Part shown: positions 1 through 64,000 of the stretch, piece by piece | Layout: each line of letters begins with the position of its first letter | Position numbering within the stretch: the stretch's first letter is position 1 | Assembly: GCF_022343685.1 (NCBI RefSeq) | Contig: NZ_CP092123.1 | Span: 3,038,001-3,102,000 of the forward strand | Length of the DNA stretch: 64,000 bases | From: Marinobacterium sediminicola | Lineage (GTDB): Bacteria > Pseudomonadota > Gammaproteobacteria > Pseudomonadales > Balneatricaceae | Reading direction: 5' to 3' | Made by a program: the position numbers and the translations under genes | Notes under the pieces: generated by a model | What the model saw: the letters and a program-made list of their open reading frames with translations, nothing else | Databases searched by the model: none | What the model was told of the DNA's origin: nothing

Positions 1-329
1 AACTCCAGCACTTGCTCCAGCGCATCCTCCAACTCGATACCGTCTGCCAAATCACTGGCACGAATCTTGTGAATTTTGATGGAGTCGCCGCACAGACTCT
101 CGGGAGGCTTCAGTTTAAGATCAAGCCGTTCACTGGTGATCACCTTGCGGCCTTTAATCCGCACGGCACCAATCGACAGGATTTCGGCCTTCTTGACGTC
201 CAGACTGGTGGTTTCGCAGTCCAGGGACACGACCTCATCACCCTTATAGCCCTCAAACAGGTGAGCCCAGGGGCCTTCTCGGTGCTCTCGCTTTTCTTTC
301 AGGCGCCGTATGGAGCGCGGGATGATCAT
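1..329 (-). CDS. DnaQ-like 3'-5' exonuclease, partial (C-terminus outside window)
   Basis: The visible 109 N-terminal residues begin MIIPRSIRRL. They contain a DEDD exonuclease first motif (VVSLDCETTSLD, around residues 32-43), followed by LSIGAVRI and an IHKIRASDL segment, as in the DNA polymerase III epsilon/exonuclease family. It starts 6 bases after the stop of the DUF294 gene, so the two are probably co-transcribed. A cNMP/CBS/DUF294 protein paired with a DnaQ-like exonuclease beside actP/acs is a recurring arrangement in Pseudomonas-type genomes. The gene runs off the left edge, so the remaining catalytic residues cannot be checked. It may be a stand-alone exonuclease rather than the replicative epsilon subunit. 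Confidence 0.8.
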   Translation of the reverse strand, partial: MIIPRSIRRLKEKREHREGPWAHLFEGYKGDEVVSLDCETTSLDVKKAEILSIGAVRIKGRKVITSERLDLKLKPPESLCGDSIKIHKIRASDLADGIELEDALEQVLE

Positions 330-335
330 GTTGGC

Positions 336-2165
336 TTAACCTCCCAAATGATAGCGCTGTGCCAGATGTTTCTTGAATCCTTTCACTACGTGCAGTGCAT
401 CACGCAGCAGATCCCGTTCCAGCTTGTTCAGTTGCTGCAGGTCGATCTGGTTGGGTGATGGATCGATACCATCGTCGGCAACTTCCGCACGACGAATCTG
501 CTGACGCAAGCGTAACTGGATAAACAGCGCCAATGCTTCAGCCATGTCCTTACCATGCTCCTCTTGCATCACCCCCTGCTCAACCAGGAGTTCGATGCGC
601 TGGAAGGTATTGGTCTTGAGAATACGATGCTCCAGCGCCATGGTTCGAATGCCGTGCACGATCGGAAAAATCCCGCCCTTCTTGATATCCAGCTGTCCTC
701 TATCCTTGAGGTTGCCGAAAAATGTCAACGGGGTATCAAACTCGACCGCAGCCCGTGCAAAGTGCGAGAAGAACACATCGTTATTGCGCAGGTGACGCAA
801 GAACCAGTTACGCGCCACCTTGAACAGTGCTTCATTCCCGGCAACAGGCTTGGCATCGACCGCAATTGCAAGCTTCATCAGCGAGTTACCCTCACAGGTC
901 GCTGCCCAATCGCTCATCTTCTGGGTCCAGTCGCCCACAGAGTTAACCCATTCGGAGTTCGACACCATAATGTTGCCCGGACAAGGAGGAAAACCAAACG
1001 ATATCAACGTTTCACTAAAACGATTCATGGTGGCCTGCATCTCGGGCCAGGCCAGGTTTTCCCTGAAAATCAGCGCATTATCCTGATCGGTTTTCATGAT
1101 CTGTTCGGCGCGACCTTCAGAGCCCATTACGATCAGACATACGTGTGGCTGCATGTCAGCAGGAATGGTCAGGTCAAACAACTTCGAAATGATACGACCG
1201 TTCATCGCCGCCAACAGATCCATGGTGAAACGAATCTTGACTCCGGTCGATATCAGCGCCTTGATCAGATCATTCAGGCCCTGAGCGGCTTCACGCAGCT
1301 GATCGATACTGGCGGCACGCTCAATACGCAAGCCGATGACGTGAGAATGACTGGAGAAATAACTGAGTACATCCGTCAACTCAACCACGCCCACCATGTC
1401 CTGGCCAGCCATGACCACCACACGCTCGATCTGTTGCTGAGTCATCATCACCAGGGCGTTGAACAGATAATCCTCGTGATCAATGCTCACCAGCCTGTAA
1501 CTGGCAATGTCTGATACGTCGGCCTCCAGCGGCAGCTGGTTAAGTACGACCGCATCCAACAGGTCGGTACCGGTCACCATGCCCAGACGTCCACCCTTGC
1601 GTGCCAAGACACAATCCGCCTTATGACTGCGCATCAGCTCTGTGGCTTCACGAATACTGGTCCCCTCTTCGACAATCAGCGGGTCCCGTACGGCTGCATC
1701 CGTAATCTTGGCCAGCATGAACTCGGCCATATCCTGATTGCTGCCATGCTGCGCCACGATTTCCTGCTTTACCGCCAGATTCTGCTGAAAATAGTCGGCG
1801 AACTGGGCATTGGTCGCCATCAAGTCAAGCAGAGTACGGGTCGGCAGGATATGGCAGATGGTTTCCTCTTCGGCGACAAAGTTGTGGATCGCCTTCCCTC
1901 TGATGGCCGACCAGCCGCCAAAGTAATCCTCGTTTTCATAGTGCACATAAACATGCTGAGCTGCTTGACCGTCGGCCTGAGAGGCTTCGCTTTCACTGAC
2001 CCGACCCTTGAGGATCACATGGACCCCTTCCGGAACGCCACCAGCGGCAATAACGGTTTCACCCTTCTGGTAATAAGCAATGTCGAGGTTGGCCCGCAGC
2101 AGGTTCTGCTCATCCTCGTTCAGCAAGCTGAACGGGATGTTATCCATCTTGAAGGAATTCGGCAT
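336..2165 (-). CDS. cNMP-binding / CBS / DUF294 nucleotidyltransferase-like protein
   Basis: A 609-aa soluble protein. Order: a cyclic-nucleotide-binding-like domain (about 10-125, with the YYQKGETVIAAGG pattern), a CBS pair (about 155-270), a DUF294 GlnD-like nucleotidyltransferase domain with MGSEGRAEQ at 347-355 followed by TDQDNALIF, and a C-terminal DUF294_C helical domain. The GSxGR...DxD pattern is the polymerase-beta-type nucleotidyltransferase signature, so a regulatory nucleotidyl transfer role is possible, but the substrate is unknown. The start is supported by AGGAGG eight bases upstream. It lies downstream of the symporter operon, beyond a good intrinsic terminator, and is followed closely by the exonuclease gene. 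Function in acetate metabolism is inferred only from position. Confidence 0.85.
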   Translation of the reverse strand: MPNSFKMDNIPFSLLNEDEQNLLRANLDIAYYQKGETVIAAGGVPEGVHVILKGRVSESEASQADGQAAQHVYVHYENEDYFGGWSAIRGKAIHNFVAEEETICHILPTRTLLDLMATNAQFADYFQQNLAVKQEIVAQHGSNQDMAEFMLAKITDAAVRDPLIVEEGTSIREATELMRSHKADCVLARKGGRLGMVTGTDLLDAVVLNQLPLEADVSDIASYRLVSIDHEDYLFNALVMMTQQQIERVVVMAGQDMVGVVELTDVLSYFSSHSHVIGLRIERAASIDQLREAAQGLNDLIKALISTGVKIRFTMDLLAAMNGRIISKLFDLTIPADMQPHVCLIVMGSEGRAEQIMKTDQDNALIFRENLAWPEMQATMNRFSETLISFGFPPCPGNIMVSNSEWVNSVGDWTQKMSDWAATCEGNSLMKLAIAVDAKPVAGNEALFKVARNWFLRHLRNNDVFFSHFARAAVEFDTPLTFFGNLKDRGQLDIKKGGIFPIVHGIRTMALEHRILKTNTFQRIELLVEQGVMQEEHGKDMAEALALFIQLRLRQQIRRAEVADDGIDPSPNQIDLQQLNKLERDLLRDALHVVKGFKKHLAQRYHLGG

Positions 2166-2189
2166 CCGCTTGCCCTCCTGTTGTGTAGG

Positions 2190-2234
2190 TCAAAATCAAA
2201 CGGGGACATACCTCACCACTCAGGCATGTCCCCG
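2190..2234 (-). terminator. Intrinsic terminator after symporter operon 1
   Basis: On the minus strand a GCGGGGACAT / ATGTCCCCG hairpin (2201-2234, with an inner CCT/AGG extension) is followed by a T-rich tail. It lies between the first symporter stop and the DUF294 start, so the DUF294 gene probably has its own promoter or depends on read-through. Confidence 0.75.
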
Positions 2235-2253
2235 CTTGTTCACCGCCTGTCGA

Positions 2254-4032
2254 TTAATGCACCTGGGCTTCAGCCGCACCACGCGGGATACGAATATCCT
2301 CGATGATGTGCTGAATTTCCTGCGGCGGCTGAGGGGTCATACGCGATACCAGCGTCGCCACAATAAAGTTCAGAAGCATGCCGACAGTACCGAAGCCTTC
2401 CGGTGAAATGCCAAGCCACCACTCATCAGCGGTACCACCCATGAACTTGAAGTAGACGATGTAAGCGATGGTAGTGGTCAGGCCAACAACCATGCCGGCT
2501 ACCGCTCCCTGAGTATTCATGCGCGTACTGAAGATGCCCATGATGATTGCCGGGAACACCGAAGATGCCGCCATACCAAAGGCCAGAGCCACCACCTGGG
2601 CCACAAAGCCAGGCGGATTAATCCCGAAGTAACCGGCAATGATGATCGCCACAATCGCCGCCAGACGAGCGTATGTGAGCTCCTGCTTATCGGAAATATT
2701 GGGATTGATAGTCTTTTTCATCAGGTCATGTGAAATCGACGTCGAGATCACCAGCAGCAAACCTGCCGCCGTCGAAAGCGCTGCCGCCACGGCGCCTGCG
2801 GCTACCAGGGCAACGACCCAATCCGGCAGATTGGCAATCTCCGGGTTCGCCAGCACCATTATATCGCGATCCACATAGACCTCGCTGGCACTGTCAGACG
2901 GGTTAGTGGTCAGTCGCTCGCCCTGCTCGCCACGCGCGCCCGTTGCGTCATACTGAGGTTTGCCACCTTCAAACGCATTACCAGCCGAGTAATACACTTT
3001 GCCGTCTCCGTTCTTGTCGGCCCAGGCAATCAGTCCGGAGGCTTCCCAGTTCTTGAACCACTCCGGCATCTGAGTGTACTCAACACCGGCATTGTCCTTA
3101 CCGTTGATGGTTTCAATCAGGTTCACACGACCAAAACCGGCAACAGCAGGCACTGTGGTATAGAGAATCGCGATGAAAATCAGTGCCCAACCGGCTGAAA
3201 TACGCGCATCCTTGACCCGCGGAACGGTGAAGAAGCGCACAATGACATGAGGCAGACCTGCGGTACCGCACATCAGCGCAGCCGTAATGAAGAACATGTC
3301 GATGGTGGTTTTATTCCCCTGGGTATACTCCGCGAATCCCAGTTCAACCGACAACTCATTCAGCGTTGTAAGTACCGACTTGCCGGTTTCCAGAGTCGCT
3401 CCAAGGCCGGCCTGGGGCACGAAGTGCCCTGTTACCTGCATTGACAGGAAGATCGCCGGCACCATGAAGGCGAGAATGAGAACACAGTACTGCGCCACCT
3501 GAGTGTAGGTAATGCCCTTCATGCCACCCAGCACCGCATAGAAAAACACGATGACCATTCCGACAATGACACCGGTTTCAATTTCTACATGCAGATAACG
3601 TGAGAAAACGATACCCACGCCACGCATCTGACCAGCGACATAGGTAAAGGAGATAACGATGGTACAGACAACCGCAATGGTGCGTGCAAGGTTGGAATAA
3701 TAACGGTCACCCACAAAGTCTGGCACGGTAAACTTGCCGAATTTGCGCAGATAAGGTGCCAGCAGCATCGCCAGCAGTACATAGCCACCGGTCCAGCCCA
3801 TCAAGTAAGCCGCACCATCACGGCCGATAAAGGACACGATCCCCGCAAGGGAGATGAAAGAAGCCGCAGACATCCAGTCAGCTGCCGTGGCCATACCGTT
3901 AGCCACGGGGGGAACACCACCGCCGGCCACGTAGAATTCCTTGGTTGATCCTGCACGGGCCCAAATCGCGATACCGATATAGAGTGCAAAGGAGCCACCG
4001 ATAAATATATAGGTGAGCAGGTCGAGACTCAT
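2254..4032 (-). CDS. Sodium:solute symporter large subunit, VC_2705 type (acetate-permease-like), copy 1
   Basis: A 592-aa multi-spanning inner-membrane protein of the SSS family. It begins MSLDLLTYIFIGGSFALYIG, and the ATAADWMSAASFISLAG segment is typical of ActP and related carboxylate transporters. It is the large partner of the small DUF4212 protein encoded 27 bases upstream. A long periplasmic-loop insertion carries an EF-hand-like DKNGDGKVYY from residue 339. The close paralogue at 5030-6784 shares most core segments. The mRNA leader has AAGGATGG near the start, preceded by an AATAACAATAACAA tract. Position next to acs and crbS/crbR suggests acetate or another short-chain carboxylate as substrate; the exact substrate is inference. 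Confidence 0.88.
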   Translation of the reverse strand: MSLDLLTYIFIGGSFALYIGIAIWARAGSTKEFYVAGGGVPPVANGMATAADWMSAASFISLAGIVSFIGRDGAAYLMGWTGGYVLLAMLLAPYLRKFGKFTVPDFVGDRYYSNLARTIAVVCTIVISFTYVAGQMRGVGIVFSRYLHVEIETGVIVGMVIVFFYAVLGGMKGITYTQVAQYCVLILAFMVPAIFLSMQVTGHFVPQAGLGATLETGKSVLTTLNELSVELGFAEYTQGNKTTIDMFFITAALMCGTAGLPHVIVRFFTVPRVKDARISAGWALIFIAILYTTVPAVAGFGRVNLIETINGKDNAGVEYTQMPEWFKNWEASGLIAWADKNGDGKVYYSAGNAFEGGKPQYDATGARGEQGERLTTNPSDSASEVYVDRDIMVLANPEIANLPDWVVALVAAGAVAAALSTAAGLLLVISTSISHDLMKKTINPNISDKQELTYARLAAIVAIIIAGYFGINPPGFVAQVVALAFGMAASSVFPAIIMGIFSTRMNTQGAVAGMVVGLTTTIAYIVYFKFMGGTADEWWLGISPEGFGTVGMLLNFIVATLVSRMTPQPPQEIQHIIEDIRIPRGAAEAQVH

Positions 4033-4050
4033 AACGAAGCCATCCTTAAC

Positions 4051-4064
4051 TTGTTATTGTTATT
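4051..4064 (-). promoter_or_regulatory. Hfq/Crc-type A-rich (CA) motif in symporter 1 leader
   Basis: The mRNA reads AATAACAATAACAA, matching AANAANAA twice in register, about a dozen bases upstream of the AAGGATGG Shine-Dalgarno and overlapping the end of the DUF4212 gene. Similar motifs sit in three other acetate-gene leaders in this window. A role in catabolite repression is inferred. Confidence 0.45.
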
Positions 4065-4320
4065 CATGCACGTCGTATTTTTCATCCAGCCTGTTCATGC
4101 TGAATACATACGCCCAGATCAGACCGATGAAGACATAGATCGCGCCCTGCTGGGCAAACCAGAAACCAAGCGGGAAGCCGAAAAACTGGATCTTGTCCAG
4201 CTCGTCAACGAATAGAATGCCGCAACCATAAGAGGCCGCGAACCAGATGACCATATAGGTCGTTATGATGCGCAGATTTTCACGCCAATATGAGCTGGCG
4301 CTTTCGCTTTGGGTAGACAT
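4060..4320 (-). CDS. DUF4212 small subunit of sodium:solute symporter, copy 1
   Basis: An 86-aa membrane protein with two predicted transmembrane helices: TYMVIWFAASYGCGILFV and the segment around FWFAQQGAIYVFIGLIWAYV. This is the conserved DUF4212 (Na_symport_sm) pattern, in which the small protein is always encoded just before a VC_2705-type symporter. The FWFAQQG motif is shared with the second copy at 6789-7049. SD AGGATGG lies 4-11 bases upstream of the ATG and is abutted by an AACAACAAC tract. The role is probably assembly or gating of the partner transporter; this is family knowledge, not tested here. Confidence 0.88.
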   Translation of the reverse strand: MSTQSESASSYWRENLRIITTYMVIWFAASYGCGILFVDELDKIQFFGFPLGFWFAQQGAIYVFIGLIWAYVFSMNRLDEKYDVHE

Positions 4321-4332
4321 GACACCATCCTG

Positions 4333-4344
4333 TTGTTGTTATTT
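4333..4344 (-). promoter_or_regulatory. Hfq/Crc-type A-rich (CA) motif in DUF4212 copy 1 leader
   Basis: The mRNA reads AAATAACAACAA and runs straight into CAGGATGG, so binding of Hfq or a similar protein here would cover the ribosome binding site. See also 4051, 7064 and 14281. Confidence 0.5.
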
Positions 4345-4400
4345 GCGGTGATAGCCCTAAGGGTATCCCTGAATCTAACAAACCCAGGAAGGTAAAGGTG

Positions 4401-4415
4401 CCCCGACTTTAGTCG
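4401..4415 (-). promoter_or_regulatory. Candidate CrbR-type operator upstream of symporter operon 1
   Basis: The + strand reads CCCCGACTTTAGTCG, about 81 bases upstream of the DUF4212 start. The 13-mer CCCCGACTTTAGT recurs exactly at 7127-7139 before the second symporter operon, and a looser CCCC-N4-TTAG copy is upstream of acs. The inner CGACT-TT-AGTCG is a perfect inverted repeat. Binding by CrbR is inference from the shared position. Confidence 0.4.
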
Positions 4416-4429
4416 AGACACATCCTCGT

Positions 4430-4936
4430 TCAGGGGCAGACGCGTACGCGGACGGGAGAATCTGCCGAAAGCATCTCACGGGAGCTCAATAGCGGCTTGC
4501 GTGTTTCATCCAGCTCGAACATCTCACCGCTTGCACAGTTGAGCAGTTGGGCATGATGGCTGACCTGGTCAACATAGCTCTTTTCAAAACGATAGAGCAC
4601 GAACTCCACCACTCGCTCATCACCCACCAGAGTATCGCGCAAACTGTCGGCATCAATCACGGTAAAGCCGACGGTCATGGGGTAGAGGTATGTCCATGGG
4701 CGCCAGATCATGCTGTCATTACGAACATCCAACACTTCAGCATTTTCCGGCAGCTGCTGACGCTTGAAATCGTACCAGGTGTACTCGATATAGATCTGAT
4801 ATCCCAGCATGCCAAGGCCAGCAAAGGCGGGCACGATCCACTTCGGGAGCTTCTTGCGACTCAGCGAGCGCAGTATCAGAGCGATACCCGCAGCCCCCAG
4901 ACCAGCGACTACAGTTGCGATCAGATTCCAGATCAT
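4430..4936 (-). CDS. Hypothetical membrane-anchored protein
   Basis: A 168-aa protein not recognised by family. The N-terminus has two hydrophobic segments (about 3-22 and 33-50, around IVPAFAGLGMLGYQIYI). The rest is soluble, with many acidic residues and a cysteine (LLNCASGEMFELDE), so it is probably anchored in the inner membrane with an extracytoplasmic or cytoplasmic tail. It sits between the two symporter operons. The intrinsic terminator of operon 2 ends only 15 bases before its start, so its transcription must come from read-through or a promoter overlapping the terminator. No function is proposed. Confidence 0.65.
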   Translation of the reverse strand: MIWNLIATVVAGLGAAGIALILRSLSRKKLPKWIVPAFAGLGMLGYQIYIEYTWYDFKRQQLPENAEVLDVRNDSMIWRPWTYLYPMTVGFTVIDADSLRDTLVGDERVVEFVLYRFEKSYVDQVSHHAQLLNCASGEMFELDETRKPLLSSREMLSADSPVRVRVCP

Positions 4937-4950
4937 ACTTCCACTTCCTG

Positions 4951-4980
4951 AAAAAAGTCGGGCTTCCAGTTGGAAGCCCG
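4951..4980 (-). terminator. Intrinsic terminator after symporter operon 2
   Basis: The minus strand has a perfect CGGGCTTCCA / TGGAAGCCCG stem (4959-4980, 2-base loop) followed by ACTTTTTT. It lies downstream of the second symporter gene. Confidence 0.88.
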
Positions 4981-5029
4981 AGGTGGTTCAACGCTTGGCA
5001 GAGAAACCTGCCATTGGCGTCATTATGAC

Positions 5030-6784
5030 TCAGTGGTCAACGGCAGCGCCAGCACCTTTCGGGTAACGCACACTTTCAACCAGTTCCTGGATCTCAACCG
5101 GCGGCTCTTCAGTTGCATTGGAGACAACGAAAGCCACAGTAAAGTTGATGATCGCACCGATGGCACCGAAGGACAGCGGAGAGATACCCAGAATCCAGTT
5201 ATCCACGTTGTCCGGCAGGTTCGCAGTACCCGGGATGAAGAACCAGCCCTTGTACATGAAGATGTACACCAGAGTGGTTACCAGACCGGCCAGCATACCT
5301 GCGATGGCGCCCTTGTTGTTGATGCGCTTGGAGAAGATACCCATCATCAGAACCGGGAAGATGGATGCGGCCGCGATACCGAAGGCCAGAGCCACTACCT
5401 GAGCCGCAAAGCCCGGCGGGTTCATGCCAAGATAGGTCGCCACCACAATCGCTACAGTCATGGAGGCACGCGCCGCCATCAACTCGCCCTTCTCGGAGAT
5501 GTTCGGATTGATGGAATTCTTGATCAAGTCATGACTTACCGCAGAGGAGATTGCCAGCAACAGACCTGCCGCAGTGGACAGTGCCGCCGCCAGACCACCG
5601 GCTGCGATCAGACCGATAACCCAACCCGGCAACTGTGCGATCTCAGGGTTCGCCAGTACCAGAATATCACGGTTGTAGGTCAGCTCGTTGCCAGCCCAGC
5701 CCTTGTCAGACATGTCAGCCTTGTCGTTGTAGAACTGGATACGACCATCGTTGTTCTTGTCTTCGAACTTGATCAGCTGAGTCTCTTCCCAGGTCTTCAT
5801 CCACTCCGGACGATCTTCGTACTGGATCGGCTGAGCATCAACGCCATTCGGGTAAACAGTGTTGATCAGGTTCAGACGCGCCATGGAAGCAACAGCCGGT
5901 GCAGTCAGGTACAGCAGAGCGATGAAGATCAGCGCCCAGCCAGCAGACCAGCGAGCGTCAGCTACCTTGGGTACGGTGAAGAAGCGGATGATAACGTGCG
6001 GCAGACCTGCAGTACCGATCATCAGAGTCAGGGTGAACAGTACCATGTTCAGCTTGTTCGGTACGTCAGCCGTGTAGGCAGCAAAGCCCAGATCCTGAAC
6101 CACCTGGTCCAGCTTGGCCAGCAGCGGCATGCCAGAAGCGGTGTGGTCGCTGAACAGACCCAACGGCGGCAGAGGGTTGCCGGTCAGTTCCAGGGAGATG
6201 AAGATCGCCGGAATGGTGTAAGCCACGATCAGTACGCAGTACTGGGCAACCTGAGTGTAGGTGATGCCCTTCATGCCGCCGAGTACGGCGTAGAAGAATA
6301 CCACTACAGACGCGATGACCAGACCAGTGTCCTTGTCCACTTCCAGGAAGCGGGAGAAGGCGATACCGGCACCGGCCATCTGGCCGATAACGTAGGTTAC
6401 GGACGCAACGATCAAACAGGCAACTGCGACCAGACGGGCCGGCTTGCTGTAGAAACGGTCACCGATGAAGTCAGGTACGGTGAACTTGCCGAATTTACGC
6501 AGGTAAGGTGCGAGCAGCATCGCCAGCAGGACGTAACCGCCAGTCCAGCCCATCAGGAAGGTAGAGTTTGCATAACCACCGGCAGCGATCAGGCCCGCCA
6601 TGGAAATGAAGGAAGCCGCAGACATCCAGTCAGCGGCCGTAGCCATACCGTTGGCAACCGGGTGGACACCACCGCCAGCCACATAGAATTCTTTGGTGGA
6701 ACCCGCACGGGCCCAGATTGCGATGCCGAAGTAGAGCGCAAAAGAGGCGCCTACGAACAGCAGGTTTATATAAAACTGATCCAT
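5030..6784 (-). CDS. Sodium:solute symporter large subunit, VC_2705 type, copy 2
   Basis: A 584-aa SSS-family inner-membrane transporter beginning MDQFYINLLFVGASFALYFG. It shares long near-identical core blocks with copy 1 (for example ATAADWMSAASFIS, VLGGMKGITYTQVAQYC and LSTAAGLLL) but differs in the loops. A periplasmic-type insertion carries DKNNDGRIQF from residue 342, again EF-hand-like. Its DUF4212 partner ends 4 bases upstream, which implies translational coupling, and a strong terminator follows. Acetate, propionate or a similar carboxylate is the expected substrate given the neighbouring acs and CrbS/CrbR genes; two copies may differ in affinity or substrate. Confidence 0.88.
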   Translation of the reverse strand: MDQFYINLLFVGASFALYFGIAIWARAGSTKEFYVAGGGVHPVANGMATAADWMSAASFISMAGLIAAGGYANSTFLMGWTGGYVLLAMLLAPYLRKFGKFTVPDFIGDRFYSKPARLVAVACLIVASVTYVIGQMAGAGIAFSRFLEVDKDTGLVIASVVVFFYAVLGGMKGITYTQVAQYCVLIVAYTIPAIFISLELTGNPLPPLGLFSDHTASGMPLLAKLDQVVQDLGFAAYTADVPNKLNMVLFTLTLMIGTAGLPHVIIRFFTVPKVADARWSAGWALIFIALLYLTAPAVASMARLNLINTVYPNGVDAQPIQYEDRPEWMKTWEETQLIKFEDKNNDGRIQFYNDKADMSDKGWAGNELTYNRDILVLANPEIAQLPGWVIGLIAAGGLAAALSTAAGLLLAISSAVSHDLIKNSINPNISEKGELMAARASMTVAIVVATYLGMNPPGFAAQVVALAFGIAAASIFPVLMMGIFSKRINNKGAIAGMLAGLVTTLVYIFMYKGWFFIPGTANLPDNVDNWILGISPLSFGAIGAIINFTVAFVVSNATEEPPVEIQELVESVRYPKGAGAAVDH

Positions 6785-6788
6785 CGAC

Positions 6789-7049
6789 TTACTCCTCCAG
6801 TCCCATCTCTTTATCGAGCTTGTTCATGCGCCATGCATAGAAGAAAATAAGACCGATGAAGGCCAGAATTGAGCCCTGCTGAGCAAACCAGAAGCCCAGG
6901 TCTGTACCGCCGACGGAAATGCCGGACAGCAAGGGACGGAAAAGGATGCCGCAGCCGTAGGACACAAAGGCCCAAACGACTAGGCTACCCAGGATCAGAC
7001 GAAGGTTCGTCGACCAGTATTGAGCAGCTTTGGATTTATCATCTGCCAT
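6789..7049 (-). CDS. DUF4212 small subunit of sodium:solute symporter, copy 2
   Basis: An 86-aa protein beginning MADDKSKAAQYWSTNLRLIL, with two transmembrane helices around LVVWAFVSYGCGILF and FWFAQQGSILAFIGLIFFY. The start at 7049 is chosen over the longer frame because GGAG lies about 10 bases upstream and the N-terminus then aligns with copy 1. It is the small partner of the symporter that follows 4 bases downstream. The leader carries an AATAACAAGAA tract. Confidence 0.88.
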   Translation of the reverse strand: MADDKSKAAQYWSTNLRLILGSLVVWAFVSYGCGILFRPLLSGISVGGTDLGFWFAQQGSILAFIGLIFFYAWRMNKLDKEMGLEE

Positions 7050-7063
7050 GGTGTTTCTCCGAT

Positions 7064-7074
7064 TTCTTGTTATT
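7064..7074 (-). promoter_or_regulatory. Hfq/Crc-type A-rich (CA) motif in DUF4212 copy 2 leader
   Basis: The mRNA reads AATAACAAGAA just upstream of the GGAG ribosome binding site, matching AANAANAA. This is the third acetate transport leader with the motif. Confidence 0.42.
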
Positions 7075-7126
7075 GGAGCCGAGAAAATACAACCTGATCT
7101 TGCATAAAGACGGGGATCAAGCAAAA

Positions 7127-7139
7127 CCCCGACTTTAGT
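7127..7139 (-). promoter_or_regulatory. Candidate CrbR-type operator upstream of symporter operon 2
   Basis: The 13-mer CCCCGACTTTAGT is identical to 4401-4413 and lies at nearly the same distance (78 versus 81 bases) from the DUF4212 start. Conservation of sequence and spacing in front of two paralogous operons argues for a regulator or promoter element. Confidence 0.4.
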
Positions 7140-7214
7140 AGAACAGGCTATCCATAAAATACTCGACCACCACTTAGCTCTTATTAATCAATAGGTTATG
7201 CGATTGCGTCAAAA

Positions 7215-7232
7215 ACATGACTTGGCTCATGT
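7215..7232. promoter_or_regulatory. Inverted repeat ACATGA-N6-TCATGT
   Basis: A perfect 6-6-6 dyad about 125 bases upstream of crbS in the divergent intergenic region. The regulator is unknown; the half-sites do not match CRP (TGTGA) or FNR (TTGAT). Confidence 0.3.
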
Positions 7233-7356
7233 AAGACAATAGTCAAGTGCCCTGACGCTCCAGGCAGCTCAACAGCCTCATTCTGCCACGGTCAACATTA
7301 CAGGCTGATGGCCAAGCGTTAGAATCAGTGTCAAACCACGAAACGAGAGACACCTT

Positions 7357-10300
7357 ATGTTGTCCGGCTGGTCCATCATTCTCATATCTCTGGCCTACCT
7401 GGGCCTCCTGTTCGCTATTGCCTATTTCGGTGACAAAAGCAGTGCCGGCAAGCAATGGGCCAGCAACCCCGTGGTCTACTCATTGTCACTGGCAGTCTAT
7501 TGCTCAAGCTGGACCTTCTATGGTGCCGTCGGGCGTGCAGCCTCGACCGGCTGGGAGTTTCTGGCAACCTACCTGGGTCCCGTCATCGTTTTTTTGCTGG
7601 CCATCAGAGTCATCGAGAAGATCTTCCTGGTCAGCAAGCAGCAGAACATCACGACCATCTCGGACTTCATCTCGTCCCGTTACGGCAAGAGCCAAAGCCT
7701 GGCTGTGCTGGTCACCATCATTGCGGTACTGGGCACCATTCCCTATATTGCCCTGCAGTTGAAAGCCGTGGCCATCAGTTACAATGCCCTGGCACCCGGC
7801 GCGACAGAGGCATTGAGCAAGGGCAGCGATACCGCGCTATTCGTGGCCCTGTTGATGGCCGTTTTTGCCATCCTGTTCGGCACCCGGCACATCGATGCGA
7901 CCGAGCATCATGAGGGACTTGTCCTGGCTGTGGCGTTCGAGTCCCTGGTTAAACTGACCGCCTTTGTCGCCATCGGCCTGTTCGTCGTATTCGGTCTTTT
8001 TGATGGACTTGATGACCTTGCTTTTCAGATCCAGGCCCAGCTGCGTTATAACGCCAATTTCGACACCACCCTCAATACCGGCTTCATGACCGAGATCGTG
8101 CTCGCCTGTGCCGCCGCGATCTGCCTGCCACGCCAGTTCCATGTCAGCATTGTCGAGAACACCCGACGCGGAAACCTGTTTACGGCGCGCTGGCTGTTCC
8201 CGTTGTACCTGATCCTGATGGCCGTGTTCGTTTTGCCAATTGCCACCGGTGGTCTGGTCACTTTCACCGAGGGCAACGTCGATGCCGACACCTTCGTACT
8301 GATGCTGCCGCTGGATGCGGGCTATGAAAAACTCGCCACTCTGGCGTTTATCGGTGGCCTGTCAGCCGCAACCAGCATGGTCATCGTCGCCAGCATTACG
8401 CTTGCCACCATGGTATGCAACGACATCGTCATGCCATTACTGTTCCGCATTTCCTGGTTGCATCTGTCCCAGTCCAAGGACATGGGTGCGCTGCTGCTGC
8501 GCGTTCGCCGCATCACGATTTTCTGCCTGCTGCTGATGGGGTATTTCTACTATCGTATTCTCGGAGATCAGGGCCCTCTTGCCTCCTTCGGCTTATTGGC
8601 CTTTGTCGCCGCCATTCAGTTTTTGCCGGCCATTATCGGCGGGATCTACTGGAAGGGAGGCACCCGTCATGGTGTTCTCACCGGACTCACCGCCGGCTTC
8701 CTGCTGTGGATCTATACGCTGGTGCTGCCCACACTGAATTCCGCACGCCTGATTCCTTATGAGTGGCTGCCTCAGCTCAATGGAAGTGACAACTGGTTCA
8801 GCCCAACGGGCCTGTTTGGCCTGACAGGCCTCGACCCGCTGACACACGGTGTCATCTGGAGTTTGGGCATCAATACCCTGCTGTTCGTGCTGGTGTCCCG
8901 TTTAGCGTCCCAACGTCTGGTCGACCGCATCCAGGCCAGTGCTTTCGTGAACATTTCTGCCAAGGGAATCGCCGACCCTTCACGTCACTTTGGCCAGGTT
9001 ACCGTCGGCGATCTGCAGATGCTCAGTGAGCGCTTCCTCGGCATGAGCCGAACCCGACAGGCCTTCAGCAGCTTCGGCCAGAAGCAGGGTGACGGCCCCC
9101 CGATGGCAGCCGAGAAGGCCACCCCCGAGCTGATTCAGCATACCGAGCGTCTGTTGGCGGGCGCCATCGGTGCCTCCTCGGCCCGTATCGTCATGGACTC
9201 CACACTGCGCGGGAAAGAGATGGAAATCGGCGATGTGGTCACCATCGTCGACGAAGCATCCCAGGCACTGCGTTTCAACCGTTCTCTGTTGCAGTCCACG
9301 ATCGAGAACATCAGCCTGGGCATCAGCGTTGTAGACCAGCAGATGCGCCTGGTGGCCTGGAACCAGCGCTATATCGAAATGTTCAATTATCCGGAAGGGC
9401 TGGTGTGCATAGGCCGCCCCATCGAAGAGGTCTTCCGTTACAACGCCATCAAGGGCGAGTACGGACTGGGCGACGTGGAATATCAGGTGCGCATGCGACT
9501 GGACTCGATTCGCTCAGGAGCGCCCCACTCCTACGAGCGCTATCGCCCCGACGGCACAGTACTGGAAGTACGTGGCAACCCCATGCCCAACGGTGGCTAC
9601 GTCAATACCTACATGGACATCACCGACCACAAGCGAATCGAAGAAGCCCTGCGCGAAAGCGAGCAGAACATTCGCATCTATACCGACAATGTACCGGTAT
9701 TGATCGGCTACCTGGACCCCGAGCGCCGTTTCCTGTTTATCAACAAGGCTTATGCCGATACCTTCGGACTCGATCGGCACAACATCGCGGGCGTATCCGC
9801 ACTGGAAGCCCTGCCAGTGGAGGAGTATATCCACCGGCGTCAGTATATTGACGCTGTTCTTCAGGGTGAGCGCCAGCGCTTTGAAACCCGACTGCCCACC
9901 AAGGACGGCAGCTCTCGCTACGCCGAAGTCACCTATATTCCTCATATCGGCGAGTATGGTGATGTACTGGGTTACTTCACCCTGTATCAGGATATTACCG
10001 AGCGGCGAAAAGCCGAGCAGGCACTGCAGGAGACCAACGAAAATCTGGAACAGCGCGTCCGCGAACGTACCCACGCCCTGTCGGTGGTCAATAAGGAGCT
10101 GCGCAAGGAGAACACCATTCGCGCACTGATGGAGGATGAACTGCGCCAGGCCAAATCCGATGCGGAAGCCGCCAATTTCGGCAAAACCCGCTTCCTCGCC
10201 GCCGCCAGCCATGACCTCTTGCAGCCGCTGAACGCGGCACGTCTGTTTACGTCGGCACTGGCTCAGCAGAGTCACAGCAAGGAAACCAGCCAGCTGGTGG

Positions 10301-11325
10301 AAAACCTGGATGGCTCACTCAAGGCCGCAGAAGAACTGATCACCGCCATTCTGGATATTTCCAAACTGGATGCCGGGGCACTGGAACCCTCGCTGACCCA
10401 CTTCTCTCTGGAGGGACTCTTCCAGACGCTCAACACCGAGTTCAGCGTGCTGGCCAAGGAGAAGACGCTCAAGTTCGATACCGTCTGCTGCAAGCAGGTG
10501 GTCTACTCCGATCAGGCGCTGCTGCGCCGCATCATGCAGAACTTCCTTTCCAACGCCATGCGCTACACCAGCTCGGGCCGCGTACTGATGGGAGCGCGAC
10601 GGGTGGGCAAACAGCTGCGACTGGAAGTCTGGGACACCGGCGTGGGCATTCCTGAAAACAAGCTGCGAGAAGTGTTCGAAGAGTTCAAGCGGATCGACAA
10701 CCCCAAGCACAGTCAGGTCAAAGGGCTCGGTCTGGGTCTGGCAATCACCGAGCGTATCGCACGCATGCTGGGACATCAGCTCAACGTGCGTTCATGGCCG
10801 GGCCAAGGCACGGTGTTCAGCATTACACTGCCCCTGGGTGATCCGAGCAAGGCGCAGAAGGCGCGCCCTGAAAAACGCGGCTGGATTCGCAGCAAAGGTC
10901 TTAACGGCGTTCGGGTACTCGTTGTCGATAACGAGCCCAAGATCCTCGAGGGCATGAGCGCCCTGCTGAACGGCTGGTCGTGTGAAGTGGTGACCGCCCT
11001 GTCGGCAGACGAAGCCCTGAACGCACTTCAGACCCGCCAGTGGATACCGGATATCGTGCTGGCCGACTACCACCTGGGCGAACATGATACCGGCATCATG
11101 GCCCTGCGCCAGCTGGCCAGGCTGGCCGGACAACCTATGGAACGGGAATACTTCTCGCCAGCCATCGTGATCACTGCCGACCGTACCGACGAGGTTCGTG
11201 ATGAAATCGAGGACGCAGGCGCGCAACTGCTCACCAAGCCGGTCAAACCGGCGGCCCTGAGAGCGATGATCAACAAGATTGTGGCCAATACGCGCGCGGA
11301 AAAGGATCAGGCAACGCAAGACTGA
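7357..11325 (+). CDS. crbS: CrbS/MxtR-type SSS-transporter hybrid sensor kinase
   Basis: A 1322-aa membrane hybrid histidine kinase. The first ~510 residues are a sodium:solute-symporter-like domain (VVYSLSLAVYCSSWTFYGAV). A linker, two PAS domains (about 645-765 and 770-890, the latter ending QDITERRKAEQALQ) and a coiled coil follow. Then come a HisKA box with AAASHDLLQPL near 948-958, a HATPase with NAMRYTSSG, DTGVGIPEN and GLGLGLAI, and a receiver from about 1183 (VLVVDNEP, IVLADYHLGEHDTG). This architecture, beside a LuxR-type regulator and acs, is that of CrbS (Vibrio) and MxtR (Pseudomonas), which switch on acetate use. The gene is divergent from symporter operon 2 and convergent with crbR. 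The signal sensed is not settled by sequence. Confidence 0.87.
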   Translation: MLSGWSIILISLAYLGLLFAIAYFGDKSSAGKQWASNPVVYSLSLAVYCSSWTFYGAVGRAASTGWEFLATYLGPVIVFLLAIRVIEKIFLVSKQQNITTISDFISSRYGKSQSLAVLVTIIAVLGTIPYIALQLKAVAISYNALAPGATEALSKGSDTALFVALLMAVFAILFGTRHIDATEHHEGLVLAVAFESLVKLTAFVAIGLFVVFGLFDGLDDLAFQIQAQLRYNANFDTTLNTGFMTEIVLACAAAICLPRQFHVSIVENTRRGNLFTARWLFPLYLILMAVFVLPIATGGLVTFTEGNVDADTFVLMLPLDAGYEKLATLAFIGGLSAATSMVIVASITLATMVCNDIVMPLLFRISWLHLSQSKDMGALLLRVRRITIFCLLLMGYFYYRILGDQGPLASFGLLAFVAAIQFLPAIIGGIYWKGGTRHGVLTGLTAGFLLWIYTLVLPTLNSARLIPYEWLPQLNGSDNWFSPTGLFGLTGLDPLTHGVIWSLGINTLLFVLVSRLASQRLVDRIQASAFVNISAKGIADPSRHFGQVTVGDLQMLSERFLGMSRTRQAFSSFGQKQGDGPPMAAEKATPELIQHTERLLAGAIGASSARIVMDSTLRGKEMEIGDVVTIVDEASQALRFNRSLLQSTIENISLGISVVDQQMRLVAWNQRYIEMFNYPEGLVCIGRPIEEVFRYNAIKGEYGLGDVEYQVRMRLDSIRSGAPHSYERYRPDGTVLEVRGNPMPNGGYVNTYMDITDHKRIEEALRESEQNIRIYTDNVPVLIGYLDPERRFLFINKAYADTFGLDRHNIAGVSALEALPVEEYIHRRQYIDAVLQGERQRFETRLPTKDGSSRYAEVTYIPHIGEYGDVLGYFTLYQDITERRKAEQALQETNENLEQRVRERTHALSVVNKELRKENTIRALMEDELRQAKSDAEAANFGKTRFLAAASHDLLQPLNAARLFTSALAQQSHSKETSQLVENLDGSLKAAEELITAILDISKLDAGALEPSLTHFSLEGLFQTLNTEFSVLAKEKTLKFDTVCCKQVVYSDQALLRRIMQNFLSNAMRYTSSGRVLMGARRVGKQLRLEVWDTGVGIPENKLREVFEEFKRIDNPKHSQVKGLGLGLAITERIARMLGHQLNVRSWPGQGTVFSITLPLGDPSKAQKARPEKRGWIRSKGLNGVRVLVVDNEPKILEGMSALLNGWSCEVVTALSADEALNALQTRQWIPDIVLADYHLGEHDTGIMALRQLARLAGQPMEREYFSPAIVITADRTDEVRDEIEDAGAQLLTKPVKPAALRAMINKIVANTRAEKDQATQD

Positions 11326-11426
11326 GGCAGAAACCCGCTGCCTCACAGGCGGCGGGTAGTCTGTATAGCGGAGGGCCCCCGCGCACCGGCCTTGTCAGCC
11401 AGATTGAGCGGATTGCGCCGGAAGGA

Positions 11427-12089
11427 TCAGACCTCGGTCTTGGGAGGCTCAACGCCCAGACGCTGGGCGGCAATAACGGCCTGTGTACGGCTGTGAACAC
11501 CCAGCTTGCGCAGGATGGCTGTCACATGGGCCTTGATGGTCGCTTCGGAAACGCTCAGTTCATAGGCGATCTGCTTGTTCAAAAGACCTTCGGTCAACAT
11601 GGTCAACACGCGGAACTGCTGCGGCGTCAGCGATGCCAATGCGGCCGCAAACTGCTGATCTTCTTCACTGACATCATCCATGTTGTCGGTCAATTCCTGA
11701 GGCAGCCACTCTTCCCCTTCCAGTACAGCGGTAATCGCCTCGGAGATCGTCTCCAGTGGAGCCGACTTGGGAATGAAACCAGAAGCACCATAGTCGATGG
11801 CACGCTTCATGACATGCGGCTCTTCGCTACCGGACACCACCACAACCGGCACGCCTGGATGCTGCCCTCGCAGGAACACCAGGCCCGAGAAACCATGCGT
11901 ACCCGGCATATGAATATCCAGCAGGACCAAATCAGCATCACCATGCTTCTCTACCGCTTCCTGAACCGCCGCGAGGCTGTCCGCTTCCACGATCTCGACA
12001 CCCGGTACCGCCTGGGTCACCGCCTGACGCAGCGCAGCGCGGAAAAGAGGATGGTCGTCAGCAATAATGATCTTCTGGGCCAGTTGCAT
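11427..12089 (-). CDS. crbR: LuxR-type response regulator, CrbR/ErdR-like
   Basis: A 220-aa protein beginning MQLAQKIIIADDHPLFRAAL. It has an N-terminal receiver (acidic pair at D11-D12, phospho-acceptor D58 in VLLDIHMPG) and a C-terminal LuxR helix-turn-helix (LTPQQFRVLTMLTEG...NKQIAYELSVSEATIKAHV). The start at 12089 is supported by GGAG about 11 bases upstream and by the position of the receiver domain. Convergent with crbS and immediately downstream of acs, it is the expected partner of the CrbS-type kinase and activator of acs and the symporter operons. The pairing is inferred from context and family knowledge. Confidence 0.87.
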   Translation of the reverse strand: MQLAQKIIIADDHPLFRAALRQAVTQAVPGVEIVEADSLAAVQEAVEKHGDADLVLLDIHMPGTHGFSGLVFLRGQHPGVPVVVVSGSEEPHVMKRAIDYGASGFIPKSAPLETISEAITAVLEGEEWLPQELTDNMDDVSEEDQQFAAALASLTPQQFRVLTMLTEGLLNKQIAYELSVSEATIKAHVTAILRKLGVHSRTQAVIAAQRLGVEPPKTEV

Positions 12090-12243
12090 AGATCGTCTCC
12101 CTGGTACTCCGGTCAAGGCGCGACTGCCGCACTGGGGCAGGGCTTTCCGAAGGTGGCGAACGTTGAGATTTTCCGGTGGGGAATAATAGCACCATTTTGT
12201 CGACAAAGCCGCACTCAGCGAGTGCAAGCCGACTGGTTGCACA

Positions 12244-12281
12244 CAAAAAAACGCCCCCCGACTTACACCGGGGAGCGTTTT
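12244..12281 (-). terminator. Intrinsic terminator between acs and crbR (bidirectional-looking)
   Basis: The minus strand reads AAAACGCTCCCCGG, a 7-base loop, then CGGGGGGCGTTTTTTT. The stem is about 12 bp with one G-T pair, and there are A/T runs on both sides. It separates acs from crbR. Confidence 0.88.
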
Positions 12282-12302
12282 GTTAGCAAGTACTGACTAG
12301 TC

Positions 12303-14258
<1,956 letters not shown>

Positions 14259-14280
14259 CGTGATGCCCTTAACTTGCGTT

Positions 14281-14318
14281 TTGTTGTTATACCTGTTCAC
14301 GCCGCATTTGTTGTTATT
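14281..14318 (-). promoter_or_regulatory. Two Hfq/Crc-type A-rich motifs in acs leader
   Basis: The mRNA has AATAACAACAA (14308-14318) and ATAACAACAA (14281-14290), both containing AANAANAA, 22-60 bases upstream of the acs start. They resemble catabolite-activity motifs known from Pseudomonas Hfq/Crc targets. Confidence 0.48.
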
Positions 14319-14373
14319 GATATGGTCGACGCATTCGATTTTGTTAAGAGGGTTATACCCAAGCCGATCCATC

Positions 14374-14385
14374 CCCCTGAATTAG
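14374..14385 (-). promoter_or_regulatory. CCCC-N4-TTAG element upstream of acs
   Basis: The + strand reads CCCCTGAATTAG, 116 bases upstream of the acs start, matching CCCC-N4-TTAG seen at 4401 and 7127 but differing in the spacer. It is a weaker candidate for the same regulator. Confidence 0.28.
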
Positions 14386-14443
14386 ACATTGGTCTACTCG
14401 GATCACGACAAAAGTCTTAAAGCCCCGGGTAAGCGATCACTCA

Positions 14444-15817
14444 CTAACTGGCCAGCATCGACTCCAGATCAATTCCCTCCTCACGCATTCGGGCCAGCTT
14501 ATACCTTAGTGTCCTGGGGCTGATGCCAAGCTTTTCGGCCGCTTCCTTACGACTTCCGGAGGTCGCTTTCAGCGCCTCGACGATCAGCTGGTATTCATGC
14601 TGCTTGAGGTCATTACCCAATAACCCGTCCGCAATCGGCTCTTCGACGGTCTCAGGAGCGACGTCAGCCATGGAAGAGGTCAGCGGGATCGCCTGGCTGC
14701 CCAGGTGCAGATCGGATGCCAGCACTCGCGAGCCACCTTGCAGGATCAGGGCACGCTGGATGACGTTATCAAGCTCACGGACGTTGCCCGGCCAGCTGTG
14801 CTGACAGAGGCTTTGCACCGCCGCACTGTCCAGCGACGCCGGGGCTCGCCCCATCTTGCGACAATGGTGTGCCAGCAGGCGCAAGGCGAGAGGTTCGATA
14901 TCTTCGATCCGCTCACGCAATGGCTGCCATTGCAGGGGAAAGACGTTGAGCCGGTAGTACAGATCCTCACGGAACTTGCCTTCGGCGACCGTCTGCTCCA
15001 ACTGACGGTTGCTGGTTGCCAGCACCCGCACATCCAGCGGTATCACCTTGCGACCACCGATCCGCTCGACTTCCTGCTCCTGCAACACGCGCAACAGCTT
15101 GGCCTGCAACCCCAGGTCCATTTCGCTGATCTCGTCCAGCAACAGGGTACCGCCATTGGCCTGTTCGAACTTGCCGGGCTGGCTGCTGACGGCGCCGGTA
15201 AAGGCTCCTTTCTCGTGACCAAACAGCGTGGCCTCCAGCATGCTTTCAGGAATGGCGGCACAGTTGATGGCAATGAACGGTTTGTCCGCGCGCGAGGAGT
15301 GATCATGAATATAGCGCGCCAGCACCTCCTTGCCGGTGCCGGATTCCCCGGTAATCAGTACGGTAGAATCAGTCGCGGCCACTCGCTGCGCCAGCTGCAG
15401 CAGCTGACGACTGCCCGGTGCCTGAGCCACCGGTTCATCCCGGGTCGCCATGCTCAGTCCCTGAGCATGGGTGCGAATCAGCTCGATCAGTTGCTCCGGT
15501 TCGAATGGCTTCATCAGGTAATCGACGGCACCATTGCGAATCGCCTCCACCGCCTTGCTGACCTGACCATAGGCCGTGATCAGCGCCACCGGCAGCGCCG
15601 GCAAGGTCTCCTTCAACCGCGCCAACAGCGCGTGCCCGTCCATCCCCGGCATGTTGACATCGGATACCACCATATCCACGGAGTGTTGCTTCAGCAGTTC
15701 CAGCGCCTCTTCGGCGCTGCCGGCTTCCAGGTAACGAATATCGGCCAGCGCGAGGGTATCGGTGATCGCCTCGCGCAGATCCACATCATCCTCAACGATC
15801 AAAACGGTCGCGCTCAT
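14444..15817 (-). CDS. fleR: Flagellar two-component response regulator FleR (sigma-54 activator)
   Basis: A 457-aa NtrC-type regulator with a receiver at 1-120 (phospho-acceptor D53 in VSDVNMPGMDG), an AAA+ domain about 135-370 with Walker [10 protein letters not shown], the sigma-54 contact loop GAFTGA and LLLDEISEM, and a C-terminal Fis-type HTH (SRKEAAEKLGISPRTLRYKL). It activates sigma-54 flagellar promoters when phosphorylated by FleS. The ATG overlaps the fleS stop by 4 bases, giving a coupled fleQ-fleS-fleR order. Candidate target promoters in this window are those of flgB and flgF. Confidence 0.94.
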   Translation of the reverse strand: MSATVLIVEDDVDLREAITDTLALADIRYLEAGSAEEALELLKQHSVDMVVSDVNMPGMDGHALLARLKETLPALPVALITAYGQVSKAVEAIRNGAVDYLMKPFEPEQLIELIRTHAQGLSMATRDEPVAQAPGSRQLLQLAQRVAATDSTVLITGESGTGKEVLARYIHDHSSRADKPFIAINCAAIPESMLEATLFGHEKGAFTGAVSSQPGKFEQANGGTLLLDEISEMDLGLQAKLLRVLQEQEVERIGGRKVIPLDVRVLATSNRQLEQTVAEGKFREDLYYRLNVFPLQWQPLRERIEDIEPLALRLLAHHCRKMGRAPASLDSAAVQSLCQHSWPGNVRELDNVIQRALILQGGSRVLASDLHLGSQAIPLTSSMADVAPETVEEPIADGLLGNDLKQHEYQLIVEALKATSGSRKEAAEKLGISPRTLRYKLARMREEGIDLESMLAS

Positions 15818-16875
15818 GTCACTTCCTGTTCGCTAGTATTCAATAAAGGTAGACGAAAACGGGCGCAGGTCCCCTGCCCCGGCGTTGAGTCCAGCTCGAA
15901 AGCCCCGTGGTGTGCCCGCGCCATCACTTGGGCGATGGCCAGCCCCAGTCCGGTACCGTGCGACTTGGTGGTATAGAAAGGCTCCTGTGCCTTTTGCAGT
16001 GTCGCCATATCCATGCCGGGGCCGTTGTCACACACCGCAATCAACATACGGTCTGCCTCTCGACTGATGCGCAGTTGCAGCTCGCAGCCTTCGCCACAGG
16101 CCTGCAGCGCATTGTTGATCAGATTGAGCACGGCTCCCAGCAGTGCCTCCAGATTGCACTGGATTAATGCATCGGGCGCCTCGTTGATACAGTCACAGTC
16201 GGCATCGTACTGGGTCAGCGGCTGATCCAGCAGGTCTTCCAGGCGTGCCATCAGGGTGCGGCCATCGACTCGATCTTCCAGTCGGGTCTCGCCACGGGCA
16301 AAGATCAGCATGTCCCGTACCTGCTGCTCCAGATGGGTCAGCCGCGATTTCACCTTGCCGGCGAAACGAATCCGCTTGTCGTCATCCAGTTCAGGCGCCA
16401 TCAGATGACTGGCATAAAGCAGCGCCGCAGACAGGGGCGTGCGGACCTGGTGTGCCAACGAGGCCATCATCCGGCCCATCTCGGAGAGACGCTGATAGTG
16501 ATGAAGCTGCTCCTGAAGGGTACGCGTGTGGGTTTGATCGGTAATGAAGACCAGCTGCCCCGGCTCGGACTCCAGCGCCTGGGTCGACAGGCTGACGCGT
16601 CGGCCGTTCTTCAGTGATACTTCATGCCCATCATCCGGCCGAGGCGCAAAGCAGAGGTTGATCACCTCCAGCCAGCTTTTACCGGCCAGTTCAAGCCCAA
16701 GCAGGGTTTCGGCGGCAGGGTTATAGTCGTTGATCCGTCCGGTCTGGCCTATCACCAGCACCCCGCCCGGGATGCGCTCGATCAATCCCTGCAGGTGTTG
16801 CTGTGACTGTCGCGCCTGAGCCAGTTCGGCTTCCAGTTCGGCCACACGCCGTTCAAGCAGATGACGATCGGTCAC
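15814..16875 (-). CDS. fleS: Flagellar sensor histidine kinase FleS
   Basis: A 353-aa kinase with no transmembrane segments, so probably cytosolic. It has an N-terminal coiled coil (about 3-30), a PAS domain (IPGGVLVIGQTGRINDYNPA), a HisKA box (MMASLAHQVRTPLSAALLY) and a HATPase with NLINNALQACGEG, VCDNGPGMD and GTGLGLAIAQV. It phosphorylates FleR. The start overlaps the fleQ stop by 4 bases, and the stop overlaps the fleR start by 4 bases, so all three are translationally coupled. The input signal is unknown. Confidence 0.93.
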   Translation of the reverse strand: MTDRHLLERRVAELEAELAQARQSQQHLQGLIERIPGGVLVIGQTGRINDYNPAAETLLGLELAGKSWLEVINLCFAPRPDDGHEVSLKNGRRVSLSTQALESEPGQLVFITDQTHTRTLQEQLHHYQRLSEMGRMMASLAHQVRTPLSAALLYASHLMAPELDDDKRIRFAGKVKSRLTHLEQQVRDMLIFARGETRLEDRVDGRTLMARLEDLLDQPLTQYDADCDCINEAPDALIQCNLEALLGAVLNLINNALQACGEGCELQLRISREADRMLIAVCDNGPGMDMATLQKAQEPFYTTKSHGTGLGLAIAQVMARAHHGAFELDSTPGQGTCARFRLPLLNTSEQEVT

Positions 16876-18338
16876 TGGCGTTCAATTCCGTATTTGCGCA
16901 TCTTTTCCACCAGCGTGGTACGTCGGATCTGCAACAGCCTCGCCGCCCGAGAGACCACCTGCCCCCCCTCTTCAAGGGCCTGACGAATCAGGGCACGCTC
17001 CTGCGTTTCCAGCCACCCCTTGAGGTCAATCCCCTCGGCAGTCAACTGCACAGGGGCAGGCACATTGAGGGACGCCATACCCGCTTCACTCACATGCGGT
17101 TCCGTCACCGGCTCATCATCGGTATCCGGCAACGCAAGCTGCTCGTATCGTTCGGGATTCGGTTCTTCGAGGTGACGGAATTTTGGCGGCAGCTCGGAGA
17201 CACCGATCACACCGCCGGGATGAATAATACTGAGCCGCTCGATCAGGTTGGCCAGTTCACGCACGTTGCCCGGCCAGGGGTGACGTTTCAGTGACTCCAG
17301 CGCCGCCGGGTGAAACTGCAGCACCGTCCCCTCATCCAGCTGCTCACAGAGGTTGTTGATCAGCAATGGTAAGTCGTCGATTCGATCACGCAGCGCCGGC
17401 ATCTCGATTGGGAACACATTCAGCCGGTAATAGAGATCTTCGCGGAACTGGCCGTCCTGTATCATCAATTCCAGGTTCTTGTGCGTAGCCGCCACGATAC
17501 GTACATCCACTTCCAGCGTCTTGCTGCCACCGACACGCTCGAATTGACGTTCCTGAATCACACGCAACAGCTTCACCTGCATCGGCAGCGGCATATCGCC
17601 GATCTCATCAAGAAACAGAGTACCGCCATTGGCCAGCTCAAAGCGGCCCGGCCGGCTGGAAATCGCACCGGTAAAGGCGCCCTTTTCGTGACCAAAGAGT
17701 TCGCTTTCCAGCAATTCAGACGGAATGGCACCACAGTTCACCGGCACGAAAGGCCCTTCGCAACGTGGTGAGTGCTCATGCAGGCAGCGTGCAACCACCT
17801 CCTTGCCGGTACCTGACTCACCGGTAATCAGCACGCTGATATCCCGCGGCGCGACCTTGGCGATCATGTTACGGATATCGCGGATCGGCCGGCTCTGCCC
17901 GACAAAACCGGGCATTTCAGCCTGTTGCGGCGCATGTTCCAACTGCTGTTCGTGCATCAGACCGCACAGATGCAGCCAGTCCATCAACTGTGGATAACGG
18001 TAAGGCGAGGCCAGCAAGCCCAGAATGGCATGACGGGCAAAATCGTCCGTCGACAGCTCGGGCCATTCACAGGCCAGCAGTTTGGGACGAATACGCGCGG
18101 CATCCAGATCGGCAATCAGTTTGCTCATCGCAATCGGCAGGCTGCTCTCGCCGATCACCACCAGGCCGATATTGGCCAAATCAAACGCCTTGCCCTGCTG
18201 CAGCCAAGTCACAAAGTCAAAAATATGGCAGTTGAGGCCAACAAAGGCAAAACAGGTGTGCAGCGACTGACGCCGTTCGGCATCGTCATCCAGAATCAGC
18301 AGCTCGAAACCGGCAATGGAAGTGTCAGGTGCTTGCAT
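16872..18338 (-). CDS. fleQ: Master flagellar sigma-54 activator FleQ
   Basis: A 488-aa regulator with an N-terminal FleQ domain (about 12-120), a receiver-like fold without the usual acidic phosphorylation pocket. The AAA+ domain (about 145-385) has Walker [11 protein letters not shown] near 171, GAFTGA and LFLDEIGDM, and a Fis-type HTH closes the protein ([22 protein letters not shown]). FleQ sits at the top of the flagellar hierarchy and, in Pseudomonas, is bound and inhibited by FleN and cyclic di-GMP. A palindrome resembling the FleQ box lies 54 bases upstream of the start, suggesting autoregulation. It heads the fleQ-fleS-fleR unit. Confidence 0.94.
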
Positions 18339-18391
18339 GGAAGAATCCAGAGGTTCGTCAGGATTCTGTCAAAGGTACTGGATAGGCTCGG

Positions 18392-18411
18392 GATGTCAAT
18401 AGATTGACATC
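18392..18411. promoter_or_regulatory. FleQ-box-like palindrome upstream of fleQ
   Basis: GATGTCAATAGATTGACATC is a perfect 9-2-9 dyad. The core GTCAAT-N2-ATTGAC agrees with the FleQ binding consensus described in Pseudomonas aeruginosa as I recall it. It lies between the fliS terminator and fleQ and contains TTGACA on the minus strand. Confidence 0.6.
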
Positions 18412-18425
18412 AACTAAGTGGTGAT

Positions 18426-18453
18426 AAAGAAAAACCGGGCAAAGGCCCGGTTT
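18426..18453 (-). terminator. Intrinsic terminator after fliS
   Basis: The minus strand has AAACCGGGC, loop CTTT, GCCCGGTTT followed by TTCTTT. A perfect 9-bp stem closes the flaG-fliD-fliS unit. Confidence 0.9.
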
Positions 18454-18475
18454 CGTGTATTACGGAAAAGAGAGG

Positions 18476-18883
18476 TTAAGCCTTATCCGCGGACGTCTGA
18501 TGCTCCTCAACAGGAATCTGAGCCCAGCCTTCTGCAATGTCAGCAACCAACCCACTCACTTCCTTCACTTTTGCTAGGTCATTATTGCGGTTGGCTTCAA
18601 TCAGGGTGCGCACCATGTAGTCATAGAGGCGATCCAGATTCTCGGCGACTTCTCCGCCTTTTTCCAGGTCCAGAGAGCCTTTCAAATTGATCAGGATCTC
18701 ACACGCCTTGTTCAACTGGGTGGTTCTCAGCTGGATATCCTTTCGCTCAATACCACCACTCGCTTTTGCCAGTGCTTCCAGAGTACCTCTGAACAGCATG
18801 CTGACTAGCTGATGTGGGCTTGCCGCTTCCACTGCCGCATTGAGGTTGACACTCTTGTACTGATTAAGAGCATTCGTATTCAT
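18476..18883 (-). CDS. fliS: Flagellin export chaperone FliS
   Basis: A 135-aa all-helical cytosolic chaperone beginning MNTNALNQYKSVNLNAAVEA, with the SPHQLVSMLFRGTLEAL segment typical of FliS. It binds the C-terminal disordered tail of flagellin and prevents premature polymerisation before export. A good AGGAGAG precedes the start. It is the last gene of flaG-fliD-fliS, followed by a strong terminator. Its client here is the unusually long flagellin encoded at 21487-23925. Confidence 0.95.
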   Translation of the reverse strand: MNTNALNQYKSVNLNAAVEAASPHQLVSMLFRGTLEALAKASGGIERKDIQLRTTQLNKACEILINLKGSLDLEKGGEVAENLDRLYDYMVRTLIEANRNNDLAKVKEVSGLVADIAEGWAQIPVEEHQTSADKA

Positions 18884-18916
18884 CTTGGTTCGGCTCTCCT
18901 TTGGCCCGATGAAAAA

Positions 18917-20980
18917 TCAGTCTTTGGCTGTGAATGGCAAGCGGTCAAGTATGCCATCCAGAGAACTGCCCGTTGAGTTCAAGCTATCGACGATCTTCTG
19001 CATATTCAGATATTGAAGCGTCAAACGCTCCTCATAACTTGACATCTTGCGATCCAGTTCGGAACGCTCATAGCTAACATCTTCCAGCTGATCCGTAATG
19101 GTCGTTTCGCGGGAAGCGATTGCACCTTCCGCGCCCAGAATACTGTTGATCAGCTTGTCCATGGTGCCTGCAAAGCCCTGCGAAAAGCTTGCCGTAAAAA
19201 CACCTTCACTTGCTGCTCCAGGCCTGACATTCAAGGTCATACCATATGCGTCAGACCCCAAAGGTGGCAAGAGAACACGGCCAGTCCCGAAGCCGGGTTC
19301 CCCGTTAATGGTTCCCTTGACATCCTTACCAGCGGTGCCGGACAACGCACTGGAAATCCCCAGATTGGCCATATCAGCGGAAGCCGAACTGAACGAAACC
19401 GAGGAGCTCTTGCCATAGGTGCGAGAGTTAAAGGCAAAGCTGTCGGTTGCGGCATCATAGGTTACATCCACACCAGCACCCGCTTCACTGATCTTACTGT
19501 CACCATTGATCAGTGACTGCAGCTCTGCCCGTATCTCTTCTGCAGACGCATAACTTCCGCTGAGGGTAATGGTATCTGACTGCACACCATCGACCGAGAT
19601 CTTGAAGCTGTAATCGCCCACCGAGGTGTCCAGCGCGGTCGTGAAGCTATCCGTGACCGCATCAAAGTTCAGCGCGCTGATCGCATTTCCACCGATTGAA
19701 CCTCGACTGGGGTCCTGCGTAATCTCAACCTCGTAGTCGCCCGGTACAGTTTTAGACGCATAGCTGCCCAAGCGTACATCAACGTAGTTACTACCAGACC
19801 GGGTGTCACGGGCAAACAGCGTTTCAATAAATTCGTAATTCTCAGTGAACGCCTTGCTGAAAGTGTCTTCCTCGATCTCCAGCGTACCATCAAGCTGCGT
19901 TCGAATGCCGAGATTCGTCAAAGCGGTAAAACCGGAGTCCACACCGACCACTTCGGCGCCAATGAGTCCCCGCAACTGACTGAACATGCTTCGCGCAAGG
20001 CCATCCGTCGACAGACTGCCACGCACCAGATTATTGTCCTCATCCCGGGTGTAACCGGTCAGGTTCTGCATGGTCTGGTAGAGCGAGTTATAGCCCTCGA
20101 CAAAATCACGAATCGCCTGTTGCGCCACGCCGGTATCGGCCTCGACGGCAAAGGTGAGTTTTTCACCTTCGCTGGACTTGTTCAGCGTGAAATCGAACCC
20201 TTCGATCACATCGTTGATCTGGTTGGTATCTCGACGCACGCTCAGACCGTTCACCTTGAGCACCGCGTCACTGGCCTGCTGCGTTTCTGTCACCGAAGCG
20301 TAATTGGTACTATTGAACTCGAATGCCGACAGTGATGGATCGTCTCCCGTAATCTGCATGGCATTACTGGCTCCCGAAGGCGCCGTCAGCATCAACTGAT
20401 ACTGGCCGTCCACTCCCAACACACTGGCCTGGACACCACTGTCGGAGTCATTAATTTTTTTTGCGATCGTTTCCAGAGTATCACTGGGGTCAATATCGAT
20501 GTTCAGCGCTGCGCGCTCATCGTTGATGGTGAAGTTATCCGGAATGTCAGCATCTACGCCGGTGTAACTCCATTCACCAAACTGGATGCTCATCTGACCA
20601 CTGGCACCCAGTGCTGCCTTCTTGTCATCCGTCGAACCCATTGCCAGTGACTGGGAGCGGGCAATATCCACCACCTCGATCTGGTAAGTCCCCACTTGGG
20701 CACCCGCCGCCAGCGAGTTGGGTGTAATGACGTCAGTTTCAGGCAGTGCCACGGAGCGGGCATTGAAGGTGTTGTTGTCAGCAAGGGGGGACATCAGGGA
20801 CTGGAACTCGGACAGGGCACTTTTCAGGGTCCCGTAGGCCGAAATCTGGGCGTCCAGCTTTTGTTCGCGGGAATTCAGGCGTGCCTCTTGCGGGGCGCGC
20901 TCCACTTCAACCAGCTGGGATACCAGTGCCGTCGTGTCGATACCGGAACCGGCTCCCAGGGTGTTGATGATGTTGGACAT
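18917..20980 (-). CDS. fliD: Flagellar filament cap protein FliD
   Basis: A 687-aa secreted filament cap (HAP2). The N-terminus (MSNIINTLGAGSGIDTTALV) and the C-terminal coiled coil (SYERSELDRKMSSYEERL) match FliD. It is considerably longer than the common 450-480 aa, and the extra length lies in the central surface-exposed D2/D3 part. FliD caps the growing filament and folds incoming flagellin subunits. It lies between flaG and fliS in one unit. The enlarged body parallels the enlarged flagellin, which may need a matching cap geometry (inference). Confidence 0.94.
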   Translation of the reverse strand: MSNIINTLGAGSGIDTTALVSQLVEVERAPQEARLNSREQKLDAQISAYGTLKSALSEFQSLMSPLADNNTFNARSVALPETDVITPNSLAAGAQVGTYQIEVVDIARSQSLAMGSTDDKKAALGASGQMSIQFGEWSYTGVDADIPDNFTINDERAALNIDIDPSDTLETIAKKINDSDSGVQASVLGVDGQYQLMLTAPSGASNAMQITGDDPSLSAFEFNSTNYASVTETQQASDAVLKVNGLSVRRDTNQINDVIEGFDFTLNKSSEGEKLTFAVEADTGVAQQAIRDFVEGYNSLYQTMQNLTGYTRDEDNNLVRGSLSTDGLARSMFSQLRGLIGAEVVGVDSGFTALTNLGIRTQLDGTLEIEEDTFSKAFTENYEFIETLFARDTRSGSNYVDVRLGSYASKTVPGDYEVEITQDPSRGSIGGNAISALNFDAVTDSFTTALDTSVGDYSFKISVDGVQSDTITLSGSYASAEEIRAELQSLINGDSKISEAGAGVDVTYDAATDSFAFNSRTYGKSSSVSFSSASADMANLGISSALSGTAGKDVKGTINGEPGFGTGRVLLPPLGSDAYGMTLNVRPGAASEGVFTASFSQGFAGTMDKLINSILGAEGAIASRETTITDQLEDVSYERSELDRKMSSYEERLTLQYLNMQKIVDSLNSTGSSLDGILDRLPFTAKD

Positions 20981-21018
20981 TCAGGCCACCTCAATCCCTG
21001 GCTTCAGGGGGCGAGCCC

Positions 21019-21408
21019 TCAAGCCTTTTCGTCAAAAATCATACCCACCATTCCTTGAAGAAACTCGGAGAACTTCAAGGTTTCTTCAGACGGGATCTGG
21101 CGGATCACTTCATCCGTTTGCTGATCAACAACCTTAATGACCACCTTTTCACTGGTGTCATCAACGGAAAACTGAAGGGAGCGATCACTCTCCTTCATCA
21201 ATTCGTTCATCTTCTCGACAGCAGCCTGCAGTTTTTCTGCTGAAACTTCAACGCCTGCCTGGCTTTGTTGTACCGCGTTGTTACGGTCATTCACCGTAGC
21301 AACCTGCTGCACAGTCACGCCGCTGGACTGCAGATCAGGCAGCTGACGGGAAGATGCTCCCTGCATGGATGAGGGATTACTACCAAGACCCGAAGTGTCG
21401 ATACTCAT
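21019..21408 (-). CDS. flaG: FlaG family protein
   Basis: A 129-aa cytosolic protein with a variable Ser/Gln-rich N-terminus and a conserved C-terminal FlaG domain (about 65-125; LQFSVDDTSEKVVIKVVDQQ and RQIPSEETLKF). FlaG proteins are encoded between flagellin and fliD in polar flagellates and affect filament length; the biochemical role is unclear. It lies 38 bases upstream of fliD and downstream of the fliC stop across a hairpin. Confidence 0.9.
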   Translation of the reverse strand: MSIDTSGLGSNPSSMQGASSRQLPDLQSSGVTVQQVATVNDRNNAVQQSQAGVEVSAEKLQAAVEKMNELMKESDRSLQFSVDDTSEKVVIKVVDQQTDEVIRQIPSEETLKFSEFLQGMVGMIFDEKA

Positions 21409-21428
21409 AACCCGTACCTCTTACTGGG

Positions 21429-21454
21429 AAAGGCTGCCCTAGCGGGCAGCCTTT
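21429..21454 (-). terminator. Hairpin terminator after fliC
   Basis: A perfect 11-bp stem AAAGGCTGCCC / GGGCAGCCTTT with a 4-base loop, located between fliC and flaG. There is no long T-run on the minus side, so termination may be partial. Confidence 0.6.
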
Positions 21455-21486
21455 GTCTTTCATCAAGTATAGCGCCGACTTGATGC

Positions 21487-23925
21487 TTACTGCAGCAGTG
21501 ACAGAACCTGCTGTGGTCGCGCGTTGGCCTGGGCCAGCATTGCCTGGCTCGCCTGCTGCAGTACCTGGGCACGCGACAGGTTGGCGGTTTCCTTGGCGAA
21601 GTCCGCATCCACGATACGGGAGCGGGCTGCACTGGCGTTCTCGGACACGTTGCTCAGGTTGCTGATGGTGAAGTCCAGACGGTTGTTCACCGCACCCAGG
21701 TCACCACGGGCCTGACCGATGGTTTCGATCGCGCGGTCGAGGATATCGATCGCTTCCTGAGCACCCGCCGCTGTAGTGATATCGATATCCGCTACGCTGT
21801 TGCCTCCGGATTCGATACCGGCCAGAGAGCGCTTATCACCGCCGATTTCATTGATGCTAAAGCCATCTTTGGCTTCCAGAGAAACGGTGCCCTTAGCTGT
21901 AATGGCAGAGTCTCGTGTGACATCAAAGTTTGCCAACAGGCTCTCCCCGTTAACAACCTGTGTATTGCCACCAACATCGGAACCAGCTGCGACCGAAATC
22001 GTAATATTGCGACCATCATCTGCTGAGATCAGCAGTTCACCATCATCATTGATGGAAGCTACCAACCCGTACGCTTCGTCCCCTTCTGCAGCACCAGAGA
22101 ATGCAGTATTCAGCTGACCCACCAGGTTGCCATTTTCATCGTTATCCTTGATTGGATTGTCGATATCGATATTGAGACCGTTAATGGTGAGACTAAAATC
22201 GTCTTTCATGTCGGCACCGGAAACCTTACCCAGATTAACTTCTGTGTAAGCGGTTGCCACAACCTGGTCCTTCAAACCATCCGTATTATTGATGGCTGCA
22301 GCAGTGAAAGCAGCACTGGCATAGCCAGAAGAGAAGGAAGTGTCCGTGAACGAACTAGCAGCACCCTCAAAGTCTACAGTGTAACCATTAACGGTTAGAT
22401 CACCATTAGCCATGGATTCAAAATCTTGCTGATCAACTACCTGCGAAGCACCTGCAGCAGTTAAAGCAGCACCAACATCACCATCGGACAAATTTGATGT
22501 TGTATATGTGTTTGTACCACCGGCGGTCTTATAGGATATTTCGACATCCTTAATACCCGTTAGGGTAAGAACTCCCGGAGCCTTCTCTTCCGCACGCACT
22601 CCGGTGGTTTCATAGTGCTTGTTGATTTCTGCCATCAATGTCTGAGCGGAAGTTTCTGCGTCAACGGTTGTATCGTAAGAAATATCTTGCCCATTAATGG
22701 TCAAAACATCAGTAGCATCACCATTATAAACCACCGTCAAATCGAAGGAAGCAGCACTAGAAACATCCTGCATCGCCTGGTTGGTATTGGCCTCTACCGC
22801 ACCAGCTTCAAAGCCCAACGCGGCAGGTTCGTTTCCACCAATGTCAATTGCTTCGTTGGAGCGTAGTGTCACAGTCCCTGTTTGCACTGTATCAATAGCA
22901 GTGGCGGTAATAGTTGCTGTACCAGCATCAGACTCTAGCTGGATATTTCGGCCATCAACCGCTGTGAAAGTTAGCTTGTTACCTGAAACACTTGCAGTCA
23001 CGCCGGTCTGATCTGCAAAGGAGTTAATGTGATCAACCAAGCCTGCGTTACTCCCAGTGATTCCTGAGGCCGCGGCCAAATCAACTCCATTAATAACCAG
23101 ATCACCATCACCAAGTGAGGTCGCAGAAAAAGCATTAGCCATATCCAAGCTATAAGTGGTTGCGTTAGCTTCAGCAACAACACCTGTTTCATCGGAAACA
23201 CTATTGATCGCTTCAGCCAAGGAGATAGCACTAGCAGCGTTATCAGAAGACGACACTGTATCAGACGATGTTTGTGCAGCCGGAATATCAATACCATTGA
23301 TTGTCAAATCACCAGCATCCAGTGTTTCCAGGCTGCCAGATGCGCCGCTCAAACCAGTACTAGAAGTTTCTGCCAATGTAAAGCTGCCAGAACTCACGCC
23401 ACCCTCGGACGCACCCAGAGATGCGGCATCGAACCCAGAGCCCATGTTCAGTGAGATGGTTTCATTGGCCTCAGAACCGACCTGAAGACCGATTTCACCC
23501 AGGGTGCCATCCAGAATCTTCTGGCCGTTGAACGAGGTGGTCTCTGCAATACGGGTCAGCTCAGACTTCATCTGCTCGACTTCAGCCTGAAGGCTGGCGC
23601 GGTCTTCGTTGCTGTAGATACCGTTCGCAGACTGGATGGACAGTTCACGCATACGCTGCAGGATGTTGGTAGATTCGGACAGCGCACCCTCGGCGGTCTG
23701 AATCATGGAGATACCGTCGTTAGCGTTACGCACCGCCTGGTCCAGACCGCGAATCTGGGAGGTCATGCGGTTGGAGATCGCCAGACCGGCGGCGTCATCA
23801 CCCGCAGAGTTGATACGCTTACCACTGGCCAGGCGCTCCATGGTGGTGTCCAGAGTGTTCTGGGATGAAGACAGCTGACGCTGAGCATTCAGTGACGCGA
23901 TGTTAGAGTTGATTACCAAAGCCAT
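21487..23925 (-). CDS. fliC: Flagellin, giant type with hypervariable centre
   Basis: An 812-aa flagellin, versus roughly 280-500 aa in most bacteria. Conserved D0/D1 helices form the ends (MALVINSNIASLNAQRQLSS at the N-terminus; the C-terminus ends ANARPQQVLSLLQ). The centre, about residues 170-715, holds repeated modules of the form DL(T/V)(I/V)NG..., then I-N...TGV, then LTFTAVDGRNI, resembling flagellin hook-IN motifs. The middle looks less GC-rich than the ends. A sigma-28 promoter lies at 24013-24039 and a hairpin follows the stop. It encodes the filament subunit exported with FliS; no second flagellin gene is seen in the window. Confidence 0.95.
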   Translation of the reverse strand: MALVINSNIASLNAQRQLSSSQNTLDTTMERLASGKRINSAGDDAAGLAISNRMTSQIRGLDQAVRNANDGISMIQTAEGALSESTNILQRMRELSIQSANGIYSNEDRASLQAEVEQMKSELTRIAETTSFNGQKILDGTLGEIGLQVGSEANETISLNMGSGFDAASLGASEGGVSSGSFTLAETSSTGLSGASGSLETLDAGDLTINGIDIPAAQTSSDTVSSSDNAASAISLAEAINSVSDETGVVAEANATTYSLDMANAFSATSLGDGDLVINGVDLAAASGITGSNAGLVDHINSFADQTGVTASVSGNKLTFTAVDGRNIQLESDAGTATITATAIDTVQTGTVTLRSNEAIDIGGNEPAALGFEAGAVEANTNQAMQDVSSAASFDLTVVYNGDATDVLTINGQDISYDTTVDAETSAQTLMAEINKHYETTGVRAEEKAPGVLTLTGIKDVEISYKTAGGTNTYTTSNLSDGDVGAALTAAGASQVVDQQDFESMANGDLTVNGYTVDFEGAASSFTDTSFSSGYASAAFTAAAINNTDGLKDQVVATAYTEVNLGKVSGADMKDDFSLTINGLNIDIDNPIKDNDENGNLVGQLNTAFSGAAEGDEAYGLVASINDDGELLISADDGRNITISVAAGSDVGGNTQVVNGESLLANFDVTRDSAITAKGTVSLEAKDGFSINEIGGDKRSLAGIESGGNSVADIDITTAAGAQEAIDILDRAIETIGQARGDLGAVNNRLDFTISNLSNVSENASAARSRIVDADFAKETANLSRAQVLQQASQAMLAQANARPQQVLSLLQ

Positions 23926-24012
23926 GAGTGTTTCTCCTCAGTGCCTGCCAGCATTGTCTGGCGGGTGTATTGATGCAGTGTTCGGGAGCATTCCCCTTTG
24001 AACCTGAAGAGG

Positions 24013-24039
24013 TTATCGGCGCCTTGCGCAGGGCCTTTA
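24013..24039 (-). promoter_or_regulatory. Sigma-28 (FliA) promoter of fliC
   Basis: The minus strand reads TAAA-N15-GCCGATAA, an exact match to the FliA -35 core, spacing and -10, about 88 bases upstream of the fliC start. Confidence 0.92.
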
Positions 24040-24108
24040 GAAAAAATTTCGACTTTGTCAGGAAATGTTGTCAGGCTAGTAGCTACGCACAGACAAGGGT
24101 GGGTAGAG

Positions 24109-24417
24109 ATGGATACCGAACAACTGATCACACGGCTGGAAGCCGACACACAGCAGCTGCTAACACTGGCCAAGGCAGGCGATTGGGATACCTTTCAACA
24201 GCATGAACAGGCTCGCCTGACACTGGTCGCACAGCTGGAGCAGATCGATATCGGCAGCACCGCCGAAGCGGCACAGTGGCGAGACAGGCTGCTGGCGATT
24301 CGTCGGCTTAACGACCAGCTGATGCAACTGGCAGATGCCGAGACAAGCCGTCTGGTAAAAGAAAAGCAGGCGATCAACAAGGGCCGCAAGATGCGTAATG
24401 CTTACAGCACGCCCTGA
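24109..24417 (+). CDS. Small helical flagellar protein, FliT-like chaperone candidate
   Basis: A 102-aa, highly charged all-helical protein beginning MDTEQLITRLEADTQQLLTL, containing AKAGDWDTFQQHEQ and ending KGRKMRNAYSTP. Size, heptad-rich helices and location among fliC, fliD/fliS and flgL fit the FliT family (chaperone for the cap protein FliD), but sequence similarity to FliT is weak by eye. The start at 24109 is preferred (GGGTAGAG upstream); the longer frame would overlap the fliC sigma-28 promoter. It is on the opposite strand to its neighbours, divergent from fliC and convergent with flgL. Confidence 0.6.
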   Translation: MDTEQLITRLEADTQQLLTLAKAGDWDTFQQHEQARLTLVAQLEQIDIGSTAEAAQWRDRLLAIRRLNDQLMQLADAETSRLVKEKQAINKGRKMRNAYSTP

Positions 24418-24439
24418 GCGGTCCCCTGCTGATCACCCC

Positions 24440-26050
24440 TCAGCGAATGTAGTCGAAGAGACTCAGGTTTTGGATTTTGGAAAAGCTGGCATAGGCCGCC
24501 TCCAGAGCCAACTGGCGCTTGGCCAGGTCGGTAGAGGCTTCGGCGTAGTCCAGATCTTGTACCGCTGACAGGGTCCCTTCCGTCATCAGTTTGAAATCGG
24601 TATTGGTAAACTCCGCCTTTTCCAGTGTCCGCAGGCGTGATCCCACTTTGGAGATGGATTCGCCGATACGTTCCTGTGAGGCCTTGATTTCATTCAGCGC
24701 CTGGTCAATCCGCTCGTTCTGCAGCGTCAAGGCTTCCTGATCCCCCTGCACCGGCTCGCGCAGGGCTTCAACCGTTTCCATCACTGCATTCAATACGTTG
24801 CTGGGCGGTTGCTCAAAACGCAGACGGGCAGCCTGGGGCGGTTCGAGCGCCAAAGTAAACGCTGTGCTATAGGGATCGCTGCCGCCCTGCATCTGTACAC
24901 GCCAGCCATCGAGCTCGATCAGGTCGTCATTGGGTGTCAAACCCGGTACGGCAACCGGATCTCCGGCGGCATTTTCAACCGTGTAGGTGTATTCGGAGCC
25001 TACCGCTGCAGGATCATAGGCGACCTTGACCGTCAGCGGACCGTTTGCACTGATCAGGTCGGTGAATACCTGAGAGTCGCTCAGCGTCGGGTTTCCGGCT
25101 GTGTTGGCAAAATAAGCCTCCCCCTCACCACTTACCTGAACCGCCGTATCATCGACGAAAGTGTTATCAGGCAGGGTAAGGTCCAGGGTTATGCCTGCCA
25201 AATTCAGTGACACCTGACGTTCATCCGGATCGGCCGGGTCAAAGACAATATCCTGAATCGGAGTATTCTCCGGTGGCGCCGTGCGTACCGGCCGGCCCGC
25301 ACTGTCGAGCAGCGAATAGCGATATTCGGGCGCCGGCACCGAAGGCGGCAAGGCACCATCAGTCCCCACGGTAACCCTTAGCTCAAGGTCGCCGGTGCTG
25401 CGCATCAGGCCCGCGTAAAGAGCCGGATCTGTCACTTCGTATCCAGTGATAGCAACTGCCATTTCGCCGCTTACGCTCAGCTCAGGAGCCTGACTGATTG
25501 ACTCGAAAAGGTCTCGACCGGCATCGGTCGACTGAGTATAGAGCGCACTGGATATCTGTATGTTGCGTGCCGTGCTGTCGCCCTGGTAGTAGTAGCGGTC
25601 ATCCTGTTTGATGTAAGTCTGGGTTGTCCCCTTACTGCCAGAGAAGATGTATTCTCCCTTGGCATCACGGGTGTTCATCAGACCGGCCGAGTATTCCACC
25701 AGCTGCTCCAACTCATAAGCAATCGCCTGGCGGTCGGCATCGGTATTGGTGTTGTTGCGCGCCTGTAGACTGAGTTCGCGCATACGGTCCATCGCCGTGT
25801 TCAGATCGGCAAAGGTGGCGTCTTCCAGCTCCAGACGGCGCCGTGATGCATCGATATTGCCCTGAAACATGTCCAGCTGAGCCAGTTCGCGCTTCAGCGA
25901 GACCACACGGTTGGCACCGACCGGATCTTCGGCGAGGGAGGTGAACTTCTTGCCGCTGGAGAGCTTGTCCTGAATCTCAAGCAACGAAGTCTGGTTTTCC
26001 ATCATGTTACGGTTGGCATTGGCAAATATTTGCCCCGTCGAGATGCGCAT
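24440..26050 (-). CDS. flgL: Hook-filament junction protein FlgL
   Basis: A 536-aa FlgL (HAP3) with a flagellin-like N-terminus (MRISTGQIFANANRNMMENQ) and C-terminus (LAKRQLALEAAYASFSKIQ, ending SLFDYIR). It is longer than the common 300-420 aa; the added central region (about 210-430, rich in DPAD and VSGEGEAYF-type strands) is expected to be surface exposed. It forms the second junction ring between hook and filament. It begins 2 bases after the flgK stop, so it is co-translated from the flgK promoter. Confidence 0.94.
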   Translation of the reverse strand: MRISTGQIFANANRNMMENQTSLLEIQDKLSSGKKFTSLAEDPVGANRVVSLKRELAQLDMFQGNIDASRRRLELEDATFADLNTAMDRMRELSLQARNNTNTDADRQAIAYELEQLVEYSAGLMNTRDAKGEYIFSGSKGTTQTYIKQDDRYYYQGDSTARNIQISSALYTQSTDAGRDLFESISQAPELSVSGEMAVAITGYEVTDPALYAGLMRSTGDLELRVTVGTDGALPPSVPAPEYRYSLLDSAGRPVRTAPPENTPIQDIVFDPADPDERQVSLNLAGITLDLTLPDNTFVDDTAVQVSGEGEAYFANTAGNPTLSDSQVFTDLISANGPLTVKVAYDPAAVGSEYTYTVENAAGDPVAVPGLTPNDDLIELDGWRVQMQGGSDPYSTAFTLALEPPQAARLRFEQPPSNVLNAVMETVEALREPVQGDQEALTLQNERIDQALNEIKASQERIGESISKVGSRLRTLEKAEFTNTDFKLMTEGTLSAVQDLDYAEASTDLAKRQLALEAAYASFSKIQNLSLFDYIR

Positions 26051-26052
26051 AC

Positions 26053-28059
26053 TTACCTCCGGACAGCACTGATCAGGCTGTCAAAGATCGTCTGATAGGC
26101 CGAAATAAGTTGAGCTGAAGCCGAATAGGCCTGCTGGTATTGCACCAGTTTCGCAGCTTCTTCATCGAGATTGACGCCCGCGACACTTTGCAGGGCATTC
26201 TCACTTGATATCAATACGGATTGACTGGCGGTATAGGCGATTTGGGCATTGCTGGCCTGCGTTCCCACCTTTGCCAGCATCTGACCATAGGTATCCTGGT
26301 AACTGTACCCATTCACCAACGACTGATTCTGCAAGTCCGACATTGCCAGCGCATTGGTATTATCCGAGTAGCCATCAGTGTTGAACTCGATGGTGAAACG
26401 GTCACCCGGGTTGGGCTGGTTGTCAAAAGTGATTTCATAACCGTCGAGCGTGAAGGCCATGGGTTCGCCATCAGAGTACGGCATATTCTCCATACCATCG
26501 TAGATGACAGGGTTATCGGAATTCGCATTCATGTAGACGTTGTAGGTGATGTTTCCATCTTCATCGGGTGCGTTGAATACAATTTCCAACGGCAGCTGCG
26601 CCGTGCCATTTCGAAGCGGCGAGGTATCCTCGGCCGACGTCACATTGACCAGACTGATTTCAGCATTCCCGGTATTGATCGTCGAAGGCTCTATCCGCAA
26701 GGGGGATGCCAGTGCCAGCATTTTAGGGTTGGTCAATGCCGTATCCATCAACTGCCCGCCCGAGCGCGTTGGCTGAATCAGGTAACTGTCACCGACCGCG
26801 GGATCACCCTTTAGCTGGAAGGTCATACCATCCAGACTGACATTCAAGGTTCCGCTGACGGGGTCACGATAAAATACGCCGGACTGATCCAGCTCTGCAG
26901 CCGAACCAACCTCGGTCAGGTCCGCCATGCTGAAACGGCGACCATCACTCATGCGCGTCAGCATGAAATCATCAATGCTCGTCCGCTCAAACTCATAGTC
27001 ACTGCCGGTCAGTGCCTGAACATCATAGAAATTGACGCGTGCCACAGTATTTTGACTTTCATTGCGCGCATGGGCCGTGACTTCACCTTCGGTGATGGGC
27101 GCAAAGAGGTCTTGTCCAATATCACCGTTCAGGTCCATGCCCTTGCGGTGCTGTTCATTCATGGTCGTGGAGAACACAATGGCCAGGCGGCCCACTTCAT
27201 TGATCGTCGGTTGCAGAACCTGGTCTCGATACCGAATCAGCCCACCAATGGCACCTGCTCCCAGTTGATCCGTGACCTTGGCATCCACACCCGATCCGTT
27301 TTTCATGAAGATATCGATCTGGGTCGGATCCGATTCACTGTTTCTTACTTCCAGCCTGGCGGCACTGTTGCCAACCACCAGGGGTTGACCTGAGCCGATC
27401 ATGACGTTGTAGGTGATGCCGTCCTGGGAGATAACATTGGTGGTGACATAGCCAGATAATTCCTTGACCAGCCGATCACGCTCATCCTGGAGTTCGTTGG
27501 AACTTTTCCCCGAGGCCTCAATGGAGCTGATCTGAACGTTCAGGTCGGCGATATTTTGCGTGATCGAGTTGACCGTATCGGTGACACTGCGGATTTCGGT
27601 ATTGATCAGATCAGTTTGGGAACGCAATTTTCGATCAAAGTCCTGGAACGAGTTTGCCAGAGAATCAGCCTCCGCAAGGAACAGCTCTCGGTTGGCGATA
27701 AACAGAGGGTCGTCAACAACCTGTTGCAGCGCAGCAAAATAACTATCCATAGAGGCAGAGAGGCTGGTAGCATCGGATACCAGCATCTGGTCGAGTTGTG
27801 CAATCTTTTCTGAGAAGGCCTCGTTGCTGCTGAATACCGAGTTATCCGCCCACACCTGACTGACCAGAAACATGTCTGTCATCCGCTGGATATCGGTGAC
27901 CTGCACCCCCAGAATCGGCGGCTGCTGGGTGCCCATCTGGACGGTCTGGCGGGTGTAACCCTCGGTATTCACATTGGCAATGTTCTGACCAATATACGAC
28001 AACGCCGTCTGGTTGGCGTTCAGCGCCTGAATACCGATATTAAGGATACTTGAACTCAT
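26053..28059 (-). CDS. flgK: Hook-filament junction protein FlgK
   Basis: A 668-aa HAP1 with a rod/hook N-terminal motif (LNANQTALSYIGQNIANVNT) and a C-terminal helix ending QAYSASAQLISAYQTIFDSL. The central part is enlarged and includes a PNPGDRFTIEFNTDGYSDNT segment shared with large FlgK proteins. It forms the first junction ring on the hook. It heads flgK-flgL, and a sigma-28 promoter at 28110-28136 overlaps the 3' end of flgJ, consistent with late expression. Confidence 0.95.
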   Translation of the reverse strand: MSSSILNIGIQALNANQTALSYIGQNIANVNTEGYTRQTVQMGTQQPPILGVQVTDIQRMTDMFLVSQVWADNSVFSSNEAFSEKIAQLDQMLVSDATSLSASMDSYFAALQQVVDDPLFIANRELFLAEADSLANSFQDFDRKLRSQTDLINTEIRSVTDTVNSITQNIADLNVQISSIEASGKSSNELQDERDRLVKELSGYVTTNVISQDGITYNVMIGSGQPLVVGNSAARLEVRNSESDPTQIDIFMKNGSGVDAKVTDQLGAGAIGGLIRYRDQVLQPTINEVGRLAIVFSTTMNEQHRKGMDLNGDIGQDLFAPITEGEVTAHARNESQNTVARVNFYDVQALTGSDYEFERTSIDDFMLTRMSDGRRFSMADLTEVGSAAELDQSGVFYRDPVSGTLNVSLDGMTFQLKGDPAVGDSYLIQPTRSGGQLMDTALTNPKMLALASPLRIEPSTINTGNAEISLVNVTSAEDTSPLRNGTAQLPLEIVFNAPDEDGNITYNVYMNANSDNPVIYDGMENMPYSDGEPMAFTLDGYEITFDNQPNPGDRFTIEFNTDGYSDNTNALAMSDLQNQSLVNGYSYQDTYGQMLAKVGTQASNAQIAYTASQSVLISSENALQSVAGVNLDEEAAKLVQYQQAYSASAQLISAYQTIFDSLISAVRR

Positions 28060-28109
28060 TTTTACTCTCCCAGACGGCCCTATTGCGCCCGTTTGACTCT
28101 ATTCAGCCT

Positions 28110-28136
28110 GTATCGGCTGGCTCTCAGCCTTCTTGA
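28110..28136 (-). promoter_or_regulatory. Sigma-28 promoter of flgKL
   Basis: The minus strand reads TCAA-N15-GCCGATAC, close to the FliA consensus TAAA-N15-GCCGATAA, 51 bases upstream of flgK and overlapping the end of flgJ. Confidence 0.75.
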
Positions 28137-29167
28137 GCCCCGTGACCCAGCCCGGCCAGCAGTTCACCGTTGAAGATACGTTCGATCTTGGTGGCATATT
28201 CAGGGTCGGTGGCATAGCCGGCGTTATGCAATTCACGTACGAAACGCGTCGGGTCGGCACCGTTTTCCAGTGCCTGCTGATAACGCGGATTGGTGCGCAG
28301 GAAATCGACATAATCGTTAAAGCTGTTGGCGTAGCTGTCATAGGCCCGGAAGCGCGCCTGTTCCTTTTCCGGCACACCGCCACGATATTCCAGTGTCTGC
28401 ACCTGCACAGTATCACCCTGCCAACGGCTGTCTGCCTTGATGTTGAACAGGTTTCGGCTGCTTTGCCCACTCCCTGCGTCACGGGTAATGAACTTGCCCC
28501 AACCGGTTTCCAGAGCCGCCTGAGCCAGCAGCACGGAGGGATTCACCCCCAGCATGGCGGCCGCTTTTTCAGCCAGCGGCATCAATTGTTCGATAAACTG
28601 GGCCGGGGTTTCAAAACGGGCCGGCAAGGCATCGCCGCTCTCATCGCTGGAAGAACCGGTTGCCGCCATTTCGTCGAGCGCCTCATCCTCCTGCCCAGCA
28701 GAAATATTCGCCACCGGAGCACTATAGGGCATGCCTGCCGGTTGATTGACGGGACCGCTGGCGACCGCACGATTGAGCATCTGCTCGGTGAATGAACGGT
28801 CCTGCTGCTCGTCGTCATCCGTATCGGCCCGAGGCACGGCATCGAGCTTCTGGCTCAGCTGTTTGACGATGATATCGGCCAGACCGATGCTGTCCTTCTT
28901 CGACAGGTCCAGCGTCAGTTGCTGGTCGAACATCTCTTGATAAAACTTGACGTCGCTGGAGTTGAACGGACTGTCGGTGGCCAGCACATCGTTGGCCTGG
29001 CGCATGCTCTTGAGCATCATGTTCATGAACAGCTGCTCAAACTCCTGGGCCACACCCTTGAGCGCCGCCTGCTGATCGCTTTGCGCCTGTCCCTTGAGTT
29101 TTTGCAGCTGGTTCAGGTCGGTAAACAAGCTGGACGAGGAAGGATCGAATCCACTTTTGATCGCCAT
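28124..29167 (-). CDS. flgJ: Flagellar rod assembly protein / peptidoglycan hydrolase FlgJ
   Basis: A 347-aa dual-domain FlgJ. The N-terminal rod-scaffold domain (about 20-115; EFEQLFMNMMLKSMRQAND) is joined by a linker to a C-terminal glucosaminidase domain (about 180-340) with SVLLAQAALETGWG carrying the catalytic glutamate and FNIKADSRW. It locally cuts peptidoglycan so the rod can cross the wall. The ATG shares one base with the flgI stop, so the genes are coupled. It is the last gene of the flgFGHIJ unit. Confidence 0.95.
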   Translation of the reverse strand: MAIKSGFDPSSSSLFTDLNQLQKLKGQAQSDQQAALKGVAQEFEQLFMNMMLKSMRQANDVLATDSPFNSSDVKFYQEMFDQQLTLDLSKKDSIGLADIIVKQLSQKLDAVPRADTDDDEQQDRSFTEQMLNRAVASGPVNQPAGMPYSAPVANISAGQEDEALDEMAATGSSSDESGDALPARFETPAQFIEQLMPLAEKAAAMLGVNPSVLLAQAALETGWGKFITRDAGSGQSSRNLFNIKADSRWQGDTVQVQTLEYRGGVPEKEQARFRAYDSYANSFNDYVDFLRTNPRYQQALENGADPTRFVRELHNAGYATDPEYATKIERIFNGELLAGLGHGAQEG

Positions 29168-30264
29168 CAGATCACCACCAGTTCTGCCTTCAGAGCGCCG
29201 GCCTGCTTGAGCGCTTCAAGAATCGCCATGAGGTCACCCGGAGCTGCGCCCACCTGATTCACCGCCTCCACAATGTCACTGAGCGTTGCCCCGGGCGCAA
29301 ACTCGAACATGCGGCCTGAACCCTCATCGATTTCGATATCACTGCGCGGTGAAACTACCGTCTGTCCACCCCCCAGCACATTGGGCTGGGACACATCCAG
29401 GTTTTCGCTGATGGCCACAGTCAGGCCGCCATGGGTGATCGCCACGGGCGATACACGCACGTTCTGACCGATGATGATGGTGCCGGTCCGTGAGTTGATG
29501 ATGACCTTAGCCACTTCCTGACCGGGATCGACCTGCAGGTTTTCCAGCACTGACAGGAAAGAGACTCGCTGGGAAGGATCCCGCGGCGCACGCACGCGGA
29601 TGGAGGCCGCATCCAGCGCCATCGCCATGTCCGGTCCCAACAGGCTGTTGATCTGTTCCGCCACACGCCGTGCAGTGGTGAAATCGGGCTGATTCAGGTT
29701 GAACATGAGGCTGTCGCCCTGGGCAAAGGCATTGGGCACGGTTCGCTCAACGGTCGCACCGTTGGGTATGCGACCCACGCTGGGTACGTTCAGTGACAGG
29801 CGTGAGCCGTCATTACCTTCGACGCCAAAACCGGAAACCACCAGATTGCCCTGTGCGATCGCGTAGATATTGCCGTCGGCCCCTTTCATCGGAGCCATCA
29901 GCAGGCTGCCGCCACGCAGGCTCTTGGCATCGCCGATGGTGGATACGGTGATGTCGATGGTCTGCCCGGGTTTGGCAAAGGGAGGCAGCTCGGCATGGAT
30001 GGCAACCGCTGCGATGTTCTTCGATTTGGGATCCACATTCGGCGGAATGGCGACACCGAAGTTGTTCAGCATGTTGCGGAACGTCTGCGAGGTGAAGCTG
30101 GTTTTGTCGCCAGTGCCATCAAGTCCAACGACCAGGCCATAGCCAACAAGCTGGTTGGCACGCACACCCGCCACACTGGCGATATCCTTGATCCGCTCGG
30201 CCTGCACCGGCAGTGCCAGCACCGCAATGAGGATCAATACGAATGACTGCAACCATTTAGCCAT
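29167..30264 (-). CDS. flgI: Flagellar P-ring protein FlgI
   Basis: A 365-aa periplasmic P-ring subunit. The start at 30264 is chosen because it gives a normal Sec signal peptide ([20 protein letters not shown], cleavage near VQA-ER) and the usual length; the longer frame lacks a signal at its start. [20 protein letters not shown] and [12 protein letters not shown] are characteristic. It forms the ring around the rod in the peptidoglycan layer. It follows flgH by 10 bases. Confidence 0.95.
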
Positions 30265-30274
30265 AGTCAAAACC

Positions 30275-30958
30275 TCAGAAAGGCCACAAGGGGCTGATAA
30301 AGAAGCGTGCCAGCCAGCCCATGACGTTGGAATCATGCGGGGCACCGGTGCCGCTGTAAGTGATACGTGCATCGGCCAGGCGTGTGGATTCCACGGTATT
30401 ATCCGGCCCGATATCCTGTTTGCGTACCAGGCCGCTGACACGGATATATTCGTCCCCCTGATTCAGGGTCAGCCACTTTTCGCCACGCACCAGCAGCGCT
30501 CCGTTGGGCAACACCTGATGCACCGTCACCGTGATGTTGCCATTGAGACTGTTGCTCATGTCCGATGAGCCTTCGCCATCAAAGGCCGAGTCAGAGTTCA
30601 TCGACGCACTCAGCGGGTTGCCCAGAACCGTCAGATCACGCCCCAGCAGATTGGGCGCACCGATGGACATGTTGTTGCTCTTGTCCACGGTGGTCGAGGC
30701 ACTCTTGGAAGACTGGGTGCGTTCGGTCAGCACCACTGTAATGATGTCGCCGACTCGATGTGCCCGGCCGTCACTGTACAGGTCCATGCTCGTGGCCGCA
30801 TTGTAAATGGACCCCGTAGCCGGTTGAGGATGCTGCATCTGCACGGGTTGAATAGGCGCATAGTAGGGATTGTCCGGCTTGGGGGCCTTGTTGACACAAC
30901 CCGCCAGCACCATCACCGCTGCCATCGCCAGAGCCCGCATACCCGCTTTCATCCTCAT
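30275..30958 (-). CDS. flgH: Flagellar L-ring lipoprotein FlgH
   Basis: A 227-aa outer-membrane lipoprotein with a lipobox VLAGC and lipidated C21 after a short signal. The typical [22 protein letters not shown] and [19 protein letters not shown] segments are present, and VVLPNGALL-type strands follow. It forms the L-ring in the outer membrane. It is in the flgF-flgG-flgH-flgI-flgJ order with short spacers (18 bases from flgG). Confidence 0.95.
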
Positions 30959-30976
30959 TATCCTCTGTTCAGCTCA

Positions 30977-31762
30977 TCAAAGCTGCTGGCTGACATAGCC
31001 CAGCATCTCATCAGCGGTCGAAATCACCTTTGAGTTCATTTCATACGCACGCTGGGTGGTGATCATGTCGACCAGCTCTTCAACCGCGTTGACGTTTGAA
31101 CCTTCCAGCATACCCTGTTTAAGGATGCCACGCCCTTCTTCACCAGGTACACCGATCAGTGGCGCCCCGCTGGCAGCCGTTTCGGTAAACAGGTTCTGAC
31201 CAATCGCCTGAAGGCCCTGCGGATTGACAAAATCAGCCAGCTCCAGCTGACCAAGTTCTACCGGGGCGGGATCACCCGCAACGGTAACGGTCACTGTACC
31301 GTCACCACCGACTGAAAAGTTGGTCACTTCTCCCGGCAAGGTAATCGCTGGCTCGACCGGGTAACCCTCGGCGGTTACCAGACGGTTTTCGCCATCCAGA
31401 TGCAGCTCGCCATTACGGGTATAGCCAATTTCGCCACTGGGCATCTGAATCTGCAGAAAACCGCGTCCATTGATAGCCAGATCAAACGGCTGATCCGTGA
31501 TCTGCATGTCACCATTGAAGAACAGCTTCTGCGTCGCAACCGTGCGCACACCACTGCCCAGCTGCAAACCTGAGGGCAGCTGTGAATCCTCACCGGTCGC
31601 AGCGCCGGGCTGACGACGGGTCTGGTATAACAGGTCTTCGAACTCCAGCCGGTCCTTTTTGAAACCCACCGTACTCACGTTGGCCAGGTTGTTGGAAATG
31701 ACCTTGAGCTGCGTATCCTGAGCGCTCAGACCGGTTTTGGCGACATGCAAGGCACCATGCAT
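30977..31762 (-). CDS. flgG: Distal rod protein FlgG
   Basis: A 261-aa distal rod subunit of standard length, with N-terminal MHGALHVAKTGLSAQDTQLK followed by VISNNLANVSTVGFKK (rod/hook motif) and C-terminal NAVEELVDMITTQRAYEMNS. It is exported through the flagellar secretion system. It follows flgF by 22 bases. Confidence 0.96.
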   Translation of the reverse strand: MHGALHVAKTGLSAQDTQLKVISNNLANVSTVGFKKDRLEFEDLLYQTRRQPGAATGEDSQLPSGLQLGSGVRTVATQKLFFNGDMQITDQPFDLAINGRGFLQIQMPSGEIGYTRNGELHLDGENRLVTAEGYPVEPAITLPGEVTNFSVGGDGTVTVTVAGDPAPVELGQLELADFVNPQGLQAIGQNLFTETAASGAPLIGVPGEEGRGILKQGMLEGSNVNAVEELVDMITTQRAYEMNSKVISTADEMLGYVSQQL

Positions 31763-31784
31763 CGTTGAAACTCCTTAAACGTTA

Positions 31785-32528
31785 TCAGCTCATCTGCAGA
31801 ATTTTGGCGGCGGCAGAGGAGTTCTCTTCCGCGGTTTTCATCATTTTGACCTGCATCTCAAACTGTCGAGAGAGGCTGATCATCGCCGTCAGATCGGAAA
31901 CCGCATTGACGTTACTGGCTTCCAGATAGCCCGAGCGCACCTGCACATCCAATGCCGGCGGCAGCGGGACGTCATTATCGGTATGCATGAAGCCATCCTG
32001 CCCCTTGAACAGTTGCCCGGGTTGTGGACGTACCAGTTTGATCTGGTCAACCAGTGCCAGCTCAGCAGCATTCTCACCCAGCGGACGAATGGTGATGGTA
32101 CCGTCAGTGGCAATCTCTATTTTTTCGGCCGGTGGCAACACGATCGGAATACCACCGTTGCCCATGACCGGCAAACCACTGCCCGTTACCAGCTGGTTAG
32201 CGGCATTGATCTGCAGCGCTCCATTGCGGGTGTACACTTCCTTGCCGTCCGGTCCGATGACCGTGAGCCAGCCTTCACCATCGACCGCAACATCAAGATC
32301 ACGGCCGGTCTGCATCAGAGTGCCGCTTTCCAGGTTTGTGCCTGGACGTTCACTCATTGAGTACACCCGCGACTCATGACCATCACCCAGCACCCGCATG
32401 GCACGGGCCTGCTCAAGATCACTCTTGAAAGCGGTCGTGGTCGCATTTGCCAGATTGTTGGCATGAGCCTGTTGGGCGCGCATATTTTCGCGAGCGCCCG
32501 TCATGGCCACATAGAGAACCTTGTCCAT
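31785..32528 (-). CDS. flgF: Proximal rod protein FlgF
   Basis: A 247-aa rod protein of usual length, with N-terminal MDKVLYVAMTGARENMRAQQ and NNLANATTTAFKSD, and C-terminal SNVNAVSDLTAMISLSRQFE. It is the first gene of flgFGHIJ. The preceding flgE terminator (32600-32625) and a sigma-54 promoter (32578-32593) show that this unit is transcribed separately from flgBCDE. Confidence 0.95.
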   Translation of the reverse strand: MDKVLYVAMTGARENMRAQQAHANNLANATTTAFKSDLEQARAMRVLGDGHESRVYSMSERPGTNLESGTLMQTGRDLDVAVDGEGWLTVIGPDGKEVYTRNGALQINAANQLVTGSGLPVMGNGGIPIVLPPAEKIEIATDGTITIRPLGENAAELALVDQIKLVRPQPGQLFKGQDGFMHTDNDVPLPPALDVQVRSGYLEASNVNAVSDLTAMISLSRQFEMQVKMMKTAEENSSAAAKILQMS

Positions 32529-32577
32529 TAACTACTCCGGTAAAGGATTGCCGTTCTTGGGGCTATAGCTGATACAA

Positions 32578-32593
32578 AGCAAACCTCATGCCA
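32578..32593 (-). promoter_or_regulatory. Sigma-54 promoter of flgF operon
   Basis: The minus strand reads TGGCATGAGGTTTGCT, matching TGGCAYR-N4-TTGCW exactly, 50 bases upstream of flgF and just after the flgE terminator. It is a probable FleR/FleQ target. Confidence 0.85.
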
Positions 32594-32599
32594 GAAAAC

Positions 32600-32625
32600 A
32601 AAAAACCGGGCAGATGCCCGGTTTT
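32600..32625 (-). terminator. Intrinsic terminator after flgE
   Basis: The minus strand has AAAACCGGGC, loop ATCT, GCCCGGTTTTTT. It ends the flgBCDE unit 25 bases downstream of the flgE stop. Confidence 0.92.
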
Positions 32626-32649
32626 GGATAGCGTGAAGAACGTCGCTGA

Positions 32650-34761
32650 TCAGATCTGCAGAATCGCCTGCGTCACGGTATTCAGCGTTTCCAGTGTCTT
32701 GGAGTTGGCCTGGAAGTTACGCTGCCCTTCGATGAGCTTCACCAGCTCAGCCGACAGATCCACGTTAGACTGCTCCAGAGCTGCAGAACGTAGCGTACCA
32801 TTCAAACCCGTACCAGGCGGGTTCACAATGGCATTGCCCGAAGCAAGGGTCGAGATCCACTCGGTGTTACCACTCGGCTGCAGGCCATCCTGGTTTTCAA
32901 AGGTCGCGACCGCAACCAGTCCCAGGTTGGCACGCTGGCCGTTACTGTAGCTGGCGACCATTTCACCGGTTTCGGCGAAGCTGACCCCGATCAAATCCCC
33001 TTTTGTATAACCGTCCTGAGACTGACTTTTAACAATCGACTCGGAGGCAAACTGACTGGAACCGGAAATATCCAGCTGGATACCTGCCAGCTGGTCCACA
33101 TCAGACTCCAATATCGTATCCTCAGGATTCGCTGGATCCGCCCCAAGAATTGTTACCCTCGGCGCTAGCCCGCTGGAACCCACATCCTCCCCGTTAACCG
33201 CCTCCAGAATACCCGTTGTCGAGTTGAAGTTAATCATAATGGGGCCCACTTCCGAGCTGGACGGGCTGTTTGAACCCGGATCTGGCGCTTTGCCCAGGTT
33301 CAGCTGTTCAGTATCATTCAAGAACGCATAGGCTCTGTAAGCCCCTACAAAGGAATTGTCACCCTTATTGGTTTCCCATGCATACTGGGTCATTGTTGTA
33401 ATGTTGTTGTTGCGAAAGAATAAAGCATCGCCCGAGTTGATAGAGACCCCAACAAACGGCTGATCACCTGTTTCAGCTTTCCAAGTGATCTCGATACGCG
33501 GCTCACCATCATTGATGAACTCTACCGTTTCGATATCCGGGTTAAGATCCTTGATCGCCTGTTCAGCGCCATCAATCAGTTCACCAAAGCCCTGCACACT
33601 GGTTTCTGCAGGTACGACAATCTCTTTACCACTGATGTTGATAATCGTTTCATTCGGTAGCCCTGTCGCATCATTAAAGACACTGGCGTCCAAGTAGATT
33701 GATTGAACTTCATTTGCATCACGCTCCGAATCCTGCGTCGCCAACTCTGTTGTCAACGGCGTACCGCCAGCGGTAGCAATAGGGTCTCCATATTGTGAGT
33801 ATTCGGCGTTCAATTCGAAAACCAAACGACCATTGGCATCATCATAATAAACAGAATTCGGATCAATCCGAGGATCACCGTCCACTGGATCAGCCAATCT
33901 AGCCTTGGCATCCGTGGTTAACGGAATGTAGGCATTCCCTCCTATATCCCTTTTCACCGCTGATAGGTCAAACTCCAAATCAGCACCCGCACCGAACGTC
34001 AGTCCGGACAACTCCATCTGCTGCGCGCCTGAAGGATAAGAGAACGAAGCAGGAGTTACTGGTACGGTAGATGTATCTTCAGGAGTATAAGTGGCACCCG
34101 CCATCTCATAGGCATACACCTCTCGCACCGGGCGCTGTTCAGCAAAATAGAAGCGTATGCTGTGTTCGTTACCCAGGCTATCGAATGTCCCCACAGTCGT
34201 GGAGTAGGTATAGGAGCCCGGATCAGTCTTGCTGAACACTCGGCTGAGATCAGAAGCGTCCTTGTTGTCATTGATGTTAAACGACAGACCGATGCGTTCG
34301 GTGGCCTTGGGCGGGCTTTCCTTCTCGGACACTGCCAGATTCTGGATCGGCAGCTGGTTACCCAGAGCATCCAGACCGTAGCCCTGCAGATACTTGCCGT
34401 TCTTGCTGACAATATTGCCTTCCTTGTCCAGCTCGAAAGCACCGGCACGGGTGTAGGTGATGTTGCCCTGGCCATCATCCAGCATGAAGAAACCGGAACC
34501 GTTGATCGCCAGGTCCAGGTTACTGTTGGTGAATTCGATGGTGCCACCACTGAAGTCCTGGGCGATATCGGTGACCGTCACACCAGACCCCGGAGTATTG
34601 GATGAACCCGCCCCAACAACAGCGGTAGCATAGATGTCACCAAACTCGGTACGAGAAGACTTGAAGCCTACGGTACTGGAGTTGGCGATATTGTTACCGG
34701 CCACATCCAGCAGCGTCGTGGATGCTTTCAGACCGGTGACGGCCGTATTAAAACCTGCCAT
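32650..34761 (-). CDS. flgE: Flagellar hook protein FlgE, long form
   Basis: A 703-aa hook subunit, clearly longer than the 400-450 aa of enteric FlgE. N-terminal MAGFNTAVTGLKASTTLLDV then NNIANSSTVGFKSSRTEF, and C-terminal SAELVKLIEGQRNFQANSKT, are diagnostic. The extra 250-300 residues are in the central exposed domains. It forms the curved hook between rod and filament and is exported early. It is the last gene of flgB-flgC-flgD-flgE. Confidence 0.95.
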   Translation of the reverse strand: MAGFNTAVTGLKASTTLLDVAGNNIANSSTVGFKSSRTEFGDIYATAVVGAGSSNTPGSGVTVTDIAQDFSGGTIEFTNSNLDLAINGSGFFMLDDGQGNITYTRAGAFELDKEGNIVSKNGKYLQGYGLDALGNQLPIQNLAVSEKESPPKATERIGLSFNINDNKDASDLSRVFSKTDPGSYTYSTTVGTFDSLGNEHSIRFYFAEQRPVREVYAYEMAGATYTPEDTSTVPVTPASFSYPSGAQQMELSGLTFGAGADLEFDLSAVKRDIGGNAYIPLTTDAKARLADPVDGDPRIDPNSVYYDDANGRLVFELNAEYSQYGDPIATAGGTPLTTELATQDSERDANEVQSIYLDASVFNDATGLPNETIINISGKEIVVPAETSVQGFGELIDGAEQAIKDLNPDIETVEFINDGEPRIEITWKAETGDQPFVGVSINSGDALFFRNNNITTMTQYAWETNKGDNSFVGAYRAYAFLNDTEQLNLGKAPDPGSNSPSSSEVGPIMINFNSTTGILEAVNGEDVGSSGLAPRVTILGADPANPEDTILESDVDQLAGIQLDISGSSQFASESIVKSQSQDGYTKGDLIGVSFAETGEMVASYSNGQRANLGLVAVATFENQDGLQPSGNTEWISTLASGNAIVNPPGTGLNGTLRSAALEQSNVDLSAELVKLIEGQRNFQANSKTLETLNTVTQAILQI

Positions 34762-34774
34762 TGGTTTACCTCAC

Positions 34775-35458
34775 TTAACCGAGCTGTTTCACTTCACTCA
34801 TATCAATGGAACCGATATTGGTGTTCACCTTCATTCCAATACCGTTCTGACCGAGCGTGACACTGTTAATATTGAATCCCATATAGGTCGCCACCTCTTC
34901 ATAGGTGCCGTCCACACCACTGGCCGCTTCAGCCACGATGCGGTAGTTACCGGCAGGCAGGTTTTCATTGGCCTGCCAAACGAAGTTGTGATCACCTGGC
35001 GGCATGGCACCCATGCTGACCCTGTCGACACGGTTGCCTGCTCCGTCGTAAATGGAAATGCGGATATCACTGGAGCTGGCCTTTGTTGATACCAACCCAT
35101 CAACCGTTCCTCCCGTCTGGGGCAACTGCGCGATGTTGGTATTCACGAATGCTCGCTGCCCAACCATGGAAGACGCCTGTAGAGCGGCCTGACTGCTGAT
35201 CAGCGTGCTGCTCATGCTCTCCATGGTGCTGGCCAGATTCTGAATGCTCTCCACGTTGCTGAGCGTCGACATCTGCTGCATGAAATCAGAGGTGTCGGCA
35301 GGACTGGTTGGGTCCTGGTTCTGCAGCTGGGCAATCAACAGCTTCATGAACATTTCCCGGTCCTCAGACATACCGTCTGTCTTGGTGGACTGATTTTTGT
35401 TCAGCTGGTTGATCTGGTCATAAACGTTGTTATTGCCGACGCCGTTTACATTACTCAT
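34775..35458 (-). CDS. flgD: Hook cap / assembly protein FlgD
   Basis: A 227-aa hook-capping scaffold. The conserved N-terminal block MFMKLLIAQLQNQDPTSPAD and STLSNVESIQNLAS are present, followed by the C-terminal FlgD Ig-like and tudor-like regions (PGDHNFVWQANENLPAGNY). It caps the hook during polymerisation and is then replaced by FlgK. It lies 13 bases upstream of flgE in the sigma-54-dependent flgBCDE unit. Confidence 0.95.
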   Translation of the reverse strand: MSNVNGVGNNNVYDQINQLNKNQSTKTDGMSEDREMFMKLLIAQLQNQDPTSPADTSDFMQQMSTLSNVESIQNLASTMESMSSTLISSQAALQASSMVGQRAFVNTNIAQLPQTGGTVDGLVSTKASSSDIRISIYDGAGNRVDRVSMGAMPPGDHNFVWQANENLPAGNYRIVAEAASGVDGTYEEVATYMGFNINSVTLGQNGIGMKVNTNIGSIDMSEVKQLG

Positions 35459-35480
35459 GGCGCACTCCTCTCAACTGCTA

Positions 35481-35915
35481 TCACTGCCCCAGCGTAAGCG
35501 TACGCTGCAGCATCTGTTTAGCTGTGTTCATAATATCGGCGTTGATCTGGAAGGAACGAGAAGCCGAGATCATGTCGGCCATCTCCTCTACCACGTTGAC
35601 ATTCGGGTACCAGACATAGCCGTTTTCGTCTGCCATCGGATGATTGGGTTCATAAGCCATGCGCAATGGGGCGTCACTCTCAACGATCTGATCCACCTGG
35701 ACACCCTGACCGGGCACCAGTGAACGATACGCCTCCGGCAGCTGCTCAGGTTCGATCGACTTGACCGAGAACACCGGCTTGCGGGCACGGTAGGTTTCAC
35801 CCTCACTGGAACTGACGCTTTCCGCGTTAGCCAGGTTACTGGCGGTGGTATTCAGGCGCACGGTCTGCGCAGTCATGGCAGAGCCTGAAATGTTGAAGAC
35901 GTTACTCAGTGACAT
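35481..35915 (-). CDS. flgC: Proximal rod protein FlgC
   Basis: A 144-aa proximal rod subunit of standard length: MSLSNVFNISGSAMTAQTVR with TTASNLANAESVSS at the N-terminus, YPNVNVVEEMADMISASRSF near the C-terminus. It is exported and assembled with FlgB and FlgF as the proximal rod. The gene begins 2 bases after the flgB stop. Confidence 0.96.
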   Translation of the reverse strand: MSLSNVFNISGSAMTAQTVRLNTTASNLANAESVSSSEGETYRARKPVFSVKSIEPEQLPEAYRSLVPGQGVQVDQIVESDAPLRMAYEPNHPMADENGYVWYPNVNVVEEMADMISASRSFQINADIMNTAKQMLQRTLTLGQ

Positions 35916-35917
35916 GC

Positions 35918-36316
35918 TTATTCACCCTTGATTGCGCGAGTCAGGCCCTGAAATTTGCTGTTCAGGAACTGGAAAGACGCCTGGTAGCGAATGGCGTTAT
36001 CGGTGTAACGGGCCATTTCTTCCTGCAGCTCAACTGTATTGCCATCGACAGACGGCTGATGCGGCGTACGGAACAACAGGTCAGCTGCCATATCAGGCTC
36101 CAGGTACTCGCTCTGATGCGTGGACTCGGTGCGCTCCATGGGCAGCTCAAACTCACGACCCTGACCCGCCAGAATGGCGGCAAAATCCAGATCACGCGCC
36201 TTGTAGTTGGGGGTGTCGGCATTGGCAATATTATTGGCCAGCACTTCAGCACGACGGGCACGCAGTGCCAGCGCATCATCGTGAACTCCCAGTGCTGCAT
36301 CAAAACTGATTGCCAT
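35918..36316 (-). CDS. flgB: Proximal rod protein FlgB
   Basis: A 132-aa rod protein (MAISFDAALGVHDDALALRA; VLANNIANADTPNYKARDLD). The second ATG at 36316 is preferred over the one at 36322 because the AGGGG ribosome binding site abuts the first but is correctly spaced (6 bases) from the second. It is the first gene of flgBCDE, behind a sigma-54 promoter at 36367-36382. Confidence 0.94.
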   Translation of the reverse strand: MAISFDAALGVHDDALALRARRAEVLANNIANADTPNYKARDLDFAAILAGQGREFELPMERTESTHQSEYLEPDMAADLLFRTPHQPSVDGNTVELQEEMARYTDNAIRYQASFQFLNSKFQGLTRAIKGE

Positions 36317-36366
36317 ATACATCCCCTACTATGCGTGAACAGTTTACTTCGCTACGCATGTATGGA

Positions 36367-36382
36367 TGCAATTCATATGCCA
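36367..36382 (-). promoter_or_regulatory. Sigma-54 promoter of flgBCDE
   Basis: The minus strand reads TGGCATATGAATTGCA, an exact match to TGGCAYR-N4-TTGCW, 51 bases upstream of the flgB start. Confidence 0.85.
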
Positions 36383-36476
36383 GTATTAGAGAAGTGCGGT
36401 AATACCTGGGACAGAGAGGATTACGATGAACAGAAAGCCCGGCAAAGCAGGAAGAAGCGGCAACCGTATACCGGAT

Positions 36477-36510
36477 GAAGCGGCAAGGCATGACCATGCT
36501 TTGCCGCTTC
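36477..36510. other. Long hairpin between cheR and flgB
   Basis: A 15-bp inverted repeat (GAAGCGGCAAGGCAT / ATGCTTTGCCGCTTC, one G-T pair) with a 4-base loop lies downstream of cheR. It lacks a T-run on either side, so it is an mRNA 3'-end-stabilising or Rho-related structure rather than a classic terminator. Confidence 0.6.
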
Positions 36511-36528
36511 AGCGAATGTTATACAGCG

Positions 36529-37368
36529 TCAAATGGCCTGGTAAATAATGCCGGGACGGCAGTGAATCATTTTGTAGAGATCGGACAGACCGGACAGTGA
36601 CTCGGAGGCACCCAGCAACAGGTAACCACCTGGCTTCAGCTGGCGGTGCATCTTGCGCAGGATTTCGAGCTTCACGTCGGATGAAAAATAGATCAGCACA
36701 TTACGACAGAAAATCAGGTCGAATTGACCCAAAGTGTTGTATGGCCCCAGCAGGTTCAGGCTCTGAAACCGGACACGGCTTTTGATCTTGTCATTAATAG
36801 CCCAACTGCCGCTGGGCAGCGAACGGAAATACTTGTGCAGACGATCCTGTGACAGCCCTCGCCCCAGCGCCAGCATTTCGTACTCACCCCGGCGGGCCTG
36901 CGCCAGCACAGTCGATGAGATATCGGTTGCCAGAATTTCCTCACCGGACGAAAACGCCCCCGGATTGGCTTGTTTGAATTCTTCGATGATCATGCTGACC
37001 GAATAAGGCTCCTGCCCAGTCGAACAGGCAGCAGACCAGATCCGCAGCTTCTGGAAACGACTGCCGTTCTTAAGTTCAGGCAGCAGTCGATCTCTGAGAA
37101 TTTCGTAGGGGTGGATATCACGAAACCAAAGCGTTTCGTTGGTGGTCATGGCATCGATCACCTGCTCCTTAAGAGCACCACCCCCCGGGCGATTGAGACG
37201 GGTCACCAAGTCCTTCAGGCTTTTGCAGTCCTGTTGTTGCATGATCTTGCCAAGTCGGCTTTGCACCAGATATTGCTTGTGCTCTGCCAGCAGAATCCCG
37301 CAACTTTTTTCCAGAAAGCCGCTAAATTCCCGAAACTCCTCCGACGTGATACTAAAGCCGTTAGTCAC
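36529..37368 (-). CDS. cheR: Chemotaxis protein methyltransferase CheR
   Basis: A 279-aa SAM-dependent methyltransferase. The N-terminal helical CheR_N domain (about 10-65) is followed by the catalytic domain with LRIWSAACSTGQEPYSVSM (SAM-binding motif I), ILATDISSTVLAQARRGEY and FDLIFCRNVLIYFS. It methylates glutamates of chemoreceptors, opposing CheB. It is 14 bases downstream of cheV, so the two form an operon as in Pseudomonas and Vibrio flagellar clusters. Confidence 0.95.
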   Translation of the reverse strand: MTNGFSITSEEFREFSGFLEKSCGILLAEHKQYLVQSRLGKIMQQQDCKSLKDLVTRLNRPGGGALKEQVIDAMTTNETLWFRDIHPYEILRDRLLPELKNGSRFQKLRIWSAACSTGQEPYSVSMIIEEFKQANPGAFSSGEEILATDISSTVLAQARRGEYEMLALGRGLSQDRLHKYFRSLPSGSWAINDKIKSRVRFQSLNLLGPYNTLGQFDLIFCRNVLIYFSSDVKLEILRKMHRQLKPGGYLLLGASESLSGLSDLYKMIHCRPGIIYQAI

Positions 37369-37382
37369 CCAGCAATGCTCCT

Positions 37383-38324
37383 TTAACCCTGGTGATCAAC
37401 CTGTCGCATGCGATTGACCACGACACCGGCCAATTCATTGGGGTTGAACTTGGCCAAAAAGCCATCTGCACCGACCTTTTTGACCATAGAAACGTTGAAG
37501 CCACCACTGAGGGATGTGTGCAACACAACATGCAGGCCGGACATGCGCTTATCTTCGCGAATCATTGAAGTCAGGGTATAACCATCCATTTCCGGCATCT
37601 CGATATCGGAGATCACCATCAGGAACAGCTCTTCAACATCGATATCCTTGCTCAAAAGCTCTTTCAGCAGATCCAGCGCCTGACGGCCATTATTGGCCAC
37701 CGACACCTTCACGCCGAGATCCTCGAGACTACGCTGCATCTGTTTGCGCGCTACAGCCGAGTCATCCACGATCAGCACATTGTACTCACGCGCCCTCTCG
37801 CGCTCTTCATTGGTGGCCACATCATCACTGATATCCGTCGACATCGGATAAAGGTCAGCCAGGATCTGTTCAACATCGAGAATTTCAACCAGCTTTTTCT
37901 CATACTCGAAAACAGCTGTCAGATAGTTCTCGTTGCCGATCTCCTTGGGTGGCGCCATGATCTGGTCCCACTGAGTATTCAGGATACGATCGACCTTACG
38001 CACCATGAATGCCAGTGTACGGCGGTTGTATTCAGCTACAATCAGGAACGCCTTGGGCTGATCTTCTTCAGGTATTGGCCGACGGCCAATTGCTTCCGAC
38101 AGATCAAGCACCGGAATGGTTTCGCCCCGAATATGGGCCATCCCCTTGATAGCCGATGTTTGCCGCGGCACTTCGGTCAATTCGGGACATTGCAGCACCT
38201 CGCGCACCTTGAAGACGTTGATGCCGTATTTCTGACTGCTTTCCAGCCCGAACAGCAGCAGCTCCAAACGGTTCTGCCCCACCATCTGCGTACGCAGGTT
38301 TACAGTATCCAGGATCCCTGACAT
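37383..38324 (-). CDS. cheV: Chemotaxis coupling protein CheV
   Basis: A 313-aa fusion of a CheW-like coupling domain (about 15-165; VFKVREVLQCPELTEVP and IRGETIPVLDLSEAIG) and a receiver domain (about 175-305) with VLIVDDSAVARKQM and the phospho-acceptor aspartate in VISDIEMPEMDG. It links chemoreceptors to CheA and may act as a phosphate sink. It heads cheV-cheR, divergent from flgA across 65 bases in which I do not see a clear sigma-54 or sigma-28 promoter. Confidence 0.95.
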   Translation of the reverse strand: MSGILDTVNLRTQMVGQNRLELLLFGLESSQKYGINVFKVREVLQCPELTEVPRQTSAIKGMAHIRGETIPVLDLSEAIGRRPIPEEDQPKAFLIVAEYNRRTLAFMVRKVDRILNTQWDQIMAPPKEIGNENYLTAVFEYEKKLVEILDVEQILADLYPMSTDISDDVATNEERERAREYNVLIVDDSAVARKQMQRSLEDLGVKVSVANNGRQALDLLKELLSKDIDVEELFLMVISDIEMPEMDGYTLTSMIREDKRMSGLHVVLHTSLSGGFNVSMVKKVGADGFLAKFNPNELAGVVVNRMRQVDHQG

Positions 38325-38389
38325 GATCTAAACAACCCCGAGGTCACTAACGATGAGTTCATCCCGGCCTTATATGCCAGGACGCCCGC

Positions 38390-39094
38390 GTGAATAAACA
38401 TACTTTAACATCTGTTGCCGCTGTTTTTGCCATAACTTGTGCATTATTTCACTCCTTTTCGGCAAGAGCTGACAATCCTTCGACCCAGATCACGCAACAG
38501 GTAACTGATGCCATTAAACAACACTTTGGTGAAAAAGTACCAGACAGCCGTGTCGAGGTGCAGCTGAACCCAATTAGCTCGCAACTGAATTTCCCTCCAT
38601 GCGGACACCCCTTGAACGTCAACCTGCCTTTTAGCAGCGGCTCTCGCATCACAGCCAAGGTCGGATGCTCTCAGCCGCGCTGGAGCCTCTTCGTGACCGG
38701 ACAGGTTCAGGTTTTCAAGCCTGTGGTCATGGCTGCCACACCTATAGTCAAAGGCAGCCAAATTCGAGCTTCCATGTTGCAACTGCAGGAGCGGGACGTA
38801 ACTTCGCTCGGAGGTGACTACTTCCAACGCCAACAGGATGTGAGCGGGCGCATGGCCCGTATCAACATCAGCACCGACACCGTCATTACTCCACGCATGC
38901 TAACTCTAGCCCATGCAGTGGATCGCGGCGACCCGGTCATCATTGAAGCACGACGCGGCAGTGTTCTGATCAGAACCGAAGGCACCGCTCAGGATCAGGG
39001 ACGCATTGGTGACACTATTGACGTGACCAACAATCGCTCCGGCAACAGAATTCGTGCTCAAGTCACTGGCCCAGGCAGGGTTCAGGTACCCTGA
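38390..39094 (+). CDS. flgA: Flagellar P-ring assembly chaperone FlgA
   Basis: A 234-aa periplasmic protein with a Sec signal (VAAVFAITCALFHSFSARA), an N-terminal part with PCGHPLNVNLPFSSGSR, and a C-terminal SAF/beta-clip domain (PIVKGSQIRASML, RGSVLIRTEGTAQDQGRIGD, VTNNRSGNRIRAQV). It helps FlgI assemble into the P-ring. The start codon is GTG at 38390, as no ATG gives a full signal peptide. It is divergent from cheV and upstream of flgM-flgN. Confidence 0.93.
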   Translation: MNKHTLTSVAAVFAITCALFHSFSARADNPSTQITQQVTDAIKQHFGEKVPDSRVEVQLNPISSQLNFPPCGHPLNVNLPFSSGSRITAKVGCSQPRWSLFVTGQVQVFKPVVMAATPIVKGSQIRASMLQLQERDVTSLGGDYFQRQQDVSGRMARINISTDTVITPRMLTLAHAVDRGDPVIIEARRGSVLIRTEGTAQDQGRIGDTIDVTNNRSGNRIRAQVTGPGRVQVP

Positions 39095-39163
39095 CCTAAG
39101 ATTCGCGGCAACTCCGGCTTTCCGATATAATGAAAACAATTGTTGATCACTGACAAAAAACCT

Positions 39164-39190
39164 TAAAGTTTCAGTCAATGCGACCGATAC
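39164..39190 (+). promoter_or_regulatory. Sigma-28 promoter of flgMN
   Basis: TAAA-N15-ACCGATAC, near the FliA consensus, ends 33 bases upstream of the flgM start, giving the usual FliA-FlgM feedback loop. Confidence 0.8.
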
Positions 39191-39223
39191 CTTTGCATAG
39201 AACTGATTGCGAGGTAATTCAAA

Positions 39224-39538
39224 ATGGCTATCGATTTTCCCGGCCTATCGTCCGTTCAAACGGCTGGTAACCGCGGCAAAGTCACCGAGCAGGCCGCTGA
39301 CAAGGCTCCGCGTACGGACACCCCTGCCGCACAAAACACTCAGCCAGCGCAGAGTGATACCGTGCGCATCAGCGATGCTGCTCAAGCACTGCAGCGCTCC
39401 AGCAGCTCTCAAGGCAACGCTGAAGTAGACTCGGACCGTGTTGCTCAGATCAAGGCTGCTATCGATAATGGCAGCTACAAGATCGACAACGAGCGTATCG
39501 CCGAGCGCATGCTCGATTTCGAAAAGCTTCTGGGCTGA
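39224..39538 (+). CDS. flgM: Anti-sigma-28 factor FlgM
   Basis: A 104-aa, largely disordered protein with a C-terminal sigma-28-binding region (SDRVAQIKAAIDNGSYKIDN then ERIAERMLDFEKLL). It holds FliA inactive until the hook-basal body is complete and FlgM is exported. It is preceded by a sigma-28 promoter and followed 8 bases later by flgN. Known FlgM clients in this window are the promoters of fliC, flgKL and flgMN. Confidence 0.95.
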   Translation: MAIDFPGLSSVQTAGNRGKVTEQAADKAPRTDTPAAQNTQPAQSDTVRISDAAQALQRSSSSQGNAEVDSDRVAQIKAAIDNGSYKIDNERIAERMLDFEKLLG

Positions 39539-39546
39539 ACCACTGA

Positions 39547-40044
39547 ATGACTGCACCGCTCTCCCCCGAGATTACCAACCAGCTTGGTGGCCTGATTGTT
39601 CAGGGCATCAAGCTGTTGCAGCAACTGCAAGAGCTTCTGGAGACAGAACTGGACGCTCTGAAAAGTCGGGATCTTGAAGCACTGGAGCAAAGCAATCGCG
39701 ACAAGCATGAGTGCCTGCTGGCATTTGATCGCAGCATTCGTGAGCGAAATGCCCTGCTCGACCAGTTGCAGATTGGCCATGATCGAGATTCAGTGCTGGC
39801 ATTAATCGCCCAGGCGCCACAGCCGGATAGCGGTCGGCTGAATAATGGCTGGCACAAGCTGGAGTCTGCCCTGGAAAAGGTCAAGTTGCTCAACCAGCGC
39901 AATGAACAGGTGCTGGTCCGCAACAAACAGAACGCAGATCAGCTGCTGGCCCTCCTTCAAGGACATGCCAAGGGCAATACCATTTATGACCAGAGAGGCG
40001 ACAAGGGTCGTTATGAAGGTCAACGCAGTCTTGGCAAAGCCTAG
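39547..40044 (+). CDS. flgN: Flagellar export chaperone FlgN
   Basis: A 165-aa mostly helical protein (GIKLLQQLQELLETELDALK; EKVKLLNQRNEQVLVRNKQN) with a polar tail ending RYEGQRSLGKA, matching the FlgN family. It chaperones the junction proteins FlgK and FlgL to the export gate. It is the last gene of the flagellar block; the tRNA-Arg gene begins 45 bases after its stop with no clear terminator between. Confidence 0.92.
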   Translation: MTAPLSPEITNQLGGLIVQGIKLLQQLQELLETELDALKSRDLEALEQSNRDKHECLLAFDRSIRERNALLDQLQIGHDRDSVLALIAQAPQPDSGRLNNGWHKLESALEKVKLLNQRNEQVLVRNKQNADQLLALLQGHAKGNTIYDQRGDKGRYEGQRSLGKA

Positions 40045-40088
40045 TCAAAACATCGTCTTGAAGTTAGAATCCTTTCCGTTTTCTCAGC

Positions 40089-40165
40089 GCCTCAGTAGCT
40101 CAGTTGTATAGAGCAGCCCCCTCCTAAGGGGCAGGTCGCAGGTTAGAGTCCTGCCTGGGGCGCCA
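40089..40165 (+). tRNA. tRNA-Arg (anticodon CCT), with U19/A56
   Basis: A complete 77-nt cloverleaf with encoded CCA. Acceptor GCCTCAG/CTGGGGC, D-stem GCTC/GAGC, anticodon stem GCCCC/GGGGC with loop CTCCTAA (anticodon CCT), T-stem GCAGG/CCTGC and discriminator G73. The D-loop AGTTGTATA has T where G19 is expected, and the T-loop TTAGAGT has A where C56 is expected. The G19-C56 tertiary pair is thus replaced by a possible U19-A56 pair. It marks the junction between the flagellar block and the mobile/defence island, and is a plausible integration site. Confidence 0.93.
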
Positions 40166-40230
40166 TTTATTTCAAAGACTTACGTGACATACGTTCTCTC
40201 AGACAGCTCGAAATTCGCACTAAAATACCC

Positions 40231-40254
40231 AGCGGCCCACCAAGCGGCCCACCA
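40231..40254. repeat. Two tandem 12-bp repeats downstream of tRNA-Arg
   Basis: AGCGGCCCACCA occurs twice without a gap, 66 bases after the tRNA. It could be an integrase arm site or the remnant of an earlier integrase gene at this locus. I cannot tell which. Confidence 0.7.
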
Positions 40255-40326
40255 CTTGGCACGTGCTTAACCTTAGCCATTACTCTGTGTTGTTTATGCA
40301 AATGGAGATTCAAGCGTATGATTAGG

Positions 40327-41360
40327 TGTGAATACTAAACACCTTGTTCACGCAGCTTCGGTATTCGAGACACCGGCGGTAGATTTCCGATACTGCCATG
40401 AGGGCGCTGTTTATTGTAGTGGTTGATCCAGTCTGTCAGCGCCCAGGCCCTTGATATGTCGTTTGCGTAGGGCACTGCATATGCCCACTCCCTGATCATT
40501 GTTTGTATAAATCGCTCCGCCTTGCCGTTCGTTCTGGGCGTGTATGGGCGCGTGTATACATGCTTGATCCCTTCCCGTTGTAAAACTGCATTGAACCGAC
40601 GGGAACGATAGGCTGGACCGTTATCGGTCATCAGGCGTTTCACCTCTACACCTATTCCGCGGTAGGCCGCTAGAGCGTTTTCCAAAAAGCGCGTTGTGGT
40701 GCCTTGCTGCTCATCTGGTAGTACCCGGGCAAACGCCCAGCGGCTGTGATCATCAATACAGATATGAACGCACTCATAACCCGCACCTCGGGTATTCTGG
40801 CGACGGTTGTTTGTCACGCGGTGGCCGGGCCTGTCGAAGCGAGGCAGCTTCTTGATATCCATATGCAGCATGTCACCCGGCGCGGGGTGTTCGTAGCGCT
40901 GCGCAGGTTGCACCGGCTCCAGGTGTGAGGCTCGATTGAGCTTAAGTCGGCGCAGTACAGCTGTCACTGTGGAGTAAGCCAGACTCAGTGCCTGTGCGAT
41001 CTGCTTGGCAGTCCACTTGAGTGTCAGGCGCATCTTCTGAATCAGCTCAACCCACTGTTTCGGCATCTGCCTCGGTGAGGCGTGGGGACGGCTGGATGCT
41101 GACTCAAGACCAGCCTCACCTGCCTCTCGATAACGAGCAATCCACTTGTACACAGTGTGCGTGCTGATACCAAAAGTGCTGGCAATGTCTCGCACCGGCT
41201 GCCGCTTACGGAGGGCTCGATCAACGATCAGGGCTCGAATATGAGGCGTAGTTCGGGCATTCTTGTGAGGGTTGTTCATGTCGGTTGTTCTGTGCTGTTT
41301 GTTTGGCGATAACCAGCATCTCGAACTTAACCGGCGTGAACAACCTCCTTAGCACCCACA
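40327..41360. mobile_element. Complete IS481-family insertion sequence (1034 bp)
   Basis: Both ends begin TGTG. The 30-base terminal inverted repeats match at 21 positions with a perfect core TTGTTCACGC. The flanks carry a 6-bp target-site duplication ATTAGG (40321-40326 and 41361-41366). One transposase gene fills the element, and its stop lies inside the left repeat. Intact ends and an intact gene suggest a recent insertion. Confidence 0.93.
40335..41279 (-). CDS. IS481-family DDE transposase
   Basis: A 314-aa transposase with an N-terminal winged HTH (QPVRDIASTFGISTHTVYKW, about 31-50) and a retroviral-type integrase core. The first catalytic aspartate is in DMLHMDIKKL, the second in LMTDNGPAYRSRRF and the glutamate in TNGKAERFIQTM. 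The gene is intact and fills the element at 40327-41360. It has no link to the defence genes beyond co-location. Confidence 0.95.
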   Translation of the reverse strand: MNNPHKNARTTPHIRALIVDRALRKRQPVRDIASTFGISTHTVYKWIARYREAGEAGLESASSRPHASPRQMPKQWVELIQKMRLTLKWTAKQIAQALSLAYSTVTAVLRRLKLNRASHLEPVQPAQRYEHPAPGDMLHMDIKKLPRFDRPGHRVTNNRRQNTRGAGYECVHICIDDHSRWAFARVLPDEQQGTTTRFLENALAAYRGIGVEVKRLMTDNGPAYRSRRFNAVLQREGIKHVYTRPYTPRTNGKAERFIQTMIREWAYAVPYANDISRAWALTDWINHYNKQRPHGSIGNLPPVSRIPKLREQGV

Positions 41361-41427
41361 ATTAGGTTGCAAATCCCCCGCTTGGCTGTTTGACGAGTGA
41401 TGAGGAATCTGTCAGGTAATTACCATC

Positions 41428-41453
41428 ACTGTACATACTGTTACTGTACATAC
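41428..41453. repeat. Direct repeat ACTGTACATAC x2
   Basis: Two perfect 11-mers (41428-41438 and 41443-41453) with a 15-base period lie just downstream of the integrase-partner gene. They are candidate arm-type sites for the adjacent recombinase. Confidence 0.6.
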
Positions 41454-41513
41454 CGAAGGTGAAATAGCCTTCCATGGCTACATTTGAGAGCTATGAGTCC
41501 TGATATTTTTCTA

Positions 41514-41900
41514 TCAGTACATACGTTTGGACTTACGTACTGCGAACGCACTTGGCCTACCGCCCTTGGATTCAGTCTTGGCAATGTCCAGAATATGCAA
41601 CCAATGCTCTTTCCCAAGTGCCGTAATCATCAGCCTCATCGTTCGGATATAGTCCCGCTTTGTTGATTCTGCATAACCCTTCAGGAACTCATTTTTAACC
41701 CACATAAAGTGTTTGCACTTCAGCTGCCACTCAAATTTAATTTTTGGATAGCGAGCTTCAATTGCCTCCAAGATTCGCTGTTTACGGGCTTCATGTTTTT
41801 GGACAGTAACAGGCTCGGCACTAACTTTCTTTTTCACTCCGTCAACTGTTTTAGTAACATGAACATCCTTAATATTGTTTGCCAGCTTTTTGATAACCAT
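41514..41900 (-). CDS. Small basic protein downstream of integrase, hypothetical
   Basis: A 128-aa lysine/arginine-rich protein (MVIKKLANNIKDVHVTKTVD at the N-terminus, ending RPSAFAVRKSKRMY). The start at 41900 is chosen because AAGGG sits correctly upstream and it then begins 10 bases after the integrase stop. The middle (LKGYAESTKRDYIRTMRLMI) looks like a recombinase core-binding helix pair, so it may be an integrase accessory or DNA-binding factor. Not recognised as a named family. Confidence 0.6.
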   Translation of the reverse strand: MVIKKLANNIKDVHVTKTVDGVKKKVSAEPVTVQKHEARKQRILEAIEARYPKIKFEWQLKCKHFMWVKNEFLKGYAESTKRDYIRTMRLMITALGKEHWLHILDIAKTESKGGRPSAFAVRKSKRMY

Positions 41901-41910
41901 ATATACCCTT

Positions 41911-42864
41911 TTATCCAACATAGGCTCGTGCAATACCAATTCGGTCATGGCCTGCAGCTTGTGCTACCGCCTCATATCCCTGCCGAAGTAACTTTTCGTT
42001 TTCCAGTGTAGATTTGTCACGAACAGGAGCCCTTAATCCTGTCACTGCTTCAAACAGCTCAACCATAAAATATGTCCTCACTTCACGAATATTTACAATT
42101 CCGTACTCTTTCAGAAAATTACGCATGCGTTTTACAACTGTATTCACAAATCCAATCAAACTTTCATTGGTTGCTAACAGATTCTTGGACTCTTTCGCTC
42201 TGACTGAAATTGCATATTCAAGGGCTTCTTTTCCTTCTGGCGTAACACGAATCAATCGATCAGGTGATTTCCTACCCCCTTTGGTACCGTCAATAACATT
42301 CACAAAACCAGTTTTCTGGTATTCATTCCACCAACGGTCCAGATCAGCCAAAATACCCTCACGTAGGCGAAGACCAAAAAATCGGATCAGTTTCAGTAGT
42401 GCGACTGCTCGTCGTTCACTTCTTGCCTCCATGATCTCAATCGCCTCATTAATCGAGGCATCATTCATATCCGGGGTCTTTTTTCGGACATATGAACGCG
42501 AAGCAAAGTAATCAGATGCGGTGATTTTTATAGCCTCATCACGGCGAAAGGCTTGCATCACTACATTGAACGAGCTGACCAGATTGTGTGCATAACTCAA
42601 ACTGATGTGTCCAGCATCAAGCAGACTGGTCAAGTGTTGAGCATAGGCCTCAGCATGCTCAACACCAACATTACGCACATCGTTGATGCCATGCTGCTTC
42701 AGAAATTTGAAAAACTTTCTGAATCGACTTACGTGCGCAGCTCTGGTTTTGTAGTGCCCGCCACCGTAATACAGGTTCAGCACAACAGCCACTGCAAACA
42801 TAATAGTTCTACCAAGCCCAAAGTTGGGCTTCTGATAACGTTTACGCTTGTTGTTACTAGCCAT
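41911..42864 (-). CDS. Tyrosine-recombinase-type integrase (Integrase_1-like)
   Basis: A 317-aa integrase with a SAM-like core-binding domain (about 30-130; RFRKFFKFLKQHGINDVRNV) and a catalytic domain carrying arginine in FFGLRLREGI, a second arginine in NIREVRTYF, histidine in AAGHDRIG and the probable nucleophile tyrosine in IARAYVG. The histidine of the usual HxxR box reads as arginine here. The start at 42864 has GGAG 7 bases upstream; the longer frame runs through the structured leader. It probably mobilised the island next to the tRNA. The leader carries a strong composite hairpin. Confidence 0.78.
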   Translation of the reverse strand: MASNNKRKRYQKPNFGLGRTIMFAVAVVLNLYYGGGHYKTRAAHVSRFRKFFKFLKQHGINDVRNVGVEHAEAYAQHLTSLLDAGHISLSYAHNLVSSFNVVMQAFRRDEAIKITASDYFASRSYVRKKTPDMNDASINEAIEIMEARSERRAVALLKLIRFFGLRLREGILADLDRWWNEYQKTGFVNVIDGTKGGRKSPDRLIRVTPEGKEALEYAISVRAKESKNLLATNESLIGFVNTVVKRMRNFLKEYGIVNIREVRTYFMVELFEAVTGLRAPVRDKSTLENEKLLRQGYEAVAQAAGHDRIGIARAYVG

Positions 42865-42911
42865 AAAAAAACTCCAAATAATGAAAAAAGTGTGATTTGT
42901 GCGCCAAATGT

Positions 42912-42976
42912 CTGGTCCAAACCTGGGGGACGGCCATAACACTCGCGCACTGTCGCCGTCCCCCGTCATAGACCAG
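42912..42976. other. Composite hairpin upstream of integrase
   Basis: Outer stem CTGGTC (42912-42917) / GACCAG (42971-42976) and a perfect inner 10-bp stem GGGGGACGGC (42925-42934) / GCCGTCCCCC (42955-42964) with a 20-base loop. It lies 48 bases upstream of the integrase start and could be a leader structure, a recombination site or a small RNA. Confidence 0.6.
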
Positions 42977-43720
42977 TAAGTGGGAGCCCCAACTATCGGG
43001 GCAGCGGCAACGCGTCGAATCACACACGACAATTTCTCCTCATCTAAATGTGTATATCGAATGTTCCCCCATACACATGCGGGGTGAGGCTGATGCTGCT
43101 ACGCCAGCAGACATCAGTAGGAGGGCCAGAGCCATATTCCGAGACGCCACCTCGGACATACCCGCCTGGTAGCAGGCAAAACCGTAGTTTAGTCCGGGTT
43201 TAGTCTTGACAGGTTTTCTGGAGGGCACGTACTACCTAGCTTACAGCCCATTAACTCAGCTCATCTCATTTCCAGCGACTACTGAAAAAAAAGTTGTTGG
43301 CAGCCGTTAGGACGGGCTGGTCAGAGTGCTGTCTTCAAGACAGGTACTAAAGCTTGTCCAATTTCAAATAGCTAACAGGTGGTCGCGCCAGTTACATCGC
43401 AACTGGTTCGATTGGATAGGTGGAGCGATTTGGGTTTGTACATTTTGGGCGGTCGCCCATAAGGCTTTCGGTCCAGTGTAGGGGATAGTTCAACAGATCC
43501 GCCGACTAACTGAGCGAAATTAATTTACATGTAGTGCAGACGGACTGATGTCCGGGCACTCCAAGACAGAGAGAATTTCAGTGAGGTAATTTACATTGCT
43601 GGGTGTTTAAGCAGTTCAGCTCCGCCTGCCGCTGCAGATCATGCTGCAGCGATGAACGAGAATAGGCTATCAAAGTTAGTCAGCTTGTACAAGCAAGCTT
43701 AAAGTATGCAACCTCATAAG

Positions 43721-43914
43721 CTATTTCGCCCGATTGATGGCAATCTCGACCCTTTTCTGACGGTTGATATCATTTTTAATAAAATCAGCAACGACAGTCT
43801 GGTCACAGGATTCGGCTGAAGCGTACAATTCACTCAACAGGTAATCATTCAGGCTGACCTCATAGAAATTCCTAAAATCTACAAGGTGCTTACCAACATC
43901 ATTAGAAAAGTGTT
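43721..43914 (-). pseudogene. C-terminal ORF remnant without a start
   Basis: Reading the minus strand gives an open stretch of about 60 codons ending at a TAG (43721-43723), containing VDFRNFYEVSLNDYLLSEL and FIKNDINRQKRVEIAINRAK. The composition looks like a real helical protein, but an in-frame TAA precedes it and no ATG or good start is present. I read it as the tail of a truncated gene; its parent family is not recognised. Confidence 0.4.
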
Positions 43915-44143
43915 AATCCGGACTAAAACAAAAAGCACATGGTATTTTATCCAACGTTTTCATGTATATGATAGAGCAATCGATCATGAATAATTAAGCA
44001 ATCTAAACACGAATTTTTATGTAAAAGCTCAGAGATTATCATTAAATAATCCTTGAACAGGTGCGCTCACGAGATGTTAACGCTATGACCTTTCTTCCTG
44101 AATTAGCTGACCTTGGTCACTATACGCCTGCAAAGAGCCAATT

Positions 44144-46201
44144 TCAGTCAACCCCCAGAACTTTAAACACAGCATCAACCGGGTCCGCATAAAAGCTTGT
44201 CTGGAACTTGGTAAACAGCTCTGCCGGTATGGATGGAATATCGGCTGCACTTGTCATAGGTAGTGCCACGCGTTTGCCACCGCCATCGAATGCAACTTGC
44301 AGGCAGTCTGGAATGCTTTGTACGGGTGTTACACTGCCACCCAAGCTCATATCACCCAGCACAACCATTTGAGCCTGTGCAGGCTTACCCATTAAACCTG
44401 AAGCGAAAGCAACCAAGCTGGATAATGCCAAAGAATTTAATGGGCCAGTATTTTGAAGCTCTACCACATGCAGATGGAAATCATGCTCCATGACCTTGGC
44501 TGATCCCGAAATACGAGATGCATTGGCCTTGAAATAATCAAAGGCAATTTTGACCTGCTCTTTGGCTGCAGTGGAATTCCACAGTCCCGACGTGGCCAGT
44601 TTGCCGCTACCCTTGGTTACCTGTAGCTCCAGGCGGTATAAACCCGGCACACCCTTATTGCTCAAGCCGATGGTATGAATAAATCCAGGCTTGCCCGGGC
44701 CTTCGGGAATCAGCACCCCACCACCCTGCTCTTTGACTGTAACGAAATGCTCTTCCAGGTTTTCGTTGTCAATATAGCTGAAGTGCACGTCGTAGAATTC
44801 CATACCACCGATCTTCTTCAATTGCTCTTTCACGCGACGGCGAACCTGAAGTGCGTACTCAAGACAGGGGCGAACCTCTTCCTTGGTCAGATCATGGCTG
44901 GATCCGGCATGGGGGTATAGCAGCTTCAGCAGGCCCGATACGGTCTTCCTCACGGCAATGACATCACGTTGGTTGAGGTTGCTGCCCAGCTTGAAGAAAC
45001 GATCAATGGCATCAGAGAAGCTACGTTTGCGCATCTCGCGGAAGTATTCGGCCAGGTAGTCGACGATGAGGCCGTAGCGATCGGTGAAGAACTCCGGGCG
45101 CATCTTGGGAATCTCCCAGCCGGGGATGTAGGCGTGGAAGCGATCAAAAAACGCCGAGTCGATCATGTCCTCGGGGAATGGAGCCAGCAGGTGGCTGGTT
45201 TTCAGCAAGGACTCAACAGACTGGTTAATGTTACCCACGAAGACCATGGAGGCAGATGCTTCGATCTGTTCACGGCCGCGGGCAAACGAGCCTGAGGCCA
45301 TGTAGTCTTTCATGATCTGCACGCCATCCTTGTCCTTGAACCTGATACCGGCCACTTCATCAAAGGCAACCAGATCCCAGAGGCCGACCAAACCAATGCG
45401 ACGGCTACTCATGTTATAGAACAGATTGGCAACCGTAGTCTGGCCGCCGGATACCAGAATGCTATTGGGCGAGCACTCCTTGTAAATATGACTTTTGCCG
45501 GTCCCGCGTGGCCCAAGTTCACAAACGTTGTAGTTGTTCTCAACAAACGGAATCATCCGTGCCAGTAGGTGCCACTGAACGTCTTTATCCAGTGTGGCGG
45601 GTTCCATGCCGGTGGAACGTATCAGGGTTTCACGCCACTGATCCGCTGTGAAATGTGAACGACCCGCGAAGAGCTCGGCCATGTTCATATTGGGCATCTG
45701 AATCGGCTTCAGTACCGTAACGCCAAACGGTGAACCTTTCTGCCCTTCTTCGTAGTAGTAGCTGAGCGTAGCAATGACCCAAATACCACCGACCAGCAGC
45801 TTCTCGAACTCTTTGACGATTCCGGCACCGATCTCGGCATTTTTGATGCCTAGGTTGCTGAAGCTGGCTTCATAGCAGTCCTTGCGCTCATTCAAGGTAA
45901 CCTGTACCCGATCAATGACCTTGAAGCTTCCACGCTCTCTGATCAGCGACTTAACCTTCTCGGCTTCATCGGGCCGTACATAGTTCTCTGCAAGTACTGT
46001 TTTAACGTTCTGCAGCCCTTTCTGAATCACTTCAGGATCATCAGAAGCACAGTACATGCCCAGCAGATACTCCAGCACATATACCGGAACGTTGGCACCT
46101 TCCTTGATGAGTTTGGTCAGATCTTTACGGACCACCCTGCCGGCAAAATGCTCGTTCAGAAGCTGGTCCAGGTCTGCGTCAGTCGTCATTTCCATGTGCA
46201 T
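44144..46201 (-). CDS. brxL: BREX protein BrxL (AAA+ / Lon-like)
   Basis: A 685-aa BrxL with an N-terminal domain (about 1-200), an AAA+ ATPase with Walker A GPRGTGKSHIYKE near 230 and Walker B LVAFDEVAGI near 275, and a C-terminal Lon-protease-like domain (about 500-685; VVLGDMSLGGSVTPVQSIPD and GGGKRVALP). BrxL closes type 1 BREX operons and is needed for phage defence but not for methylation. It lies 7 bases after the pglZ stop. Three closely spaced ATGs (M1, M3, M5) leave the exact start uncertain. Confidence 0.95.
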   Translation of the reverse strand: MHMEMTTDADLDQLLNEHFAGRVVRKDLTKLIKEGANVPVYVLEYLLGMYCASDDPEVIQKGLQNVKTVLAENYVRPDEAEKVKSLIRERGSFKVIDRVQVTLNERKDCYEASFSNLGIKNAEIGAGIVKEFEKLLVGGIWVIATLSYYYEEGQKGSPFGVTVLKPIQMPNMNMAELFAGRSHFTADQWRETLIRSTGMEPATLDKDVQWHLLARMIPFVENNYNVCELGPRGTGKSHIYKECSPNSILVSGGQTTVANLFYNMSSRRIGLVGLWDLVAFDEVAGIRFKDKDGVQIMKDYMASGSFARGREQIEASASMVFVGNINQSVESLLKTSHLLAPFPEDMIDSAFFDRFHAYIPGWEIPKMRPEFFTDRYGLIVDYLAEYFREMRKRSFSDAIDRFFKLGSNLNQRDVIAVRKTVSGLLKLLYPHAGSSHDLTKEEVRPCLEYALQVRRRVKEQLKKIGGMEFYDVHFSYIDNENLEEHFVTVKEQGGGVLIPEGPGKPGFIHTIGLSNKGVPGLYRLELQVTKGSGKLATSGLWNSTAAKEQVKIAFDYFKANASRISGSAKVMEHDFHLHVVELQNTGPLNSLALSSLVAFASGLMGKPAQAQMVVLGDMSLGGSVTPVQSIPDCLQVAFDGGGKRVALPMTSAADIPSIPAELFTKFQTSFYADPVDAVFKVLGVD

Positions 46202-46208
46202 GTCTCAA

Positions 46209-48836
46209 TCAAAAGAAGTCGTCAGTAAACGCCAGGTCGATGACCACGCGGTATCGCTCAACTTCAGTGTTCAGGTCTTTGTTCTTCAGAACCAGATGGT
46301 AATCGCAGTTGCGGTCAAAGTCTGTTCCTGACAGGGAAAGTCGTACTGACTTCACGCGCTCGCTCACTGATTCCGACGTGCTATCAAATGTCACCACCTC
46401 TTCGCTGGATACCTTCTGTTCACCCTCATAAATAGCGACAGACAAGGTTACAGGCGTTACAAAGTCACTCACAGCTTCCGTCTGCATGAGGTCAAAGCGC
46501 TGGATGTTGTTCACCATTTTGAGGTTGGTCTGTGCGGAGATGACTTCAACCGGCCGGCGATCACGTCGTGCGGCCTTCTCTCCACGCAACTGGTGAACGG
46601 TCAGAACAGGCACTACGATCTCTTGTGGCATAGCACCGCCATGCACAAAACGCGCACCACCGACAAAGTGAAAACGGTTCGCACCTTTCGGGATCCAGAA
46701 CTGCGTATCGCAGCTTGTACCTGCAGTGTCCCGGGTATTACCCCTCCAGGCACCGTTTGTGTCCGGCAGGGATTGAGCAATCACGTAGCGCTTCTTGGAT
46801 TTGGTTAAATTGTCCGGCTTGTCGACCAGTGCGGTGCGATCTACCGCATCCAGCTTGCTGCGCTGATACAGGAAACCGTGATCCGCCGTGATCAGCACCG
46901 TACTGGTGTTGAAGTGCATCAGGATCTTGCGGCTCAGCTCGGTCAGCTCCTCGATGGCATCCTCAACCGCATCGAATGTCTCAGACTCGGTTGAGGCGCT
47001 GTCACCGCGGGCATCCACCACGTTATGGTAGACATAGACCAGCTGTTGATCCTTGAGGATTTCACGGCCCTGATCACGGGACCAGCCTTTCACATCATCG
47101 GCCGTTACTGCCATTCCATTGTGAGCCGTCAATATTTTATTACGTGCTGCCGTGTTGGCGGTGGACTGACCATCCACCAAGACATCACCACTGGTCCCAT
47201 CTCGGTATTCAAGCGCCTGGTGTGGCAGCAATGAAGCCATCCCCAGTGAGGTGTAACTGGGCAGCACGCCTAACTGGCTGTGCAGTTTGGCTTCACTGTA
47301 GCGTTTGACGTTGATGCGCTCACGGAGCTCCATGGCCGCTTCGTAGCGTAAGGCATCCGAAATAATCACCACAAGGCGCTTGCTGCTGTTACGTCCCTCG
47401 AATTGGGGTTGTACCCAGCGCCGGTAAAAGTCCTGTTGGTTAGAAATGCCTGGGACACGCCATTCAGCTAAGGCCTGCTCGGATTCAACCTTCTCGCTCC
47501 AGTTGTATGCCAGACGATCCAGATACCAGTTGGCATAACAGGACTCGACCGCTTCATCCAGTTGCTTCAGCAGTTCTACATGCGCCTTCTGACTGGCCGC
47601 ACAATAGTGTCGGTAATGCATGTCGAACAGATACAACTCGGACTCATACGCCTTATACAGCTGCTCAACACTGGTGTAATGGAAACCATCAGCATGCTGT
47701 TGGCGCAATGCAAACAGATCAATCGCGGCAGAAATGGCGGTATAAACAGTACGGTAGCGCCGGCGGATATCATCGTCCTTGTGACGAGAAGCCCAGTAGC
47801 CGTCGAGTCGATCTGAAATGAGCCTGGTAAACACAGCCAGCGCTGAGGGCTGTGCCTGAGGTATGGCACTGACGAGTTCAACCAGAATGCGGTTCTCTAC
47901 GTCCTGGAAGGTAACTACCTGTGCCAGTGAGTCAATCGGCAGGTCACTGATACGTGACTTGATATTGAGGGCATTGGCCACCCAACCAGAGACCTTGTCA
48001 TAGGCCTCGCAGTAGCGAGAGCTATCGCGCCAGCGTGACAGCATGGCACGTGAGGTCGCCCGGGCATTGGCTGTAGAGATGGCAATGCTGCGTGCCCAGT
48101 CCGGAATATCACCGATGCTTTCACAGAAACCGGTGGTAAGCAGACGGATCAGGAACTGACCAAAATTAAAGCCTGCTTCCCCATTCAGCTCCTCGGTTGA
48201 AGCCGGGTACCCCACCTCAGTCTGCAGTGCAGATACGAGTGCTGGTACCAGCTGGAATTTTTCGAGTTCTTTCAGCGAGGGCGGTGGTGTTTCAAGCCCA
48301 GCGTCCTCTTCAGCCAGCTCATCGGCCAATGTGAATAGAATCGTCGGCACATCAGAACTGAAGGCACCGATCACCACAGCAATCATGCCCAGATCGAGCA
48401 TCTCTTCATCGGCATCCGGCTGGATATAGCGCTTAAGGGACTCGACACGGGCCTTGTTGCTGAAAAACTTCTCGCGTAGAGACAGGTGCTGCCTCAAGCT
48501 CTGCTGTTGCAGGCCCAGGTCGTTGAAGATCATGGAGATTCGATCAGCATGGAAGGTGCGAGAATACAGCTTCATATCCAGCAACCAGTCGTGTTCCGGT
48601 TCTGGCTCGGGACCGGGGAAGTACAGCAGGTAGCGGCCTTCAGCGTCCTCCAGCTCAAGCAAGAGCTTGGTTTCCAACGTAGATCGGTCTTCCATGTTCA
48701 GCACAGTGACATCGGGCAGATCCAACTCGGACACAGACTCCTTGAAGCTCTGCTCAGGGTCGTACCAGAACACCAAACGGTGTTGCTCATTAAAAAATGC
48801 CTGGTGCAGGCCTTGGGTCAGTTGTTGTGTATCCAT
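46209..48836 (-). CDS. pglZ: BREX type 1 PglZ
   Basis: An 875-aa PglZ of the alkaline-phosphatase superfamily. Metal-site motifs are VVIISDALRYEAAMELRERI near 490 and VLITADHGFLYQRSKLD near 650, with the usual N-terminal GLHQAFFNEQHRLVFWYDPE. Length fits type A PglZ from BREX-1. PglZ is a core BREX component that acts with PglX and BrxC in methylation and exclusion. It sits directly upstream of brxL, but four non-core genes separate it from the pglX C-terminal half. Confidence 0.95.
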   Translation of the reverse strand: MDTQQLTQGLHQAFFNEQHRLVFWYDPEQSFKESVSELDLPDVTVLNMEDRSTLETKLLLELEDAEGRYLLYFPGPEPEPEHDWLLDMKLYSRTFHADRISMIFNDLGLQQQSLRQHLSLREKFFSNKARVESLKRYIQPDADEEMLDLGMIAVVIGAFSSDVPTILFTLADELAEEDAGLETPPPSLKELEKFQLVPALVSALQTEVGYPASTEELNGEAGFNFGQFLIRLLTTGFCESIGDIPDWARSIAISTANARATSRAMLSRWRDSSRYCEAYDKVSGWVANALNIKSRISDLPIDSLAQVVTFQDVENRILVELVSAIPQAQPSALAVFTRLISDRLDGYWASRHKDDDIRRRYRTVYTAISAAIDLFALRQQHADGFHYTSVEQLYKAYESELYLFDMHYRHYCAASQKAHVELLKQLDEAVESCYANWYLDRLAYNWSEKVESEQALAEWRVPGISNQQDFYRRWVQPQFEGRNSSKRLVVIISDALRYEAAMELRERINVKRYSEAKLHSQLGVLPSYTSLGMASLLPHQALEYRDGTSGDVLVDGQSTANTAARNKILTAHNGMAVTADDVKGWSRDQGREILKDQQLVYVYHNVVDARGDSASTESETFDAVEDAIEELTELSRKILMHFNTSTVLITADHGFLYQRSKLDAVDRTALVDKPDNLTKSKKRYVIAQSLPDTNGAWRGNTRDTAGTSCDTQFWIPKGANRFHFVGGARFVHGGAMPQEIVVPVLTVHQLRGEKAARRDRRPVEVISAQTNLKMVNNIQRFDLMQTEAVSDFVTPVTLSVAIYEGEQKVSSEEVVTFDSTSESVSERVKSVRLSLSGTDFDRNCDYHLVLKNKDLNTEVERYRVVIDLAFTDDFF

Positions 48837-48890
48837 AGTGTTCCGAGATCAGATCCATTGCTGTTCATGGCGCGGTGAGACTGAAGAAGG

Positions 48891-49826
48891 CTATTGTATC
48901 AGCTGAATTTCATTTGCTTTGCCATTCCGTTCGGCACTGCTATCGGCACTCAAGTTAGGGCGTTTGATGACTTTAAATTTAACTCTGTCACCCTTTTTGA
49001 GTACCTCTTCCCTGTGTTCCCTCACTACGTTGATTTTGTTGAAGAAATATGAGCCGTTACTGTTGTCGATGAAACCGTAATGATTAATCCAACGCGAGAT
49101 CACGCCCTCTTCTTCAGGGTAAAGCTTCCCCCCAACTACGCTCGGACAGAGCGAGACAAAACATTGGCTTTTATTGCTATCGTCGACTTTGAATAGATGA
49201 GAGCTGGCCTGGACCAGCCCCTTCAGCGTTTTAAAAGAGTAGCTACGCGGGTCAAAAGCCGGGTCTATACGTTTGATGTGAGTGCCCAGAATGCCCAGGT
49301 ACACGGCTTCATTGTCCTCTTGGGCTTCGTTGAAGGCCTTCAACAAAATCCGATCCAGATCCAGGTCCTCCTTGGTCTCCTCGGTATCATCTGAAGCAAA
49401 ATCGAGCAAGTCGCTATAGACAAAATGATGACAGGCACGACGAAGACGTTCCGGTGTGTTTCGCTTGCCAATGCCCATCACATAAAGGCCTTTCTCGCGG
49501 ATCCTGAGGGCCAAGGTATGGTAGCCACCATCCGACGATACAATACAAACGGCATCGATCCTGGGGGTATTCATGGTCAGTTCGATGGCATCCATGATCA
49601 GCGCGTGATCCGCAGCGTCCTTGCCGTAATTGAACTGATGCACCGGACGGGCACCGGTTCTATGCAGAGTCTCTTTCCAGTTTGAGTGGGCCGGCTGTGT
49701 CCAGTCGGCATACACCCGCTGAATGGCAACATCACCCTGCTTCTCCACCTCCCGGATGATTCCCGGAAAGTCTTTTGGGCTTGCGTTCTCGCCATCAACC
49801 AGTACTGCAAAAGTGTAGTTCTTCAC
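48891..49826 (-). CDS. NYN nuclease-like protein with LOTUS and cold-shock-like domains
   Basis: A 311-aa protein in three parts. The NYN/PIN-like domain (about 1-150) has FAVLVDGENAS, DAADHALIMDAIE and CIVSSDGGYHTLALRIREKG, with the acidic residues expected of a metal-dependent RNase. A LOTUS/OST-HTH-like segment follows (about 160-225; LLKAFNEAQEDNEAVYLGIL). The C-terminus is a cold-shock/S1-like OB fold (EGVISRWINHYGFIDNS, YFFNKINVV). The start is GTG at 49826 with AAGGGA upstream. The domain mix suggests an RNA-targeting nuclease. It lies inside the BREX operon, 54 bases before pglZ, as an accessory gene. Confidence 0.82.
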   Translation of the reverse strand: MKNYTFAVLVDGENASPKDFPGIIREVEKQGDVAIQRVYADWTQPAHSNWKETLHRTGARPVHQFNYGKDAADHALIMDAIELTMNTPRIDAVCIVSSDGGYHTLALRIREKGLYVMGIGKRNTPERLRRACHHFVYSDLLDFASDDTEETKEDLDLDRILLKAFNEAQEDNEAVYLGILGTHIKRIDPAFDPRSYSFKTLKGLVQASSHLFKVDDSNKSQCFVSLCPSVVGGKLYPEEEGVISRWINHYGFIDNSNGSYFFNKINVVREHREEVLKKGDRVKFKVIKRPNLSADSSAERNGKANEIQLIQ

Positions 49827-49955
49827 CGTAGTCCCTTACATCACAATTTTAGGGAGCGGCCGTGTCCACTATGTCCGGGCCGCCTGCTCTGGAGGCTGGC
49901 CTCTTACTCTTCAACCAGGTTCATGGGTAAAGCCTCGCTCTGTTGATTCGTATTT

Positions 49956-51656
49956 TCATACCCGTTCCATCACCTCTGAGGGGACTTCATCGAAGAAGCG
50001 GCAGAAAGGGGCTGACCCAACCAACGTCACGCTCTGTTTGGCACGTGTCATTGCGACATATAGCACACGTCGCATGAGACTGATTTCCTCACCCTGATCT
50101 TCCTGAGGCATGCTCTCAAGCAGCCGCCCCGGGTACTGTGCATCATGCAACCCCATGATCACGACATGATCAAACTCCAACCCCTTAAGTTGATGAAAGG
50201 TAGTCACCACAACACCGCCACCAAAGTTACCCAATCCAGCCCCTTTAGCTCTCTTAACATTCACGCCTCGCTTTTCCAGAGCTTTCTGTGCAGGAAACAG
50301 CTGGCGGGAAAAGGGCAAAACAACGGCAACCGATGTGGAACGTAGGCGCTTGAATTTATGTGCAATCCAGTCATAGCCTTGTTCGTAGGCATGCTTAGGG
50401 GTATCCGCAAGCAAAAGCTTAACCTTGTCGCCGTTTTTGGTTGGTCGATCTGGCGAAGTGAAATCAGGGCTTTGAGTCACGTCGTTATCAGCCAGCAGGT
50501 ATTCTGCCACATCCATGATCTGGCGGGTGGTGCGATGGCTTGCAGCCAATCGTTTTGACCGACCACCCTGCACCTGAATGCCCACAGATGACCAACTGAA
50601 GCTACGGCGATAGATTTTTTGCGCAAGATCGCCCGCCATACTGAGAGAAACTCGCGGAATTTTTGCAGCTATCAACAACCAGCTTTTGTCGAAATCCTGT
50701 ACTTCGTCGATCATGACGTGATCGTAACGATATTCATCAGGCAGATCTCCGCCCCGCTCCATCAACGCTCTCAGTATAAGACCTGCCGGATTGTCGTAAT
50801 CTTCTTGCCGGGTATTCTCAAGCCACTCTTCATAGAGCTCGAAAACACACCAGACAAAGCGCCGATCTTCCTGTGATATGCGGATAGCCGTACCCCGGCC
50901 ACTACGCTCAACGGCAAGATATTCATCCAAATGCGTAATATGCTGACCAAAAAGCCAAGCGATCTCATCCCCCCACCAAGCGAGCAGTTCAGGTGACGCT
51001 TGGAAATCAAATAACCGGTGGTTCCCGACCTCGCTCTTGGCTTTTTCGATACAGGCTTTGATCTGCTCGCTGCGGACCTTGCCATCTACCCAGCCTGTGA
51101 ACTCAAAACCAAGCCCTTTGGCCGCGTTACGTGCCCAATCATGAAAAGTTCTGACATCAATATCACCTTTCATGCCTGACTGGGAAAAAGCCCTTTTCAC
51201 ATAGGCTGAAAGCGCAGAATTGTATGTAAGGAAAAGCAGTGAGCCCTTGTTCATGGCTGACAGGATCCGGCCGGCTCTAGCTGCCAACACAGTCGTTTTT
51301 CCGCTGCCGGCCTGCCCTCGAATCAGCAGATGCATAGACGGGTCCAAATCAATGACCGCCTGCTGCTCTGGTGTAAACACAATACTCGGCTGCGCCGGCT
51401 CCATGGCTGTTACCCTTTTTCCACGCTTTGCTGTTCCTGCAGTGGAAACGGACTGGCCACCAATTCGCCATTGATAATTGCTATCAACTACCGTTTTGCC
51501 TTCGGATTTAAGCCGATACAGGATTGAATTAACATCGCTGCGATCCACATGCTTACCAAACTCCTCTGCCAAAATGGCGGCCAGCTTACGCGCCTTGATC
51601 GGCGCATGCAGTTCCAGCAACTTCAGAACCTGAGTTTCCAGAACAGACTGATCCAT
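49956..51656 (-). CDS. UvrD/Rep-like superfamily 1 helicase with N-terminal winged helix
   Basis: A 566-aa protein. An N-terminal winged-helix-like domain (about 1-65; KLLELHAPIKARKLAAILAE) is followed by a UvrD-type motor with Walker A RGQAGSGKTTVLAA near 112, motif II MIDEVQDFDKSW near 313, HQLKGLEFDHVVIMG and YVAMTRAKQSVTLVG. The in-frame ATG at 51656, 8 bases after GGAG, is preferred over the GTG one codon earlier. It is part of the accessory set between pglX-C and pglZ; a role in DNA processing during phage exclusion is inference. Confidence 0.88.
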   Translation of the reverse strand: MDQSVLETQVLKLLELHAPIKARKLAAILAEEFGKHVDRSDVNSILYRLKSEGKTVVDSNYQWRIGGQSVSTAGTAKRGKRVTAMEPAQPSIVFTPEQQAVIDLDPSMHLLIRGQAGSGKTTVLAARAGRILSAMNKGSLLFLTYNSALSAYVKRAFSQSGMKGDIDVRTFHDWARNAAKGLGFEFTGWVDGKVRSEQIKACIEKAKSEVGNHRLFDFQASPELLAWWGDEIAWLFGQHITHLDEYLAVERSGRGTAIRISQEDRRFVWCVFELYEEWLENTRQEDYDNPAGLILRALMERGGDLPDEYRYDHVMIDEVQDFDKSWLLIAAKIPRVSLSMAGDLAQKIYRRSFSWSSVGIQVQGGRSKRLAASHRTTRQIMDVAEYLLADNDVTQSPDFTSPDRPTKNGDKVKLLLADTPKHAYEQGYDWIAHKFKRLRSTSVAVVLPFSRQLFPAQKALEKRGVNVKRAKGAGLGNFGGGVVVTTFHQLKGLEFDHVVIMGLHDAQYPGRLLESMPQEDQGEEISLMRRVLYVAMTRAKQSVTLVGSAPFCRFFDEVPSEVMERV

Positions 51657-51723
51657 CACATAATCTCCAGAACTTACCCATGCCTGTTTTTCACTTAAAC
51701 CAACGCAGCCAGCTCACTGCTCA

Positions 51724-53514
51724 TCACAATGCCAAGTAGTAATCCCTAATCATCAAGGCCATCAGCTTACGTCTTGCTTCAAGAAACTCAGAGTAGTTCT
51801 CCGCGTTCACTTCACCGATAAACGCCGGAATCGCGTTCTCGGACAGGTTGGCCTCCAAGTCACTTTGTTGGGTAATCTCACCCAGTTTCAGCTCACCCGT
51901 ATCAATCTGTCCGCTCAGCCATGTCATGTACTCTGTCGGTGGGTAGTCCTTAATAGCGATGTTGATGGGCGTTTCTGTGAGTGCGAAGTTGGCCACTTGA
52001 TTGTAGTCACCCTGCTTCGGGTAACCGTTCTTGATCAGGTGATTTTTCGGCACGATATGGTGCATGTCGCCATGCCCCTCGATCATTTGGGCAACATTGA
52101 TGGATTTTGACAGAAAGCCCCGTGCGCCTTTGCTTACCAGTGCGGCGAGGAAGATCTGAAATGCGGGGCTTCGCTTACTCGGTGATACCAACTCCTGTGG
52201 CAATGTAACCTCCCAGAACCCCTCGCCCAACTCGGATGTTTCGATCAGGTACAGGTACTCAGCAGCGCCCTGGTCTTCAATACGGCGCAGATCGGTTTCC
52301 CAGGTGGATTCGAAACTGCCTACTGCCCTCCCGGTCAATAGCGTCATCACAAACCATCGTTTCACCAGCTGTGAGCGCTGGCCTTCAGACAGCTGGTCAT
52401 TGTTACGCAGTCGTAGATACAGCGCATAAGCGAAGTTGAGCGCGTTCTTGGAGCCGATCATGCTTGCATCAATAAAGCCTGCCGACTTGATCATCATAAC
52501 GAAGCGCTCAAAATGGGTCTTGCTCACCATTTTGTCGAGTGCATGGCCGAAGCGTGCATAGGCGTCCGGTATACGACTTTCATCGATCTTGCGCGTTTCC
52601 GGGTCTAAGCCGGATAGCTCGCTGACAATGGCTGCAGCCTTACCGCGGGAAAAGCCCACTAGACCGGCAATGCGGATAACATCGGTGTACTCCGGCTGGA
52701 ATAACTCATCAGATTGGCTTTTCAGCCACTGGATTTTGTTGAGATGGCCCGAGGCGCTGAACTCCGCATCATTCTCACGAATGTCTTCAAAGGCATGCCC
52801 GGATACCGACAGGTGGCAAAAATAATCGATCAACTTTCGCAGATTCCGGCCTTCATCACCGTAAGTGGCAATCTTGCTCATCACAAAATCCGCACTGGAC
52901 AGCGGGACCCCCTTCGCGTTTATGCGAACAAAGATCTCGGCCACAGTGTCGACATCAAGATTGTCCGCAAGTGAGATCACCCCCACTTGTGCGTGTTCGA
53001 TACCGGCCAGCCTTGCAACCGCCGCCTCGACTTGTGCTTCATCAGCATCAGGGTTCTTGTCGAAATACTTACGTAGAAAGGTCAGCTGACTGCTACCAGA
53101 AAAGAACTCGCTTATATCGTGGATCCACTGGCTGCTGTTACTGATAGCTGGAGTGCGAGTGGCAAACTCTTCAGTCAGTGGATTGAAGGAGATTGCGATT
53201 CGTTTCTTTTCATAGCGCTTGCCTACTACCGGCTGGCCCGCAATGGCTGCACGTAATGCAGTGACACGTTGTTGACCGTCAATCAGGATCTGCTGGTGAG
53301 CAGCGACCTGCCCGCCCTTGAGCTTCGCACCAACCGACTGCCAGGTGATCAGATAACCAACCGGGTAGCCATTGTATAAGGAATCCATAAGATCCCTGAC
53401 TTGGGATGTCTTCCAAACAAACGGGCGCTGCAGCTCCGGTATTGCGATTTTGTCACTGCGCACATCGGCCAGCACCTGACTGACGGCGGTTTGTTTCACT
53501 TCGTACTTGGCCAT
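51724..53514 (-). CDS. DUF262 (GmrSD-like) protein with C-terminal HNH-type motif
   Basis: A 596-aa protein. The N-terminal DUF262 ParB/Srx-like fold has IPELQRPFVWKTSQVRDLMD (25-44), the nucleotide-site motif LIDGQQR (77-83) and IFVRINAKGVPLSSADFVMS. The C-terminus has an HNH-like DMHHIVPKNHLI near 485 and NIAIKDYPPTEYM, as in single-chain GmrSD type IV restriction proteins. Such proteins cleave modified phage DNA. This would complement BREX, which methylates host DNA but may fail against modified phages. The target is inferred from family. The start has AAGGATC upstream. Confidence 0.85.
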   Translation of the reverse strand: MAKYEVKQTAVSQVLADVRSDKIAIPELQRPFVWKTSQVRDLMDSLYNGYPVGYLITWQSVGAKLKGGQVAAHQQILIDGQQRVTALRAAIAGQPVVGKRYEKKRIAISFNPLTEEFATRTPAISNSSQWIHDISEFFSGSSQLTFLRKYFDKNPDADEAQVEAAVARLAGIEHAQVGVISLADNLDVDTVAEIFVRINAKGVPLSSADFVMSKIATYGDEGRNLRKLIDYFCHLSVSGHAFEDIRENDAEFSASGHLNKIQWLKSQSDELFQPEYTDVIRIAGLVGFSRGKAAAIVSELSGLDPETRKIDESRIPDAYARFGHALDKMVSKTHFERFVMMIKSAGFIDASMIGSKNALNFAYALYLRLRNNDQLSEGQRSQLVKRWFVMTLLTGRAVGSFESTWETDLRRIEDQGAAEYLYLIETSELGEGFWEVTLPQELVSPSKRSPAFQIFLAALVSKGARGFLSKSINVAQMIEGHGDMHHIVPKNHLIKNGYPKQGDYNQVANFALTETPINIAIKDYPPTEYMTWLSGQIDTGELKLGEITQQSDLEANLSENAIPAFIGEVNAENYSEFLEARRKLMALMIRDYYLAL

Positions 53515-53594
53515 AGGTGATCCTTATGCATTAATTTATCCATTTTGAGCCGTATGCTTGCTTACCAAAAAAGAACCATCTCGCCATTTTTATA

Positions 53595-56468
53595 CTACTG
53601 AGACGAGATGCCGCACCTGCTCATGACCAATCTATTTCTTGCACGTGTACATCCCACGTAAAGCCGATTGCGAAATATTGGCTGTGAAAGATCATACTGG
53701 TCGAGCATGGGCAGTAGCACAACATCGAACTCAAGCCCTTTCACATGTAAGACAGACGTGAAATGCACCAGGTACTTTTTATTTAGTTCAATATGCTCAG
53801 ACATGCTCATTTTCCTGAAACTACCGTCCAGTTTTTCCTCACAGTAACTGTGAAATAGTTTGGCAGCCTCAAGATCAGGCAATACGACTGCAAGTGACTG
53901 ATCTTCGGGAGTCTCTGAAATCAGTTCGCATATATACTGAAGCTCATCATGGCGAGCACTAAAATCTCGTAGATTATGTGGCTCTCCTTCACCATTAAAT
54001 CTGACCTCCAATGCAGAATGAAAAATCTCTATATCTATTTCATTCCCTTTGCTGAGTAAATTTCGCAAATTGGCGCTGAAGGATGCAAGTTCAGGCTCGG
54101 ATTTTTGCCGCAGGTTCTCGTCAAGCTCAACAAACTGAGGATAATGTCCAATCGGGAAACATTTTCCAATATGAATTTCTTGATTTCGCAGCAACTGCTG
54201 CGAGCGATCACCTACTACCGTAACAGCAGTAAAAAGGGGATCCGCCTGTGAGGTCATGAGATAAATCTGCTGTTCAGTGAAATCCTGCACCTCGTCGACA
54301 AAAACACTTTGATAATACGCTGGCTCACGGAGACTGGGTGGTAATGTAGAGCTCACGCCAATGCTCAGGTCATGGGCCAGGCACAACAGCAGATCTATAT
54401 CTGAATCATTCAGTTTTTTTGTTTCTAGCCGTTCATACACTTCCTGTGCGATATGTTTTTCCGGGAAATGAGCAGCAGCAGAGCTCAGGGCTTTCGAATA
54501 AGACCCTGCAATGTTTTTCAATGGCTTTGCCAAGCAATCTATGGCAGATCGCATAAATATTCTACGTGGAAATAGCTTTCTTTCTTCCTTTTCGACGTCG
54601 TTCACCGCCTGACTACCAAGGCCACGGTAAACCTTCAAACGTTTCAGAACCTCACCATCCAAGTACAGCAATGAACCAGATGAGCCAAGACGAATGAATA
54701 GTTCATCTACCGGCATAAATACAGCATTAAACCGACCCTTTTCAGAAAAATTAGGGACTCTAGCAATAACGCCCTTACCATTTCTGGCAAGCTCCAAGGC
54801 TTCGTCAAAAGATAGAACCTGGCCCTCAGCAGACAGAAATTCGTATTGCCTGCTTGAGGCTGTAGGGACGGTAACTGGCTTAACGTTACCTTCACCTTGA
54901 GCATTTTTCTCTAGATCATAGAGAACCAGAATACTGCCTGTATCGAGAAAAAGGTCTGTTGCAGACTCAGCAAGCTTTGGCGCAAGCTCCTGAATACTCT
55001 TGCCATACACGACTCGACCTCCAACCAAAACGCAGAGTGAGTCTGCCCCGAGAATTTTTTGCGTTACTTCTTCTATTTTTCGAAGCAACTTCCTTCCCAA
55101 GCCATAAATTGCACGCTCCGGCGAACTTGCTCCTCTCAGCTCTAACGCAATCTTTTCGACTTCACTCAAAAGATTTTTTTTAGCGACCGAAAACAGTGCT
55201 TTTTGGCTAGACGTAAAGCTGTTCAGCTTGTCGCTATTAATTCTGGTAGCTTGATCAACAAGGTCCTCAGCTATGATCTTCGCCACCTCTCTTCGCGAGG
55301 CGTTTAACCAGGCTAGCGTTGTGGTCAAAGGGTCTCCTGGCTCACTGCTGTGCTTAAAACGAGCACCGTTGATTCCCGACGACTCAAGGTTTCGATAAGC
55401 CCTCAAACGAGCGCGCAACTCGTGGTACTCAAGAACAGGCAGGCTAGGCATACCGAGCTGACTACATGTTTCTTTGAGGTACTGAATCAGCTCAGCGGTA
55501 CGAACAAAGCCAACGCTGCCTTCTTGGGAGAATTTCCCAGCAAACTGTGCCTCCCAATAATCAAAATCATCGCCCAGAATTGCGTGAAATGTATCTCGAT
55601 CAGAGACTTCATTGGAATTAAAGTCGCAGAGCATCTTGGTGCGCCCCAACGCTGCGGACGTTTTCCCTGATCCAGCCACACCTTCTACCCACATGGGGCC
55701 AACGGGGGCACGGGAAATAATTTTATCCTGACCATGGGTTCTGTTTAGAAAAAAATGATCGTCTAGAGTTATGCCAGACGAAGATTCAACGGCGTACTCG
55801 TCTTCATGATCATCTATTTCGGAGAAGGATAATAAGGCTTGCTCATCGTCATCATCTACGATCAAAAGTGAAAAGGTGTCAGTCTCCTCGCTCGGCTGAC
55901 CATCTGACTGATCACTGACAGGCGCCGGCAACACTGTATTCGGTTCGGTTGTTGGAACCTGTGGTTCAGGCGGCGTCTGATGAACAGCCTTTCTTACGCT
56001 AAGAAGCGCTTTTTCAATAAAGGCTCTTAAGTCCATAACTCTGCCACTACCATCATTATTCTCAACTTTCATAGCCATGAAGTTTCGTGCGTGTCGCTCC
56101 AGCTCTTCAAAGCCGTGTCGCCGAAACTGACGTTCTTCTGCGACTTTATAGCTCCCCCATGCTTGCGAGTAGCCCTCATAACCCATACCGGCGACAGAGC
56201 ATAACCGACCAACAGGTGAGTGGGGCGTAACATACCCGGAGCGATGGCTAGGGTAGACTAGGGATTCCATGCCCAGTCGAAAAATAGTAATGCCTCCCTG
56301 CTCACGATCCAGCTTCAACGCCTTTGAATACGCACTGCGCTTCAGCCCTCTGTATTTCAAATCACCATCACGAATCATTTTTTCCGCATATTCAATAATC
56401 CCATCAAGGATCTCCAATTCCTCTTGGGCAACTTCCTGTAAGTAGCTTTCGTTGAGTGTCTGATCCAT
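53595..56468 (-). CDS. Large UvrD-like superfamily 1 helicase
   Basis: A 957-aa protein. The N-terminal ~230 residues have no recognised fold and end in a proline/acidic linker (PEPQVPTTEPNTVLPAPV, then EETDTFSLLIVDDDDE). A UvrD-like motor follows, with Walker A GVAGSGKTSAALG near 260, motif II VFVDEVQDFTEQQIYLM near 720, VLHVKGLEFDVVLLP and the terminal YVGCTRARNRLVMS. A large insertion (about 330-700) lies between motor lobes. Base composition is more AT-rich than the flanking core genes. It lies 44 bases after... pglX-C's neighbour position (it ends before the DUF262 gene) and belongs to the accessory block of the BREX operon. Confidence 0.85.
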   Translation of the reverse strand: MDQTLNESYLQEVAQEELEILDGIIEYAEKMIRDGDLKYRGLKRSAYSKALKLDREQGGITIFRLGMESLVYPSHRSGYVTPHSPVGRLCSVAGMGYEGYSQAWGSYKVAEERQFRRHGFEELERHARNFMAMKVENNDGSGRVMDLRAFIEKALLSVRKAVHQTPPEPQVPTTEPNTVLPAPVSDQSDGQPSEETDTFSLLIVDDDDEQALLSFSEIDDHEDEYAVESSSGITLDDHFFLNRTHGQDKIISRAPVGPMWVEGVAGSGKTSAALGRTKMLCDFNSNEVSDRDTFHAILGDDFDYWEAQFAGKFSQEGSVGFVRTAELIQYLKETCSQLGMPSLPVLEYHELRARLRAYRNLESSGINGARFKHSSEPGDPLTTTLAWLNASRREVAKIIAEDLVDQATRINSDKLNSFTSSQKALFSVAKKNLLSEVEKIALELRGASSPERAIYGLGRKLLRKIEEVTQKILGADSLCVLVGGRVVYGKSIQELAPKLAESATDLFLDTGSILVLYDLEKNAQGEGNVKPVTVPTASSRQYEFLSAEGQVLSFDEALELARNGKGVIARVPNFSEKGRFNAVFMPVDELFIRLGSSGSLLYLDGEVLKRLKVYRGLGSQAVNDVEKEERKLFPRRIFMRSAIDCLAKPLKNIAGSYSKALSSAAAHFPEKHIAQEVYERLETKKLNDSDIDLLLCLAHDLSIGVSSTLPPSLREPAYYQSVFVDEVQDFTEQQIYLMTSQADPLFTAVTVVGDRSQQLLRNQEIHIGKCFPIGHYPQFVELDENLRQKSEPELASFSANLRNLLSKGNEIDIEIFHSALEVRFNGEGEPHNLRDFSARHDELQYICELISETPEDQSLAVVLPDLEAAKLFHSYCEEKLDGSFRKMSMSEHIELNKKYLVHFTSVLHVKGLEFDVVLLPMLDQYDLSQPIFRNRLYVGCTRARNRLVMSRCGISSQ

Positions 56469-56512
56469 GCTTGTTCACTCTGCTTCATGATGTTTTTTAT
56501 TTCGCGAGTAGC

Positions 56513-58246
56513 TCACTGAGGCTTTTCACCCGTCACAGCTTTTACTTCAGCCAACAGATCCCCAAACTTGCCATAGTTCACCTTCACGCCATCATCCAGA
56601 TCCAGTGCGATTCGCTGGTCTGCAAAGTGACGGAGTTTTTCATCAAACTCAGCCAGTTCAGCCTGCTGTTTGTGCAGGGTGTTGATCTCTTTTTCCAAGC
56701 GCTTGGTTTCAGCAGCGGATGTGCTGGCGGCCTTATCCTGCTCCAGCTTGTCAGCATAGGCAGTAAGCTTAGCGGTAAGCGGAATCACGTATTCGGTACG
56801 CATACGTGCCAGGGTACCTTCGTTGTAGCGATGCAAGTAGACCAGACATTCGAAAGCCTTCTGCTTGCCTGAGCTGAACAACCAGTAGATCGGGCGCTTC
56901 TTGTAGGTGCGCATATGATCCTTATAGAACTGGGTGCTCAGGTAGCGGCGGATGGTATCCAGGGCGGATTCGCCCCGCTTGGGTTTGATAGCGTGCAGGC
57001 ACAGGCTTTCGGCCACGAAATCGAGGTTTTCCTGCAGGTGCTCATCGCCCCAAACTACTCGGACAAACTCACGGAAGCGGTTGGTAGCGTCGTCGGCAAA
57101 CCATTCCTGATCGGTCAGCGGCAGGATGGCATCATCATCCGGCATAAAGCGCGGCGACGGGATCTGCTTCAGGTAGTCCTCCAGGGTTTCGCCCTGACTG
57201 GCGAGAATCAGGCCGGGCTTATCAATGGAGTAACGGCCCATCATGCAGCCAATGGCATAGGACAACAATTCTTCAATTGTTTCACATTGAAGTAAAAGCC
57301 TAATTTCTTGTTCATCCTTTTTTGAACCGTATCGATAAAAAGGATTACAATTAAGAGTTACTTCCTCTGAAAAAACGTCAGGATCCAGTTCTCCTGCTAA
57401 TCCATATGCATCGATGAATAGTCTATTGTTTTTCTTTTCTAACTCAATTGTTTTTAAAACCATCTCATCCCACTTAACACAAAGATCCTGATATCCATGT
57501 CTTATTGGGATCTTATCATGGGCTATTTCTACCATAGGGTTAACCGTGAAGTCCCATGACGTTTCAAAAGCATCCCAATCACTTTTGGCAATAGCTATCA
57601 ATGATTTAGAGACCAATCGAACTTCATCATTAATATAGCCTGGGGCCAAAGTTAGCTTTCTAAAATCCCCTGACTGAAAATGTAATGTTGGGTTTAGTAT
57701 TTTTGACCAATAATCAGAGAACTTTGTGTTCATTAAGGCCACGCCGATCTCGATAAGATCTGGGGCCTTAAAAAAAGCAGACGGACCAGAGGCATCAAAA
57801 ATGAAACCATTAGGTAAGTATCTGCATGAAAGTCTTCCGCTTGTTACATCAGACCAAGTAATTCCAGAAGAAAAATAAAACTCTTCGCCTCGTGCGCAAA
57901 AGTTCTTTTCAGACTTTATTTCATTTCCATTATCCTGCCAATTAACAACGTAATCAAAGTTTCCATACCACTTTCTATAAGCACCACCCTTATTGTATGG
58001 GTACCACTTATCATTAATTTTTGAAATAGATACTTCTGACCAAAGTCTAACATAAATGGCATTATTTCCGGTTTGAACACCATTTGAGGAGGTTGCATAC
58101 CTAGAAATAGAAGGATAGTTTTCAAAACAGTTTAGTTGCTTCTCACTAATCCAATAAGCCACCGGCCCACCAGGAATCTTCATGAAATCCGCCGCCGAAG
58201 CCCGATAGAAATACTGGCTCATATCCTTGGTTTTTTCCTGACTCAT
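56513..58246 (-). CDS. pglX: PglX C-terminal half (target recognition and helical tail), BREX type 1
   Basis: A 577-aa protein equivalent to the second half of PglX. It begins MSQEKTKDMSQYFYRASAAD then FMKIPGGPVAYWISEK, the start of the target-recognition region in intact PglX, and ends with the family tail KRPIYWLFSSGKQKAFECLV, a coiled coil (TKRLEKEINTLHKQQAEL) and LDLDDGVKVNYGKFGDLL. No methyltransferase motif is present. Its own start has AAGGGGAA upstream, located inside the RT gene's end; only 2 bases separate the RT stop from this ATG. The stretch 57250-58140 (recognition domain) is strongly AT-rich. It probably pairs with the methyltransferase half at 61275-63224. Confidence 0.9.
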   Translation of the reverse strand: MSQEKTKDMSQYFYRASAADFMKIPGGPVAYWISEKQLNCFENYPSISRYATSSNGVQTGNNAIYVRLWSEVSISKINDKWYPYNKGGAYRKWYGNFDYVVNWQDNGNEIKSEKNFCARGEEFYFSSGITWSDVTSGRLSCRYLPNGFIFDASGPSAFFKAPDLIEIGVALMNTKFSDYWSKILNPTLHFQSGDFRKLTLAPGYINDEVRLVSKSLIAIAKSDWDAFETSWDFTVNPMVEIAHDKIPIRHGYQDLCVKWDEMVLKTIELEKKNNRLFIDAYGLAGELDPDVFSEEVTLNCNPFYRYGSKKDEQEIRLLLQCETIEELLSYAIGCMMGRYSIDKPGLILASQGETLEDYLKQIPSPRFMPDDDAILPLTDQEWFADDATNRFREFVRVVWGDEHLQENLDFVAESLCLHAIKPKRGESALDTIRRYLSTQFYKDHMRTYKKRPIYWLFSSGKQKAFECLVYLHRYNEGTLARMRTEYVIPLTAKLTAYADKLEQDKAASTSAAETKRLEKEINTLHKQQAELAEFDEKLRHFADQRIALDLDDGVKVNYGKFGDLLAEVKAVTGEKPQ

Positions 58247-58248
58247 AA

Positions 58249-61200
58249 TTATTCCCCTTTCGGTAATTCTTTACGGTCGTGCGCCATGTCGTTATTGAAA
58301 CCATCGGGTACAGGCTTGAAGCCCTTCGATGGTGAACGGTGGCTGGACTGGAATTGGCGCAGGGCGAGGATGTCGATTTCGCCCGTAATGCAGTAATCGT
58401 GGTTTCCGCCTCTGACACGCAGCAGATCTCGCTTCCAGCGATCCTTGTAAGGAGCGCGGATGCGGCTGTCGCCAAACTGGCGGTTATTGCACTGAATGAT
58501 GTAGGCATGGATGTCCAGTGCAGCGGACTCTACTAATGCGTTGAAGGTATCAGTATCCGGATTCCATTCAGCGACAAACAAGGCGTCGATTTCCCCGCGC
58601 AGATCTGCGCGGTATCGGATATTGGTGAGTTCACTACAGATCATCAATGCAAAGCGGAAATCACCATGCTGGATAATCGGCGGCTTGTTCCATTGCTGAC
58701 CTTGAGCCGGAACCATCTCCAAACCTGCCAACCGAAAAAGCTCTTGTTCCTCGTGCAACGCGGGGAACTGCTTGTCTTGCCGGTAAATCATCAACGATGG
58801 GAACCCAAGGCCATCATGTGTCAGTGATGCCCAAATCTGGTTACGTACTTTTTTCTTTGGCGCGTGCAGGTATTCCACACCGGTGATCAAGGAAATGCCT
58901 CTACCTTTCAGCTTTTCAGCAATGCGCATAAACCACTGAGGCGGTAGAGCCAGCTCCGGCAGGATCAGGTAGCCGGCACCATCTGGTCTGGATATCAGCT
59001 CATTAATCAATCGATTAATGCGCTCAAAACGCTTACGAACATCCGGGTCAGGCTGGCGCATGACGGCAGCTACAAAACTGCTATCTTTGGTTTCCCAACT
59101 TGATACCGCGATGGTTTGCTTGGCCCGTTTTTCGCCGTCTGGAATGCGCAGCAGCCTCTTGGGTCTATCCCATTGAGGCATCTTATGGTCCGTCAACTCA
59201 AAGCCTCGTAAGGCGTAGATGGCATCGTTTAACTGTTCCCACTGAGTTGGGTTAAACGGGTCTGGCGCAACCAGGTATAACTCGTTGAGGCTAAAGGGAC
59301 GTGTTGAGAAGACCAGTCCACTCGGAACGCCCTTTTGGAACTTTATCCAGTCTCCCAACTTTCGAATGCCAGCGATTACTTCATCGAGAAGTAGGCCAGA
59401 CGGGTCGATGAGCATTATTTTGCTGCGGGCGGGAACACCTCTTTGCGTCACCATTTCTTTCGGTAGGCCAATAAAGCGCAGAGGGGTATGTGCCAAGTCA
59501 TAGCTGAAGAGCCGGGAATGCTCTTTGTTCAGGTTTTGGATACGAGAGGTATCAAGGTAACCTTGCAAAAAGGATCGAAGATCCAGGGTCGCGGTCAGGT
59601 GAGACTCGTAAATCGTCCCCGCACCAGATGAGCTTTCGAATTTTTCCCACGCGATTTTGCCCTCGCGGCTTAGTTTTGGAGGCCAAGCGGATACAAAGCT
59701 CTCAGCTATTGATTCATATAGTGGTGTTTTCCAGCATTCAAACGCTTCATCAGGTACGGAAGTGCCTGATTTGATAGTAATCTCGCAGTGCTGTTCAACC
59801 TTCGCAACCAACGCCTCCAGCGCCCTAAGCAATTCTCCCAGGCGCTCGAAGTCCTGACATGCCGTCGCCATTCTGATAATTCGAGGCAGATACTGGGACA
59901 GCTCGAAGAACTTTACCGGCGTAAGCAAATGATCCATAACCGCACGATAAAAAGCATACCGATGCTGCTTCCAGGCATCTGGCGGCAGGTCACGCTCATA
60001 GGCTTCGTAGTCGCGCAGGTTAAGAGCAAATCCCGCCCTGTGTAGCGTTAATGCGTCTGTCTTGCGTAGGTTGTCTGCCTGTTCTCCTGCGTGATTCGTG
60101 GCCTTTAGCAGGTCAGTGGCGACAGTCCCGGGCGATTCAGGCAAGTTAGGTAAAGAACGCCATTCGCTTGCACGATGATTAATTTGTTCCGAAATCGCGT
60201 TGATGAGAGCAGCACCCGACTCACCTGACAGAACAAACAACTTGTTTTTGTCGTTCTCAAAAGCGACACGGCTTCCTTTTAGGTACGGTGGACAGAACAG
60301 GATACTGCGCTGCTCATTCTTGAAAAGGTCTTTGCCTCCATCGCGGCTGAAGATCCACTCCCAGAACTTCTCAGTACTCTTAATACCGCTGGTGTTCTCC
60401 ATGACCAGCATCATGTCATCTACATAACGGCCGTAGTAGAGTGGCACAACTTGCTGCTCGATAAACTGGTCCATTCTGAGCAAGGCAGCATTTGCTATAA
60501 CGGCAGAGGCTGGCAGGCCAACGGGTAACCCCTTCTTTAACGGCGTACTTTGAGCCCAAGCTTTCACAGCCGTGATGAATAAGCGGTGCAGCTTTTCCTC
60601 TGGCGCCTTCAGGTCAACACCTGCCAGCTTTTGGAAGTCATCATCCAGCATGAAATCAGGATTCAGCTCATGGTAGAAACTACTAACATCCGCCGTAAGC
60701 GCCAACACTTTCTTTTTGTCAGCCAAAGCTGACTTCATAGCTTTGATGCCACCGTCTCGCCAGTCTCGGAATGGTTTCAGGTAGGGCTTGAAGGATCCCA
60801 GGGCTTGCTCATTGATCTTGTTATGTCTGTTTCGTCGCAGACGGCTGCCATACACGTTATCACTGAGTGCATTATCGAACTTGTCTCCGACTTTAAGCAT
60901 CCAGTATGTCGATAGAACGTGGAGATCTATGCTGCACCGAGCCATGAGCCGGAACTCTGCGGTAGGCTTGTCATCGCCCTCAACCATCCGCGTCCATTCG
61001 TCATCAGGTGATGCGAAAATAAGCCCTGAGTCTGCTTTGGATTCTTTGTCATCAGCGGGATTGATCGACTTGGGTACCAATATCCAAGCGCCAAGGAAGT
61101 CAGGATCAACTACCCAACCTTCATCATCACTATTGATGCGGTCACAAAGGCACTCAAGATTTTCGACGAGGTTATCTTCGTAGTCTGCCATCCCGAACAA

Positions 61201-61278
61201 CTGCGGGTTGGTCGAGTAGTACAGGTCTACCTTGGCTTTACGCCAGGCGATAGCGAGATCGGTGGTGGATACGTTCAT
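58249..61278 (-). CDS. Reverse transcriptase-nitrilase fusion, DRT type 1 (UG1)-like
   Basis: A 1009-aa protein. The RT domain (about 110-360) has LTADVSSFYHELN (D197), the GLPASAVIANAAL motif and GRYVDDMMLV with YVDD at 285-288. A helical middle (about 380-640) is followed by a nitrilase-like domain (about 720-970) with the putative triad E775 (LPELALPP), K836 (DKQFPALHEEQ) and C881 (ALMICSELTN). RT plus C-terminal nitrilase is the architecture of defence-associated RT type 1 (unknown-group 1). The start overlaps the pglX-N stop by 4 bases and the stop is 2 bases from pglX-C. No room exists beside the gene for an adjacent template RNA. Confidence 0.88.
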   Translation of the reverse strand: MNVSTTDLAIAWRKAKVDLYYSTNPQLFGMADYEDNLVENLECLCDRINSDDEGWVVDPDFLGAWILVPKSINPADDKESKADSGLIFASPDDEWTRMVEGDDKPTAEFRLMARCSIDLHVLSTYWMLKVGDKFDNALSDNVYGSRLRRNRHNKINEQALGSFKPYLKPFRDWRDGGIKAMKSALADKKKVLALTADVSSFYHELNPDFMLDDDFQKLAGVDLKAPEEKLHRLFITAVKAWAQSTPLKKGLPVGLPASAVIANAALLRMDQFIEQQVVPLYYGRYVDDMMLVMENTSGIKSTEKFWEWIFSRDGGKDLFKNEQRSILFCPPYLKGSRVAFENDKNKLFVLSGESGAALINAISEQINHRASEWRSLPNLPESPGTVATDLLKATNHAGEQADNLRKTDALTLHRAGFALNLRDYEAYERDLPPDAWKQHRYAFYRAVMDHLLTPVKFFELSQYLPRIIRMATACQDFERLGELLRALEALVAKVEQHCEITIKSGTSVPDEAFECWKTPLYESIAESFVSAWPPKLSREGKIAWEKFESSSGAGTIYESHLTATLDLRSFLQGYLDTSRIQNLNKEHSRLFSYDLAHTPLRFIGLPKEMVTQRGVPARSKIMLIDPSGLLLDEVIAGIRKLGDWIKFQKGVPSGLVFSTRPFSLNELYLVAPDPFNPTQWEQLNDAIYALRGFELTDHKMPQWDRPKRLLRIPDGEKRAKQTIAVSSWETKDSSFVAAVMRQPDPDVRKRFERINRLINELISRPDGAGYLILPELALPPQWFMRIAEKLKGRGISLITGVEYLHAPKKKVRNQIWASLTHDGLGFPSLMIYRQDKQFPALHEEQELFRLAGLEMVPAQGQQWNKPPIIQHGDFRFALMICSELTNIRYRADLRGEIDALFVAEWNPDTDTFNALVESAALDIHAYIIQCNNRQFGDSRIRAPYKDRWKRDLLRVRGGNHDYCITGEIDILALRQFQSSHRSPSKGFKPVPDGFNNDMAHDRKELPKGE

Positions 61279-63224
61279 GAGCTCGCCTGCTTAGCGGCTT
61301 TCAGGTTTCTCTCGTTGAGCGGGGGAAAGGAAACTGGCCGATCATCATCGCCAATATCCTCGTACTCAACATAGCAATAGGCACCTTTTGTTTCGGTGTG
61401 CCCCCCTTTCCTGCAGACAGTGGCTGCTGTACCGAAAGCGATCCCCATAACCATATTCGCCATATGAGCCATACACTCGATGGACGACTCAGTAAGAATT
61501 TTCATGCGCAACTTTTCGTAAGAAGACAGGAACATCCAGCTTTGCATGGTCACCATCGCGTTAAAGCCAAATGGGTTGAGTAATTCAAACCCTCGTTCGA
61601 TGAAGATGGCAAAAAGGTCTGATTTACTGTCTGGATAAGACTTTTTGGCCCAATCTTTCAGTTGTGCGTTCATGCCTTTTCCACCCATATAAGGCGGGTT
61701 GGCTATTACCGCATCATAACGCTGTGCCAGTACCCACGCCTGCTGCACATGGGGGAACAACTGCAGCGCTGCTGGCTTCTGCATGGAATCCCCTTCCTTT
61801 GCCAGCTGGGTGAGCTTATCCAGTAATTCCTTGAGCGGTTCGGCATCTTCCGCAGGCACTTCAATCAGGGAACCGAAGGTTTTGGCCTCGCTAAAACGCG
61901 CCAGGGTGCGCTCCAATAGCTGATAGCGGTTATCGGCCTTGGCACTGCTCAGGTCCGCCTGTTCGCTCTCAAACAGGCTCTGCGAGCTGCCCTGCTGCCA
62001 CTCGCCCCCAAGGTTCAGTGAGCGCCAGAGCTGGTTCATATCCAGGTGCCCGGTTTCCTGCAGGGACAGGACATTCAGGCTCACATCACCACTGGCGACT
62101 CGGCTGAACAGTCGGCGGTCATCCTGGCGGGCCAGCATCATCAGTGCGAACCCGGCCAACTGGCCGGCGCGGTCGTCAATATCCAGGCCAAACAGGTTGT
62201 GGTTCAGAATCATCCGTGGAATATCACGGGTACGGTAGCCGCGTTCTTCGTAGATGGATTTGAGCAGCTTGTAGGCCTCCACCAGAATGTGGCCGGAACC
62301 ACAGGCCGGATCCAAGACTTTGATGGATTCAGGGTCGATACTCTCTGGCGTGACAGCATCCAGCTTAGCCTGTACCTCTGCAGGCTGCTCACCCGGTGCA
62401 ATGTAGTACGGCATCTGGTCTTTCAGCGGGCTGTCCGGGTAGGTCTGCAGCCATTGGCGCCCTACCGAGTTCTGAACAAGGTACTGTACGATCCAGTTGG
62501 GCGTGAACAGCTGGGTAGCGGCCGGGATATCTTCGCTTTTGACGACCTTGCCGATTACTTGGTCTTTCTTTTCACTTATGTAGAACTGATACAGCCAACC
62601 GATGATCTCGACATCCTGCCAATCCTCTTCAGGAATAGCGCTGACCAGAGCACGAATCAGCGAGTCGGTTTTGGTCAGGTTGTCCGGCAGCAGCAGCTCG
62701 GTGGCATCATCCAACTCTTCAAACAGGAACGGCATGGCTTCATGCAAGGCATGACACTGTGCCAGCAGCAACTCACGGTAAAGGGCTTCATCCTGGGTGC
62801 CATCCAGTTTCAGATCCGCGACCTTGGCCCTGTCCAGGCCCGGCAGTTCTATATCAAGACAATCATCCAGAATCTGAGGCGTACCCGCTTCGCCTGATGC
62901 GGTGCTGAGCACCCGGCGACCATGATCCAGATAGCCATGAATTTCCATGTAGCGGATGGCGCAGAGGCGGTTAAACCAGCTGTATGCGGCCTGCTCCATC
63001 GTTTGAGCGAATCCGATCTGCTCAATGCGTTTTACCAACGCATCGCGTGCACGGCTAATGGCCTTTGGAAAGGTGCGGCTGCCGATCAGTGCCAGGTCAC
63101 CGCGTATCTCCATTGGCTCACAGCCTTTGGCCGTCACACCATAGAGCGCTGCCTGTTTAGTCATGGCGGCAATGAAGTCTTGGCGGGCCTTGGGGGCGTA
63201 TTTCTTGATGTTGGCTGTGTTCAT
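61275..63224 (-). CDS. pglX: PglX N-terminal half (adenine methyltransferase), BREX type 1
   Basis: A 649-aa protein equal to the first half of PglX: MNTANIKKYAPKARQDFIAA at the start, the N-terminal helical region, then N6-adenine methyltransferase motifs with DPACGSGH from D305 (SAM site) and the catalytic NPPYMGGKG from N509. It ends shortly after FPPLNERNLKAAKQASS, where intact PglX continues into the recognition domain. It therefore has a complete catalytic part and lacks its specificity part. AGGAAGCG precedes the ATG, which overlaps the PP2C stop by 4 bases; the stop overlaps the RT start by 4 bases. With the 577-aa second half the total is about 1226 aa, the usual size of PglX. Confidence 0.92.
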   Translation of the reverse strand: MNTANIKKYAPKARQDFIAAMTKQAALYGVTAKGCEPMEIRGDLALIGSRTFPKAISRARDALVKRIEQIGFAQTMEQAAYSWFNRLCAIRYMEIHGYLDHGRRVLSTASGEAGTPQILDDCLDIELPGLDRAKVADLKLDGTQDEALYRELLLAQCHALHEAMPFLFEELDDATELLLPDNLTKTDSLIRALVSAIPEEDWQDVEIIGWLYQFYISEKKDQVIGKVVKSEDIPAATQLFTPNWIVQYLVQNSVGRQWLQTYPDSPLKDQMPYYIAPGEQPAEVQAKLDAVTPESIDPESIKVLDPACGSGHILVEAYKLLKSIYEERGYRTRDIPRMILNHNLFGLDIDDRAGQLAGFALMMLARQDDRRLFSRVASGDVSLNVLSLQETGHLDMNQLWRSLNLGGEWQQGSSQSLFESEQADLSSAKADNRYQLLERTLARFSEAKTFGSLIEVPAEDAEPLKELLDKLTQLAKEGDSMQKPAALQLFPHVQQAWVLAQRYDAVIANPPYMGGKGMNAQLKDWAKKSYPDSKSDLFAIFIERGFELLNPFGFNAMVTMQSWMFLSSYEKLRMKILTESSIECMAHMANMVMGIAFGTAATVCRKGGHTETKGAYCYVEYEDIGDDDRPVSFPPLNERNLKAAKQASS

Positions 63225-63958
63225 AGCGCTTCCTGATCTATGTCGGGCAAATCGTCCCGGTCAACAATAATTAGATTCGATGCGTCAGTGTGCTGGAAGA
63301 CGTTGAGTGGTGTTGTCCCAGCGGCGAGGCACAGAACGCTGGCGTCGTCCTGTAGATCGGTAAGGGAGACCCCATCACGCAGATGCTCACGCCAGTGGCC
63401 ATCGGTGCTGAACAACAGGCTGACGCCTTTGGACCAAACGAATGACCGGCGCACCGGGGTGGTAAAGCGACGACCTTTGAACGCGCGTGTCAGGATGTGC
63501 TCAGCGCCCTGAATTTCCGTGGGGCATTCAGTTGAAGAATGGTGGTAATGAGCTTCCACTGTATGCGGGGTATTGAGCCAAACAGGCGTACCCGCGCCGC
63601 TAATACCTAACAGGCAGTCTCCCGCAAAAATCAGAGTTCCTTCATGCCGATCCAGGTCCAGCGACGCTATCAGGTAGCTGGCACGCTCATGCAAATGCCG
63701 GGATCTGAGTTTCGTATGAGCATGCTTGAGAGCGTAGATGATTGAGTCTGAAGTACTCAGGCGATCATGTGCGCGAACAGCAGCCCAAACACATGCCCGT
63801 GCCCAGCGTGAGGCAAGTTCAACACTGGTGTTGGACTCAGCCGCATCGACGAGCGCAATGACGGCTTTGTTATCCCAGGCACAAAGCGCTACGGCATCGG
63901 AGTTGTGTAATCGGGCGTTTCCTTTTCGACTCTGCCACTCCATTTGCATCAGACTCAT
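63221..63958 (-). CDS. PP2C-like protein phosphatase
   Basis: A 245-aa soluble protein with the PP2C/SpoIIE-type layout: RKGNARLHNSDAVAL (N19/D21 region), VIALVDAAES where a typical PP2C has a VxDGMGG-type motif (aspartate D38 kept, the double glycine replaced), LLFSTDGHWRE, and the late LQDDASVLCLA. The metal-binding aspartates are largely present, so serine/threonine phosphatase activity is possible though the GG change is odd. It overlaps the upstream gene's stop and the pglX-N start by 4 bases each. A phosphatase is not part of the standard type 1 BREX set (brxABC-pglX-pglZ-brxL), so it is an accessory gene. Confidence 0.78.
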   Translation of the reverse strand: MSLMQMEWQSRKGNARLHNSDAVALCAWDNKAVIALVDAAESNTSVELASRWARACVWAAVRAHDRLSTSDSIIYALKHAHTKLRSRHLHERASYLIASLDLDRHEGTLIFAGDCLLGISGAGTPVWLNTPHTVEAHYHHSSTECPTEIQGAEHILTRAFKGRRFTTPVRRSFVWSKGVSLLFSTDGHWREHLRDGVSLTDLQDDASVLCLAAGTTPLNVFQHTDASNLIIVDRDDLPDIDQEAL

Positions 63959-64000
63959 CCTTTCGCTAATGCTTCCAGACGTTCGAACAGTATGTCTTCT
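63955..64000 (-). CDS. C-terminus of upstream operon gene, brxC by position (partial)
   Basis: Only the last residues are visible (EDILFERLEALAKG, then TGA at 63955-63957 overlapping the PP2C start). In type 1 BREX operons brxC lies directly before pglX, so BrxC is the best guess, but the fragment is too short to confirm. The rest is outside the right edge. Confidence 0.4.
   Translation of the reverse strand, partial: EDILFERLEALAKG

Follow-up and report, generated by a model that had tools for sequence, protein, structure and literature searches.

The type 1 BREX operon of Marinobacterium sediminicola encodes PglX on two separate genes, pglXN and pglXC, between which lies an intact gene for a UG5-type reverse transcriptase (RT)-nitrilase. 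The observation of a divided pglX around an RT, made initially by a sequence-only reading of the window (the whole 64,000-nucleotide stretch of DNA analysed), is confirmed and extended here. Comparative anatomy, recurrence in other genomes, repeated changes in the split state, purifying selection, scars of RT loss and intact catalytic residues are shown by the evidence below, and we consider it probable that the operon is a type 1 BREX in which PglX would act as a two-subunit enzyme, accompanied by a co-expressed abortive-infection module.

All genes of the operon described here lie on the minus strand. The upstream accessory gene encodes a PP2C-like protein (63221..63958; PADLOC PDC-M21C, with Pfam PP2C_2 matching only below its cut-off) and overlaps the start of pglXN by 4 nt. 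It is followed by pglXN (61275..63224), a 649-aa ORF comprising a helical bundle and the N6-adenine methyltransferase, by the RT-nitrilase gene (58249..61278; 1009 aa), and by pglXC (56513..58246), a 577-aa ORF comprising the hinge, target recognition domain, spacer and C-terminal region. Downstream are accessory genes identified as ORFs with Pfam matches: a UvrD/HelD-like helicase of 957 aa (53595..56468; the HelD model matches far below cut-off), a GmrSD_N (DUF262) protein of 596 aa (51724..53514), a UvrD-like helicase of 567 aa (49956..51659) and a putative RNase with NYN and OST-HTH domains of 311 aa (48891..49826). The core genes pglZ (46209..48836; PDLC02547, 1005 bits; PF08665) and brxL (44144..46201; PDLC02506, 1110 bits; PF13337) complete the operon. 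Only the pglX halves, pglZ and brxL were identified by profile; brxA, brxB and brxC were named from their order and size, and used as queries against E. coli ET896 they matched genes annotated there as DUF1819, DUF1788 and brxC. With brxA, brxB, brxC, pglX, pglZ and brxL in one operon, the gene content of a type 1 BREX core is met, but the expectation that PglX be one polypeptide is not, and it is the placing of PglX on two genes that makes this operon a type 1 variant.

The two halves add up to nearly one full PglX. On NCBIfam NF033452 (BREX-1 PglX, 1210 positions, cut-off 500 bits), pglXN matches positions 1-634 with 782 bits and pglXC positions 647-1210 with 691 bits, leaving only about 12 positions uncovered by either, at the linker. 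pglXN carries DPACGSGH at residues 305-312 and NPPY at 509-512, along with Eco57I and N6_Mtase Pfam matches, and its residues 1-599 match PDB 8c45 (E 2.5e-237); residue 13 of pglXC aligns to residue 642 of the same structure, and the predicted AF2 model of pglXC matches the 8c45 PglX chain with a TMq of 0.82. A second pglX was not found in the window genome, where the N half matched once genome-wide and the C-half profile hit one place; the same profile found a second close C half in none of 13 split genomes searched. That search also returned one remote match in G379 and two pieces of a single frameshifted gene in G370. dN/dS values of 0.06-0.26 were obtained for N, C and RT wherever they could be computed, and both halves are under purifying selection.

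The genes are tightly joined. The stop of pglXN and the start of the RT gene overlap as ATGA (61275..61278), while at the other end (58244..58262) a Shine-Dalgarno-like AAAGGGG within the last codons of the RT gene precedes its stop TAA, a 2-nt gap and the ATG of pglXC. A similar layout is seen at other split loci, where a Shine-Dalgarno-like sequence likewise precedes pglXC, and in 12 of the 14 two-sided RT loci the RT stop and pglXC start overlap or lie within 2 nt. Because the RT gene begins on the pglXN stop and holds the pglXC ribosome-binding site in its 3' end, the RT is inferred to be made together with PglX; by the same inference, complete deletion of the RT gene would harm pglXC expression.

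The RT-nitrilase gene is intact. Its product matches PADLOC RT_UG5-nitrilase PDLC03780 with 1020 bits (residues 2-1008 on model positions 20-902 of 907), a full-length match that places it in the UG5 family of the class 3 UG/Abi RTs, and it also matches PF00078. The RT domain has Asp197 and YVDD at 285-288, and the nitrilase domain Glu775, Lys836 and Cys881; the RT aspartates and the nitrilase Glu-Lys-Cys are taken to be catalytic. D197, D287, D288 and E775 are kept in 84 of 85 RTs, the exception being a gap in L116, and K836 and C881 in all 85. The RT aspartates and the nitrilase Glu-Lys-Cys are thus shown to be intact, while the activity and role of the protein are inferred. It remotely matches the DRT1 structure 9yfd in two stretches, one per domain. 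Its predicted structure has a mean pLDDT of 69.7, with the nitrilase part low; among the 50 top PDB rows for this model all were RT-type proteins (best E 9e-7) and DRT1 was absent, and no conclusion is based on this low-confidence model. DRT1, DRT5S and DRT5L produce protein-linked DNA (PMC13275509); DRT5 is a family that we take to be UG5. Outside BREX, the UG5 RT family was found on S. meliloti plasmids, on an E. coli plasmid beside AbiE, in a DISARM-like operon and with type I R-M.

The order pglXN-RT-pglXC was found at 13 further loci in three phyla, with the RT internally deleted in one, and one-sidedly at a 14th, a recurrence that exceeds chance. The 80 top-ranking RT loci in genome contigs were sampled: 12 of them are two-sided and a 13th shows RT-pglXC at a contig end; Marinobacter L201 is a further locus from beyond these 80. 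Leaving the window aside, six of the 13 two-sided loci come, by record title, from metagenome-assembled genomes (L043, L069, L072, L074, L075 and L116), as does the one-sided L046. All 14 split proteins that were aligned (L121 and L149 included, L044 and L046 not) share the cut, which falls in one linker ahead of the recognition domain, before a FYRASAADF-like sequence. Some split copies are failing, since pglXC is frameshifted in L044 and the RT internally deleted in L116. Splits are a minority: seeded genome searches turned up three new ones, against 28 PglX frames of intact length. This count was judged by frame length, some intact-length frames having one stop read through; it left out G056, G196, G440, G967 and G1381 (broken or partial matches) and counted once G1343 and G1389, which are the same by coordinates. 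Of the plasmid records inspected because of a pglXC match, 11 in all, ten carry pglX as a single gene and IS5 has disrupted it in the eleventh.

The gap in pglX is not reserved for the RT. At 8 of the 14 two-sided RT loci it holds a further gene of defence type or unknown function, and the additional genes at some loci encode TIR, Shedu, OLD-like, HEC-02, DUF1016 or Schlafen proteins; the RT is the constant neighbour of pglXC while the other cargo changes. In Pseudomonas L149 HEC-02 stands alone in the gap of a split pglX, without an RT, and no RT scar was found there (score 29, with 84 of 300 shuffles as high). E. coli ET896 (L121) and a Marinobacter (L200) retain an RT scar, both pglX halves still being open. 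None of these three loci has an intact RT, the RT of L116 carries an internal deletion, and other cargo is present at the 8 of 14 loci; the split is therefore separable from the RT, which is the usual but not an obligatory occupant of the gap.

The split state changed more than once on the trees. Six changes of the split label are needed on the PglX tree, five of them forced by well-supported branches, and a single origin of the split in one clade was rejected for the N half, the C tail and the RT (p-AU 1e-115, 3e-78 and 8e-5). The label is also more clustered than expected from shuffling, only 1 of 500 shuffled sets being as low, so part of its spread is due to descent. Gain of the split cannot be separated from re-fusion by these changes. 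The trees are quick trees built under one fixed model, recombination between the PglX halves is possible, and the change count comes from the quick PglX tree. L044 and L046 are absent from the PglX trees, and L200 and L201 from the trees altogether; the long intact rows L167, L133 and L175 were dropped from the one-clade test trees of N half and C tail, and nine RT rows of unclear context were excluded from the RT change count while being kept in the RT tree and its one-clade test.

The closest known relatives of the divided protein are the type 1 PglX/BrxX enzymes (PDB 8c45, 8q56, 9ewz and 8zek), alike in sequence over the full length, in domain order and in their brxA-brxB-brxC-pglX-pglZ-brxL context. 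The solved proteins are, however, single polypeptides of 1205-1225 aa, whereas here there are two genes with an RT gene between them, the cut lying some 20 residues ahead of the hinge (654-659). DRT1, a UG1 RT-nitrilase (PDB 9yfd; PMC13275509), likewise joins an RT to a C-terminal nitrilase in one protein of class 3 UG/Abi with its catalytic residues kept, but the RT in the window is UG5, remote in sequence, and embedded in BREX instead of standing alone; according to PMC13275509, other class 3 RTs do not conserve the serine that DRT1 uses for priming. Type I R-M systems also place methyltransferase (HsdM) and specificity subunit (HsdS) on two genes, and UG5 RTs also sit near such genes (hsdR-hsdM-hsdS-RT in L051), but PglXN and PglXC each represent a piece cut from PglX. 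Finally, PrrC in EcoprrI and PARIS, both restriction-modification guardian systems, resemble the present case as accessory suicidal effectors tied to a restriction system, prrC being embedded within its R-M locus (PMC12707154). A PrrC-like guardian is kept silent by its R-M enzyme and set free once a phage inhibits that enzyme. PrrC is a tRNA anticodon nuclease, while the effector in the window is a nitrilase whose gene is enclosed by the two parts of a core gene; guarding is not shown.

We propose that PglXN (helical bundle and methyltransferase) and PglXC (hinge, target recognition domain, spacers and tail) would be translated from separate coupled genes and, by analogy, assemble like HsdM and HsdS. 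The linker between them would serve as a slot entered repeatedly by other defence genes, chiefly that of the UG5 RT-nitrilase, a probable suicidal defence protein that would be made alongside PglX. Subunit assembly, coupling of translation, RT activity and role, methylation and defence are all inferred in this proposal. As a type 1 BREX the operon would be expected to methylate a non-palindromic 6-bp motif and to restrict phages. The N-terminal domain of PglX has been purified alone, and expression of the C-terminal domain of unsplit PglX alone failed (PMC11341690), so PglXC may need PglXN at once. Two-subunit forms found in nature, with one cut point shared by two PglX lineages, would show which contact can open and provide mix-and-match specificity subunits. 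PglX, the BREX specificity factor, reportedly depends on larger BREX complexes for its activity (PMC11341690). A bolder reading, for which only position and gene coupling have been seen and which we regard as possible but less likely than not, is that the RT-nitrilase is a built-in BREX guard, held latent by PglXN-PglXC with the split as its docking place, and that phage inhibition of PglX, for instance by Ocr-like DNA mimics, frees it to abort infection. If so, the divided pglX would be a general slot exchanging alternative guards (RT-nitrilase, Shedu, HEC-02, TIR or OLD-type). With such natural forms one could ask directly whether a modification system and an abortive-infection enzyme are wired together.

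Among the alternatives, the one that survives best is neutral tolerance, in which the loop merely tolerates a nick and the RT and cargo are selfish or independent genes sharing expression, without a functional link between RT and PglX; it is compatible with a two-subunit PglX. The presence of the same RT family alone or in other systems, the varied gap cargo and the tolerated RT losses (L121, L200) favour it. Against it, the 12 of 14 close RT-pglXC junctions are tighter than mere neighbourhood requires, and the RT stays constant beside pglXC while other cargo changes; on balance we lean slightly away from it.

A second alternative is that the split was selected for itself, a separate specificity gene, like hsdS, allowing recognition to be swapped without touching the methyltransferase. 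L057 and L061 are 97% identical in N, 96% in RT and 72% in C, differing mainly in C residues 51-250. For the pairs L057/L061 and L061/L149, with N 97% and 92% identical, these residues are just 32-50% identical, and those from 251 onward 76-100%. However, variation is to be expected in unsplit PglX recognition domains too, so recognition exchange would not need the split; the last part of PglXN varies as well (window against Marinobacter L047, 52% identity, then 24% over the last 100 residues). This explanation is retained only tentatively.

Decay is a much weaker contender. In this account pglX was broken by the insertion of a mobile RT gene, leaving a dead or dying BREX: insertion into a core gene usually signals inactivation, pglX genes broken at other points exist (one in G440, locus L150, and another on an Acinetobacter plasmid, where a PglX match without annotation lies next to an IS5 transposase), and the L044 frameshift is in keeping with it. 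The shared cut in 14 of 14 proteins, dN/dS well under 1 in both halves, the coupled starts and stops, and RT losses that leave both halves open speak against it, and we reject it on recurrence, coupling and purifying selection as most improbable. The notion that the RT diversifies the variable recognition region that it directly adjoins, as in a diversity-generating retroelement, is practically ruled out, since such elements need template and variable repeats and there are no direct or inverted repeats of >=24 bases in 56400-63300, nor is the recognition-domain DNA duplicated anywhere in the window or in L003 and L004, the genome stretches next to it, and since class 3 UG RTs are reported to carry out template-free, protein-primed DNA synthesis (PMC13275509). 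A group II intron or other RNA-based insertion was likewise rejected: 44000-64000, the sole stretch searched, gave no Rfam match to any structured RNA at gathering scores, and the abutting genes (4-nt overlap, 2-nt gap) leave no room for intron RNA around the RT.

The sequence-only reading thus held as written in its coordinates, lengths, motifs and junctions, in halves summing to about one PglX, in a break within the linker (nothing conserved is lost there), in the ATGA and the 2-base gap with its own ribosome-binding site, and, by comparison, in denying a decayed insertion on the basis of each half's own starts and stops. It would have been refuted by a complete pglX elsewhere in the operon, of which none was found in the window genome, or by absence from related genomes together with a lack of methylation, and the arrangement is present in other genomes. 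Its suggestion of two subunits is supported by comparison, reassembly into a working enzyme remaining inferred; that of RT expression coupled to BREX held for gene coupling, coupled translation being inferred. What it needed in addition was that the RT is not obligatory and the split separable from it. It knew of no described BREX of this form, and no paper describing the split-PglX/RT arrangement was found in the literature searched, though older papers could mention it; the BREX survey PMC12839542 has no match for the terms 'reverse', 'DRT', 'nitrilase', 'split' or 'fission'. Existing annotation can hide a split pglX, as in E. coli ET896, where RefSeq annotates pglXN as a frameshifted pseudogene.

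Division of pglX into a methyltransferase gene (pglXN, 649 aa) and a recognition gene (pglXC, 577 aa) around a reverse transcriptase (RT)-nitrilase gene is likely a novel form of the type 1 BREX system, for which comparative support is strong and biochemistry is lacking. The source genome is a single contig of 3.55 Mb, of which the window is positions 3038001-3102000, and the operon, on the minus strand throughout, begins upstream of the window in the adjoining stretch L003. A WYL-like gene, named by reading its sequence, stands at the upstream end and is followed by two small genes and then by brxA, brxB and brxC, whose names rest on gene order and size; used as queries, these three match E. 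coli ET896 genes annotated as DUF1819, DUF1788 and brxC. After brxC come a 216-aa HTH-like gene and a 235-aa gene (L003 7956-9310), a PP2C-like gene (PDC-M21C; window 63221-63958), pglXN (61275-63224), the RT-nitrilase gene (58249-61278) and pglXC (56513-58246). Accessory genes (HelD/UvrD-like, GmrSD_N, UvrD-like and NYN+OST-HTH; 48891-56468) separate pglXC from pglZ (46209-48836), beyond which lies brxL (44144-46201). The three genes between brxC and pglXN recur in the same order in another locus, L200 (8809-10950), where the 235-aa homologue is in two frames. Transposase-like (314 aa) and integrase-like genes adjoin brxL (40335-43032); read from translations only, they perhaps mark the edge of a mobile island.

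Profile coverage shows that the two genes together make up one PglX; that their products assemble is inferred. On NCBIfam NF033452 (1210 positions), pglXN covers 1-634 with 782 bits and pglXC 647-1210 with 691 bits, each exceeding the curated cut-off of 500 bits, and the PADLOC half-length PglX models PDLC02525 (607 positions) and PDLC02516 (593 positions) strongly match pglXN and pglXC, respectively. Each half was found at a single place in a search of the whole genome. In alignment with the solved Salmonella PglX (8c45), pglXN spans 1-599 and pglXC residue 13 falls at residue 642; modelled with AlphaFold2 (mean pLDDT 73), pglXC superposes on 8c45 with a TMq of 0.82. The structural study (PMC11341690) assigns 227-661 to the methyltransferase, 654-659 to a hinge, 662-849 to the recognition domain, 850-960 to spacers and the remainder to a tail ending at 1225, which places the cut about 20 residues before the hinge.

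When 14 split PglX proteins were aligned with 23 unsplit ones, pglXN ended in one common linker in every split protein (14/14). Counted from a chosen ATG where a longer frame was open, pglXC starts 22-26 residues before a KIPG-type motif (about 40 in locus L116), most often with MS followed by FYRASAADF or similar. Unsplit relatives run uninterrupted across the linker, as in ...NERNQKVSSQGWFYRASAADFKKIPG of locus L050. The RT stop and pglXC start overlap or lie at most 2 nt apart in 12 of the 14 two-sided RT loci (those with RT between both halves); in the other two, L052 and L069, the gap is about 270-290 nt by the chosen ATG.

In the window, an ATGA is common to pglXN and the RT gene, and 2 nt separate the RT stop from the pglXC ATG, with AAAGGGG within the last RT codons. 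The RT is of UG5 type, which we take to be DRT5 (PADLOC RT_UG5-nitrilase, 1020 bits, residues 2-1008). What we take to be the catalytic residues are conserved: Asp197, Asp287 and Asp288 of the RT and Glu775 of the nitrilase in 84 of 85 relatives (a gap in L116), and nitrilase Lys836 and Cys881 in all 85. Among solved structures, a five-sequence profile matched DRT1 best (9yfd, E 1.6e-18) over both RT and nitrilase parts; its matches to Drt3a and to a retron RT are confined to the RT part. Of 369 genomes in the window's class, 59 have a match to the family at E <= 1e-3, but only four, the window's included, over most of the RT length. The window's genome holds a second RT (G000:C1:995716-996342; PF00078, 158 bits) in a 551-aa frame.

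Recurrence was assessed by scanning one genome per species (stated 84,980) with five RT-nitrilases as queries. The best 80 of at least 438 confirmed RT loci were kept. BREX genes flank 18 of the 80, and the order pglXN-RT-pglXC is two-sided in 12 (L043, L044, L047, L052, L055, L057, L061, L069, L072, L074, L075 and L116), L116 being counted even though its RT has an internal deletion. In L046, RT-pglXC stands at the end of a contig; in L050, L073 and L076 pglX is unsplit and the RT lies elsewhere in the operon; and L048, at a contig end, and L077, whose pglX is rearranged, were not assigned. Later genome searches added L201, a Marinobacter-group locus split with RT. Carriers span Pseudomonadota, Chlorobiota and Kiritimatiellota, and by record label MAGs account for 6 of the 13 two-sided loci besides the window.

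Split PglX is the rarer form in the genomes and plasmids sampled. When 13 pglXC proteins were used for profile searches of 369, 249, 246, 300, 214 and 120 genomes, overlapping draws mostly seeded on split carriers, 28 intact-length PglX frames were met against three newly met splits (G522, G1450 and G1479), known carriers aside; one genome met twice was counted once, and five with broken or partial matches were excluded. A pglXC match was present in 264 plasmid records, of which 11 were opened: ten carry a single pglX gene, and in one an IS5 transposase gene interrupts pglX. By megablast, seven of 5,426 E. coli genomes match the L044 region, only ET896 over both halves. A C-half profile search found no second close C-half in 13 split-pglX genomes, and genome G379 gave one remote match (E 3e-21).

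The split outlasts the RT. In the complete ET896 chromosome (locus L121), pglXN with its own stop is followed by about 90 last RT codons (11974-12242), a natural RT deletion, and then by a complete pglXC; RefSeq labels this open pglXN a frameshifted pseudogene. In L200, 175 nt lie between the halves, the last part aligning with 44 residues at RT ends (best score 63, against at most 50 in 1000 trinucleotide shuffles). These scars show that both lineages had the RT before losing it. A Shine-Dalgarno-like sequence before pglXC is kept in both, possibly reflecting selection for pglXC expression. The gap of Pseudomonas-group L149 holds HEC-02A/B genes, with no RT or RT scar there. In L116 (9896-11224), RT residues 1-190 and 785-1009 form one open frame, keeping the nitrilase end and lacking the RT core; this locus is a MAG, and the deletion may be an assembly artefact.

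The split label needs six changes on a 40-row PglX tree, five of them forced by well-supported branches, against a mean of 12 for shuffled labels (1 of 500 as low); the label is thus clustered without forming a single clade. The N-half tree needs six (six forced), the C-tail tree seven (four forced), and the tree of 85 RTs six, with nine unclear rows set aside. A single split clade was rejected on the N-half, C-tail and RT trees (AU test, p 1e-115 for the N half and 3e-78 for the C tail; p 8e-5 for the RT). The changes may represent gains, re-fusions or recombination. Split sequences form two PglX lineages, 41-46% identical across the halves. Pairwise dN/dS, for pairs with computable dS only, was 0.06-0.20 for pglXN, 0.09-0.11 for RT and 0.11-0.26 for pglXC.

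Between L057 and L061, identity is 97% in pglXN and 96% in RT and falls to 72% in pglXC, being 32-50% over residues 51-250, 76% over 251-300 and 81-100% from 301. Recognition is therefore altered through pglXC, with pglXN and the RT conserved, as is the case for hsdS. Separately, inverted repeats of 69 bp (98.6%) accompany recognition-domain segments, one reversed, in the L077 pglX (1143-3358), which is likely invertible and phase-variable. In L044 (13003-14755), the recognition region of the Buttiauxella izardii pglXC contains a frameshift, for which sequencing error, decay and phase variation are each possible causes.

We propose that PglXN and PglXC, made from coupled genes, would assemble into PglX, and that the RT-nitrilase would be made together with them. 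The N-terminal domain of PglX can be purified alone and the C-terminal domain could not be expressed alone (PMC11341690), which fits a need of the latter for its partner. A guard role for the RT, by analogy with PrrC in EcoprrI or with PARIS (PMC12707154), is attractive but no more than possible. No description of PglX split around an RT was found in the literature searched, nor any mention by term search of a 2026 BREX survey (PMC12839542). Truncated pglX genes that together equal a full gene are described in an Antarctic cyanobacterium (PMC9716671), with no RT between them mentioned in the relevant passages.

The gap between the halves likely serves as a cargo slot. Further genes lie between pglXN and RT in 8 of the 14 two-sided loci (none in six): TIR in L055, Shedu SduA in L057, an AAA_15/OLD-like ATPase and a 189-aa gene in L061, a DUF1016/YhcG nuclease in L072, HEC-02A/B in L075, Schlafen AlbA_2 in L116, and in L043, with a homologue in L044, a family of roughly 187-aa proteins with no Pfam or PADLOC match. 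The RT also occurs in other contexts. In L039 (8440-19851, genome G249), a UG5 RT lies between methyltransferase and helicase-type genes of a DISARM-like operon, named by reading proteins without a profile; the adjacent methyltransferase gene itself holds, again by reading, a transposase-like gene. On an S. meliloti plasmid, no DISARM-like, type I R-M or AbiE gene was seen among the annotated neighbours of the RT family. In L051 (3924-12658), a UG5 RT-nitrilase gene comes directly after hsdR-hsdM-hsdS of a type I R-M system, with no gap; in L112 the family lies one gene after hsdS, and on an E. coli plasmid it adjoins AbiE genes.
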